This document shows positions 1 to 64,000 of a stretch of DNA of 64,000 nt, in pieces. Made by a program: the position numbers and the translations under genes. Every line of letters starts with the position of its first letter. The stretch's first letter is position 1. This DNA is from Aphrocallistes beatrix. Lineage: Eukaryota; Porifera; Hexactinellida; Sceptrulophora; Aphrocallistidae. Where the stretch lies: the NCBI GenBank assembly GCA_963281255.1, contig OY725504.1:3472001-3536000 (forward strand), in the 5' to 3' direction. The notes under the pieces are model-generated. The model saw nothing but the letters and a program-made list of their open reading frames with translations, was not told where the DNA came from and searched no databases.

Positions 1-780
1 GAAAAATCGCTTTGAAAAATATGAACTAATATGTAGATTCCCCCAAAACATGTACAACAAGCTTTTAGTAATCTCAGTTAGATCATGCATAATCATTCCT
101 CATTCAAGTACTTGTACGTGATATGTAGTAATGATATTGTAATATGCTATTGCTATATTGCTACAGTGCACTTGATGGGGGTTGGTGTGATAAAAAAACT
201 GTAAAATGCTAAAGATACCATCATACTTGAAACACAATCAAATTGAATATGTGTGCATCAATATTGAGAGAGGCAGAAAGGAGTAAATCGCACTGATACG
301 CTAATGGAAAGGACAAATGCACTAATAACCCATTTAAATGTTTAAAATACCCTTCGTAATCGTATTTCGTAATTCACATGTTAGTGAATATGTGTCGCGA
401 AATGATATACTTTGGTAGAAAGTTAGTTTCTTAATTCTCTGATGTGTGCCTCTTTCCCATCAGAAACTCAATGCTATTCATATCTCTCAGATGAGCATAT
501 CTAGATTTGGATATTGCTCGCTACGCCCGATAGCATCTCCGTACACGTACATGATACACGTATTGTATTTGTTTAAAACAAGTAGAATGTTCTGATATTA
601 GTCAATTTTTGAAGGGGAAACACTGTCAAATACCTTATTAGAAAAACAATAATATAATATTTAAGTGTAATATCGAAGTAGAAACACACAATAGCGTTAA
701 CATGTAACAACAATAAGTTGATGGTAGATAGTCGGTTACATGTGTTCTGTGTGTCCCTGGTAAAAGCTCAGGAAGGGTGG
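1..780. other. gene-free left edge
   Basis: I see no coding exon, RNA gene or repeat that I can name in this AT-rich stretch. Its right end is the upstream region of the gene starting at 842. Confidence 0.5.
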
Positions 781-788
781 TATAAATA
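781..788 (+). promoter_or_regulatory. TATA box of the 842 gene
   Basis: The sequence TATAAATA lies 54-61 bases before the ATG at 842. That spacing fits a transcription start near 810-815 and a 5' UTR of about 30 bases. It is the clearest core promoter in the window. Confidence 0.55.
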
Positions 789-841
789 CAAGTGGCTTGT
801 AGTTACTTTAAAACATTTCAAAAACAACAACAATTCATACG

Positions 842-1603
842 ATGTCGGACTCAGTATTTCAACTAAATTGTCAAGTGGGACAAGAATTCTGCAAATACGT
901 ATCTCGCGAGAAAAGCATGGATAATGGAATAGTCAGGGCACAGCAGGAGCTGAGAGAGAAGCAGAATGCGAGGAAACAACTAAGAAGACGGTCGAGTTTG
1001 AATGTTAAAGGTACAGATTCAGCCCGAAAGGCCATTAGCAGACAACAATCTTTTTGTCAAACTACCAAACAAACACAAACCAGTCTACAATTACAAGATA
1101 AAGATATCGAATTCACAATCATCAACCTGGAGACTCAAACGATCGGAATGCAATGCGCAATTTCAACACTTGGACAGAACTATTCCAATAAGGTCGTAAC
1201 ACAACTAATCAAAAAGAAATTCGCTGGCCAGTTCATGAAGATTTGGAGAGACATTGAATCATTGGAGAAAAAGTACAAACTCTTCTTCAGTGAATTGTCA
1301 AGTACGCACGAATATAACAGCCACCACAGAGAGATCGCATCCTGGATGGATGGGCTATATCAGCAGTTGTGGGAACAAAGGGACGAGATAACACGTAGGC
1401 ATGATGCATACAATCTAAAACTGAAGAGGAAGGAACAGCAGCAACTTTGTATGTTGGAAAATTATCGCCGAGGATTCGAGAGGGGAAACAAGTACGAGTG
1501 TGCGGATAGAAAGTATTCATATAGTCCAGTCCAGTCAGAGTTTGGATCAGAAATAAGTTCAATATCAAGCATGAGTTCAGTTTCAAGCATTGGGAGTCAA
1601 TAG
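842..1603 (+). CDS. unrecognised coiled-coil protein, single exon, 253 aa
   Basis: This is an intact single-exon frame with a TATA box upstream and an AATAAA signal downstream at 1732-1737, so it looks like a real compact gene. I do not recognise the family. The N-terminal part (residues about 25-60) is rich in Arg, Lys and Gln and contains the basic stretch RRRSS, a typical basophilic kinase target. Residues about 120-210 are charged and mainly helical, likely coiled coil. The C-terminus is a Ser-rich low-complexity tail. There is no signal peptide or membrane segment, so a cytoplasmic or nuclear protein is likely. A second ATG at codon 26 (MDNGIV) is an alternative start. It is convergent with PRPF39, whose stop lies 1.7 kb downstream on the other strand. 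Confidence 0.6.
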   Translation: MSDSVFQLNCQVGQEFCKYVSREKSMDNGIVRAQQELREKQNARKQLRRRSSLNVKGTDSARKAISRQQSFCQTTKQTQTSLQLQDKDIEFTIINLETQTIGMQCAISTLGQNYSNKVVTQLIKKKFAGQFMKIWRDIESLEKKYKLFFSELSSTHEYNSHHREIASWMDGLYQQLWEQRDEITRRHDAYNLKLKRKEQQQLCMLENYRRGFERGNKYECADRKYSYSPVQSEFGSEISSISSMSSVSSIGSQ

Positions 1604-1731
1604 CCAATTCCACTTTATGTGTATATAATTAATTAACGACTATTTCAAAACACGAACATTTTCAACAATTTTATTAAAACAAACAGTAGTATATGCTTAC
1701 ACTTTATCTATGGGACTTGGGCTAATTAATT

Positions 1732-1737
1732 AATAAA
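1732..1737 (+). terminator. polyadenylation signal AATAAA
   Basis: A canonical AATAAA lies about 130 bases after the stop codon of the 842-1603 gene. Confidence 0.45.
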
Positions 1738-1740
1738 ATA

Positions 1741-3279
1741 AATTGAACTACCAAAATCAATTATCACAAACGAAGTTCGATTTCGCATTGAATGATCGAA
1801 ACCTGCTAAAAATGAACTCGTGCCGCTCATGAGATAAGAACTTGTACGGGATCGATGATAAAGGACAAGGAAGATAGCAAACGAAAGACAGACCATCGAA
1901 ACCTGATCGAGTAATGAAATAATTGATAGTTGTTCAGAAACGACTGATAAACAGTTGTCTGTGTAGAGGATTATTCATGGAAAACTACGTAGATCGAAAT
2001 GACTAGGTATTCCCAGCAAATCAGAGAATACATAGACATATCTCAATTATACATCAGTTGAATATACATTATTATCAAAATTACGAGCTAATCAAGGAAT
2101 TATTTCGGAATTTCAGATACGTAAATAAGAACGATTAAGTTACAAAAATTATTGACTAAGTAATCAAAATCTGATAAATTTTCGCAGATTTAAACAAAAA
2201 TTGTATAATTTAACATTACACTGAAACAGCCTAGTGTCAATTGCATCAGATAACAGAAATTCTTTTAACATTGATCACACATATGTCAACTACCCACAAA
2301 ACACCCGTGCTAAGCTATTCACCTTAATTAAAACATATCTAGCAATGCAGGCTGCATAATAACATACTGCAGGTGTACATGTGTTCTTAAAATGTTATCT
2401 CCAAAAAACAAAACATACTCACAAAGACAAATGTGCATCCCAAATCATCGCATCGTTGCATGTTCTTCTGGTCAATACTTTGCATATATTCATTAGGCAG
2501 ATGGGAGAATCGACCTTTTAAGAATTAGCATCTAAGTTTGCTTGAACTCTTGTTTGAGGATAAATTAATTGGGAAGTCTGAGTAAGACAGAAAATAGTGT
2601 ATTCTAAGAGGGAAAAAGAGAAATGATTTGGAAAGCAAATAATGATTAAGAATAATATCTCCTGTGAAATGTACATTTAAGGAAGTGATAAGACGACGAA
2701 GCTAGTTATGAATAAGTGTAAAAAGTTTGACTGAATAATTTTCTAACTACATGAATAAGTTTTTTGTTTGTATTGTTAAGGAGGGAGTTTCAGTTAAGAT
2801 TTGTTTATTGAAAAATATCAAAAAAAGTACCTTAGTAATTTCCATAAAAAAGTGAACCTTTCTAATACATATCTCGTGACTTTCAGAATAGACGTGAATC
2901 AAATTAGCAGTTTTAATTAGAAGATTAAACCTGCATTAATTTAGTGATGAATGCCATTGAAATTAACAATGTGGTTATAGTGTAGATTCAACAAGCAAAT
3001 TTAACCTAGCACGTATCAGATAACAAAAAATGTGTTCTGATCATAAGAACCACCCCAGTAAACTACAATACTATTAAACAATGTTAGAACCATTTTAACT
3101 AATTCAACTCTTTTGTACAACAATAATAATAATAATTTGAATGGTATCACAGCTCCAAATCAAATAAACTCTATCAAAGAACGTCACATGTCTGTAATTA
3201 ATCCAATAATAAACCGTGCTAGGAGAAATTCTTAAATCATTTCAGGTTGGAGCTGTTCATCAGTGTGGATTCGGAGAGT
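1741..3279. other. AT-rich intergenic stretch
   Basis: This lies between the polyadenylation site of the 842 gene and the PRPF39 stop codon. I see no coding exon here. The only low-complexity item is a short (AAT)n run at about 3120-3138. Confidence 0.5.
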
Positions 3280-6200
3280 CTACTGATGTTGATACTGTTG
3301 ATACCCCCAATCTTGCTGGTAATTATACTAAATAAGAAATAGGATAAACATTTGAAGTCACTCAATGAGGCGACCGCTATAATTAAAAGATAACAGTTTT
3401 TAGATATTCTTTTTAGAGAGTCTATTGTGGCTAGTTCTAAGGAATAAACAAAAGATTGAATATTTTATTGTCCTAGAGAGAGCCAGGATTCTGGGTAATT
3501 TTTCGATATCTCATTTGAATAAAAAGGTTCGAGGAATGATCATTAACTAGGTTTCATTAGAAATTTCAGATATTTAAATTTTAACACTACTGTATCGTAA
3601 ATTATTTAAAAATAATGTAGATCTTATTGCTGAACAATGAACCTTGTATCATAGGTTAGATACGAGAACGAAGTAATTGCTAATGGATTTCAGATGATGA
3701 TCCAAACTTTGAACTCATACAAAATCCATTAATTCATGTGTGCCGAATAAAAGAGATAATTAGACCAGAAAAAAAATTTAGTTTGTTGACATGGAATCAG
3801 AGATCTTGTTGATGGACTCATTATTTGAATTAATAAACTGAATATTCATGAGTGTAGTTTATTGGAGTAATTAGAATCTGGATCAGAAGATTAACTCTGT
3901 TCAATGGACGCAGTTAGTATAATTTTGCAATTGACAAGACTTAGAACATATGAGTCCATAGATAATGGAGTTGTTGTATGTCATTTAGCTTCAACATATC
4001 TTGAGAAGATAACCTATTGAAACATTGCACATAAAAGCAATGGAAATAATGTGTAGCAGTACGGATTAGATTTAGTTGTCAGTTAACTGGGTTCATTTCA
4101 TTGCTAATGCCTTAACGTTAAGATTTGTCTCTGATCTATAACATACAGCACAATACTTATAAGAGTATAATTAATATTAACATGCATCATTACAACCTGT
4201 TGTGACCACTGTTGGTTGGATTCTCCCATCTCCCCCCTGTTATACTGATAACCGCTTTGAGAAGCTTGGTAGTAAGGCGGGTAATTCTGCTGATTCGGAT
4301 CTCCGCTTTGTTGGTAGCTCCTGTAGGGGAGTTTAATTCAATTGCACAAACCTTTTTTTGTACATACTGCAATTGCTTATCTTAACTGGGAGCAGTTAAG
4401 ATAAGCAATTGCAGTATGTACAAAAACGCAATTAAGTAATGGCTTATTCTTGACGCAAATATATAGAAAGTTGTATTTCTTTGATGATACCATGTGTGCT
4501 AGTATGACATGGTAATAGAACTTAGAATGTGTTCTAGTAATACATTGATAAGAAAACCAACATGTTAATTTAACTACCCATTTGCTACGTAAGGCCCTAA
4601 TATCAAATTCCAATCATTCATTAGGACAGCCTGAATTGATGATATTATTGGACATGAACCACCCGAGTGAATAATGCGTCCGTTCTACATAATAGATAAT
4701 AAGAAATGTGGAGTTTGAATTCAGAAATTCGACGTAATTCTAGAATACCAAAGGATGTGAACGATAGGAGATATACAATGTACGCGCTATTGGACAACTA
4801 AATTCTTTGCCCAATTATAGTCGGCAGAAAAATTAATAAATACATTGAGAAATATTCAGTAGGTTGAGCAATCGGGTGTTAATTAATTATATAATTAATA
4901 TGTTCGGAGAATTGCGTTGATGTTGAACAATGCATTATTACTTCCGAGTTTTCGAGTGCAGTCGCGATACCATTGAAATCAATTAAAAATATGAATCAAA
5001 ATGAATGAACAGGAAAGATAAAAAATATTGCCATTTATCCGTTGATTTTGCGCAATTTCTGACGTTTTATCGCTACGGTTACACAACCAATTAATTCTTC
5101 AAATCCTACAGTTAAAACAAAAAATATTGTGCTAGAGAAGTTTAGATCTCGCAAATCAGTGCTACAATATTGATAATATCAGTAAAATAACTCACATATT
5201 GTGCTGACCCTGATCCGAGGAGTACATGCTTGAATCTACCCGTGAATGCTTAGCATACGAATCACTAAAAACAGATACTGTCATTAAAAATCTCAAAAAC
5301 AATTCACACAAGACCAGTGGAGTAATAGGATCACAAAAGAAGATGCAGTTCTGATGTGTTATACGTATGCTTGAATCATATTATAATTCACACAGCAGCG
5401 ATAATTTAAACTCAGGGCAAAGTTTTAACCAAAACCACGCTAGTCGATTAGTATCAATTAAGAATATAAAATTGAAACTATCGTGTTGGTATCAAACCTT
5501 GTACAATCGAATAGTGATGGACCAAGAAAATGAGCAGCTGCAAGTTAAGTCTTAAATTTGGCGACTCATGTGTTTTAAATTACCTCTCATATTCACTCGG
5601 TCGCTTTCTCAGCGCATGAGTAGCTGGAGCAGATGGAGAGGAAAATGACTTCTCACGAAGAGTTTTCAACTCGTTCATTCTAAAGAAAATCATTATTTAA
5701 TGAGAAAGGAACAATCATAATGACAATCTTATGTTCAAATGTAATGACTCTGCATTTAAATAAACTGATACAAGGTTGCTGACAGCAATGCAAGCTTATC
5801 ATGTCGTATACACCGATAATATCCCACTGATGTGTTTAGCTGCAAACATTGTGAGTGGGAGATGAGGGCAGTAGTATCCATATAATAGTATGATGTCAAA
5901 CCTTGAAAACTGGAGATTAGATAATAATTCCAGTAGGCAAAAACTACAAAAATAATTTTCACCAGGTGGACGAGATGAATTGATATTACTAAAGAGAGGT
6001 CCAAGTACAGGTTACGGATCAAATGATGAAATTGAAACGATGGTAGAAAGGATATTTTGTAATATGCTAGAACCTTATATGAAATCATATGTTAAGTAAT
6101 ACATCTGGCAGTAACTTGATTTTTGAAAACGTATTAAACCCAATTAAAATGCAATCAGAATAAGGTATTGGATGATCCAAACAGAAATACCGTTCCATCG

Positions 6201-9200
6201 CCGGTTGGCACTAGCGAACTATTATCCAAGCGTGATTATATTCCAACAGTTAAATTGAACTTAGATAGATATACGTACTAGAAGCAATTTTGAAAGAAAA
6301 TCAAATTTAAGCCTGCGGCGAATGAAAACAAAGAAAAGTTTTCTCCAATAAAAAATTAGGACTGGAAATTTGTGATAAAATAATGATCTAATACCTAGTA
6401 GTTGGGTAAGTTTTAGTAGAAAGCAAAAGGAGGAATTTACCCTGCAATCAGGTCTCGACAGATTACGTAATATGAGATAAGAAACAAATGTAAAGAAGAA
6501 AGTAAACATGTAAAATTGAAATATCATTCCTTGTTAGATAAGAAAGATAAGGTAGTGGAAATTTTCTGAACAAAATCACGCGCTACTTGTGTATGGAACT
6601 GAATTTGATACAACGGAGAGTAAAAACAATCATTATCTGTTCAAGGGCGGCGTTACAAGCACTCTATAATTTATTTAAACAAAAAGGCTCTGTATCCACG
6701 AGAAGTTGACGTTGTGGATATTGTAATAAGATAACACTGAATAAGGGTTTTAATAAATTCGAATCAAACTGTTGATGTATACATTATGAGGTTAAAGGCA
6801 AATTCTGATTTGAGCTTTCATCGAACATCGAGCAAATAGCGTGTTAATAGTAGAAAATGTTTAGGTGCTAGCTCACCTCATTAAATTTTGAGTTTAGCCT
6901 TACATAAGGAGAAAAACAAAATCTTACAAGCGTGTTTTTAGCACTTTCGAAGTGTAATATAATATCATTAATTAGCTTGCTTATGTGCTTGAGGTATGCA
7001 ACTAAGTAGGAAGGGCTGACTACAAAATACAGTGCATTAATTATCATATCCAATTAGTGAAATAGTGTAGGTATTTAAAAGTAGAAAAGCATATAAAGAG
7101 TAACTCAATCACAAACCAGAGCCTTTCATCCCTCGCAGACAAGTAAACATTGTTATGATTTAAATAAGTAGGATGTTGCATGTTAATATGGCAGCTATGC
7201 ACTCCACAGTGTGGAATAGAATCGTGCTGACTCTCTGTCGACATGTGCGAGCATGATTATAGTTAGGTCTCTATTTGTGCAATCAATCTCAAATGTCGGT
7301 GTGTAAATCAATCAAGGGGCTATTACGCGATAACAGCTTATCAATTAGAATGCATTAATTGCTAACATAACGGATTTGACCAAATCGAGTTGCTATCGAA
7401 TTAGTGTTAATTTGATAGAGAGTAAGTTTGTAGTTAACAGCTACGTATTCCTAATTATGATAAGGTGGAAAGGAATTAATGGATGTGCACCAATATGTTG
7501 AGGACCTAACTAGATACAGGTATCCCCCCGATTAGGCATAATTGAAACTAGTAGGAAGTCTCAAGATAGGATTCATTTACTAATTAAACATAAATTATAT
7601 TTTAAATAATGTAGGATGAATTAGGAGACGTGGGTGGAAAACAATAGAGTTGAACATGATCTGCGAGGGTAATAGGAAATAATATTGACAAAGTAACAGT
7701 ATTCAAGTGTAGGATAATATAATTAGTGAACTTTCATAGGTATTTCATAGAAGTTTGTCATAAATGTTATAATCGCTTTTGTGAAAAGGAAGTAATTAGT
7801 GTTTTAGTCCAAGTTGCGTGATAGAATTCCAACTAAATTGTCGCACGTGTGAATAAAATCTACTTCGATATTCAAAAATATAGGATCAGCTAAATCATTC
7901 ACAAAAGAGAATATGAATTTTCAGAGAATAGAGCACTAGGATTTCGACAAAGTCTGCAAGCTAAACAAAGCAGAGTTCAATTTGTCGTAAACCCAACACA
8001 AAGCCTCTATAATGTATACAAATGATAATAATGGGCGAGGTGAACTAGGTAATAAGATGCTTACACTTTGTAGTCTAAAGAAATGCCCATCTCTTCTGCC
8101 CAGTGCAGCTTGCGTAGAGAGAAAGTTTCCTTGACTTCTTGCGCGAGGGGAGCATGAATGGCTTTATTGAGCACTGACATTACTTTATCTTTATCGATTG
8201 GTTGTTGATTCATTTCGAGATCCACGAGGTAGAAATACAGTGTTGAATTGTTCTAGCACAGTTGTGTAATCAGAATCCAGTGAACAACAATTAATTTTAG
8301 TATAAGTGTAATGTTACGATAAAGAAAATCTAACAAAAGAACTGAAACAGTATACGGGAACATGTTGAATAGTAAATTTAATTAACATGGTAATACAGTG
8401 CCATATCCTATATGAGTTAAGATCTCCAAAATATACTTTGAATGCAAATATCAAGTCAACTTCATGTGCTAGTTATGATGCTAGAGATGTATACAAAATT
8501 GAATAATTGAAAGTTCCTCTATGATTTGCATGTGTTTAAACTGGATTTCCTGGTGAAAGTAAGCTCGCTGTGAATTGAAACTAACGAGTGTTTCGGCATT
8601 TCAAGGTAAACAAATTCAAAATCCAGAAAACCCAAATCAATTTCAGTTCTTGCTCCAATAGAGAATATATTAAAAGTGACTCAACAACACAACACTGAAA
8701 CAAATTGGATAATAGTTATAAATAAAAACTCGGCTAGCAAAACTAACAACTGACCTTATCTTTTTCAATCGCATCAAAAAGCATTTTTTTCGCAACCGCG
8801 TGCTCATTTCGATGCTAAATCAAACAAAACAGAAACTAGATCTTAAAAGTTAAACAGTACAACTCAATCACCTAGTAGAGTACAATTTTAAAATAATTTT
8901 TCTATTTTTCTTTCAATTCCCACGAAAAATATACCGAACAACGAAAATATTGAAAATCAGTACTCTTAAGATTAAAAGAAGATGAAACCGACCAATACCA
9001 TAATATCACTCGGTATTACACAAGGGATTGAAAGTTGGAGATCTTTCCTAAAGAGATAAAGTTATTGTCTCGTTGGCTGCGAGGTAAACAGAAGATTCCG
9101 CTTGAATAGGAAGAAAACAAACATACTTGTCGATACAGCTTCCATCTTTGTGAAAAACATAGCCTCTGTAGTATATATTATAATCACTAACAGCTTGCTA

Positions 9201-12200
9201 GTATTCGCATTCATGAATTCTAGGAAGTCGATTTAAATTCCAGCTAAAAGGGTATTAGTTAAATGTGCTAGAAAAGAATTGAGTGCTAAGCTTTTTGATA
9301 CCTCTCTCTCATGCTAGAGCAGTTTTAAAATAAGAACGCGACGCGAGAAGAACTAGGAATAAGAATGAAATTCGCGAATCCGATTTTTGAGAGCAAAAAA
9401 TATTTAGATGTAGCTACTCACCCGATGTAGAAAGAACACATATTTAGTAACCCAGTAATTATACACGTCATGGAGCAGTCTATTGTTCTGCGAGTGCGAG
9501 GGGTTCTTCTGGAACTGCTTCTGCGACTGGGATACTGACTGTTTGTAGAGTTCGTCCACTTTGTCCTTACACCCGTGACGTAATTCAAACGCAATGTATC
9601 GACACCTCGTTTCAATAAGGTCAGGGATCTGGAAAGAAAGACAAAAATAATTATTACTACCGTATAAGGTGTATAAAGGTACTACCTTCTGGTCAATGGT
9701 CTGTAGCAGCTCTCGAGCCCGCTCCAGCTGACCTAAACTCTCTTCAAACAAACTCCACTCCAGGTGGATAGCAACGCTCTTAGGAATGTAGCAGACACCT
9801 CTCTGGAAGACTGCCCTTGCTTCCTCGCTGTACTCTGTCCCGAGGAACTTGGCGTACTAAAATGGATGTCAGCAAAAGAATTTCTTCTTTAATAATCAAC
9901 TCGTTTATCTATTAATTTGAATTTGCAGTAGGCGTGCTGCTGGTGATGAAATCTAACTTTGAATTGCTAACGTTTCTAAAATTTAAAATATCAAAGCTAC
10001 TGCTAACATCAAAAATGCAAAGTAGACGACTAGAAAACTGATACAAGCAACAAAAGTTTGACTCAAGACAAATTTTTATTTTCTCCGCCCATATGACACT
10101 ATCTACATAAAAGCTTCCATGCAAGGGTAGATGACTAGTTATTCGATTACTCAAGACTTACGTAGCGAGATAGTATGCTCCCATCAAATTATTAAATTTC
10201 ATTTTCCAATTAAGGAATAAAGAGAGGAGTATCCAACAAGGAATTTATGAAACATGGTCCTACGTAGTCTAAGTAAATTCTTACAAGTAAATCGTATTAA
10301 GAGATATTTTGAGGTAGACAAAATAAATCGTATACATATTTCTATTAATTCTAACAACAAATTGTAGTAATTAGGCCAACTTTGAATCAATAAATAATTG
10401 CTCTCTTCTTTATCATGAGGTAGAGCGTAATAACATTTTAATTGAAAATTTTAAAATTCTAAAAATCTGTTTATGAGGTCGGATAACAGTTCAAACCTCA
10501 GACAATTAGACACAACAAAACGCTTTATCATTGAACTAACCAAGTATAAAATTAGGATGTGATATTCACATAGGTTAATATCGCAAGTTAAATTTAAAAT
10601 CGCACACGAATCGATTGACTGTATTAATGACGGACAGGATTTCAGGTCCTAGGGTTCATATTTCCAAATAAACAATCTGGTACAAATTCCTAATCACGAT
10701 TAGCACATGTCCTCTAATTACGCGGTATGCTATGGTTGAACTCACTTTGATCCACATCTCTTCATAGAGAGCGCACACAATCATGCATCGTTCGAACAAG
10801 AAAACAATTCGATCCTTGTACTTCCTTGCAATCTCAAAATCCAAGTAAGCTCGCCATGTCTGAAGCTGTGTCTCTTCCAGTGGCTGCACATGGAAATATG
10901 GACGTTTGATCTATCAAGATAATAATTTGATATTAAAATAAGAAAATAAAGCCGTGTGCTAGCATGCTGTTGAATAATAGATCATCTCAAGCATACGTAG
11001 AAGTAAACAATGATCGATGCTGTGATTTGTTGTCCAACTAAATTATGCATAGGAATCAATCAATAATTAACTTAAATCAAGCTTGTTAATTTTAAATTAA
11101 AATATTAAATATGTCCGTATATTGATGAGTAATTCAATATATGGACAAAATACTAATAGACATTATTATTACAACTCAACTATTTTAAAAAATTCTATAA
11201 ATGTTGTCAACAAATTACTCCAAAATGGTACAGATATAGCATTAAAAAACTACCTACTATGCTGATTAAAACCGATGTATTACACTATTATTATCGAAAA
11301 ATATTCTAAGAATCAAATGTGAGATGAGCTGGCAAGTCTAAGGTCTGCTTCGTTCCCGGGAAAAGAGGAATTTGCGTGCAAATAAACTGCGAGATATCGC
11401 TCATCATTTCGGATGTCGTAGAAGAAATGATGAATAATAATGTTAACAATCCCCATCTTTGGAAAAAAACTTTCCAAAGAAATAACATTAGACATGTAGT
11501 GCGAGGAAAGTGTAATTAGAAGTGCAATATTTCGCGAATTCCTTTCTAATCCAATGGTATCTATATTACTAGTGAAGCCGACAGGCATTGAAGCCAGTCG
11601 ATTGAAAAAATGTGGTAGGTCCTAGGAAAGATAATAAAATCGCATTACATGGTTACCTTCTCTTCAAAGGGTTGACGAAGTCCGATTTCTTCCTCAGTGG
11701 CCCCGTGCACCTGTCTCCCCTGGTCTAGGAGACAATCTCTCACTTTCTCTTCCAATGATTTCGCGGACTAAAAGATATAATAAAACATTACATGATGCAG
11801 GATGATAATTCTCAGCAAGTGGTTATTACAGATATTTCAAGCTCTGATGATAAAAAAATTCAACTCATCGATTTCCCACCTGCTGTAATCAGTGGAGAGA
11901 GATTTGTCTAAATCAAATATAAAATATCGATAGCGACATGATTGGTTCAATTGCAATTATGCAAAAATGCAATTATTCGAATTTGCAATTAATATCATGT
12001 AAGATGGCTAGGTGCTGGAGAGATAAAGCTATTAAGGAATTTATTAGAACAACATAACTTTCTACTGTGCTTAACCAAAATATTATCTCAGACTTACAGC
12101 GTCATAAACTAGTTTTAATTAAATTGAATTGCTTCCTAATAAACTAATAAAGAGAACTAATAATTTGCATTTCAAGTCAAGTAAATTTAAACTGATGTTA

Positions 12201-15200
12201 AGGAGGCTGGGCATTTTAAATATCGTGTAGGTATTACGGTGTATGTGGTAGTAGAAGTATCACTTACAATCAAGAATTGCTATTGCATTATATTATTTGT
12301 ATTGTCTGAGAAATATGATCACTCCAATAAAATAACCTCCCTTCTTATATTCTACTCGTGATTAGCTAGCTTTCTGAGATAAACAACATTAACAAAATAC
12401 GTTTGGTGTGTAAGGTTTCATGAAGGAAGATAATGCCATCATATTAATCTAGTCTGTAGAAATTGACACGAGGTAATGTTTGTTTGTTTGTTTACAGGAA
12501 AGGGATACAACGAAGCAAGTAAGCAGTTATCAATTTCACTCCTACATAATCAGCAGCCACGTATCTCGTTTAGTGGGGGAAGAAGTCATAAGAATCGACT
12601 CATAAACTAGAATACATATATGTATGTGTAACAATGAAGATAAGATATAATCTGCACACATTGACAAAAGAAATATACTCAACTCACATCATTCGCTAAT
12701 CGCGTGAACTTCGTTTGCTCGCCTATCGTTTTGAATTCCTCCGCACTCAGTAGTTCGCATATCGGCCTGGTGTTGAGAAACGTTTCATACCTAAAGCAAA
12801 TGTATTAATCAGAATTTGCCTACGATTAAGAACTAAATCCACCTGAAAATTAACATATGTTTAAATCTTGACGTTGATTGGTAATACATTGAAATCTACA
12901 ATCAGATCCACAAAGTTGAAATAGATGTGTTAGGAGCGGTTTGTCATCTTGTTAATTCTTATTCATCACACTTACATAATGAGATTGTAATTGATTTGTC
13001 ATCGATTTTAATTTTATTTTTAAAATATGCAAAGTTAACATAAAATGGTAGCGTAGCTATAACTGACTTGTGAAAATGTTTCTTGAAATGTTGAGTAGGA
13101 GTTGCAATGAGCTGTCGCAAGAGAGTGAATACTTTCACCATCTGATTCTGACTCTCCTGGTAGTGGATTGCTGCTTCCCAGAGGAGATCTGATCTGTACT
13201 CGTACCCAGCGATCTCCAAGCTCCGGTCATACAAACTTGAGAGGGATACAAGTTGCAAAATAAACCATGGATAAAAGAGAAACTGCAGCATCGTAGCTTT
13301 GAATCATGCACTCACGCAGTTATGACCGAGTATTCAATTCCTTGATTAAAACTGAGAGCGGCGTAGTGCAGCCATAGATCAATGCTCAGCGGTATCGAGT
13401 AGACTCCGATCTCCAGTATCTGTGACAAAAAAAGATAAGAAAGTTCAACTCGTGTAAGAGTCTTAATTAGATTGTGATATTGTAATATCGAAATGCTTAA
13501 CTCAACAGTTTGGACCTCCAATGATATTATGTGGCGAGTAATTAATGGATACTGACAAGGTAGATTCCCGTACAAAATGTAATCATTGGCAAAAAATAGC
13601 ACAGTCAACTTTCTACCAGGACAGTTACAATAGCCACAAGCAAAGATAATGATTCAGTCTTACTAAAGCAAATCTGGATAAAAACAAGATATCTGTAAAT
13701 AGATCATGTTGAGTAAACATCTTACTTTCTACTAAATTCAAGATTTGTCGAGATAATTTTCTATGAAATCATTAAAACTTAAACATCATCGAACAACAAT
13801 TACCATGATAAATATCATCATCGATTGCAGAATCCTTAATTTCCATGCCTTACCTTGAAAGTTCAGTAATTCAGACAAGTTCTGTGTAATAAAATAACAT
13901 CACATAATGCGAAATTGTGTCTATAATTGTATTACGAACTTCCATTGTGAAACACTACAACGATAAACCCAAAGTGATCTGCTGCGTGGCGTAGCAACTG
14001 AAATTCACCTAAAGCATTTACAATGAACAAAGAATTCGCATGATAAAGACCATAAGAAGTTGTACTGGGAGAACGGGAGAGTGAAGGGTTTCGAACTTTG
14101 GTAGGACATCTATCAGAATATGCACAGCCACCATTGACCAGTGTCAACCATACAAAGGTTTGTAATAAATTGTGAGCAAATCAAATTTGCGAACACATAA
14201 GGAAAGTTGGAGACAAAGGTCAGCTGTCATCATCGCTTTTAACTTTGATTGCATCCGATTGAATACTTCGAATCATTAACCGGATTTTAATATGAATTGG
14301 AAAGGCTTTTTATTATTCACACTTTCGATGAATATCGCATTGGCAGCACACATTGAATCTCCTGTCGAGGCTTCTGACGAGACGGATGTCTCTGTCCTCA
14401 TTCAGGAAGAAGTATCCGGCGTAATTAACGATTCTGGAGCGGATAAAGGAGTCATTGTGAAGCCAGATGGTGGTAGAGATTATTTCGATGAACCTGATTA
14501 CTACTCTGATAACCCAGAACCAGATGGTGATTATTATTCGGAGGATCCTGAGTACTACCCTGAGAACACAGAAGAACCCGATTACTATGACGAATATTTC
14601 GATGATTACTATTACGACGAATAAAGACGTCTACTAATAAGCTTCCAGGTCCTGTTTAGGAGACGAGTGTGTATTTTAATATTACTTTCATTACTGTTAA
14701 TGTGTTACTATTGAAAAGGTGCTATTGTCATGTGATAAACATTTACTTGTTGGGCTTGGGGCCAGCCTTGCAGACGTAGGACGAGGTCAGCAAACTTCCT
14801 CCAATACCCGTAGCAGTAAGGGTAGAGCTTGAGGAAGCGGTCAAAGGTTTCCCTAATGACGACTGGATTTTCCTAAGGATAGAACATGAGTGTTGTAATG
14901 GTTAGTTAATGCATTTGCTTTGAGAAAGCTTACATGTTTTTCAGCTAAAGCTAATAGTTTGACCCAAGCCTCAAAGTCTTCTGGGTTTTCCAGTACTTCT
15001 TTCCAACTCCTATACTCTTCATTACTCATGTGCTCTTGCATAACGACAGAATGAGCTATAACGGGTGCGGGTATCACGAGTTGATCTGGTTTGGTTTCTG
15101 GTTCGAGCGAAGAAGCATTTGATTGCTTTTCTTTACCCTTTAGATCTTCTACCAATTTCTTTTGTTCGGGTTCAGGCTTGGGTGAGGATGTGGGCAGTTT

Positions 15201-16973
15201 ACCCAAATCTAATCGAGGAAATGATAAGACAATTGAAGGTAAATTACAACTGTACTAGTAAAATTGGACTTCTACTTGTACGTCTAACCACTAATATTAT
15301 AATTCAGTTCTAATCAACGAACCCGAATCCTTTGTTGCTTCTGAGAAAGATACAGCATCAGTATCCTCCAATGGTTCATCAGTCAATGCAGTTGATTGCT
15401 GTACAATTTCACTCGTAACTAATTCTGTTTTCTCGGGTTCCTGTCCCTGTGCTATGTCAAGCTGTACTTCCTGTGTCTCCCTCACATCTTGCTCGTCAGT
15501 AGTACTCTCATGGTCAGTTTGGCCAGAAAGTGGGTTGTCTTCAGGTAATGGATGCTGCGGATCTATGTCAATTGCTTTGGGTGAGCCAGATTCCATTTTA
15601 ACTGTCTCACTCAGTTGGGATTCCTCTCCGCCGTCAGCTTGAGATTCCCTCTCGTCTTTATGAATGGATTGAGGTTCGGTCTTATTATCCGCGATATCGA
15701 TTGAATCTGGCATTTCGGTTGCGTTTCCTTCCATTCGATGCTCCAATTCAGAATCACTTCCCAATATCGTCGCTTCACTATCTTCCATTGCATGACCTAC
15801 TTCGCTAATGGCTCCCACGCCAGAGTGTTCAAATCCTAATGTTTCGTCTTTAACTTCCAATTTACATATTTTCTCTTCATTCGAGGATTGCATTTCCCTC
15901 TTGCCCTCCTCCCCAGGGTGTTGAATTTCAGGGATCAAACTCTCCTCCCCAGGGTGTGTCAGGTCTGCTATATTTTCCTCTTTCATTTGTTCTATTTCAG
16001 TTATATCTTCCTTTTTTGGTAATTGCAACTTAGTTGTTTTGTCTTCGCTAGAGTATTCCATTTCAATATTATCCTCCTCCCTAGGGTTTAAGGTTTCAAC
16101 GATAGTTTGTTTCAGTTCAGCATTTTCTTCAGTCGAGCATGTCACTTTATTATTATTTCCCTCCATTAGAGGTTGAAGTTCAATTCTCTCTCCATTATCT
16201 CGATTTTGTAATGCAGACATGTCAGGTGGGTATTTTTCCCTCTTGTATTGTATTTCAGGTGGTGTTTCATTTTCTGGATGTTGTAAACCAAGTAAGTCTT
16301 CACCACTTAAAGCTTGTAATTCAGTTGTACTTTCCCCTTTTTGTGATTCATTTATATCTTCTCCATTTGAATCTTTGATATAAACTTTATTCGCCTCTAT
16401 CGGGTGCTGTAATTTCGTATTATTTTCTAAGTTTGAACCTTGAGTTTCAGATGCGGTTTCTCCTGTTAGAAATTGAGTTGTATCAGTCTCTACTGAGGAA
16501 AGTAATTCCGCTGTATGTTCTTCATCACTTGGCTGCTGTGATTCGGGAATATTATCATCGCTCAACAGCCGAATATCTACATCAACATCTTCGTTTGATT
16601 GTTGAACGTCCATTTCATCACCTTGTTGGCGGAATTCCTCAGTGCCAGGAGAGCTGCTAGGCAATTCACTCGACGGCTCTGGAACTTCGACATCTGATTT
16701 GGATGGATTCTGAACATTCGCGATTAAACTGACAACTTCCACTACGTAAAACGAATAGAGATAACCATATACTAAAAGTAGAGAGAACTCTCATCTTAAA
16801 TTCTTACCTGTATTTTTCCCGTTCTCATCCCTATACTCAGGAGGGGTTTCGGGTCTCTGGAATTGAAGGTAGCTGACGATGCTACCCTCACTGGTCTGTT
16901 CTGAAGGCAAGGAATTGGAGTTGTCACAGAAGTCGTAAACTGGCAATTTGTTACTATTCTCATCACTTTCCAT
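3280..16973 (-). CDS. PRPF39: PRPF39, U1 snRNP-associated HAT-repeat splicing factor (18 exons)
   Basis: This is a pre-mRNA processing factor that helps U1 snRNP engage the 5' splice site. Exons, in transcript order: 16973-16808, 16741-15323, 15208-14934, 14872-14747, 13419-13316, 13235-13068, 12790-12688, 11767-11657, 10910-10746, 9856-9686, 9628-9422, 9165-9127, 8814-8755, 8252-8065, 5679-5584, 5264-5196, 4320-4197, 3327-3280. They sum to 3639 nt, exactly 1213 codons, with every junction in phase. HAT repeats match the family closely, for example [14 protein letters not shown] (exon 4), [12 protein letters not shown] and [16 protein letters not shown] (exon 9). The C-terminus is the expected Tyr/Gln-rich tail ending YQQYQHQ. 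The unusual part is exon 2, which adds about 470 acidic, repetitive residues before the HAT region, making the protein much longer than human PRPF39. Introns reach 2.4 kb, far longer than elsewhere in the window. Confidence 0.93.
4355..4426. repeat. perfect 34-bp inverted repeat with 4-nt loop
   Basis: Bases 4355-4388 are the exact reverse complement of 4393-4426, separated by GGAG at 4389-4392. The hairpin lies in PRPF39 intron 16, and its near edge is 34 bases from the 3' splice site of exon 17 (exon start 4320). In the PRPF39 transcript it would fold into a fully paired 34-bp stem in the region where the branch point is expected. Confidence 0.9.
14292..14624 (+). CDS. small secreted Asp/Glu/Tyr-rich protein, nested in a PRPF39 intron
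   Basis: This single-exon gene encodes 110 residues and lies wholly inside PRPF39 intron 4 (14746-13420) on the opposite strand. Residues 1-19 form a clean signal peptide (basic start, hydrophobic [13 protein letters not shown] core). The mature chain is very acidic. From about residue 60 on it consists of irregular repeats built on DYY, DYYSD, EYYPE and [11 protein letters not shown], with no cysteine. I recognise no family. Acidic secreted proteins of this kind can bind calcium or mineral, and clustered Asp-Tyr sites can be sulphated, but both are inference. The stop codon TAA lies inside an AATAAA signal at 14620-14625. Confidence 0.7.
   Translation: MNWKGFLLFTLSMNIALAAHIESPVEASDETDVSVLIQEEVSGVINDSGADKGVIVKPDGGRDYFDEPDYYSDNPEPDGDYYSEDPEYYPENTEEPDYYDEYFDDYYYDE
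14620..14625 (+). terminator. AATAAA signal overlapping the stop codon
   Basis: The last sense codon and TAA stop of the nested gene form AATAAA. If used, the 3' UTR would be only about 10-30 bases. Confidence 0.4.
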
Positions 16974-17177
16974 ACTATCTAGCTAAGTATATAAAACACA
17001 GACCATATTTCATATCAAGAATGTTAAAAGTTTATAATTGATCCGATACAAATATAAGATACGAGTAATTTCATTTCCACAATAAGACAGTCTCATATAA
17101 CAAAACATTATAGAAAATAATACTTATTAAAGATATTTTAAAGTTCGTAACCTAAACTAAAGTAAGAATTAAAAAGG

Positions 17178-20100
17178 TTAAAAGTCAATATTCAAAGAGG
17201 CCACCGATTCAGTGGGGCTGGGTTTAGCAATGTTGAAGTGGGCACCCAACTGCCGTCCCTCTTCATAGAAGCGCTCTTCCTGCACGTTAAGGAAGGCCCA
17301 GTTCACGCGCTCGTGCTGTCGAGCCACCAGTCGCGTCTCATAGTCTTCTGCGTTCACAAACACGGTCTGCTTGCGCTTCGGATTCATCACATAAGGCTGG
17401 GTACTCTTCCGAGTAAACTAAGTAACATTGAACTTATAAATGTCATGGATTGGTGCCGAATTAAATTGAAGTTAAAACTTACCGAGGAGATTATTCCGGT
17501 GTGATAAGATATAAGGAGCGATGAAGTGAGTGAGGAGAAGAGCAGTGAGAATGTTGCGAATATGACCCCATCATACGCAGTGGATAGGAAGGCGTAGTGT
17601 AGACCAATGGAGTAGACCATGAGGAAGCCTGGGATGGTCTCTGAGTAGAGGTAGGAGGGAGCGAGTTTCGTGTTGAAGAGGGGACGCTTCGGTTTGTTAA
17701 GGTCGAGAGTATACTCAGGAATTAAAAAGTGCAAGAAGAGAGGAGTGCTCATCACGATTTGCGTCAGCTGTAAAAAGAGCATAATCGTATCGCAAAGGTT
17801 TAGGTATAACAAATCAACTCACCATTAAGGGTAGAGCACTGCATATAAAGGATGCATAAGGAAATGTGTTGGACAGTGAGGATATCCAACAATACAGGAA
17901 GTGGCATTTGGAGGTTTCAGGGGGAGCAATCACACCATAGATGTCCAGATCTATCAGCGAAACGGCCAACAGAGTCGATGGAAAAGCTAGAAGAGAGTTT
18001 AAATAAGTTTAATTCAAGAAAAATGTTTGAATAAGTGACTAATTACCATATCCGGCGAAAAATAGGCAAATAGAAACTCGATTTATAGTTTTCTCCTTCT
18101 TTGGGAACAGAAAACGTGTGAGATGGAAGGAAGAGAACATCAGGAGCCAACAGAAAACGAACACAAATAGGATGTGAGTTCCAACTGCGATTATTCTACA
18201 CACGCTATCGTACGGGATGACTATGATACCGACAAAATTCGCCATCTCTGCGAGGCACAGGAAGATCAGCATGTGTAGCTTGAAGTAGAGGGACGGGTTC
18301 TTGTAATCCTTGCGGTATGTCGTTACGTTACCGATGATTGAGATTAACACGGAGATTATGCTAATGAAGGAGCTCAGAATGAACATGATAAAAGCTACAA
18401 GGTCTGGTAATGGGAAGCAGTCAGGATACACGGGCTAGAAATACATAAATAAATATAAATATGTCTGTAATATGAAGGACAAACAAACATGATATAACAT
18501 ACAAGAGGTGTTGTTCCGATGACTGTTATAATTCCTTGTCCCTCACAACTACAGTTGATACTGTTTCCAATTCGTGACTCAATTCTACAAGCTTCAATAT
18601 TCCAACTCCCCATATACCCTGCACTGAACTCCCAAATAGCACAGGCATGCATCTCCTAAATGGAGAACGCAAAGATAAACTAAATCCGTATGCGAATGCA
18701 ATTATACTTACAGATCCTTCTCTGGCGAAGAAGTTTACAACGATCCTGCAATCCTGTATGCTGGCGGTATAGTTGACAGCGTACACGCCCACCAAACTGG
18801 TGCTCACGCTATCCCTGACCACTCCCTCACTCTCGCTGCTAGGGAGGTAGCCTGACACGCGTGCGGAGTCGTTAAGGTAGGAGTAGCCCAGCTCTTCCGA
18901 TGCAGCCTGGAGGTAGCAGGGAGTGAATGCAATCACGCTTGTAGGAACATTCTGTAGCTTGTACGGATTCGACACAGTCGTGGCAGGATCAGGATGTAGC
19001 TCAGTCGCTACAGCATCATAAATTGCAATAATGTAGAGAATGAACGTAACAGTGGATAGTAAGCACTTACAGATGTGGGTATAAGAAACAGTCGCAACTG
19101 AGTTTATATCGTTGGCATTGGGAGATAGCAGTTTGTGTGAGAGGTTGTTGATGATGTAGAAAAGCTGCATGGAGAGATTCCTCTGAAGATGTTGTGTGAG
19201 AGTGAGCCACGCGTCGGAGAAATGGCTCTTAGTGAACTCATCAATACTGTCCAATATTATCCTAGCCAGTGAATCGAACTCAGCGTTAGATATGCCAGGA
19301 CAAGAAATCAGCTGTTCCGCGGCAATATAGTACTCCATTGCCAGTTCTATTGCAAGGATACTCATAAAGACGATGCATGAACAAATGAATACTAATGGCA
19401 CTCACCGATGTCTCCCGCGAGGTGTAGTTTGCCAACGGACAAGTCGCCAATATTGCTGTTTATTGAAACCAGATTAGACCTGTACTCTGTGAAAAAGGCA
19501 TAGCAGTTGCCGAGTAGAATTAAGATAGGTGGTAGGTTGGGGATGAACGGGAAACTCCTACAGTTTGACATGTCTGGAAATTCCCAGTTACCTCTCAGTG
19601 AGCAAAATCTGAAAGCAACTAAACAGAGACAAATAAATGAAGCGTGTAAGAGCATCTGCGTAGAGGTTGTAGTGTACCTTCAGGGGTCTCAGGACATATC
19701 ACAGTTGAAGTGGAATTAAACGCAGTTTCAGGCCAATTCAATCCGAACTCAAACAGGCCGGGACAAGTGGGTGGGAGCTGAGGGGAGGTCCTGGCAAAGA
19801 CTGGCGCCATATCAAAGGCTGGGAAGGGTATGTGGGTTTGATCGGTACACAGAACATCGAACTTATCCAAGTAGGCTAGATTGAGTTGGTTGGAATTTGA
19901 TGCTATGTAAATGTAACCGTTGCTAGGTTGAATGTCAAATATGTCGTGTGGTGGTTGGAGGGAATAGACGATCTGATTCGTCGCATCCAAATCCGCATCT
20001 ACACACTTGACCTAAAAAGCGGGATTGTTAAGTAAATCAAAATGGTTTGTTAGTCAGCTAGTTCCTCCAACCTGTGCAATGACTACCCCAACTGGGAGAG

Positions 20101-23100
20101 GAGAAGTCCTGGGGAGGAATATGTTAGCGAAATATACGTCCCTCTCAAATTCAGGAGGATTATCGTTCACGTCTGTGACAGAGATGGTCACAGAGACGGT
20201 TGAACTAGGCCGGATAGAAATGATATCCTCATTCGTAGCTGTAACTGAGAAAGTATGAGAAGGAAAGGTTTCAAAGTCAAGGCTGGAGCCCAGAGAAATA
20301 CTCTAAAGAAATAGGAATTCTCTATAATATCGCATTACGTTGAATCACGAATAAACATTGATGCACTTACTCCATTTGTTGTACTTATCCCAAAGTTTAC
20401 ATCGGTCAGAGAATACGAAATCTGTTGCATTCTCTCTGTCCGAGCAGTCACAGATCCGAGTATAGTAGTGAGAGGCGCATTCTCAGGGATTAAGAATGTG
20501 TAGGAAGCCTGTGACCGATGCAGAAGAATAGTTACAATATCAGTTAACATCAACAAAGTTCAACAGTCAACTTTTAGACAGAAGTGGCAAGCAAAACAAA
20601 TTACAACAATAAAGCATAATTATCGTTGAATTGCATCACGGACCTCAATGCTCAGAAATAGCGAGGAACAAATATATTTATAATTTGATTTCTCTAAATT
20701 TATTTATCTTGCAAACCGAAACATTGGCAAATTTTAAAGAATTATAATCAACATGTTATCTAGATTTTGGTTAACATTCGGTTGGAAGTTTGCGAAAATC
20801 CAACCTGAAACTTGAATAAGGATAAATATATCATTGTAAATAAGCTAATTGCACAATTATGACAGACACCACAAAAGACCACTTTTCTTTACATTGAATT
20901 ATTCACTTTGGAGAACAATGAATACCTCGAGAAAGTTTGGAGTGTACTGATCCTGGTCTAGCACGATGGCGATATAGCTGGCAATATCATCATGAAACGA
21001 AGTATTGCACCGCAACACCATATGATAGATCAGTCTTCCTAACACCTCATTCACGATAACCTCACCGGAAGCTGAGTCTATTGTGAAGGGCCAATCACTG
21101 TGGTTAGCTGTTAACAGGGTATAGTGAATGGGGCGAGGACGGTCAGGTATGCAGAATTGTGGAGCGAGAATGCTTCCAGATGGAAATAGCATCGGGAGGT
21201 AGACCTCTACCACGAGCTGTGAGAAGTGCAGCGTCTTGATGACAGCTCTCTTGGGGCGTGAGGAAGACACTTCTCGTCTCGTCATAGAGCTGCACTTGGT
21301 GAGATTGAAGGTGAATGCGTCGGTGAAGCCAGTGCTATCTCTCACAATGACGGTATACTGAGATGGAACTGTTCGATCAAGTAAGTCTGGATCAGAAGCA
21401 AACACCATAACTAAAGTATAAATCTAATGTGAAAATAATATGGGGATATAATCTGTAAAATAAATAGATTTACTTTGGGAAATTGAAATAGAAATATTCA
21501 GTGTAGGGTTGCTGTGTGGGGAGAAGAAGAACTGGAGCACCTCATTCAGGTTGTTATCGAGGTAAGGGAGTGTGAGGAACGGATCAGTGCTGTTAGTACA
21601 GAACTGATTTCGCATGGGCTTGATGAAGGCAGGGGGATGATTGACATTGACAGTGAGGGTAACGGATTTTGTTTCTGAGGAAGCTAAGTCCTCAGCAATG
21701 ATTGACACTTGAAAAATTGTCTGATTCGTGGAATTAAGTGGCTGAGTGAGATTGACTCTCCCACTAATTGGATCGATCGCGAATATCAGGTCCGTGGATG
21801 AGTACCTGTCAAATAAAACAAAATTGAAACAGTGTCACCCATTATTGTACAATTTCGTAATTCTAATCACCTGATCTCACTGGTGAAATCATCATCCGTG
21901 GCCGTAATGGCTAGGTTTAACTCTCCGACAGGGGAAGTTACGTTCAGAACTAACTCATAGGAAGGTTGGGAGAATACTATCGGAAATTCGTTAACATCAA
22001 TTAGCTCAATATGTGCGTACACAAAAGTAGAATGCATTGGTCCAGTCTTCCCATCTGTTACTGTTATCACAATATCCCATTCCGTCTGTAGGACTGATTC
22101 TAAATTAGCTGGTTGTGTAAATAAAATTTCAAATGACCCTGTCCGAACAGTGCTGTTACAAACTTGAATGTTGGAAACAGTAGAAAATACGAAGTCGCTT
22201 GAAATTGCTTGTAGATTCGTGAAGCTACACGTGTCTGGGTCTGTACACTGAAACTCTGCGTCTGGAATATTAATCAGTGGAAATGCATTATTATCAATAA
22301 AAGTAAGAGATAGATTGGTGGGAGTGCAGAGAGGAGGCTCATCATCTTCATCGAGGATATCTATCGAGAATTGGTTGATGCCTGTGGATTTCCGAAACCC
22401 TGGCATCCCGTTATTATCCAATATGAGTAAATCGATGTTGATCCTTTGGCTTCCGGTCTGGAGTTTCAACACCTCCTCATCTACCTCGGCGATTATCGTG
22501 ACAACTCCAGTTTTATTATCCAACGATATGTATTCAATGTTATTCGAACCCGCTTCACCAATGACATAAAAAATCTCGCCGAAGACTCCGCAATCCGCGT
22601 CACTAACTCTATCCGCGATTTCTAGAGATCTCTGGACTACGATTGGGAAATCCTTCGTACGTGTTTCGTTTATTTGAACAAACAAAGGAAACACACCCAT
22701 AACAATTGGATTGTTTAGATTCTCAGGTACCAGATGAACCACAAACTCAAAACTTGTCGTATCAGAAGAATTGAATGAATTATTGCAAATTAGAGCCAAC
22801 TCATATCTGAGCTCTTGCACACAGGGAGGAGTCTGCATTGCTACGATTTGGCATACAGGACCCTCAGTTCCATGAGAAACAACAAAAACCGGTTGGCCGT
22901 TATTGCTATTTAAGGGGTTAGTTGAGGCTACGATTGAACAAGAGAACCCCACTGGGAAACTATCAGCATCTGTGCAACTGAGGTTAGCAACAACGCCACT
23001 GCTCTGTGATTGCATTATCTGAAAGTGGCTATCATTTCCCATAAAACCGATATTGATAGGGTTATCATTGAGGTCTATAACTCGGAAGTAGAAAGGGACA

Positions 23101-26100
23101 GGCATACTCCTCTTAGGCGGGATACCCGTGTCCTCAACATAGACAGTTATGGTGTGGAGGATGTCATGCTCTGGGGTTTCTCGGTCAAGTGAAGTGTTGA
23201 GAGATATCGCACCAGTTAAGCTATCTATTGCTGCGACGTAGGGATAGTCCTGAGTTATGGAAAATATCAAAGACTCGTTCAGGTCAGAATGTTGGACTGT
23301 TATATTGGCTATGACAAGTCCAACTGGGTTGTTCTCAGGAACAAAAACGAGAGTGGGTTGATCTATGATGGGTTCAAACTCATTTACAGCGTACACTTCA
23401 ATGAGAAGAGAGACGGATTGGTTTAACGAAGGATTGGTAGGGTCTTGTATCAGCACCTGCAGGGCGTAGTTGGTAACACTCTCAAAATCTAAATCAGTGA
23501 GAACATGCAACACTAGAGCATTCGTAGTTCCCTGGACAGGAACCATTTCAACACTGAATATCGATGTAGTGCCTGTGTTTAAGATCTGTGCAGTCATGTT
23601 AGTAAATGTGTCACTGTCTGAACACATTATTCTTGTGGTAAAGCTGAAAGGAGACATGGCTTCTGGGAGGAGAAGTGTGTCATCAGTGTAGAGACATTCT
23701 GGAGGATTATCATTTAAATCAGAGATAGTTACAGTTAGCTGAATGACGCTGTTAATGGCTGTGAGACCAGTGAGCAAGTCGTCTTGTACTATTATTCCAA
23801 TCATGACGGTGCTTACTAGCTCAAAGTCAATCGTTGCATTCACTGACACCTCACCCCTATCTCGATCTATCTCGAAGTGCTGACCCATAGGGAGCTGACT
23901 TGAAATAGAATAACGATAGGATCCTTGCATTGCACAATCGGGATCAACGAGGAGAGAAGACACATCGAAGATAACTCGGCCTAAAGCTTCGTTTTCATTC
24001 ACAGTCAGAGACACGAGCGTGGAGCTGGCTACAGGGACATTCAGGTTCTGAGGTGTAATGGACACATTGTAGGTGGTCGAACTTTGTCTGGAAGGAATCC
24101 CTGTGTCATTACATACAATGTTAAACTGGTATAGCAGTGCATCGTTACATACAACCGGTCGTTGGAGAGTAATAGCAAATCCTGTCTCAGTGTGATTTAG
24201 TACAAAAATACTCGAGACGATGCTAAAAGGAATCGAATCAGTGCGAATTCGACAGGTAAACCCATCCCCCCTGTCGGCATCTGACACATTTATGAAGGCG
24301 ACAGTCGTGCCACTAACAGCTCCTTGCAACAAGGTGGTAGAGATGGGGATTTCGAATTGGGGGTTGAATTCATTCACATTTTCAATTGTAATGTTAAAGT
24401 ATGTCTTATTCGTGTTGGGGGGAACTCCTCCATCAGAAGCCAATGCTCCAAAGTGAAAAACAACAGTAGATTCATAGTCAATAATCGCAATCTGATTTAG
24501 TTCCCCTGTGTGACTATCTAGTTCAAATTGAGAAGTATTACCCTGGGAAATATCTACAAAACCAGCAGTAGAATCATAACTGGCTGTGATAAGTGTATAA
24601 AAAACAGTTCCGAATCTGTCTTTATCAAGATCACGAGCGGTGATTGTAGCTACGAGAGCAGGAGATGCGTTCTCAGTGATAGACAGTACTGTAGGGGGGT
24701 TGAGGAAGAAAGGGGTGTTATCATTTATATTTTCTATGTAAATGTTCACTGTGAGGTTGGCAGTTAACTGGGGTACACCAAGATCTGTGACTGAAACACG
24801 GACAGTGTAAAGCTCAATAGCTTCAAAATCTAAAGCTTGCAAGGGAGTGATAGACACACGAGAGTGTGAACTGTTCAAAAAAGATTTTTCAAAACGAAAT
24901 AAATCCGAGCGGTTAGATGAGAAAGTTGTCGAGAGCTCGCCGTTCAAACCACTATCTAAATCATAGCAGATCGTAGAGATGATCTGAGAGGCTAAAGATC
25001 CCTCTGCGATCGAGATATCGATTGAGTGGACAGTGCAAGTGGGCGGGTTGTCATTGCTGTCTGTAATCAAGATGGTACCATTGAATCTTGCTTCTCGAAA
25101 TGATCCGATTCCTAAGTTATCCCGCACTATTATCTCCAGTGTTAGGGTAGGGGGGTTCCCGAATATAGGATCATCAAAATCTAACTTATTTATCAAACGC
25201 AGAATCCCATCATCAGTTACTGTGACATAATTCGGGCTATTGGGAATTTGATTATCTAGCGAATACCGCAACACACCAAAATTCCCACAATCTCCATCAC
25301 TAACATAGGCACTCAGATCTCCAATCACGTGTCCGAGAGGTGTGGACTCAGAAAGAGTAAAGCTAACCGTGCCGTTCTGAATGACAGGAGTTTGAAGATT
25401 CTCTAGCATAACACTCACTGAGGCTAGGAAAGAGCTGCTGATGCTGGGAATGCCTTTATCAGTGCAGTTAATTGTGAGGTTATGGTTAAGTGGGACAGAA
25501 CAATTGGGGACTGGGTTACCCTCAATGGATAGGGTACAGGACTGTGACACACCCACGTTAAAACTGAATAACTGGATGCCTCCAAAAACAGGAGACATTA
25601 TATCACAATCAAACATACGGCTGATTCCCTCGTCTCTGTCAATGCATGGGAAAGTACCAACAATTCCTAAAGGTATGCTCTGTCGAATATCTATTGATGT
25701 GGGAGGTAAGGTCAGTACCGGAGGATTATCATTAAAATCAGTAACCACGACGCTAATATTGAGAGTTGCTGTCCTGTTCGATGGAGGAGCAATCTCAGTT
25801 GCAGTGACTTGAATCTCATATCCAGAAACTGATTCCCTATCGAGGGAAGAAGCAAGCGAGATTAACGCTGTGGTGCTATCTATACGGAACTTTTCGTTCG
25901 GTATAACGCTAAGGGAATAGAGAGAGATGTGTTCAGGAGGATTATCAAGATCCATTGCTGTTGCGTTAAATACCGCAGTGAGTATGTTAAAGTCCTCTCT
26001 TATGGGGAGAATTAGCGAGGTAGGAGAGTAGAATGGCCCGTGCTCGTTGATGTTTCGAACTAGTATTGTTAGAGATATGCTGTTCACACTATAGAGTGGA

Positions 26101-29100
26101 GGAGAGCCACCATCAAACACTCTGATATGCAGCACATAACGGGAGGAATTCTCGTGGTCAAGTAATTGGAGCAGCCGTACATTCAGCTCTGCCGAATTCT
26201 TATCAAAATCGGCTGTGATATTCAAAACCTGAAACCTTTCACGGATTCTTAAGTCCGTATTGTTTATTTCAAAGTTAACTAAAGAAAATATCGAGAGATC
26301 CCCTAGAGCATCACGGGAGAGATCTAGATCGTCACATATTATGGAGGTGGGGAATACGGATCCAATTGGGGAGGTTTCTGGAATAATTATAGAATCAGAG
26401 TATTTTTGGCAAACAGGACGATTATCATTCTCATCTACAAATTGTACTGTAACGGTGTTGGGTGGTCCTGTCCCTTGACAAGATGGAAGTAATTCCGGAC
26501 AATCAAACACCTTCACTGTACTAGTCACGCGATGGGACTGACCAATGAGCAGCATATCTTCATCGAAATCTATCGAGTTGTTGAGATAAATATTTCCGTT
26601 ACTTGATATCAAATATCCAGGTATGGAGTTGGTTATGCTAAAGTATGTCTGATTGAAAGGATCGCAATCAAGATCTGTGAAATGCAAAGAAGATGTGCTA
26701 ATAAGCTTAGGTATGAGTTGATTCTCAGATATATTGGTAAATCGTGGGTAATACCCTCCAACTGATACCGGGTTGTTAAGATTTTCAAACTTGACACTGA
26801 CAGAGAATGGAAAAGACCTGACAGTGCGCAGTGAGATGACGTCACATAAATCAGTGCAGTTTATGACGAGATCGAATCTGGGTACACAGGTCCCGTTAAG
26901 ATCCATATCTAGAAGCAAGTCACAGCCGGACATCGAGAAGAATGGAACCCCTAGGTCAGGAGATATGCCGACAATATCGCAAAAAATCAATCCATTCGCG
27001 CCGGAATCTAAGTCAGAGCATGGAAAGCTCTGTATCACCTTATTCTGATTGCTGTAAGCACTCTGATTGATCTGTACGCTGGACTGTGAGTGGTTAATGA
27101 TAGGAGGGTTGTCACATACGTCTAACACACGAATCGTCGTCTCGTATAAACGCAGGTTATAGTAGAAAGCGTTATCAACCGCACGTATCGTAATGTTATA
27201 TTTTTTAACACCTTCAAAGTCTAGTTTGCCAACGACCCTCAATTCTCCAGTATCATTATTAATGGAGAACTCTTCATAGGGATTAATGCTATGAATAGAA
27301 TATGAAATCAGGAGGCTAGATTGGTTCGGGGTGTGTACTGCTGAGAATACTGCTACTGGGGTATCAGGAGGAGTGTCTTCAGGGACGCTAGGTGAGCTGA
27401 TCGGTGTAAATTCAAACGCAAATCCTGACTCACCTATCAACACGCTAACAACATGCTCTGTGACCAAACTAGAGTCGTTCTCGCCAATCGTTATAGGTAT
27501 AGGTAGGTATACGGGGAATGATGAGGTGGAGAGAGCCTGGAAAGAAGAGATCGCTGAGACAACTCCTTCATCTGAGACGTTGAAGTAGCTAGAGGCATTG
27601 CTAGAAACGCTAATTGAGTAGAAGAGCAAGTCAGTCAGGTTGTCTGGGTCTGAACAGAAGATTTGCAACAAGAAATCAGGGAAGTGATTGTCAAAGTCTA
27701 ATCGAAGGGTCGGCAGAGGGTCACACTTTGGACCCTCGTCATTTAAGTTCAGCACAACGATCCTCAAAACTGTTGAATTGTACTTCCGAGGCCGTCCATT
27801 ATCAGTAGCATTGAACAAAACCACATACTCCTTCACACGTTCATAATCTAGACTTTGTAGCAAGGAAAAAGCACCTGTATTAGAATCTAGCGAGAAAATA
27901 TCCTCACTGGGGGAAACGACCTCATAGCTGAGAGTGATATCTCCAGGAGGTCCTGTGTCATTATCAGACACCTGGATTCGTAGGAGAGTGGATAGGGTAT
28001 TATTTTCTAACAACTCAATGGAAGCGGGTGTGTTAACGAACTGAGGATGGAAAATATTCTCTGTGACGTAGATGCTAACTATCTCCGTCGTGTTGAGAGG
28101 AGCTGGGTTGATCCCTTGATCCGACACAACAACTGTGTAGTTATACAGACCCACATTCAGAACACCTAGGCCTAGTATCTCTCCAGTCGTAGGATCTACG
28201 GTTATGTTTGGGTCTGTACTTCCTCCCAGTAGAGAGTAGGTGAGGACGTTATTCGGAGATTCAGCATCGGTATCCACACAGTTAAGCGGTGGGGTAAGTG
28301 GAGTTGAGGTTGCAAAGAAATTTCCTGTGATATGTCGTTGTGTGAAGCTAACGCATTGGGGAGTGACGTCATTGATATCTAGAACTGTTAGCGTTATGAC
28401 GGTGCTAGCTTGAATGTTAGCATTGAACATGTCGTGAGCTGTGACTGCTATATGGTGCACTCGCTCCAGTTCTCTGTCTAAGCTGGAGCTCAGCTCTAGC
28501 ACACCTGTAATGTTATCAAGGCTGTACACAGGACTAGGTTGAAGAAGGGAGTATATTATTTCACTGGAACTTCCGGTCTGGCTGTTGAATGCCATGATTG
28601 TGACAAGTTCCACCCCTCTCACATTCTCTGACACATTAACGGAGTACACATCTGAAAAGAGCAGAGTTGTGGCATTCAGTATGCTGAGGGTTAGAGTTGT
28701 GGTTGCAGAGACTATTTGGGTGGATCCGTCGATACTCAGCAGTTCAGCTGTCACCTGAAAACCAAGCTGATACTGGCTGTTAGCCAGTCCGGGCGGTAGC
28801 AGCATACCAAGTTTCACCTCACCTGACTTCGTGTCTATGACTATAGCGCCATTACTGGTATCAGAAATGATGGAAAAGGACTGAGTCACGAAGTTGTGAG
28901 GAGTAATTGAAGCGAGTGAGAGCATTACCTAATGACAGAGGAGGTATAAATCTCGTTATCTCTGTTAAGATGAAGGAAAAGTAGCAACCACTGACTTCTA
29001 TTATTAATGTCCCAACTCCTGCATTCTCTGCTATCTGAGCGGTGTATGAACTGGTGTCAAACTCAATGAATGGGATAATCTGGAGGTTGACCCGGGCAGA

Positions 29101-32100
29101 GTCCTGTAACGGGGAAGATCCCTGATCCGTACACCTGACTGTGAATGAGTAGCGAGGGGTCTGAGTGAAGTCTAGCAGTGTGCCAGACGTAAGCCGTCCG
29201 GAAGAGTCGACTGAAAACGGAGTTGAGCTGACTTCTAGCGAATAACTAAGAAGCAAGTATGCATTCAGATTCAACTCCAATCAATTAGTATGCCACAGAT
29301 CCTATCTACCTAATTATCCCATTTGCAACATTGCTGTTGTCCGGATCAATGCAGACGACGTTTCCGACTTCGGAGTTGAGAGCTGCTGTCTCTAGGACAT
29401 CAATGTTGTATATTTGATCCACAAACGAAGGCAGCTCATTCACATCATCGATCACAACTGCCACCTGCCGTACAGAAGTCTTATTTCCCACCTCGCAGTC
29501 GGTACCAGAGGGATCAAGTTTGTCTGTCACTTCAACATTCACGAAATAACCACTTCTTGACTCGTAGTCGAGTCGAGAGAATATGCGTATCAACCCGTCA
29601 GCATCAAGAGAGAAGGGAATATCGTCTAGGGAATACAAAGTTGGTAATGTTCGAATAAACTGAGGTTAGTTGCTCGATAACTTACTCGGAGGGTTAACCA
29701 ATCTATACTCAATCTCTCCATGACTCCCACTGTCCCTGTCGCTTGCTTCTAACTGGATCGAGAAGGGAGTGAGCACGTCCTCTCCGACGTGATACTCAGT
29801 TCTAGTTAGCGATGGTGGGAACTCATTGACAGGAAGGACAGTGACTAGGATTGTGATATCTTTCGTAAGAGCAGAGTTCAATCGGTCTGTTACAGTAACA
29901 GTGAAAGTCAGAGATGTGGCATCTTCATAGTCGAGGGTAGAGATGAGTGTGAGTTGACCATTTTCCTCCTGAAAACAAAATTTTAAACAGCTACTGACAA
30001 ATACCATCTATGAGTGTAATAGAAAAGTACATACATTGAACTTGGAGTTTGAGACTGTGTAAGCGAGACTGGAAGAGAAGTTATAAGAAGGATGATAGCA
30101 CCTAATGTCTGAGATAAGACCAAGAGGCGTGTCTTCACACAGCTGGAATAGGAGAGGAGAGGTGCAGGTAAGAGCTGCTGGGTCCGTCTGAGTGACGTTG
30201 ATGACGACAGCGGCATGGGAGGGGTAGTAAGGAGCTCTCGGATCTTGACAAGTTACGAGCAGAGGAACGAAAGGAGTATTCAAAGCATTCAATACACTGT
30301 TTACTTGTAACTACAAAACAGTAGAATCTTAATAACTACACAAGCTTAATTAAATCATGGATATGCATTAGTATACAGATTCAATATAATAATATCACAA
30401 AATTTTTCAGTACAATCTAATTAGTCGTCTTATCATGTCTTCTGATAAACCTGTGCTGATCAATGGCGAAATAGTGAACCCCAAAACAGCTGCCATATCT
30501 ATATGGGATGTGACCACACAGCGAGGAGACGGGCTATTCGAGATAATAGCCATTGAGAGGAGTGGCGAGGGGAAACTGTTACTGGTCGGGTTAGATCTCC
30601 ACTTCGTACGTCTGTTCAGGTGTGCGAAGCAACTTCTACTCGACATCAAGCAGACCGAGACTGAGTTGGAGAGTTGGCTGAGAAAGGCAGCTGAATTGGG
30701 CGGACCGGGTAAGCTGAGGGTGCTAGTCACCCGCGGCGGGACACAGGACAGCATTTCTCACATGGGAGCCGTGGATATAAACGACATAGCACCTCCGAAG
30801 GTGATAATTATATGGCAGGAAGTGGACAATTACAATATACCTGAAGGCTTGTTACCAGTCGAATACCCGTGGAACTGCAGTAAGAGCGAGGTGCATTCGA
30901 CCATCAAATGGCTAAGCTATGCTTCCAATATGCTCATGACGAGGACAGCCGTGAAAGCGGGCTTCGATGATGCACTACTGACGACGGAAGATGGGATTGT
31001 GCTGGAGGGACCTACGTTCTCTGTTTGCTGGATAAAAAATGGAGAAATATTCACACCTTCGGTGAAGGAGACAAAGATCCTACCCTCCATCACAATGGCT
31101 ATTACGATGACTGCAATGCATAATGCAGGGTACAATATCAATGTTGGAAGGTCAGTAATTCTTTTTACACCAGAAAACAAATCGCTTTTCACCGATATTT
31201 TTTAGATATAAACTGGAAGCACTCCTCAGTGCAGATGAAGTGTTCATAGTTTCCACTACAAGGGTACTGATCCCCATCTCCAGGATAGGAGAGCAACAGT
31301 TCAAGATTGATCTGGGAATGAAGTTACGCGAGGTGGCGAAGAAATCGCTGATTGAGCGAGAGAATTGGATCGGCCATCTTGACTCATCATACGACTTCCC
31401 ACTCGTAATATAGATTATAAACGCTATCCATAGTTAATAATTATTACTTATTAGTGCTTAGATCAGGCTTTGTGAAACCAATTACCTCTCATTAGTATGC
31501 GTTGCCATTGTGTCTACATGACTATAGCCAAGTTTTTAGAAAGTGATGCGAATGGCAGATATATCAAGAACTACCAGTTCTTGTAAACAGTTTGGAGGCA
31601 ATGTCTCTGAGAATGATAGCTATTATTCACAGCGAAATTGAGTTTTCAAAAAATATTAAATCATTAGTATGGATTATCTGAGTACAAATTATCATTTCGT
31701 AATCTTTATTAGAAATTAGAATTGATTAAGATGGTTTGTGAGAAATGCGAGAAGAAACTAGGCAAGATAGCTACTCCAGACGTATGGAAGGATGGAGCTC
31801 GCAACACGGTGAGTAGCGGCAAGGTAAAGCTCGGAGAGAACAAACTCTTGAGCGGGAAGAAGAGTCGATTTTCTCCCTACACCGTTTTCAGGGCTTGCCG
31901 TCTGTGCAAAGATCAGCTGCACCAAGTTGGATACAACTACTGCCCAGCGTGTGCATACAAGAAAGGAATATGCGGCATGTGTGGCGTGAAGATACTGGAC
32001 ACGGCGGGGTACAAGCAATCAACCGTTTAGCCCGATTGAGAGTGAGGAAGGGAGGTGTTAAAAACTGTTTCAAGTGTAACTTTCACAAGGATTCAATGGT

Positions 32101-35100
32101 CTAAACGAATTAAACAAAAAGCAAAACTACTTACGATTTCATTCTTATTACTATTTACAAATAATTATAATTAGCTGACGCAATTTACAATTTTTTCCGA
32201 ACTAATCAATAGAGTTAATGATATTGGGTAATGTCAAAATATTCTCTGAAAACCTAACGTCATATTATTAATGATAATGTCAAAATCACGATTATTCTAG
32301 CAAGTATAACAAATCTTTAGTAGGAATTTGTTAGATGTAGAGATGGCATCTTATGACGGCAGGAACAGCCTACCTATCGACCAGCACCCCAACGTCTACC
32401 ACGCCGTGAACCCTTACCAGCTGGAGGACAAGAACCCAGCGGTCGAAGAGGAGTACGTCAACCTAATGGCACTCGACTTCAGCCACAAGTGCGTAGTGCA
32501 GAAGTGGAGCATGCTCCAGAGCTGTACAGACATCGTCCCGGCTAGGAGCAAGCACACGACTGTCTCCTGGGACGGAGGGATATACACATTCGGTGGGGAC
32601 GATGGGAAGAAAATGCTGAACGACTTGCTGGTGTTCAGAATCGACAAGCGGAGTTGGGACAGAGTGTACACTTGGGGCAGCCCCCCCTCTCCTCGCTACC
32701 ACCACTCAGCTGTGGTATTCAGAGACAGTATGTTCGTATTCGGGGGCTACACAGGAGACACCAGTGCACAGCTAAGAAACCAGAATGACCTGTTGGAATT
32801 CAAGTAAGATTGACTTTAATTAACTTTACGCACAGTTATGATCTCGCTTTCTAGGTTTATCAACCGCCACTGGGTGGACTGGTCTGACGTCATCAGAGAA
32901 CCGTATCCGGCTAGCAGGTCGGCGCACGGTTCCTGCGTCTACCAGAGCTACCTGTACATATTCGCCGGTTACGACGGCACCACGCGACTTAATGACATGT
33001 GGCGAGTGAACATCTCCACACACAGCTCAGTGCAGTGGGAGTCAGTGAGACAGGTGGGGGAGAGCCCGCCCACCTGCTGCAACTTCCCCATGGTTACGAG
33101 CAAGGACAGCATGTATGTATTCTCAGGACAGAGCGGTGCCAAGATAACAAACAACCTCTACCAATTCTCATTCACGGAGCAGGTACATAGCTACACACGT
33201 ACTACCCAACCCAATCAATTAATTCTTGAGATTCCGTAGGCATGGACGAAGATACAGACGGAGTACTTGCCAAGGTTCGGGCCCTACCCCCCTCAGAGGC
33301 GATATGGACACACCATGGTGGCGTACGAGGACTTCCTCTACGTGTTCGGAGGGTCCTCGGATGGGACACTCCCGAATGAACTGCATAAGTTCGACGTGGA
33401 GTACTGCTCTTGGGAGAAAGTGGAGCCTGCGCCTGGATCGGAGATCCCGAACGGTCGACTGTTCCACTCAGCCGCTATACAGGGAAACCGGATGTACATC
33501 TTCGGAGGAATGATCGACTCCTCCCCCATCAGACTCTCAGACCTGTTCAGCTTCCACTTCGCCAACTACCCCAAGTGCACCCTCCCAGAAGACTTCGCTT
33601 GTCTCTTGAAGAGAGGGGAGTTCTGTGACTTAAAGTTCGTGGTGGGGAAGCACGAAGAAGTGATCTCTGCACACGTGGCAATGGTCGCAGCGAGGTCTCC
33701 CTACTTCAGGAGACAACTCCTGATCACAGGTGACAGGAATAGCATATAGCTCTATGCGAGAATTGTGATCATATTAGCTCTTGTTAGGTAACTTTTCGAA
33801 TCCAGGACCTAAAGGCATCCAACCACATGACACCTCAACTCTGGTTCTGTCCGATCAGGATCCAGAGGCGTTTAAAATCGCGCTCCACTTCCTCTACACA
33901 GATCAGATCCTCTGGCCTAAAGGCATTATTGGTGATTCAAGCTCGCAGCTAAGGTATCCAATCTCAGTTACACAGATTCTGAACGGAGATAAACCTACGC
34001 GTTTCTATTAGGAGTCTCAAGTGCATGCTGGAGCTGACCAAGCTGGCCATTCTGCTGGAGACGCAGAAGCTGGAGATGCTGTGCATCCACTACATAGAGA
34101 ACGCGGTCAGCGTAGACAACGTCCTGACGCTGCTGATGACGGCTAGCGAGCTGAGCCTAGGCAAGCTGAAGGAGTACTGCATCAAGTTCATCGTGAGGGA
34201 CGGGCCTTACCAGCAGGTAGCAGAGTGTGTGTCTTGCTACTGCCAGCATTTGAGTGTGTGTTCAACTAGGTGGCGATGCTCCCTGAATTTGAATGCCTGG
34301 ACAATGCACTGATTGTGGAGATCGTGCGTAAGCAACTGAAGCACTCGAGAGGTCTTCCCTCGCAGGAATCTTGCACGCAGTCCGAATACAGCTACAACCC
34401 TACCACGCTCACGCCCCAATTCTACCCAACCCTGGAGTCGGACATGACAGCTTTTCTAGAAGATTTGGGACTACAATTCGCTGATATCTTACTGCAAATT
34501 GGACCGAAGAAACTCCCTGCACACAAGTGCATCTTAGCGGGCAGATGCAAGTATTTTGAAGCGATGTTCAGATCTTTCATGCCATCTGATGCTAAAGTTA
34601 ACATCACATTCGGACAGGTAGGAACAGGACTCTAACATAAGTACATTAATGGCATATGCGATGATGCGTGTTTGCGTGTAGATCGAACCGTCGTGTCAGT
34701 CATTCAAAACTTTGCTGAACTACATTTACTACGGAGATGTCAGGATGCAGCCGGAAGATGCGCTCTACATCTTCCAAGCGCCTAACTTTTTCGGGTTCAA
34801 CAACTCCAGATTGCAAGTATTCTGCAAGGAAACATTGGAGCAACGGATCACACACGACAATGTTATAAACCTGTTAAGAATCGCGAACGAAATAGGCGAA
34901 GAGGAAGTGAAGAAATTCACGCTTGAACTTATAGTTGCTGATTATAAAAAGGTGTTTGAAATGTCAGATTTTGGAGAACTTTCAAAAGATCTCCTACTGG
35001 ACATACTTGAATCGCTGGCCAAGAAATCTTGAAAATGCATAGCAGATCAATTGTATTGCATTGCATTGTATTGTCTTACGAGTGCTCTCTGATTGTAGTC

Positions 35101-37638
35101 GAACTGTTGTAATAGCTTCCAGAATAAACTGAATTTACTAGAATGTAGGGTTAAGCTAGCAATTTATAAGAAAAATAACGAGAAAGAATGGCGAGCACTG
35201 CTCAAAGTCTACCGAATAGTCTTCAATACAAGGACTATACGATTCGGCACTGGAAAGCGAGTGACAGGGAAATTGTGGTGAATTTGATCGACAAGTGCCT
35301 CAAACCGTATGGCATTCTCTTAGATACGGACAAGGGCGGAGCAGACGAGGATGCACTTAAGGTGGAGGAGTTCTACGAGAGAGATGGGAGGGGGGAGTTC
35401 TTTGTAGCTGAAAAGCGTGGAGAGGTAGTGGGGACAGCGGCGTACTATCGGATTGACAGGGGTGCAGATGCGGTGGAGATACGCAAGATGTATATTGTAC
35501 CAGAGTGTAGGCGGTGTGGACTGGGGAAGAACCTGATGGAGGTGCTAGAAACCGCGATCCGGAAACGTGGTTTCAAGAATGTCTACGCAGAGACAGCAAG
35601 TGTTCTACTAGAAGCTTGCAAGTTCTATCCCTCACTGGGCTACCACCCCGTCGAAGATAAACCTGACACAAAGAGATGTGATATTCTACTACACAAGTCT
35701 CTAGTCTAGGTTCCATTTTGTAGTCTATTTTCATAACAATTTAGTCCCATTATTGCTAACCTCGAAATGATCTGTCTGCAGTCATAATCCTAAAGCGAAT
35801 TCGAATCGAACAAAAAAGAACAGTCATAGTCCCAATTTAACAAAAAAGAACAGTCATAGTCCTAATTTTACGAAAAAGAACAGTCATAGTCCCAATTGAA
35901 CTAAAAGGAACAGTCATAGTCCCAATTTAACGAAAAGGAACAGTCATAGTTCCAATTTAACGAAAAAGAACAGTCATAGTTCCAATTTAACGAAAAAGGA
36001 ACAGTCATAGTTCCAATTTAACGAAAAAGAACAGTCATAGTTCCAATTTAACGAAAAGGAACAGTCATAGTTCCAATTTAACGAAAAGAACAATCATAGT
36101 TCCAATTTAACGAAAAAGAACAGTTATAGTTCCAATTTAACGAAAAAGAACAGTCATAGTTCCAATTTAACGAAAAGAACAGTCATAGTTCCAATTTAAC
36201 GAAAAGAACAGTCATAGTTCCAATTTAACGAAAAGGAACCGTCACAGTTCCAATTTAACGAAAAGGAACCGTCATAGTTCCAATTTAACGAAAAAGGAAC
36301 AGTCATAGTTCCAATTTAACGAAAAAGGAACAGTCATAGTTCCAATTTAACGAAAAAGGAACAGTCATAGTTCCAATTTAACGAAAAAGAACAGTCATAG
36401 TTCCAATTTGCTCAAAAATAACAGTCATAGTTCCAATTTAACGAAAAAGAACAGTCATAGTCCCAATTTAACTAAAAGGAACAGTCATGGTTCCAAATAG
36501 TGGAATGCTTGTTGCTTGGCAAATGCTAGAAGGAATTAGGGTGTCCTTACGTTGCTAGGGAACCATTAAATGGAATGTAGGCTAACCTTATGTTGCTAGG
36601 GAATCGTTAGAAGGAATGTAGGTCTCTCTTATGTTACTAGGCAATCATTAAATGAAATGCAAATTGTTCTTACGTTGCTAGGGAACTGTTAGAAGGAATG
36701 TAGGGCGTTTTATGCTGCTAGGGAACTATTTGAAGGAATGTACGGCGTTCATACGTTGTTAGGCAACAATTAATGGATTATAGGGTGTCCTTAAGATATT
36801 AGTGAACCGTTAGAACGAATGTAAGGTGTACTTATGTTGCTAGGCAATCATTCAAAGAACGTAGAGTGCCCTTACATTGCTAGAACGTTAGAACGAATGT
36901 AGGTCGTTCTTACGTTTGCTGTGATAGCCTGCTTCTCTGCAATATTATTCAATTAGCGAATTCGAATAAAAGGATACATTCGCACGTAATTAATTTGTTG
37001 TTTAGCTCAAATCTACTATGTAGCTGTATTACAACTTTACAAATGTTTCATTTGAAATCTTAATTATTTTACTTAACTAAATGAAGCTAAATTATTCTAC
37101 ATTACAGCCTATGTTCTATCTCACCGTGCCGTTACCAGTCAGTGTGAACAGCCCCTCCATCTGCGGGAGATAGCGTTCTAGTGATAGAAAGCGCGAGAGG
37201 GTCTTGTTTGTTTGGTAATCTTTGCACGTAAAACTTTGTAGTATTGTTCCCTTAGGAGTAGATTCTACCACGGACCGCTTCAGGATGTCTGGGCTTATGA
37301 AAGGTCTGTAGTTGTCTCCATTCGATTTGAAATGTACAGAGAGGCTTAGAACCCCTAAACATAGCAAATGCTAAGAGTAATTTACCCAATAAAAGTGGCG
37401 TCATATCCCAAACCTGCAGAATGTATGATAGAGATAGCGTACGTAGTTTCAGAGAAGGGCTGGACAACTAGTGTGAATATGTTCATGTCGAGATTAACTT
37501 TATCTCTATCTGCAGTCGACTGGATGGAGTATGGTGCTCTGCTCTGCGGCACTAGGTCAGGGTGTGACAGGGTGTCTAGATCTCCGATGAGTGTCCCAGG
37601 CGTAGAACTTAATGGGAGGAACACGTCGACCTGCTGAC
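17178..37638 (-). CDS. giant cadherin-HRM-GAIN-7TM adhesion GPCR (flamingo-like), 5' end not found
   Basis: At least 20 exons encode more than about 4,070 residues. Main exons in order: about 37638-37414, 37354-37125, 30310-30035, 29968-29686, 29625-29310, 29245-28996, 28928-21871 (7,058 nt), 21805-21474, 21410-20926, 20508-20371, 20302-20072, 20010-19678, then HRM/GAIN exons to about 18720, GPS exon 18655-18503, and 7TM exons 18434-18047, 17986-17823, 17767-17483 and 17417-17178. The extracellular part is roughly 25 cadherin repeats, many with DxNDNPP linkers. A hormone-receptor domain follows (WPET, ICPETPE, RGNWEFPDMSNC), then a GAIN region, a GPS and seven membrane helices. I see no EGF or laminin-G domain, which CELSR/flamingo proteins carry between cadherins and HRM. 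The GPS keeps its cysteines (CSCEGQG) but lacks the usual His-Leu-Ser/Thr cleavage triplet. An RPKR furin-type site lies near 21230. The signal peptide exon was not identified. The exon join over the 6.8-kb intron (37125 to 30310) keeps the cadherin fold and frame. Confidence 0.88.
30435..31413 (+). CDS. fold-type-IV PLP aminotransferase / aminodeoxychorismate lyase-like
   Basis: Two exons (30435-31150, 31206-31413) encode 307 residues. The protein belongs to class IV aminotransferases, the fold of branched-chain and D-amino-acid aminotransferases and aminodeoxychorismate lyase. Landmarks are the N-terminal RGDGLFE, the likely PLP lysine in STIKWLSYASNML, and the DDALL/EGPTFSVCWIKNG segment of the cofactor site. 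Its exact substrate cannot be read from sequence. The sequence looks nearer to ADC-lyase/D-amino-acid-transaminase-like proteins than to animal BCAT. No targeting peptide is evident. The gene lies inside the large intron of the cadherin receptor on the opposite strand and is the first of four genes there in the same orientation. An alternative description is a BCAT-like protein of unknown role. Confidence 0.85.
31414..31730. other. short spacer between aminotransferase and CRIPT
   Basis: AT-rich sequence in which I see no gene or repeat. It must hold the 3' end of the first gene and the promoter of the second. Confidence 0.5.
31731..32030 (+). CDS. CRIPT: CRIPT, cysteine-rich PDZ-binding protein
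   Basis: This is a single-exon 99-residue protein, almost the same length as the 101-residue human protein. It starts MVCEKCEKKLG and carries the family CxxC pairs: CEKC, CRLC, CPAC and CGMC. It also carries the conserved KDGARNT and YKKGICGMC segments. The C-terminus is QSTV, a class I PDZ-binding tail like the human TSV ending. CRIPT binds PDZ proteins such as PSD-95 and is also a component of the minor spliceosome. I chose the ATG at 31731 because it gives the family N-terminus exactly; an upstream in-frame TTG is not used. It sits between the aminotransferase and LZTR1 inside the receptor intron. Confidence 0.95.
   Translation: MVCEKCEKKLGKIATPDVWKDGARNTVSSGKVKLGENKLLSGKKSRFSPYTVFRACRLCKDQLHQVGYNYCPACAYKKGICGMCGVKILDTAGYKQSTV
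32031..32342. other. short spacer between CRIPT and LZTR1
   Basis: AT-rich spacer in which I see no coding exon. Confidence 0.5.
32343..35032 (+). CDS. LZTR1: LZTR1, kelch-BTB-BACK adaptor for cullin-3
   Basis: Seven exons (32343-32803, 32855-33182, 33240-33729, 33788-33953, 34012-34216, 34270-34617, 34682-35032) give 2349 nt, 782 residues, all joined in phase by introns of 51-64 bp. The N-terminal half is a six-blade kelch propeller with family-specific strings such as PSPRYHHSAVV, FVFGGYTGD, IFAGYDGTTRLNDMW, SGQSGAKITNNL and RRYGHTMVAY. Two BTB-BACK units follow, the first beginning at CDLKFVVG and the second at FADILLQIG with KYFEAMFRSFMP and LLNYIYYGDV. LZTR1 recruits RAS-family GTPases such as RIT1 to cullin-3 for ubiquitylation. 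Length and domain order match the human protein. The gene lies within the large receptor intron. Confidence 0.95.
35188..35709 (+). CDS. GNAT-family N-acetyltransferase
   Basis: This intronless gene encodes 173 residues covering one complete GNAT domain. The acetyl-CoA pyrophosphate-binding motif A is clear: IRKMYIVPECRRCGLGKNL, with the R-x-x-G-x-G/A element RRCGLG. It is followed by the expected helix (LMEVLETAIRKRGF) and the late motif-B strand and SLGYHP loop. The acceptor substrate cannot be told from sequence; candidates include small amines and protein N-termini. The start at 35188 is the first ATG of the frame, 156 bp after the LZTR1 stop on the same strand. It is the last of the four genes nested in the receptor intron, and the minisatellites begin about 110 bp downstream. 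Confidence 0.88.
   Translation: MASTAQSLPNSLQYKDYTIRHWKASDREIVVNLIDKCLKPYGILLDTDKGGADEDALKVEEFYERDGRGEFFVAEKRGEVVGTAAYYRIDRGADAVEIRKMYIVPECRRCGLGKNLMEVLETAIRKRGFKNVYAETASVLLEACKFYPSLGYHPVEDKPDTKRCDILLHKSLV
35821..36497. repeat. minisatellite, 29-31 bp unit, about 23 copies
   Basis: Tandem copies of a unit resembling CAGTCATAGTTCCAATTTAA followed by CGAAAAAGGAA run without interruption. Length differences between copies come mostly from the A-run (4-6 A). Copies at the left edge carry TCCCAATT and those in the middle TTCCAATT, so the array shows positional sub-types. It is non-coding in all frames and lies in the receptor intron. Confidence 0.95.
36505..36920. repeat. second minisatellite, 41-bp unit with RFX X-box-like core
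   Basis: About ten diverged copies with a steady 40-41 bp period start at 36511, 36551, 36592, 36633, 36674, 36714, 36755, about 36796, 36836 and 36876. Each has a core close to GTTGCTAGGGAAC or GTTGCTAGGCAAT, followed by a GTTAGAAGGAATGTAGG-like arm. It directly abuts the 31-bp array but has an unrelated unit. Confidence 0.85.
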
Positions 37639-38474
37639 CTATTGCAAAAGTAGTTTCATTTATTTGGCTATGTCTACTGTTCAGTATCTGTGTGTTAATG
37701 TTTTAATTAATTGATTGTGTCGACGTAAAAGTAGGAAATAGAATCAATTCTATTTCAATTCACACGCAAACTCTCAATTGCAAGAAGCTATAATAAATTT
37801 AGATTTCTAGAATAACTAAATGTGTTAAACACATTCAGTATTGAAACTGCCGATACAAAGTTTTAAAAACGATCCTAAAATTGCGATACCGACTATTTTC
37901 GAGCAATCAACTGGAATAATCATGATTTCTTTTAACAAATTGAAATATTTATAGATTTCAGTGTATTGATTAATAAAAATGCGTTGTAGCAAGAATGATG
38001 GAATCAAGAGAGCACAAAAGGTGGAGATGATAGTGATCAATTAAGATTTTAATTACTAGAATTTTGTTAGACAATAAAACGTATTTCGAAGCACAAGAAA
38101 AATGTCGTTTTTGAGAACATAGCACAAGTGTGGTTCTAGTGAATCATCTACTTCTCATAGCTTTCCATTTTAATGTAAATCACACATACACTCGAAGTAC
38201 AGTAAGATGTAAGAAGTGAATTCGGAGTATTCGAAGTAGAGAGAGAGTTGGAAACCCATGGCATAATTATCAGTAGAATTATGTTGCATTAAAGGAATTA
38301 GTTGCACATGCTACTCGTCTGCATTGTCTAGCTGTAGGGAATATTTTGCTTTCTGAGATAAATATAATTTAAAGATAAATTGGCTGCTGCGGTTGAGGAG
38401 GTAATATGGATTCTGCCTCTCAATTTGGTAAATTGAACCGCTCAGACATTTTACTGATAATGCAATGACTAAAG
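37639..38474. other. stretch upstream of the first cadherin exon found
   Basis: The missing signal-peptide exon of the receptor should lie here or further right, but I could not fix it. A hydrophobic minus-strand frame at 38040-37825 has no ATG and is not convincing. I see no other gene. Confidence 0.4.
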
Positions 38475-38629
38475 CAGCGCTGTCCAACAGGCGGCCCGCG
38501 TTGCCTGCTTCAATCTCTCCAAAATGCCTCTATCCATACCCATCCCGAGTGCACGTCCCTGTATTGCGGCCCGCCACTAAATGGTATGAAGCAGTTGCGG
38601 CCCGAAGTAAATATAGTTGGACAGCCCTG
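38475..38629. mobile_element. non-autonomous hAT-type MITE, 155 bp, with 8-bp target duplication
   Basis: The element begins CAGCGCTGTCCAAC and ends GTTGGACAGCCCTG, terminal inverted repeats that match at 13 of 14 positions. It is flanked on both sides by the 8-bp direct repeat GACTAAAG (38467-38474 and 38630-38637). An 8-bp target duplication and a CAG...CTG end are hallmarks of hAT transposons. Inside are several GCGGCCCG motifs and no coding capacity, so it must have been moved by a transposase encoded elsewhere. The perfect target duplication suggests a fairly recent insertion. Confidence 0.92.
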
Positions 38630-38758
38630 GACTAAAGTATTGAGGCATTTTATTAAAGCAGTATGGATCATTTTAAAATCTTTAATTTGCATAACAAAGT
38701 ATAACACTATTGGATTTAAAATAAAACTTTCTCCATTGCAGCAGAGCGATAAGATTCG

Positions 38759-39730
38759 TTATTGGTTGCGGGTGGTGGTAAAAACATTCGAAAGTTTGGC
38801 GTTCCTACCGTCGTGCATGCAGATAGCATTGTTTAAATAGTAGTCTATTAGCTCTTCAACCGAACTGAATCTTTTCGAGATGGACTCTCCTAGGATGAAC
38901 GAGTTGTCCGGCTTCTTCTGCACTCGGAAGTGCAGGATCTGTCGCTGATAATAGATGGAGAGGGAGTAGTTTCCAGATGTACGAGTCATGGAGGGTCGAA
39001 CCACGAATCCTCCCTCGATCGATAGGTTCAAGAGCTGCTGCTCTGCCTCTTTTCTTGACATTCCTTCCCGGTACCACGGGTAGTCCAACGGGGTAACAGG
39101 GCGCGAATCTGTCTCCTCGAGCAGTGGGGACGTGACTCCTGAGTTTGGGGCTGTTCTAGGCGGGAGGGGGGGAGGGGAGGGGATGGTAGCTTCGATTGGA
39201 TCATTTGCTTCGTGCATGCTTAATATCATCTGGCGCCTTGTCGGTCTTGGGGGGTTACTGGAAGGGAGACGTGGCATCGTGCGGACGATGGGGCGTGACA
39301 GAGGTGTGGGAGATGCGATTGGTGACGTGGAAGCAGAATTAGGCGCTGTTCTGTAACCACATGATAAAATGTGTCTTGAAGCAGAGTCTAACTCTCCAGT
39401 CCACTCACACCCCTTTTCATGCTCTGTGCACTTGATCTTGAATGAGTTGATGAGTCGTTTTAGAAACAGGTCGTCTTTGACTTGTTGTCTGGAGATGGGC
39501 TGGTTGTCAAGCGGACACTTGAGAGAGAACCCAGAGTGCGAGATGATATAACTAATGCATGGCTTGCAGAAGATGTGGCCACAATTTGAGATCTGTTGAG
39601 GGTCCCTGCACACGCCGCTACAAATGGCGCATTGGAATTGTTCAATGTTGTCAATGAAAAGATCAGAATCATACCCGCCTTTAATCTTGCCCACATCGAC
39701 CAGTAGAGCTGAGAGATTCACTTCAGCCAT
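38759..39730 (-). CDS. RING (TRAF-type) - zinc finger - SH2 protein
   Basis: This intronless gene encodes 323 residues. Residues 34-75 form a RING of the C3HC3D type typical of TRAF proteins: C34, C37, C50, H52, C55, C58, C72 and D75, ending CPLDNQPI. A TRAF-type zinc-finger remnant follows (C101, C108, H120, C124). Residues about 130-210 are a Ser/Pro-rich linker with PxxP runs such as PPPLPPRTAP that could bind SH3 domains. Residues about 216-320 are a complete SH2 domain (YPWYREGMSRKEAE, FVVRPS with the phosphotyrosine-binding Arg, FSSVEELIDYY). The SH2 most resembles the SLP-76/BLNK adaptor class. A likely role is an E3 ligase recruited to phosphotyrosine proteins. In human CBL the order is the reverse (SH2-like part before RING). 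No TRAF-C/MATH domain is present. Confidence 0.88.
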   Translation of the reverse strand: MAEVNLSALLVDVGKIKGGYDSDLFIDNIEQFQCAICSGVCRDPQQISNCGHIFCKPCISYIISHSGFSLKCPLDNQPISRQQVKDDLFLKRLINSFKIKCTEHEKGCEWTGELDSASRHILSCGYRTAPNSASTSPIASPTPLSRPIVRTMPRLPSSNPPRPTRRQMILSMHEANDPIEATIPSPPPLPPRTAPNSGVTSPLLEETDSRPVTPLDYPWYREGMSRKEAEQQLLNLSIEGGFVVRPSMTRTSGNYSLSIYYQRQILHFRVQKKPDNSFILGESISKRFSSVEELIDYYLNNAICMHDGRNAKLSNVFTTTRNQ

Positions 39731-40329
39731 AATTTGGTTAATAATTTATTTTAAATTTCAAACTTATTACAGACAGCTTCAAGCAGTCTTATATACTATC
39801 ATGAGCTAGTACAAGCCAATACACAGTGAAAGGTGCAATGGAAAGCAAGTTAGTAGAAGTAAGCTATCGCTGCTGAACTTGTGCATAACATTAGTGTGTT
39901 ATCTGGGTTGAATAGCAAGAAATTTAATTGTAATTTCTGAATGGAAACTACGCATGAATCACAATAGGGTATTCTGCAGTTGTAGAGATGGTGGGTACTC
40001 TGTATTGAGTCCAGTTCTGCTGAATGCTACCATGATTTAACTCATTTGCAGGAAATTATTAACGTTGCAAGTTCAAGATAGAATTTGAAAATTTTCGTTT
40101 CCAATTTTCAAAAAAGTATCGGCAGTTTCTTAAAATCAAGCGAATTCAGATTAAAATATTTATAATTGAATTGAATTGCATTCCTAGCAATCCTCCATCT
40201 GCTAATTCGATGATTAATGGCGCTGGTTAACAATAATTATTGATCATGAAATACACGAGCACTTACAAAAGATTCGAATGAATCAACTGGGTTTTTCATC
40301 GAAGATAATCAAAAGGCATTAGCAATTTT
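39731..40329. other. AT-rich spacer upstream of the RING-SH2 gene
   Basis: No coding exon or repeat recognised. It separates the RING-SH2 start codon from the 3' end of the small membrane-protein gene. Confidence 0.5.
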
Positions 40330-40335
40330 TTTATT
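40330..40335 (-). terminator. polyadenylation signal AATAAA (minus strand)
   Basis: AATAAA on the minus strand about 180 bases after the stop of the small membrane-protein frame; it could serve that gene or KDELR. Confidence 0.35.
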
Positions 40336-40514
40336 TCCCCGAAAATAAGTATTTGTATGAGTAAATATTTACAAAGCAGCTCTAGAATTCTTTAGTTGTG
40401 CAACTTTTCATAATGAAAGTGTAAACACTGATTATCCGGATAGTAATTACTCCACCTCACCAGGATAAATTCCTCACTGACCTTTTGAGTTGTCCTTCAA
40501 TTTCCAAAAAGAAA

Positions 40515-41155
40515 TTATGACAAATCAAGATCAGTACTGGTAATATCCAAACACAAAGCAAAGTATAAGCACACAGGTAATATGAAGTAGAGGACGGAAG
40601 CGGTGAGCTCACTCAGTGGAAAGGAATATAGCAAGAATAGTATACGGTGTAAAAGTGCATTGTGTAACTCACTGGAAGCGTAATCCAATATCAGCAAGGA
40701 GCAGAGCACCAGCTTTATAAGGACACAGTCTACTACTAAAGTCATCATCTCTGCTAGAGAAAGAAAGATAACTGCAACTTGATACTGGCGTTAAAGTCGT
40801 AGACTCTCACGAGAGTCATAGATTAGCAGAAAATACAATTATTTCTGTAGAATCGTGAGAAAGATATTAAAATATTTATAGTTATAGTAATTCTACTTGG
40901 AATATCGTATCATGCTTGTCTCTTCAAATCATCACCAAAATCATAAAACTGACTATGTTAAAATAAATTCAATTGAAGCAAACATTCATTAGAAATTGAC
41001 TATTAATTCAATCTAATCAAATAATCTTCTAACAAGCTTGGACAGACAGTCCCAGTAGACAGACTTACTGCACAAATATGAGTAAACAACACAGGAATGT
41101 GAATATACAATAATAGCACTAATTCCAGCATAGAATAGCCAGGATTCCAAGTAGA
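40515..41155 (-). CDS. possible small multi-pass membrane protein, TMEM17/216/80-like, N-terminus unresolved
   Basis: Two exons fit in phase. An upstream exon ending at 41069 with a strong donor (TGCA|GTAAGT) encodes a hydrophobic helix, ESWLFYAGISAIIVY and following. An exon at 40753 or 40750 to 40515, after a strong pyrimidine tract and AG, encodes two or three more helices (LVVDCVLIKLVLCSLLIL, RILFLLYSFPL, ASVLYFILPVCLYFAL). The order and the LVVD-L motif recall the Transmemb_17 family (TMEM17, TMEM80, TMEM216) of the ciliary transition zone, but similarity by eye is weak. An internal intron (donor CCA|GTGAGT near 40673) is an alternative reading. I cannot find the initiator. The upstream exon abuts or overlaps the last coding exon of KDELR in another frame, so a 3' UTR origin is also possible. 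Confidence 0.35.
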
Positions 41156-41157
41156 GC

Positions 41158-42119
41158 TCAGTCAGATGATGGAGTGGGTGCTGTCGTTGGTAACCGAATT
41201 TTCGCACCTCTCAACACTAAAAAAATAAAGCATAATTGATTGCACAAGAAATTAAACACAATCTAAAATGATTCGACTTCATTGTGCAATTCTGGCAATT
41301 TTCAGTTTGATTTTGTAGATTTTTAGAGTGAATAAGCGTTTCAAAAAATATCAGTAACGACCGTACACTTCGGCATTCTTCAGCAAATACCTTTGGTTAT
41401 GTAGAGATAGAAAAAGTCTAGGTAGAGCAGCGTCTGGACAATGCCAGCACAGATCGCTATATAGTCAGAGAATCCCTCGACGAAGTAGCGGTAGAGCCAG
41501 TTTAGGATGTAGAGGGCGCGATAGGAGCCGAGCGCGAACAAGTAATGACTCGTAATCGATTCAGCCTCGCCTGTCTTCGAGATCATGAAGAGCTGTGGCA
41601 GTATGGCGAGGGACTCCAGATAAATGGAGAATGTCCACAAGATCTATAAAATTGGATGTAATTAAGTAACTAACATACTATATTAGCCCCTATGATATTT
41701 GAGACTTACCTCTACAGGGGTGAATTGGTGATTAACTAACAAGGCTAGTCCGAAGACAGGAATGAGGATGAATTCGACGCGAAAGGTGTCATTTTCTGAG
41801 TCGTAAGAAGATTTGAACTTGAAGAATATCAGGTAGATAGTCGCAAAGGTGGTGGAAATGAATAAAATCTTCATCAGTGTGTTGTAGAGGGAGATGTAAG
41901 TGAGGAATATATCGAGATAGCGCGTTACGAATACAATCGCAAAGATGACCTGACTCTTCCCAGAAATGCCTTCAGGAAAGGTTAAATAAATAATTTGAAA
42001 ACGGTCTATTAGAGAAGTTAAAACCTACCTGAACAAGATCGAGATTTCCATATTTTCATGAGCAAAATTAAGATCGCAATAACATGCGAAATGTCACCGA
42101 AGAATCTGAAAATATTCAT
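41158..42119 (-). CDS. KDELR: KDEL receptor (ER lumen protein-retaining receptor)
   Basis: Four exons (42119-42029, 41969-41710, 41643-41391, 41216-41158) give 220 residues in phase, against 212 in human KDELR1/2. The protein is a seven-helix receptor that retrieves KDEL-tailed ER proteins from the Golgi. It starts [13 protein letters not shown] and contains the near-invariant segments [63 protein letters not shown] and [13 protein letters not shown]. The cytosolic tail after YITK differs from vertebrates and is longer ([19 protein letters not shown]). The family tail carries a dilysine-like Golgi-to-ER signal, and here only part of the basic cluster is kept. Confidence 0.96.
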
Positions 42120-42753
42120 TTCTGACAACAGAGATTTCTAATGAACTGGCCTTTTCCTATTTAAATTCGCTATATCAACAAGCAGTGGATTACGAAGCTA
42201 CAAAATCGTAAATTGTTGTACATAACAGAAATGATCTCAACTAACTAGTAGACAATACTGCGTCTAGCTGAGAGATATAATAAACGATGACCACAAATTG
42301 GTGGAGAGATGTAATGAGAGTGGCATTATACTCCATTGCTTTTGATATACAATTCAATCTACTTCAAATTTGAAAACGATATATATTTGCGTATGAAACC
42401 ACAAGGTTTTTCCTTGAAAATTACAAAATTGGAAACATTGTTCCGGTTGAATGTGCGTCATACAATTGTTTCATATCCGCAAATCTAATTTATATCCGAT
42501 TTTATGTCTTGGTTAGAAGCTATCTACTGAATGTGATGGTTACGACAGGGAGAATTTAAAATGCAATTATACAAGATCACAGGATCGTCTTATTAGGAGA
42601 AATTATGCAATTATTAATACATCCAAATTGCAATCAAATGTGAACGATCAAACAAATAATTTTGTGAGATTGTGCCATGGTAATAATTCTCGGAAAATCA
42701 ACCAGATCTAACACTAGTTTGGAGAAAGTGTGCGCATGACTTATTGTCATGTA
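42120..42753. other. intergenic stretch between KDELR and the E2 gene
   Basis: AT-rich sequence with no exon, RNA or repeat recognised; expected to hold the KDELR promoter. Confidence 0.5.
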
Positions 42754-43224
42754 TCATTTTTCTGAGTAATCTCCAGCGAATGTAATTGTCCAGTCCTTTG
42801 CGTTGGATTGGTATGCTTTCTTGTCTTGCAGATACAAATCTGAGAATTCCTGCACTAAAGGGCTGTGTGGATTGCATTCTATCAGAACAAAGTAAACTTC
42901 TAGGAGCAACTGAGACACGCTGGTTTCTGAACGCCAATTCTCCAACAAATCAGTGCACACTCTACCCTTACTATTAATATTGCAGTGGTAGATCTTAGTA
43001 TTGAATTGTATGTAAGGAGGGGCGATAGGGTAGTTGCTAGGAAATTTAATGGTGAGATAGAAGGTACCTCCTTGGTAGGGCGTGTTCGGAGGGCCCTTAA
43101 GCCTAGCGTTCCAGTGAGATAGGTTTTTTGCTGAGAAGGGGCACGCCAAGATGTTGGAGAGGGGATTAGAATGAAGCTCTTTGAACTCACGGAGCAAACG
43201 GTGCTGGGATGACAGACCCAACAT
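42754..43224 (-). CDS. ubiquitin-conjugating (UBC-fold) E2 enzyme, atypical HCN motif
   Basis: This intronless gene encodes 156 residues covering a full UBC fold. Helix 1 (LLREFKELHSNPL) is followed by WNARLKGPPNTPYQGGTF, FPSNYPIAPPYIQF and TKIYHCNINSKGRVC. The catalytic cysteine is C90, in GRVCTDLL. The usual HPN motif reads HCN (residues 80-82); the oxyanion Asn82 is retained but Pro is replaced by Cys. The closest general resemblance is to the UBE2D/UBE2E class, though the chain is clearly diverged (for example TDLL instead of LDIL after the active Cys). It is probably active as an E2, but I cannot name its E3 partners. Absence of introns and divergence suggest an old retrocopy-derived paralogue; this is inference. 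Confidence 0.85.
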   Translation of the reverse strand: MLGLSSQHRLLREFKELHSNPLSNILACPFSAKNLSHWNARLKGPPNTPYQGGTFYLTIKFPSNYPIAPPYIQFNTKIYHCNINSKGRVCTDLLENWRSETSVSQLLLEVYFVLIECNPHSPLVQEFSDLYLQDKKAYQSNAKDWTITFAGDYSEK

Positions 43225-43331
43225 GGTTAAATTCTGCTGAGCGTAATTAAGTAGTAATACGATAGTCAGGCGCAGTAGTTACTTGTTGAAGAGATACAAA
43301 ATGGATATTCTTAACTAAACGTTTAGTAATT

Positions 43332-46300
43332 ATGAAGATTGTAAATAGAGTAATTACGCTCATCACAGTTTGTGTGCTAACGTGTAATGGAGGCAATGGG
43401 GCTGACGGGGAAGTTACACTCGGACAAAAGGCAAGAGTGGTGGTGTATGTGGATGAAGAGATGAGGCCATCACTGCAGAAATTAGCATTAGGTAATGGAT
43501 TTGATTACTTGGGTAGAGTGAAAAATCCAGATCCGATGTGGGACGGATACTACGTGTTAGAAGGGAAGGCTATAGATGCCGAGATGGAAGGGTTGAAATC
43601 GATTGGAATTGAGCATGTTATGATGGAGAAGATGGTAAAATTACACTAATTCATTTAGCATTTTATAAGGTGTTAAAATCGTTCTAATGTTATTATTAAG
43701 GAAATGAGAACTAAACGGAGTTTGACAGAGCCAAGAGATCCTCTATGGACGCAGCAATGGAACCTGAGACCTCGAGTGGATAAGTACTACCTACGAGAGT
43801 TTGAGAATATGAACCAGCTGCCCGCATGGGGCAGGGGGTACACGGGAGAGGGGGTGGTAGTAGGTATCGTGGATGAAGGTGTTGATTACACTATCCCAGA
43901 ACTAGCAATTAAATACTTCTCAAATTACAGCTTTAATTATTTTGGTAAGTGAAACCGTGTAATATAATGGCACTAATTATTAAATATTAGAACTTGAACG
44001 TACGTAGACAATGACTCGAATCCTTTCCCGAATAACTCTGGGAATCATGGCACAAGTTGTGCAGGGTTAGCAGCAGCAGCGAGCGACACGATGTGTGGAA
44101 TTGGAATGGCACCTGATGCTAACCTAGCGGCCATAAAGATATTCAAAGATGGAGATAGCAACGTCTTCACAACAGATCTGACTGAAGCAATGGCTCTATC
44201 ACATGAGCTTCAGCACATTAGCATTTTCTCGAATAGTTGGGGTCCTGCAGATACGGGTTATACCCTAGGAAAACCAGGGATTCTGACAAGAAAGGCTATA
44301 GAAGCGGGTTTGGAACAAGGAAGAGGAGGGAAAGGGTCTATTTATGTGTGGGCGGCTGGGAATGGGAGAGTGGAAGGGGATAATTGTGGAAGTGATGGGT
44401 ACATACAGCTAGTCGGTAAGTTCATTGAAGTATCACCCGTATTGCAGCCCCTTGATAACACGTGATTCAATTATAAGGTACAATCACTGTGACATCACTA
44501 GCTGCCGATGGCAGAGCCGCAGAGGAGGCAGAAGGCTGTGGAGCCGTGTTGATAACAGCATACAGCAGCGGAGTGTCATATCATCCATGGCTGATTACAT
44601 CTCCCGGAAGCCTAGGCGGAGAATGCAATACAAGATTCGGTGAAACCTCAGCAGCTACAGCTGCTATTAGCGGTGCTATAGCATTGATATTAGAGGTGAG
44701 GAATTAGCATAACAAGTATTTCGATGCCATCTTTACATTATTTCTTAGGCTAACCCTAGTATGGGCTGGAGAGATGTGCAGCATGTGCTAGTCAACACAG
44801 CCAGAAAGGCAGACCCATCGCATAGTGGATGGAAGCGGAACGCAGCTGGATATTGGTTTAATGAACAGTTCGGATTCGGACTTGTCGACACTTTTGCAGC
44901 GGTCAGCAGAGCTAGAGTGTGGGAGAACGTGGGAGAGTGGATAAGATGTACACATGCTGGAACGGTGGAGAGAACGATAACAAACACCGACGAAATTACG
45001 CTGATTAGGTACAGCTATAATTCAAGCTATTGTTTGAACGGTAGCATCAGTTACTTGGAGCATGTAGGTGAGTTCAAACATTAAATTTTGAGAAGAATCG
45101 TCGTTATATCTCCATACTAAATCTATTAGCTGTCAAGCTCGAGAGATTCACAAGTGCTAACAGGAGAGGCGGCTGGAGGATATCATTGATATCACCTGCA
45201 GAAACAGAATCTGTATTGCTCTATGAACGACCTTCAGACTACAGTAATACAGACTTTCAGAATTGGACGCTGTCCAGCTGTAACTTCTGGGGAGAGAATC
45301 CTGAAGGGGAGTGGACCTTAAAGCTAGAACACGTCGATATGATGGTTGACAGCAGTATCATTGAAGTGAAGTTTGTCTACTATGGAACAGCGACTCCTCC
45401 TTCCAAGAGGAATTCTGTTAGTGGAGATTGCGGGGGACAGTGTGCTGGGAAATGCACAGCAGAGTCAAATGAGTGCGATAAGTGTGCTAAGTATTACAAA
45501 GAGGCTACAGGGTCTTGTACCGATACATGTCGCGATGAAGGGGAGATAGCAGAACTGGAGTTGAAGAATTGTAGAAAATTTAGGGACATGGAACACCCGG
45601 AAGTGTACCTGAAAAAAGGTGTGAAAAATGGGAATGTTTATACGAGGTATAACGGCAGAGACCTCCTGCTATGCACTCCTTTAATTCTCCAGAATTTCGC
45701 AGATAGAATTTGTGAAACAATGGATTATTCGAAAGCAGAATCGATCCGCAACACAAGCGGATCTATCAATAACTCTAGTTTTTCTGCAACAGCGATTAAT
45801 TGCGATGAATTAACGTGGGAAACTCCTCCATATCAATGCTTAGGTAGCATTAGTGAGGTTAAAGTGTGTGACTCCTATGTATGGGAGATAAAGTGTACTG
45901 AGTATTTTCATAACTGTACATACCCTGAAGAGCAGATACCAAACGGGAGGTATATCACTGAAAGAGGAGAAGCCTTGTTACAAGATAAGGTGTTAAGAAA
46001 TGGGAGCAAGTTATTCATCAGCTGTAATAAGGGATATGTGACAGAAGGAGACATATTCCTACCATGTGTTGACGGCCAGTGGGACAGCGAATCCAGGTGT
46101 CGGCTGGCAGAATATCAGGATATCTACTTAGATAGACAAGTGTCTGCTCTTTCTTATGGGCTACTGACTTACTATGAATTGAATGCGATGGGGTCTTTAG
46201 AAGAATATTCAGTTTGTTATGATGACAGATACAGCATGTGGGACGAGAAGAATGGACAGGTAGCGTGCAGACAATTGGGGTACACTGGATTTGAAGCTGT

Positions 46301-46568
46301 GATGGGTGTAGCTACTAGAAAGTGGAGGAAATACCTAACAATTTCCTTCGAATGCGACGGGAGAGAATCTCAACTCAGCGAATGCGGCTATTTAGAGAAT
46401 AAGTTGGTTAGGTGCAGTCGACGAGTCTCAATAAAGTGCAGTGACGTCATGAGAATGGGACAAGTGGACCCAACGAGTAATGGGAACTTCAACACTCTTA
46501 GCTCCATTCTACATTTGTATATTCTGTTGATTTTAATGTACTTGAGCGGGAACATTTTTAAGCATTAG
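43332..46568 (+). CDS. furin/kexin-like proprotein convertase with Sushi and SRCR domains
   Basis: Six exons (43332-43634, 43701-43944, 44008-44415, 44478-44695, 44749-45067, 45130-46568) give 976 residues in phase. Order: signal peptide (residues 1 to about 24), inhibitory prodomain, autocleavage-type site RTKR at the start of exon 2, and an S8B subtilisin domain. Its residues are Asp in GIVDEGVD, His in NHGTSCAG, oxyanion Asn in WAAGNG and Ser in GETSAATA. A P domain follows (about WRISLISPAE to VKFVYYGTA), then a Cys-rich furin-type repeat (CGGQCAGKC, CDKC), a Sushi/CCP-like module (CTYPEEQIPNGRY to CRLAE), an SRCR domain (VACRQLGYTGFEAV, SECGY) and a C-terminal hydrophobic segment that may be a GPI signal or membrane anchor. 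All catalytic residues are present, so it should cleave precursors at basic sites in the secretory pathway. The Sushi-SRCR tail is not part of any vertebrate PCSK known to me. Confidence 0.9.
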
Positions 46569-46653
46569 CGCATACCACAATATTGTGTTAATTCAGATAT
46601 TATTGCTAGCTTATGTACACACACATGGAAAGAGTTAAAACACATCAAACAAA

Positions 46654-49600
46654 CTAGATTCTGTGCTGGCCCGCAGCCTCGAAACGAGTATGAGACTCAT
46701 TCAGTTCTACGATAATCAGCCTCCCTAGGTTCTGATGGGGCGAGTCAATGTGCTTGTCAGGATGGAAGGCTAGCGAAGCTTTTAAGTAAGCCTTTTTCAC
46801 TTGATGCGGCTCCATTAACTCGTGCATGCCCATTGGTTTCCAACGCACTCCCTCCCAGGCCATCTCGTGTATGGAGGAGAGTAGCGCTCGAATGTTTCCC
46901 CGTTTCAATTTGGACCATTCCATGACACGCACCTTATCTGGGTCGCCGATAACCTCCACCAAGTTAGCTCTGTTCATCTCATTGAGCGTGTGCGATTCAT
47001 CTTTGTGCTGAGGAAACCCGCTATCCATCAGAATATCCCCGAAAGGGTCCGATTTCTTTTCGGGTGCTTGTGGCTGGCTGGTTGAAGCTGACAAGTAATT
47101 TGCTTTCGGTACGTTATTAGTTGGGGTGGGGACCCTCTTAACCTGCGGTTCGTTAGTGGGAGATTTAGCATACTTATTCTCAAAGAGGCTACCTTGTGGA
47201 CTCTTCGAAGAGAGAGAGTCCATATCGAAAAGATCCCAAGGGTCTTCTGATTTAGTAGGTTTCGGTTCTTTTCCATTGGGCGCCATTACTGGGTCTGAGT
47301 GCGTATTGGGATAGTTAGAACTCAGAAGGTCGACAGCAGGTGGCTGGGGAGAGGATGAGATGGTTAGGAGCTCTCCCAAGTCCCCAGTAGGGGGTTGGGT
47401 GATTATGAGGTCGGAGAGCCCCGATATAAGCGGTTCTGGGGGAGGAGGGGTCGTCTGATCAGATGGGGAGTGTCCTGTCTGGATTGGGGAGTGGGAGAGA
47501 GTAGGATTAGGCGGGGGACCTGCATCTGTCGATATAAGCTGCTCATCCTGTGATTGAGAGTTGAAGTCTTCTCCAATGAGGGAATAAGAAGTGCTAGTAC
47601 TATTCTCCGGCATATCGTTATGGGCCTGATGCTCTTCACTCGAACTAGAAGAGCTGCTACTACTACTGCTGCTGCTACTACTGCTGGAGCTGCTAGGCCT
47701 ATCCATGGTGTCTTTGAACTTGGGTCTACGGGGGATGATGGGTGGATCCTCAGGTTGGCGAGGGGGTAAGGTAGGGGGTTGAGTCCCTGGTTCCTCTGGG
47801 CTAATCGCGATGAGCGAGACGTCTTTTTCAGGGTGTGGTGCGGCGGGTCTTGGTGGAGGAGGGGCTTGCGAGTGTTGGAAGTAAGGATTGGCTAGGGTAG
47901 AGGAAGGATCGAACTTTGTACTTTTCATCTCGTAGAGCTGTCGTAGAGATTCGCATTCTTCCATGCTCGAGCAACAAGAGGGAGGAGAGGAGACGTTGGG
48001 TAGGACGTTCTCGATCGGACAGATGAACTCTCGCGAGTCCGAAAGCTCGTAAGTGAGCTGTAGCGTGAGGTCATGCGGTCTCACACTGCTCGAGTGGTTC
48101 ACGTCGAGGTCTTTGAGAAGGAACTTCAAGATGCCGGACTCCTGAGCGATATACCCCGAGTAGATCTGTAGCGTGCAGACAAGCGTCCTGGCACTAGTGG
48201 TGACAGCTGCCGCCTTGCTACTCGGACTGTGTATCCGTACCTGGACGTCAGACTCCACCTCTACGTCAGGTGTGAACTCGACCGAGTTCTCAGCTGCTAG
48301 CACCAGCCCCCCTTCCCCCTGACTCGAGTAGACGACCCCGTCCCTACACAGCACCTCCACCACAATCTCAGTGTCTTCCTTGAACTTGCAGGGACACACT
48401 CTCACGCCGGAGATGCAGACTCTCTTCCTGTGTGGTCTGGCCCCCTCAGGGTCCCGCACTAGGCGGGTGAGGTAGCTGTAGTAGCGCTTGAGGCTGGGGA
48501 TGATGAGGAACCTGTTCGGCTCCGGGAGCTGCTCTGTGAGGTAGGTGCCCACAGCGCGGAGGCTAGAGAACAGCCCGGTGTAGAGGAGGTAGGCTATGCT
48601 GAGGTAGATGGCTGACGTGAGGTCAGGGAGGTCTTGGAGGAGGACGACGTTGTTAGGATCTGCTCGGAGCCACGCGTCCAGCTGCTTGCACATGTCCAGC
48701 ATCTTCAGGAAGTCGGGTGTGGGCCTAGCGCGCGGCCAGACCAGGTCTGCGACTCTCCCATTGAAGAAGGACACGTCATAGGCTACGCCTGATAGGTTGA
48801 AAATGAGGTAGCACTCGTCGTGCTCTCTCTCCAGCAACTCTCTCATAGCGAGGGCGTTCCTCTCGTCCGGTACCACAGTCACGAGCAGTCGGGTGGTCAG
48901 GTGCATGAGGGGGAGGGGGGACGCTCTCAGTAGGTTTGCACTGTCCTTGATGTTCTTTATCAAACTGTCCGCACCAACTTTCACACGACCTAAAACACTG
49001 CACTTAAAACACCATCAAATGGACATAGAGTAGTAGCGTGGTGTTACCTATGAATGCATTGATTCCGGAGTAGTAGTTAGGAGAACTCTCGCGTCGTATC
49101 TCAGAATGTTTCTCATGGGGGATCGATGTGGGCTCAGGGGAGGGGACACGGGGTGTGTGTGTGATGATCCGTGGCACCTTGTCCAGTGCGTCCAGATCAA
49201 ACTGTATCTGTGAAGAGTAGTGGTAGAGACTGGCTATCACTCCGTCAGCGGAGGGTCTCTCCTCGGGGACTGTCTTGATGAGGGAGCGGATGAGGGACTG
49301 GAAGAGCAGCGGATCTTTGTTGTGTGCGTCTTGCTGAGGAAAGAAGTACTGCGCACTGAGGATTGGGAGTGTGCTGCCCTCTTGGAAAGGGTGTCGCAGG
49401 AAACACATGTGGTAGAGGAGACAACCTAGCGCCCATATGTCCGCTCGGATGTCTATCGGCTGGTTGGAGTAGAGGTCCAGCATCTCAGGTGCGCGGTACA
49501 TGGGCGTGGTGTACCTGGCCAGCTCCTCTTGCAAGAGCCCGCGCTGTGTCGGCGTCCAGTTGGTATCAGGATGGTGGCTCTCAGTGGTGGCAGACCCGAA

Positions 49601-50167
49601 ATCGCAGAGTCTGATGTTCTCCCCAGAGTCCAGCAACAGGTTCTCAGCCTTCAGGTCACGGTGAATGATGGGGGGCGACTGGGAGTGGAGGTGTGAGAGA
49701 GCGAGCACCGTCTGGTAGAAGAACTTGAAGATGTGAGGGAGGGAGAGGTAAGTGTTTGTGCCAGGCAGGGGGAGGATAGCGGAAATGTTCCCGTAAGGAC
49801 ACAGCTCTGTCTGAATGAGGTACACCATTGCGGCCTCTGACAGTTTCTGTGTGACGGCGGTGATGAAGGGAAGAATGTTCGGATGTCCAGTCAGAGACTG
49901 GTGCAGCTTCAACTCGCGCTTTATGTCGCCCATCTGCTCCCTTGTGGTTATGATCCTCTTGATGGCGGATTCACGTCCACTCCTGGTGTCCTGAGCGAGA
50001 TAGATGATCCCATACCCGCCTGTGTCTAGGATCCGCTTCACTTTAAGATTCTGATCCTCGGCCTGGCCGTCCAATGGGATCTGTAGCGTGGTGCCCACGA
50101 TGTCCTGAGGGGAGCCTCCTCCTCCTGACGCCATGTTGTAAAAAACATTTTTGAGCCTCTCCACCAT
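46654..50167 (-). CDS. GAK: GAK, cyclin-G-associated kinase / auxilin
   Basis: Two exons (50167-49048, 48989-46654) give 1151 residues. GAK uncoats clathrin vesicles with HSC70 and phosphorylates AP adaptor subunits. The N-terminal NAK-family kinase is complete: GGYGIIYLAQ, ESAIKRI lysine, IIHRDLKAENLLL, DFG in LCDFGSAT and YRAPEML. Next come a PTEN-like phosphatase fold without an active-site signature, and a C2 domain. A long Pro/Ser-rich linker follows with adaptor-binding DPW and DPF motifs (EDPWDLFDMD, SDPFGDIL), then a C-terminal J domain with HPD in LAFHPDKH. A run of about 20 serines (near 47640-47700) lies in the linker. The alternative start at MASGGGGSPQ, 11 codons in, is equally plausible. 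Confidence 0.95.
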
Positions 50168-50324
50168 ATCTAAGCTAATTCAGCAAGAATTACCGTTAAA
50201 CTCTGATTTACTTATCAACTATTTGTTAGGAGATTTTGCTATTAGGGGTTTCTCTGCTTTCATTTAAGAGACCAGTATAAACACACAATGAAAAACCTAT
50301 TTACAACTTGAGCTCTCATCTCAG

Positions 50325-51416
50325 CTAGGATAACAGTCTGCTTTCTTCTCCACTTTCTCTTTCTGAGTCGTTGTCTGGAGAATTCTCTACACACACAGCT
50401 AAGTCCTGTGGAGAGGAACGGATGTTATTCGCAATGGGCGCAGAGGGGTTTTCTTCGCTGTCATTAGTCGGGAGGTTTCTACTGTCTATGAACAGACTGT
50501 TCCCTTCTACATCTAAGGAAGGGGTGAGCTCGAACTCATACCCGTTTCCAGGACGGTTATCCGTTGGGATTAAACCGAGAAGTATGTTCGCCCCGAATAC
50601 TAACTCTAAGTTCCGCCTATAACCAAGATGGAAGGCGTCCTTGCACCTTCTGCCCTGGACAAGAGGGGGGTGCGCGCTCTCCATGGTGCTGGAGTTGCGG
50701 GATGCGAGGTAGATGTGGAAGAAGCCGAGCATAGCTGTGGAGAAAGAGAAGGCGATGCAGAGGAACACAATCACGAGCACGTTGTACTTCTGATAGTTGG
50801 AGTTGAGTGGCGTCTGTAGGAAGATCAGGAGGCAGTAGGGACCAGCTGAGAGTGCGACGAAAACGCAGATCAGAAATGCGTAATTCACGAACAGAACGAA
50901 GTATTTGTAATTGGAGTAGGCGCAGCAGTTGTTGATCCAGGGGCAGTGGTGGTCCATCTTTAGGATGCAGCGATTGCAAGCGGAGCAATGGTGAGCTCTG
51001 TCCGGTTTTATCAGCTCGCATTTCTGGCAGTACCGGATGTCTCCGGTGGGGGTCTTCTGGTGGAGAATGAGCTGCTCCCTCCTCGCGTGTTCCTCCAGTC
51101 CGTGCTGGAGCGTTATCTCGCTGTCGCTGGGATGTCTGTAGTGGTATTTCTGGGGGACGAGAGCTTGGCGAGTGAACACAGCTCTGAAGAAAGTACTCGC
51201 GTAGAGAAGCAAGAGAATGTGCACAGTCAGCAGGTAGAATATCCGCTGGATATCGTTCTCAACCAGCTGAATGCAGACTACGATGACGTAGGCGTAATAT
51301 CCATATAAGGTCATGAGGGTGATCATCACAATAGGCGTCCAGCAAACTAGCCAGAACAGATACCTCACGCATCTAAACCTCCTCGGATCATCTTTCTCCC
51401 AAATGTGAGAGTTCAT
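50325..51416 (-). CDS. DHHC palmitoyltransferase, ZDHHC2/15/20-like
   Basis: Single exon, 363 residues from the ATG at 51416 (MNSHIWEKDDPRRF). The cysteine-rich DHHC domain is complete: CQKCELIKPDRAHHCSAC, then CNRCILKMDHHCPWINNCC, with the DHHC catalytic cysteine and the NYKYFVLF segment. There are two membrane helices before it and two after. The C-terminal tail is acidic and Ser-rich. Such enzymes attach palmitate to cysteines of cytosolic protein faces on Golgi and plasma membranes. The frame stays open upstream to 51508, overlapping the NSUN2 stop region in another frame. Either the gene starts at an earlier in-frame ATG, or the TTTGAATTAG at about 51439 is a splice acceptor. Only 79 bp separate this ATG from the NSUN2 stop. 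Confidence 0.9.
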   Translation of the reverse strand: MNSHIWEKDDPRRFRCVRYLFWLVCWTPIVMITLMTLYGYYAYVIVVCIQLVENDIQRIFYLLTVHILLLLYASTFFRAVFTRQALVPQKYHYRHPSDSEITLQHGLEEHARREQLILHQKTPTGDIRYCQKCELIKPDRAHHCSACNRCILKMDHHCPWINNCCAYSNYKYFVLFVNYAFLICVFVALSAGPYCLLIFLQTPLNSNYQKYNVLVIVFLCIAFSFSTAMLGFFHIYLASRNSSTMESAHPPLVQGRRCKDAFHLGYRRNLELVFGANILLGLIPTDNRPGNGYEFELTPSLDVEGNSLFIDSRNLPTNDSEENPSAPIANNIRSSPQDLAVCVENSPDNDSERESGEESRLLS

Positions 51417-51495
51417 GCCACTCTCTGCTATATCTAATTCAAATAGAAGTAACGTTAATAAGTTAGGAAAATAAAGTGACATGTTTAACCTTATT

Positions 51496-53769
51496 TTAAT
51501 CTGATTCATCAAGTAAAGTGTCAGGTAAATCGCTAACTACTAATGGGTCTGCAGAGGGTGAGGGGGGATCAGGGGTAGGATCTTTCTCTGCATGGATGGC
51601 TTGAGACCTGTGCATTCGAGTTATTTTCTTCTCTTCCAGGCTGGCATCCGACTCCAGCTCCATCCCCAGCATCACGAGGTAGTGCTGCTTCTCTTCCTTA
51701 CTCACAAACACGCGAACCGACCAGTTGGCCCTCCACCCAGAAAATATCAGAGTGGAGGTCACGAAACTTTTATACTTTTTGTCTACATTCTTCTCTGTCT
51801 TACTCACGCTAGATTCCGCAGAATCGGCGGCAGGATGGTAGATGAACACCAAGGGACCGATGGGTAGCGGAGTGATATTCTTCAGGCTCTGATCAGATAG
51901 GTCATTCATGCTTATGGATTCGTTGTCTAGAAGCTTGATGATGTCACTCTCAGAGATATGCACCTTCCTCTCGGAAATGAAGCGGACAAGCAGGTTGCAC
52001 CCCTCTTGCGTGATCCTCAGTCGAGACGGAGATCCCGGGGACTGGTCAGACCTGGAAAAAGCGCGTAGACCTGTGTTTATAATCTTGACGGCATGTTTGT
52101 CCTGGTTAGCTGCCAGTAAGCGGGAAATGAGCGGGGTGGTGATGTAGATGTTGTTCTTGGCTTTCCCTTCTGACCTGGTGAAGCAGTTCTCCCATGGGAA
52201 GTCTGGGGGCAGGCCGTAGAGGGAGGATACCTCGGCGATAGGGGGATCGGATCTGTCTATCAAAATAAACGGATCCTCTTTGAAACCTTTGAAGCCAGAT
52301 GAAGGTGTGAACTTCCCGAATATCTGGAAAGGGCGGTTTTCAACTTTATACCCATTTCCTTCTTCAGATTTGGCGTCAGTTTCTTTGCTATCTTTATCCA
52401 CTTCAGCAGCTGGATCGCGGCTTTTGACAGATTTCGCCTTATCCTTCATCCACGGCAGAGCCGCTACCTTGTGAATAACCGCGACGAAGAACCCGCCCGT
52501 GTTCTGATGGTGCGGGTACACTCGGAGACACCTCTCCAGACAGAAGTGAGCTGCTGCGCCAGGAGGGGGAGGGAAGAAACTGGAGAACACACCGCCTTTC
52601 TTGTCACCTCCACTGTCCTCCTCCACCCACACACCCTCGTTGTCCATCACCTTCCAGTTGGAGAGGCCCGGGCGTTTGTCCAGACCCACCAGGGAGCTGC
52701 TCACATCCACCAGCTGGAGTGCTCCTTCTGACAGCTTCAAGAGGGTGTGAATGACCGCCTCGTCTTCAATCGGGTTCATCGAGCAGGTGGAGTAGACCAG
52801 CCTGCCCCCCTCCACCAGCAGCTCCGCCCCCCTCACCGCCAAGCGGAGCTGAAGCCGATGCAGCCCATTCCCGCGAAAGGGCGCCCATTTCCGCCACACC
52901 AAGGGGTTCTTGCGGATGGTTCCGTCCCCGGAGCAGGGCACGTCGCAGAGAACTCGGTCGTACAGGACGTGGGACCCGGTCTTGCGGTCCTCCTCTGAGA
53001 GGAAGAGGTTGGGGAAGACGGTACCGTCGTGATTAGTGACGAGAACGTTCGCACTCTTCATGCGCTTGGCCTGGTGCACCAGCAGATAGCTGCGCTTGTT
53101 GTCACTATCGTTAGCGACTACGAGGCCCGGAGGGAACGGCGTCCGTAGCTCGGGGGGAAGGTCGCAGTGGGATTGGTGCAGCGCTTCTATGATCTGCGCC
53201 GTTTTGGACCCAGGGGCTGCGCACATGTCGAGAACCTTGTGGTGCGCCTGTATGTCCAGGAAGAGGGGAGGGATCATGCTCACTGCCTCCTGGCGGCAGA
53301 TGTGTCCGATCTCCGTCTCTCTCATCAGAAACGCGTGGTAGCCCGCCAGCACGGGGTCATTCCTGATGTCCTTCTTGGTGATGTCCACGTGCCAGGCCAG
53401 GCCGTGCGGGTACCAGGGGATGGGGGCGGGAGGGGTGATGGGCTCCTTCTTGATGGAGAATTTGGGGAAATTGCGGATGTATCGCTGGGTTAGGCATTCC
53501 AGAAGGTCGCTGGAGACACGGCTGTTGCTGGTGAGCCTGAAAGTGGCAGGGAGCGGCTCTCTAACTGTGGTCATGAAGTGCTCCCATTCTGTGTGTGAGA
53601 TTATGCCTTGTTTGGTGTAGAATTCTTCGAACGATTTGTTCTCCTTCTCAATGACTTCGTAGTCCACGCGAGGTTGCTTTGTCCGCTCTCTCTTGCGCTT
53701 TTTACCGCGCTTGGGCTTGCTTTCAGAATCGATTTCTATCCTATGTTTAGCAGCCATGCTGAAAGACAT
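51496..53769 (-). CDS. NSUN2: NSUN2, tRNA/mRNA cytosine-5 methyltransferase
   Basis: This intronless gene encodes about 757 residues, close to 767 in human NSUN2. The Rossmann methyltransferase core shows the SAM-binding LDMCAAPGSKTAQ, the motif-IV CDVPCSGDGTIRKN, and the motif-VI catalytic cysteine VYSTCSMNPIEDEAV. The family-specific N-terminal segment is present too (FEEFYTKQGI, PWYPHGLAWH). A basic N-terminal run (KRGKKRKRERTK) is a likely nuclear/nucleolar signal. The enzyme methylates tRNAs at C34 and C48-50 and some mRNAs. An in-frame ATG at 53757 (MAAKHR) is a good alternative start. The DHHC gene follows 79 bp downstream in the same orientation. Confidence 0.95.
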   Translation of the reverse strand: MSFSMAAKHRIEIDSESKPKRGKKRKRERTKQPRVDYEVIEKENKSFEEFYTKQGIISHTEWEHFMTTVREPLPATFRLTSNSRVSSDLLECLTQRYIRNFPKFSIKKEPITPPAPIPWYPHGLAWHVDITKKDIRNDPVLAGYHAFLMRETEIGHICRQEAVSMIPPLFLDIQAHHKVLDMCAAPGSKTAQIIEALHQSHCDLPPELRTPFPPGLVVANDSDNKRSYLLVHQAKRMKSANVLVTNHDGTVFPNLFLSEEDRKTGSHVLYDRVLCDVPCSGDGTIRKNPLVWRKWAPFRGNGLHRLQLRLAVRGAELLVEGGRLVYSTCSMNPIEDEAVIHTLLKLSEGALQLVDVSSSLVGLDKRPGLSNWKVMDNEGVWVEEDSGGDKKGGVFSSFFPPPPGAAAHFCLERCLRVYPHHQNTGGFFVAVIHKVAALPWMKDKAKSVKSRDPAAEVDKDSKETDAKSEEGNGYKVENRPFQIFGKFTPSSGFKGFKEDPFILIDRSDPPIAEVSSLYGLPPDFPWENCFTRSEGKAKNNIYITTPLISRLLAANQDKHAVKIINTGLRAFSRSDQSPGSPSRLRITQEGCNLLVRFISERKVHISESDIIKLLDNESISMNDLSDQSLKNITPLPIGPLVFIYHPAADSAESSVSKTEKNVDKKYKSFVTSTLIFSGWRANWSVRVFVSKEEKQHYLVMLGMELESDASLEEKKITRMHRSQAIHAEKDPTPDPPSPSADPLVVSDLPDTLLDESD

Positions 53770-53944
53770 TATTTCAAGACTCGGATTCAAGTGAGTTAAA
53801 AGTTAACAAATACAGATAAGAAAGTCCCATTCTAGTACTAGGAATCATAATTATAATTGGAATTGGATGCATGGAAATGTCATTCGTAGCTTGGAAGGAT
53901 GGAATCAGTTATGTCATGCAATACAGCACAGTAGGAACTCACAG

Positions 53945-56900
53945 CTAGTCGGAATGGGAGGAGTTCTCGCGTTTAATCTTCTCTGGAGAGGGAGACCTTC
54001 CCCCCTTCCTGTCTCTTTCTCGATCCCGATTCCGATCCCTAGAGCGGGTCTCTGTCGAGTTAGACCGAGACCGGTGTTTAGATCTGTCCCTCGAGCTCCT
54101 CCTACGGGAGTGCCGGTCCCTCTTTCTCCTCCGCGACCGGTCTCTAGACCTGGAACGGGAGTGAGAGTGCCGGTGGGACCTCTTGTGTCTCTCGTGAGAG
54201 GGAGACCTGGAGTGCCGACTGCGCTTATGCCTATCTCTACACGCAAAGGAGAATGAATGGATCAGGCATCACTACATCAACACTATTCATTCTTACCTGC
54301 TCGAGCGATGTCGATCGTAGTTCCGCTCGTCAGAGCTGCTCCGATGTCTGTGTCGCTGTCTGTGGCCAGGCGAACTCCTCCCGTCTCGGCGGTCTTCTCT
54401 TGAAACGGGAGATCTAGCCTTGTCGTAGCGCGCATAGACGTGGGAAGGGGAGTCGGGTGGAGTTCTCATGGGGGGAGACCGCCTGTCCTCCCAGTAGCGA
54501 CGTCTCCGATGGTAGAGCGACACCTTCGGCTTGCCGCTCTTCTTCTTTTCTTCGATAATCTACCACAAACACGTCATCACAAGCTGTGGAAAGCGGGGAA
54601 ACACAGGTATAGCTGTACGGGAGTCAGATAACTGTGCGTGTGCTGGTAATCGCGGACGGTACTTACTTGGAGTGTGCGGGAGATTAACTCACATAACTAG
54701 CAATCGAGGCAGTCTGCAGAGCATTCAATCAATCAATCCAAGGGCACACTTCAAAAGCTTACCTGCGTTGATTAGAAACATTATCAATTACAACCTGTTT
54801 CCAAGTCACACCCATCCAACTAACTGATGCAGTAATTCTAACTGACATTATTTAAAGTCAACTCACTTCTTTCAACTCAGTTATCTTCTCTCTTACATTC
54901 ACGAACCCCAAGTGCAGTTTCCCGCCGAAGTGGTCCGCCAGCCTCCTGTCGTTGTCGTAGAGGGAGAGATAGGCGGAACATACCTCGCACACGCGGAGCT
55001 TCTGTGCCTGCTGAGAGGAGATAGGAACGGACCCCCTGTACTCGTCCTCTGCGGACTGTTTCTCTATTTTTATCTTCTCGACCTCCTGCATGATCTTGAG
55101 ACACTCGTCCAGCTCTCCCCCACTGCCAAGCGCCTCCGCTGCCGCGATCTTCTCTCCAATCTGCGCAGCTACAAACACAACACACATCCGTACACAACAT
55201 CGCTAATTTAACCTATTCAAACACCCCTGCCCCAATGTGTTAAATCCTAGTTCATAATCATATTTGTTGTATAATCATTGAGCTTAGTAGTATGATATAT
55301 CCATTGATATAGTAAGAAATAGGTGTCTGCTTGTCTAGAGAGCAGACTTGTAGGGATGATTAGGAGGGGAGCAGAGAGAAAATAAGTTGCATTCTCGAGC
55401 GTCTATCTTGCTAGTAGGACCATTGATTTCTCTGGTTGTTGTTAGATACAAACGCGCCCCTACCTCGCCTGTCTCTGCCTCGAGACACGTATGCATCTCC
55501 GCGAGGGGAACCTCGGTTTCCGCGCCTGCTGTGCTGTGCCCCCCTACCCCCATGCATGGGGTAGCCCCCTTGTGAGTGGGCTGGGGGAGGGATAGGGATG
55601 GGTGCAGAGGAGAGGCGTGGGAACTCATCATCCCAAGCCTGGTGCTGTCTGTAGGAGCTGGGGTTCCTGTCCGTGCTCCCGTACGGGGCTTGGGGTCTGA
55701 TGGGTCGGGGGTGACTGTGTGGTGCATGGTGCTGAGTCGCCCTAGGCCCAGGGTTGACGAACTGAGTCTTCACCGCAGTCCCCCCGCGTCCTGTCTTGAA
55801 GCCGGGGGAGACGGCCTGCTTCTGGACGGAGGGGGTCGGTCTCGTGTCCGAGGAGGGCTGTACGGGAGAGAGCGCTTTTTCACACATGTGCTTATTGGTG
55901 ACAGCTTGTTCAGGAAGAGGGAGCCTTTCCCCCAGCGTGTCAGGGAAGTGGGCATGGTCGAAGGGGTTAGGAACGTCTGTGGGAGAGGGAGAGAAGGGGA
56001 AGGAGGCGGGTAACAGGTCCCTGGACTCCTGCTCTACCCTCCGAGTTATCTCATACAAGGTAATGCTGTCGCTCTCGGGGCTGACGGGAGCGAGGACGGG
56101 AGGAGGGGGCGAGGAGGGGACGCGGAGGGGAGAAGAGGTGCAGTTGGGAGGAGAGAGAGTTGGCGGTGGCTCGGGGGGCTGTGTGGGAGGTACGGTGCCA
56201 TTGAGCTGAGGGTTGAGTAGTGTGTACTCGTAGCAGTGAGAGCCGGCGAACAGAACTTGGTCCTTCTTGGAGGAAGAGAGGTCCATTCCGTTGAGTAACT
56301 TGCTCGGAGCGGAGTTATCCTTAGCTGGTTTCGGACGCTTCTTCGAGAAGGCGTCAGAGGGAATGAGTACCGTCTCAGATAACTGGACAATGTCGAACTC
56401 TCTGAATCTGCTGTGCACGTCTTGTGTGCAGTGCCTATGCAGCTGGTTGGACCAGGAGAGGAGAGGTCGGTCCCTGTCCTGAGGTCTGGTCGGGGGGCGG
56501 GACTGGGACTGTGGCTGTGGCTGGGAGTGGGGTTGTGGGGGAGGTTGCTTCTTGGCTGCTGGCTTGGGCTGAGATTTTCTACTTTCTCGAATCGGCTTAC
56601 TCTCCTTCAGCACGACATCATCGAAGTGCAGATATCCGAGGTAGGATTTGGCAGATCTTTGCTCGTGGAAAAAAGCGCGAGACTCTATCAAGCACTTCTT
56701 GAGTCGGACAGCATTCTTGAAGCTGAGCACAGTGCCCAGGTTGTGGTCTAGATTGAAGGGATCCTCAATCCCAATCTTCCTGTTCGTCCACATCTTATCC
56801 AGCTTGGAGATAGGCTCGAGCTGTCTCAAGGTGACCACCTGTTTCTCCCAGTCGAACTTGGACACGCAGTAGCACAGGAACTCCATCCAGAGGTCAGCCA

Positions 56901-59900
56901 GGGTCTGGGTATTCTGCCTATGCTTCCACAGCTGCTTCACGGTCTGAATGTCCTCGCAGAAGTAGCACTCCCACGCGTCCACCTTGACACTGCTCTCCTC
57001 GCACCCAGGTGGTCTGATCTGCTGCAGCACTGGGATGATGGGCGGATCCGTACGCTGCAGGAAGTGGATCGTGAGGAGGATGTACGCGTACGAGGAGAGA
57101 CCGCCTTGAGACGCGTCCGCGAGTTCGTTCACTTTACCGAAATGTTTCACCAGCAGACCCAGGTCCTGCACCCTCTGGTCGAAGGAGGCGTAGGTCAGCA
57201 GCAGCCGCGAGTTGTTCAGGGCCAGCAGGTTGGACAGACTGATGTCGCAGGTGTACGTTCTTGTCGCGAGGAGGTAGTCGAAGCGGATTATCGGGACCTT
57301 CGCTGGAATCTGGGACACGTTGGTATACCGCAGTGCGTACTTCTTGCTGCGGAAAGCTTTTGCCATGCTCCTCAGGAGTCGGTTTTTGTCCAGGTCCGCG
57401 GCGTCTTCTGGCGGCAACACGAGACACAGGTCTACGTCACTGTCGTCGCTGCCGAATTTATTGACAGAGGATCCGAACAAACAAAGGTCGAACTTGCGTC
57501 CGATCACCTCTCTCACATCCGTCTCCAACTCCGCCCTGAGCTGCTCCCTCCGATCGCTCTCCTTGGCACTCATTTTGTGGGAGTTGACCAGCTGCAGAAG
57601 TCCCTCGTTCAGCTCGCGAACGTTCTCGCGAGGAAGGGGGGCCACTGGGAGTACAGGTGGGAGAGACTCTTTGGGACATTCAAATTTGGTGTGGCCTTTA
57701 TCGCGGCAAAAACCGCAGATCGGACTGAACTTAAGGCGAATAAAGTTGTTCCGGTTACAATGCTTCTTCGATTCCTCTTGAGTAATGTCGACTGTTGGTG
57801 TGACGTCATCACCTCCAGGGGATACAGCGTACCTGATGGCGGTGAGAAGGGACTCAGGGATGTTGTCAACGGGCGTGGTGACGTCATCAGAGAATATGAC
57901 ACCCTCTTCTACATCCGGACTGTCAGGCTGACCTTTAAAGTTATCTTCCACTTCAGAATCCGTCTCTTCCCCCTCAGAGCTGTGTTCCAGGGTGTGCGGT
58001 GCTACTTCTTCGGAGCAAGAGGAGGCGACGGTCAAGTTGGAAGTGTCTACAGGGACAGTCGAGTCTGTGGCGCTGCTAATATCCTCGGTGCCGATATTCA
58101 CACTGAATTCTAGCTTCAAGGGGGGAGACATTTTGCCTTCTGTGGTCTCCTCACCTCCTGAATCGAGGTTTATTTCCTCTGCTGGTTTACTGGGCACACT
58201 CTCCATCCCATCTGTTACAATCAGTCCCTTCGTCGTGTCCATGGTTCCAACTGAGTACAAATTCACGTTTTCTAACACCTCTCTCGGCAGGTTTGCCCCA
58301 ATCTCAGAGTGGTAGAAATCGAGAGTGTGTCTGAAGCACTGGAAAAAGTATAAATAGGCGTGATGCGTCTTCATGGAGAAAGCGATGTTGTTGCGCTCCC
58401 TCATCGGATTCATGACGAAGAGACGGGAGTAGTCTTTGTCCAGTTCCTCCCGTACGAGGGGGAGGAGCGTCCCGTCCGCTTTGGACCTCAGCTGCAGAGC
58501 GATCTTATGGAAGAAGTTAAAGTCCATCCAGTAGAACTGCAGCAGCAGCAGCCACAGCTTCCAGATGGGGATAGGGGGGAGGGTACCGAGTTCCTCTTTG
58601 GCGCGTTCGAAGAGCGACTTTAGCTGAGCGCCAAACGCGTCTGGCGAGTCAGGGTCCTGTGCTGCTCTGGAGAAGAACTGGTCCAGGTGAAGGTTGGGGA
58701 AGCGAGGCGGGGAAACGCCGCTCTGCAGGAAGTGGATGACCATGAGCGGGAAGATGAACTGGTGCAGGTAGCCAGAGTCCGCCTCGTCCAGCTGGCAGTA
58801 GGAGCTCCAGAAGTTGAAGAGAGAGCTGAGGGTTCGCACCTCAGAGCTGAGCTCAGAGCAGGCGCGGAACAGTCTGCTCAGCTCCACCGAGACTTCTCTC
58901 CGCACGAAGAACACACAGTCCAGGCCCGTCTCAATGTGTGAGCTTTTGATGTGCGGGTACGAGTCAGAGAAGTCTTCTATCACGAACCGGAAGCAGTCGT
59001 TAGCGTAGTAGAGGGTGTTAGAAATCGTGGCGAGCAGCTGTTCCTGACTCTTGACCACTTCGCTACTGACATTGAACTTCAAAACGTAGTAGCACTGTCC
59101 CATCCGCTCCTCTGACTGCCCGAACAGCTCTATCTTCACGTCGCTAATCTCCCGACGCAGCGTCTTAATCGCGGAATCTAACACAAACTGCTTATTCTCA
59201 GACACGAACTGAGCCAGAGTATTCTGCTCCTTCAGCAACACAGCAATGTTTCTATTCACGAACTTGGCCAGCTTCGCATCATCATTCTCGATACAGTAGT
59301 GCAGCTGGCACATCATTCTCCTGACAGAGCTGTGGTGGTGACTGGCGAATAAGCTAGAGCGATCCATCTGCTTACAGATGCGGCAGATGGCACGTCCGTC
59401 CGGGAGGATGATGAGGTTGTCGCGTATCTCTGGAAACCGCTCGAAGAACAGATCTGGGTCTAGGCTATGCTTGAGGTAACCTTTGCAGCTGAACTCGAAT
59501 ATCTGATTCTGTCGCCTGCCAGTGTGGACGAGAGGTCCCAGCATGAAGTGCTCGTTCAGCTGGTTCGCAATGCTCGCCTCTGCGAGGTGAAACGCAAGCA
59601 TTTTATCGGTGGCGCGTCCCGTCGCTCCGAACACAATTTCCTGATGCCGGAATATGTCAGATTTAACTTCGACAGCTCTGTCGATAAACCCCCCTTCTTT
59701 CTTAAGGGAGACACCCTTGGTCTTATCGACAAACAGTCTCTTATCTTTGAGGTACCCGAGCGCTTTACTCAATTCAGAACGGATATTCTCCAATCTGCCG
59801 AAGAGCTGTTTCAGAAACTTCTCTGCGCATATAACCTTCGCTTCATCCAAGCTCTCAGCCTGAATTCCCTCAACAGTTATTTGCCTCTCTCTGAGAAACA

Positions 59901-60674
59901 TAGAGCAATCGTAGCGACGCGTCTCTTCAGAGAAACCTGCAATGACGCGGAGTTTGTGCTCCTTCTTGCCCTGCTCCGTCTGCTCTACTATCAGCTCCAA
60001 GCAGTTCAGTGCTGTGAATACGGGGTAGGAGATGCTCGCCCTGTTCGCCATGTTATAAGTGCTAAGTAAATATCACAACAGTAAGATGGTGCTCTGGAGT
60101 ATATGCATAGAACAGTAATCTGACACTGAATATAAGCAACCAGCGATCTCAGTGAATAAACACAGACAGAGTGTAGCCATACATGACGAGCTGACAGAGA
60201 CAGCACGTGTAGATCTGGCAAGCTAGCAGTTTAATACGACGTACCGAGGTAGTGTATCTTCTGTGCTTTCTGCTCCGCTTCTGCAGACTCTTCCTGCTCC
60301 TCTAACTTCTCCTTAGCCTTCATGATGGTGAGGTCCACACCCTTGATGATGTCCTCCAGGTACTCCAGGACCTCCTCTTCGAACTCGAAGTCCTCCGTCT
60401 CAGAGCACTTCTCGAACTCTGTCTTGAAGGCTAGGTTGTGTAACTTCTCACACTCCCCTACGCAGAGCACTCGTTACTACTCAGTTACAACTCAATTCAG
60501 TTAGAACTTGCCTCTGTCCATCTTAGTGTTGAGAAACATGTCATTCGTGCAGATCCCAAACAAGAAAGGCCGACAGACTAATCGGTCTGTGAAGTCCAGC
60601 ACCGCCTTGTCCTCTCCGTCCCTGTTATGCCCCATCAGCTGATCCAGCAGTTTGGAAGCCTGTGCACGAGCCAT
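53945..60674 (-). CDS. LUC7L: LUC7-like U1 snRNP protein, host of a nested gene
   Basis: Five exons (60674-60512, 60457-60245, 55168-54867, 54559-54297, 54236-53945) sum to 1233 nt, 410 residues, all in phase. LUC7 proteins stabilise U1 snRNA at the 5' splice site. The first zinc finger is split over exons 1 and 2 (LVCRPFLFGIC, then GECEKLH). A coiled coil follows (exons 2-3), and then the second zinc finger (KLRVCEVCSAYLSLYDN, ADHFGGKLHLGF). Exons 4 and 5 encode an Arg/Ser-rich tail (for example HSHSRSRSRDRSRRRKR). Intron 1 is a 54-bp GC-AG intron (AGAG|GCAAGT). Intron 2 is 5.1 kb and contains the whole TUT4/7-like gene in the same orientation. The other introns are short to moderate. Confidence 0.93.
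55411..60051 (-). CDS. TUT4/TUT7-like terminal uridylyltransferase, intronless, nested in LUC7L
   Basis: One uninterrupted frame encodes 1546 residues, matching the 1,500-1,650-residue human TUT4 (ZCCHC11) and TUT7 (ZCCHC6). These enzymes add uridines to pre-let-7 and to mRNAs with short poly(A). The N-terminal half carries a C2H2-like finger (ICRICKQ with SHHHSS, residues about 220-240) and a degenerate nucleotidyltransferase. An acidic linker and a single CCHC knuckle (CGFCRDKGHTKFEC, about residue 780) follow, then an active nucleotidyltransferase: GSSVNKFGSDDSDVDLCL with the two metal Asp, and the third Asp in TYTCDISLSN. A PAP-associated region (LLVKHFGKVNELADA) is next. The C-terminus is Pro-rich and ends in an RGG-rich segment. 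Human TUT4/7 have three CCHC knuckles, so two appear missing. The gene fills LUC7L intron 2. Confidence 0.93.
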   Translation of the reverse strand: MANRASISYPVFTALNCLELIVEQTEQGKKEHKLRVIAGFSEETRRYDCSMFLRERQITVEGIQAESLDEAKVICAEKFLKQLFGRLENIRSELSKALGYLKDKRLFVDKTKGVSLKKEGGFIDRAVEVKSDIFRHQEIVFGATGRATDKMLAFHLAEASIANQLNEHFMLGPLVHTGRRQNQIFEFSCKGYLKHSLDPDLFFERFPEIRDNLIILPDGRAICRICKQMDRSSLFASHHHSSVRRMMCQLHYCIENDDAKLAKFVNRNIAVLLKEQNTLAQFVSENKQFVLDSAIKTLRREISDVKIELFGQSEERMGQCYYVLKFNVSSEVVKSQEQLLATISNTLYYANDCFRFVIEDFSDSYPHIKSSHIETGLDCVFFVRREVSVELSRLFRACSELSSEVRTLSSLFNFWSSYCQLDEADSGYLHQFIFPLMVIHFLQSGVSPPRFPNLHLDQFFSRAAQDPDSPDAFGAQLKSLFERAKEELGTLPPIPIWKLWLLLLQFYWMDFNFFHKIALQLRSKADGTLLPLVREELDKDYSRLFVMNPMRERNNIAFSMKTHHAYLYFFQCFRHTLDFYHSEIGANLPREVLENVNLYSVGTMDTTKGLIVTDGMESVPSKPAEEINLDSGGEETTEGKMSPPLKLEFSVNIGTEDISSATDSTVPVDTSNLTVASSCSEEVAPHTLEHSSEGEETDSEVEDNFKGQPDSPDVEEGVIFSDDVTTPVDNIPESLLTAIRYAVSPGGDDVTPTVDITQEESKKHCNRNNFIRLKFSPICGFCRDKGHTKFECPKESLPPVLPVAPLPRENVRELNEGLLQLVNSHKMSAKESDRREQLRAELETDVREVIGRKFDLCLFGSSVNKFGSDDSDVDLCLVLPPEDAADLDKNRLLRSMAKAFRSKKYALRYTNVSQIPAKVPIIRFDYLLATRTYTCDISLSNLLALNNSRLLLTYASFDQRVQDLGLLVKHFGKVNELADASQGGLSSYAYILLTIHFLQRTDPPIIPVLQQIRPPGCEESSVKVDAWECYFCEDIQTVKQLWKHRQNTQTLADLWMEFLCYCVSKFDWEKQVVTLRQLEPISKLDKMWTNRKIGIEDPFNLDHNLGTVLSFKNAVRLKKCLIESRAFFHEQRSAKSYLGYLHFDDVVLKESKPIRESRKSQPKPAAKKQPPPQPHSQPQPQSQSRPPTRPQDRDRPLLSWSNQLHRHCTQDVHSRFREFDIVQLSETVLIPSDAFSKKRPKPAKDNSAPSKLLNGMDLSSSKKDQVLFAGSHCYEYTLLNPQLNGTVPPTQPPEPPPTLSPPNCTSSPLRVPSSPPPPVLAPVSPESDSITLYEITRRVEQESRDLLPASFPFSPSPTDVPNPFDHAHFPDTLGERLPLPEQAVTNKHMCEKALSPVQPSSDTRPTPSVQKQAVSPGFKTGRGGTAVKTQFVNPGPRATQHHAPHSHPRPIRPQAPYGSTDRNPSSYRQHQAWDDEFPRLSSAPIPIPPPAHSQGGYPMHGGRGAQHSRRGNRGSPRGDAYVSRGRDRRGRGAFVSNNNQRNQWSY

Positions 60675-60852
60675 TCAGCTACCAACAGCTATCCAATACA
60701 CATATGTTATACGCGTTAGTATCGCAGTGATAAGAATGGAGTTAGATAAGTTAAAATCACACTAAAATACAAGACTATCTACAATTAGTGGTTCAAAAAT
60801 TGGATAAGAATATATACAGTCATTAAAAGAGAACAAAGGAGACTTAGGGGAG

Positions 60853-62698
60853 TCAAACGGAAGTATCTGAGGTGTTAGCGGTGTTCTCAGATGAGATTTG
60901 GGTTTGTTCTGAAGGGGGAACAGCCTCATTTCCTTCCGGTTGGATAGCATCCTGTAAATCTTCAATTCTTTCATATATCCGCACGCGAACTCCGAGCGCC
61001 TGTGCGAGTCCTCTCGAAGGGTTCCGAGTCATATCCGCTCCCTCAGCTCCGGACATCTGCGAGTACTCGTTCGAGTCCCTCTGTGTGCCGCTAGGGAGGG
61101 AGGGGAGGGGGTACGTATCGTCCATCGGATCGATGTACTGAATGCGAGACATTTGCCTCCGTTTCCGCCTCGCTAGGCGCCTCACGGCCACGTGTCTGCA
61201 GGCTAGCAGGCAGCACAGGGAGAAGAGGAGCGTCAGGGTTATGCACAGTAGCGTGATGAGAGCAGCGATTATAAGAGCTGAGGAGTCAATATTAATAATG
61301 TTTGCTTGCTGAGCATATTCTAATTATGAAACTAACCTATCGTCAGCGAAGAGAGGTAAACAGTTGAAGGAGAGGGCAGGAATGTTGTGGTTGCCAGCTG
61401 ATCTGATGTAGTGCGTGTTGTTGCTTCTGTATCGGGAGCTCCATCTGATGTTGTGGTATGTCTGGTATGCAGAATTGTAGTATTGCGACTGTGATTGCTG
61501 ATCGTTACACTAGAATTCGCCGTAGTAGTATTGTTCGCTGTAGAAGTGCTTGCATTTGCACTGCTGGTTGAGACCTGAGTTGGAGGAGTGGAGGTGTGTC
61601 CTGTGAGAAGAATGTGTGAAAGTAGAGAATTCACACAGGACATAGGATTTGGCTCACTAACTTACAAATGAGACGTGTACCAGTCGGGTTAGTATTGTTG
61701 CGTTGTGAAGCGAGCGGACGACACATGCCAATGTACCGACCGTGTTGTTAGAGAGGAGGAGTGTGGGTGAGTGTGAGACAGTGTCCGTCAGCTGTCCGGA
61801 GGAGGTAGCGAGGGACCAAAAAGGTTTTCGCCCCACCCACTGGCCATCAGGTGGTAAGGAGAATGACCTGATGGAACAGTGAAGAGTAAGGAGAGCGTTC
61901 TCTTCCAGATCGTATAGGGGGGTGTTGTTGTAGGAGGAGTTTGCTTGGGGAGTGATAAGCAAGGGACTGGAAGCTAAGATAGAACCAATTATAAACCTTT
62001 TCATAAAGATAATTCTATAAATAGAACTTACAATCTACAAAGAGATCGAAATATATAGCGTCTCCAGAGTAATAATTGGTTCCGAAACAAGAGAGATGGT
62101 GCAGCCCAGGAGGGAAGGATTTCAAGTCTATTACAGCAGTAGCTGAAGTGTTAAATTCCGCAGAAGTGTCGATACTGTCAGTGGGGATGCTAGTGAATGC
62201 GGTGTCGTCTTCCCTCCACTCCAGTAGGGGGGTAGGGACCCCATATCCCAGACAGTAGAGGTAGGACGGAGTGGAGTTGGAGAGGAGAGTGGAGAGAGAG
62301 ATGTTCGTATGCGTGGGAAATAACTCGAGTCGTGTAAGTACTGCCAATACAACAAATATAAATGCCTTACACTCACACAATTAAACATCGGACTTACTGT
62401 ATATGTTAACGATGAGCTGCTTCGTCTCTTCAGCTCCTGAACCTGAAGCGAATTCACAAGATAACTCATGATGAACTGGAGACAGAGAGCTGAGATCTAG
62501 CTGGTGTGTGGTGCTAACGTTATAGTTATTCTCTACCCAATTCACGCGGTCGTCAACAGCTCCAGCGTAGAGACAAGATACGATGTGTCCCGTGCCCTGT
62601 TCTAGGTCGTAGAAGGTGTTCGGAGGTTGGAAAGAGAGCTGAGATCTTGTCAAGGCGAGATGGACACAAATAATTGAAACTACACAAAACCAGTCCAT
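60853..62698 (-). CDS. single-pass receptor: three Ig-like domains, mucin-like stalk, tyrosine-bearing tail
   Basis: Five exons (62698-62398, 62340-62032, 61973-61666, 61574-61337, 61277-60853) give 1581 nt, 526 residues in phase. The layout is modular: exon 1 has a signal peptide (MDWFCVVSIICVHLALTRS) and a first Ig-like domain (HIVSCLYAG to LSCEF). Exons 2 and 3 hold one Ig-like domain each (YLYCLGYG to LSCFG, and LTLHCSIR to LACVVRS). Exon 4 is a Thr/Ser/Asn-rich stalk with many glycosylation sites, and exon 5 holds the membrane helix (ALIIAALITLLCITLTLLFS) and a 130-residue tail. The tail has a basic stop-transfer cluster (RRLARRKRRQ) and tyrosines in YIDPM, TYPLPSL, EYSQM and IYERI. EYSQM fits YxxM, the PI3-kinase p85 SH2 motif; IYERI fits YxxPhi. 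I recognise no orthologue; the ligand is unknown. Confidence 0.82.
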
Positions 62699-62799
62699 CC
62701 TAAACTAAGCAGACTGAGTAGTTAAAGGAAGATTAAAACGCATTAATCATAAGCAAGGTACTATTTATAGAAAAATTAAATACGATGGATTGATCTGTT

Positions 62800-64000
62800 T
62801 CACTCTGTCTTAAAACGAGGTAGAAATCTCGAGATCTGCTGGAGATACCAACGGTCTGTTGAGAGTACCAATGCGCCATTCGCGAGGAGACACACCCCTC
62901 CTATCGCGACGTGTAACACCTGTGTGTAGAATTCCAACTCTGAGCAGTAGTAGTTGCTAACATTCGTTATAATAAAGGCGATTAAAAGCGCGATTAGGAC
63001 CAGAGGTGATGGGAACATTTCCCAAAGTATTGAATCGAACTTTTCAAAGTATTGCTCAATATAAACGAAACTATGGATGATCCGGATGGACAAGTTCACA
63101 CTATTAGACAGGATGAGACCGACAGCTCCCAGCTGGTTGGTGAAGAAAACCGCGAGTACAAGATATACCACGCTATACCCCACCATGAACCAGTTGTACC
63201 TCTGTATCTGCTGCTGCCCCATTACCGAGAAACAGAAGCACTCCGAGATGCCATTAACCGCGAGGAGCAGCACGTAGAGGCTGAAGCACTTAAGGAGGAA
63301 GGGAGCGTCGCTCTCACTGAGCATCCTTCCTCCGTACAGGTGCAGCAGCAGCTGGGAGTAGCCCGGACTGAAGGCGGCGAAGACGAAGCCGATCAGAAGC
63401 ACGACTCGGAACAGTCTGACCAAAATCCCGCGAGACGAGTGCAGCACCTCCTCCGGAAGTGAGGATGGGAGTGAGCCGCGGGGTAAAGATTTGGTGAAAT
63501 AAACCGCAAAACTCTCCTCTAAAGGCTTGAAGATGAATCTCGCGGCCATTGAGCCTAAGTTATGCACGACTGAGTAGATTCCTTGCTGCGAGAAGCTGAG
63601 CGCGGTGAATATTGTCATGACGTACTGCTCCCCGTTGGTGAGGAGCTGCTTGAGGAGAGTGTAGGTGATGAAGCTCCAGACCCCGCGCAGAATGGAGGGG
63701 GTGAATGAGGGGGGGAGAGGGGGGAAGCAGGCGCGGAATGTGGAGATTGGGAGGGAGGAGGAATCGCGCGTTGTTGCAAAGCTGTATGAGAAGTAGGAAA
63801 TGAAGATCGAGACTCTGATCACAGAGAAGGAGAGTTGTGGGACAGCGAATGAAAAGAGTCCCCATTCTGGGTACAACAGCACGAGAACTAGAGTGAGAGT
63901 TCCCTGGAATAGAAACGCGACTGATTCAGACACGACCTCCAGCTTCGTGAAGCCCCCGTACCGAGCGAGGATCACGAACGGCTCTCCCAATATGATCACG
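62800..64000 (-). CDS. RFT1: RFT1 homologue, lipid-linked oligosaccharide translocation protein (5' part outside window)
   Basis: The last 400 or so codons of a polytopic membrane protein run off the right end of the window. The sequence ends RFLPRFKTE at 62800. Family landmarks are LGEPFVILARYG, KLEVVSE, PEWGLFSFAV, GVWSFITYTLLKQLLTNGEQYVMT, QQGIYSVVHNLGSMAARFIFKPLEE, and SVMGQQQIQRYN near the end. RFT1 acts in the ER membrane in N-glycosylation at the Man5GlcNAc2-dolichol step. Human RFT1 is 541 residues, so roughly 140 N-terminal residues lie beyond the window. The visible part has no intron. Confidence 0.93.
   Translation of the reverse strand, partial: VIILGEPFVILARYGGFTKLEVVSESVAFLFQGTLTLVLVLLYPEWGLFSFAVPQLSFSVIRVSIFISYFSYSFATTRDSSSLPISTFRACFPPLPPSFTPSILRGVWSFITYTLLKQLLTNGEQYVMTIFTALSFSQQGIYSVVHNLGSMAARFIFKPLEESFAVYFTKSLPRGSLPSSLPEEVLHSSRGILVRLFRVVLLIGFVFAAFSPGYSQLLLHLYGGRMLSESDAPFLLKCFSLYVLLLAVNGISECFCFSVMGQQQIQRYNWFMVGYSVVYLVLAVFFTNQLGAVGLILSNSVNLSIRIIHSFVYIEQYFEKFDSILWEMFPSPLVLIALLIAFIITNVSNYYCSELEFYTQVLHVAIGGVCLLANGALVLSTDRWYLQQISRFLPRFKTE

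Follow-up and report, generated by a model that had tools for sequence, protein, structure and literature searches.

Four complete genes probably nested antisense in a single intron of an adhesion-GPCR-like cadherin gene in the glass sponge Aphrocallistes beatrix

The locus described here lies in a 64 kb window, the whole stretch of DNA that was analyzed, which has a GC content of 43.1% and contains no N. Base composition varies along this window. Positions 1-14000 have 31-36% GC in all seven 2-kb bins, compared with 40-56% in 22 of the 25 other bins, and only eight frames of at least 100 aa overlap positions 1-14300. On the minus strand, a cadherin gene with adhesion-GPCR-like features extends from ∼37.64 kb down to 18.0 kb or beyond. 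The gene model consists of 13 exons (A-M) between 37638 and 19406 that form a stop-free frame of 3,462 aa. One of its 12 introns measures 6,814 bp. An earlier, sequence-only reading of this DNA placed the remaining receptor introns at about 50-400 bp; in the model they comprise nine of 59-68 bp (including K-L, 60 bp, and L-M, 59 bp), one of 41 bp, and one of 417 bp.

The first exons of the model encode cadherin-like repeats that are split between exons. Exon A (37386-37638) carries most of the first repeat in an open frame that is in phase with exon B, and by itself it is insignificant against a cadherin profile (4.3 bits, E 5.8). Exon B (37125-37344) contains the end of repeat 1 and the first half of repeat 2, scoring 12.6 bits (E 0.016) when the receptor's own cadherin profile is searched against 1466 six-frame pieces. 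Splicing of A to B has two solutions, either an acceptor before 37344, which leaves a 41-bp intron, or an exon start at 37354, in which case exon A ends at 37414 and the intron is 59 bp. The latter start, given previously as the exon boundary, is a possible acceptor but only one of two, and in our judgement the acceptor before 37344 gives the more usual cadherin length. This choice has no effect on the connection of exon B to exon C, because the B-C join scores 23.6 bits with the 41-bp intron and 23.7 bits with the 59-bp intron. Exon C (30035-30310) completes repeat 2 with its second half and begins repeat 3, and is followed by exons D-F (29968-29686, 29625-29310, and 28996-29245), which match Pfam Cadherin. 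Exon G (21871-28928, minus strand) is a single coding exon of 7,058 bp made of cadherin repeats in a gene of otherwise short introns; it contains 12 scored cadherin stretches and matches Pfam Cadherin with an E of 5.4e-120.

The downstream part of the gene is less sharply defined. Exons H-M (19406-21805, minus strand) end in a hormone-receptor-like (HRM) stretch that is under the Pfam cut-off (E 0.0059). Beyond the modelled exons, a frame piece at 18398-18655 on the same strand matches the GPS motif (E 0.00028, 21.8 bits against a cut-off of 22.5) over positions 2-36 of the 45 in the profile, and a probable start of the 7TM region at 18042-18434, also on the minus strand, matches 7tm_2 in one piece (E 0.015, 15.0 bits against a cut-off of 20.6). 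The neighboring pieces at 18529-19401, 17817-18008, and 17390-17818 match no Pfam family at E≤0.1. Receptors of the CELSR/flamingo type are cadherin adhesion GPCRs in which cadherin repeats are combined with EGF, laminin-G, HRM, GPS, and 7TM regions. Like these proteins, the sponge receptor has cadherin repeats, together with motifs resembling HRM and GPS and a weak match to the secretin-type 7TM region, and the best PDB match of its N-terminus among the matches listed is CELSR1. Unlike them, it shows neither an EGF nor a laminin-G domain in the scanned pieces, exons H, J, and M not having been scanned singly. The host was previously called an adhesion GPCR outright. The GPS, HRM, and 7tm_2 matches behind this assignment are weak or borderline and stay below their cut-offs, and the gene is best read as encoding a putative cadherin adhesion-GPCR-like receptor.

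The long intron between exons B and C (30311-37124, minus strand, phase 0) contains four genes and two minisatellites. The genes all lie on the plus strand, are complete from start to stop without internal stops, and have coding regions wholly inside the intron, as had been claimed from the sequence. The first (30435-31413) encodes a class-IV (fold IV) aminotransferase of 307 aa with one 55-bp intron. It covers the full Pfam Aminotran_4 profile (1-223 of 223, E 1.5e-34), and its relatives in the PDB include branched-chain aminotransferases, ADC-lyases, and D-amino-acid aminotransferases (best E 1e-16). The second (31731-32030) is an intronless CRIPT gene of 99 aa (Pfam Cript, E 1.6e-32) that is full-length, since residues 1-99 align with residues 1-101 of a solved CRIPT (PDB 7dvq_0, E 7.5e-41). 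LZTR1 follows (32343-35032), encoding 782 aa and interrupted by six introns of 51-64 bp. Its domain order is kelch, then two BTB stretches and BACK, and residues 52-370 match the kelch part of a solved LZTR1 (PDB 9mey, E 1.7e-123). The fourth gene (35188-35709) encodes a GNAT acetyltransferase of 173 aa, also without introns (Pfam Acetyltransf_1, E 5.2e-18).

These co-oriented genes are separated by gaps of 317, 312, and 155 bp. The ATG of the aminotransferase gene is only 124 bp from exon C, so that the promoter or 5′ UTR of this gene probably reaches up to the host exon or into it. Six introns in LZTR1 and one in the aminotransferase gene have been kept, and therefore these two are not simple retrocopies; the intronless state of CRIPT and the GNAT gene by itself says little on origin. 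Both of the minisatellites reported earlier are present at the other end of the intron, one with 22.9 copies of a 30-bp unit (35809-36496) and the other a degenerate array with 9.6 copies of a 41-bp unit and 67% matches (36530-36916). A search for inverted repeats framing the block gives 16 short imperfect pairs (at least 14 nt), and in no pair do the two arms lie at opposite ends of the block.

Whether this arrangement is a nest depends on the exons at both ends belonging to one gene. The junction had been described as a phase-0 join between 37125 and 30310 that completes a cadherin repeat, and both parts of this description agree with the present results. The donor of exon B, ACG|GTGAGA (after 37125), and the acceptor of exon C, TTTTGTAG|TTACAAG (before 30310), are both present, canonical, and in phase 0. 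When joined, the 120 aa around the junction align to positions 4-93 of the 93 in Pfam Cadherin, with an E of 0.02 and 15.7 bits, short of the curated cut-off of 28.8. Neither flank matches alone. Exons A and B without the join return no Pfam family at E≤10, and exon C without it has no cadherin match at E≤1.

Profiles built from the receptor itself give a sharper view. A first, cruder profile drawn from 11 repeats of exon G is less decisive, scoring the join at 9.3 bits, a value matched by six of 1000 shuffles, three of 639 plus-strand joins, and 43 of 1103 minus-strand joins. With a second profile, built from 17 receptor repeats that all lie after residue 448, the join scores 25.0 bits. None of 1000 shuffles equals this score and none of the 639 plus-strand acceptor joins reaches it, while 49 of the 1103 minus-strand joins do, the B-C join among them. 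A minus-strand rerun under a laxer length rule again yields 49 joins, now out of 2109, and all of them fall inside 19406-30310, among the receptor's own repeats. None of the 185 acceptors inside the host intron reaches the B-C score in that rerun, the best scoring 16.3. Besides exon C, the modelled acceptors among the 49 joins are those of exons D and K, both in phase 0. Skipping of exon C, with B spliced to D, may thus be compatible with the score alone, and it would lose 92 aa, among them the beginning of repeat 3.

Other measures weigh against the junction. In a PDB search with the joined N-terminus, the 60 matches listed include no best stretch that crosses the join at residue 157; all begin no earlier than residue 158. 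The donor of exon B is the lowest-scoring of 19 donors (leave-one-out score of 2.5) and ranks 91st among 452 GT sites, while the acceptor of exon C ranks 15th among 387 AG sites; splice-site scores for the join are not decisive. On the phase and repeat-completion tests, the reading that the flanking host exons form one gene and would be spliced together is well supported.

The weak donor of exon B also speaks for a rival reading in which the receptor begins within the 6.8-kb interval, antisense to LZTR1 and its neighbors, with exons A and B a separate or decayed cadherin fragment and the four genes partly outside the receptor gene. Phase-0 minus-strand candidates for such a first exon occur, for instance an ATG at 35066 with the donor CAA|GTATGT at 35007 and an ATG at 34249 with the donor CTG|GTAAGG at 34211. 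A receptor of this kind, however, would begin with half a cadherin repeat, and the missing half is found in exon B, in phase. Exons A and B alone would comprise under two repeats and end two codons past the donor without a membrane anchor. A search of 275 intron pieces in six frames reveals no cadherin-like sequence in the intron on the strand of the host; the best cadherin-profile score in either orientation of the intron, 7.0 bits, lies on LZTR1's own strand. Outside the receptor exons, no cadherin-profile match is better than E 0.8 among the best 22 of 1466 six-frame pieces of the window. An internal first exon is an unlikely explanation.

A receptor start near 30.3 kb, which the sequence-only reading had itself named as one observation that would overturn nesting, was also examined. 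The codon directly before exon C is an in-frame TAG, and Met is absent from the 375 aa translated from exons C-F, therefore receptor translation cannot begin there. Upstream of exon A, the search for a signal-peptide-like first exon, up to 39900, gives only weak candidates, none decisive among the best 12 listed; an ATG at 37923 with the donor TTT|GTATCG at 37857 is an example. The next coding region identified upstream on the same strand (38762-39730) encodes, in a single frame, a protein that carries a RING finger at its N-terminus and an SH2 domain at its C-terminus, the opposite of the RING/SH2 order in Cbl.

Further frames lie beyond this point. At 45075-46568 on the plus strand, one frame starts its domain series with a proprotein-convertase P-domain and continues with Sushi and SRCR domains, and it adjoins frames at 43.3-44.7 kb that are labelled subtilisin-like by reading. 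Between 46657 and 60072, on the minus strand, tightly packed co-oriented frames include one that matches DnaJ weakly, a protein kinase, a DHHC palmitoyltransferase, NSUN2, and a frame of 1,553 aa; measured from stop to stop, the DHHC and NSUN2 frames overlap slightly. In its gene content, with the cadherin receptor, LZTR1, the Sushi/SRCR convertase, and an SH2 protein, the window looks like animal DNA.

A different account of the locus is an error of assembly, by which an unrelated contig was misplaced within the receptor gene. Two minisatellites stand at one end of the block, and such repeats are a common site of assembly errors. The window nevertheless holds no N, and the 30.3-kb side has no reported tandem repeat, with only 124 bp between the receptor exon and the ATG of the aminotransferase gene. 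An artefact of this sort is most improbable. Taken together, the locus probably represents four independent, complete, co-oriented genes nested antisense in a 6.8 kb intron that interrupts the second cadherin repeat of the receptor. Transcription of the host would continue across the block, with all 6.8 kb removed from the pre-mRNA by splicing, and each nested gene would be driven by a promoter of its own on the opposite strand.

The compact spacing of the four genes also raises the possibility of a polycistronic unit, an operon resolved by spliced-leader trans-splicing and nested as a unit. They share an orientation, their gaps are those given above (317, 312, and 155 bp), and the first ATG lies 124 bp from the receptor exon. 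Against this, the acceptor-like sites within 120 bases before all four ATGs are no better than those of shuffled sequence (232, 303, 333, and 363 of 1000 shuffles do equally well). Rfam detects no RNA family at gathering score in the window, although the gene for a leader could be located outside it. Among the matches listed in a literature search, no report of an intron-nested operon was recognized, which is not proof of absence. The operon is for these reasons an unlikely interpretation. Still more doubtful is its extension, in which an antisense operon was inserted whole into a receptor intron of the 60-bp class and a single event brought a housekeeping operon into antisense competition with the giant receptor gene.

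Two origins had been offered for the nest, block insertion or the loss of intervening receptor exons. Loss is not required, as the two half-repeats meet without a gap (positions 4-93 of 93 in the Pfam profile), and nothing specific was found in its favor; it can be considered highly improbable. Insertion of DNA into a short intron fits better, because the repeat is split without a missing piece, and may have taken place as one block or stepwise. Most likely, one or more gene-bearing segments would have entered a short phase-0 intron at the DNA level, and the minisatellites would later have padded the intron.

Multi-gene nesting in one intron had also been called rare, a view that does not hold against the published cases, according to which it is not exceptional in animals. 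Intron 30 of NF1 is described as containing three antisense coding genes, OMG, EVI2A, and EVI2B, in a host of ∼283 kb (PMC4394429). The sponge locus is similar in that one intron houses several coding genes, each of them antisense to the large host. It differs in packing four unrelated genes into 6.8 kb, and most of the other modelled introns of its host measure ∼60 bp. In the fly, the last intron of CG18675 is reported to hold the coding sequences of five genes, the TipE cluster, which belong mostly to one gene family, lie on mixed strands, and are largely conserved across insects (PMC3240667). Here too the coding sequences of several genes share one host intron, but the four are unrelated and all on the same strand.

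Larger surveys point in the same direction. In the compact genome of the ctenophore Hormiphora californensis, 1,654 host genes are reported to contain 2,357 nested genes, accounting for 12.24% of exonic bases, and a figure legend describes four genes nested in one host gene, two of them doubly nested (PMC8527503). That case resembles the present one in number, while its annotation is based on Iso-Seq and the nesting described here is read from genome sequence alone. For the glass sponge Aphrocallistes vastus, 2,432 nested genes (12.4%) are reported in a compact genome where introns are short and many genes consist of a single exon (PMC10282587), the figure being a genome-wide count and not specific to the receptor locus. 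The locus in A. beatrix is a crowded case of a known gene-within-gene arrangement and not a new phenomenon.

As such, it offers a clean, compact case in which several unrelated genes share one intron of a host whose other introns are tiny. It also carries a warning for annotation, since automatic gene prediction may split the receptor in two at the long intron. The locus is useful for understanding how nests form, by block or stepwise insertion, and how transcription in two directions is handled.
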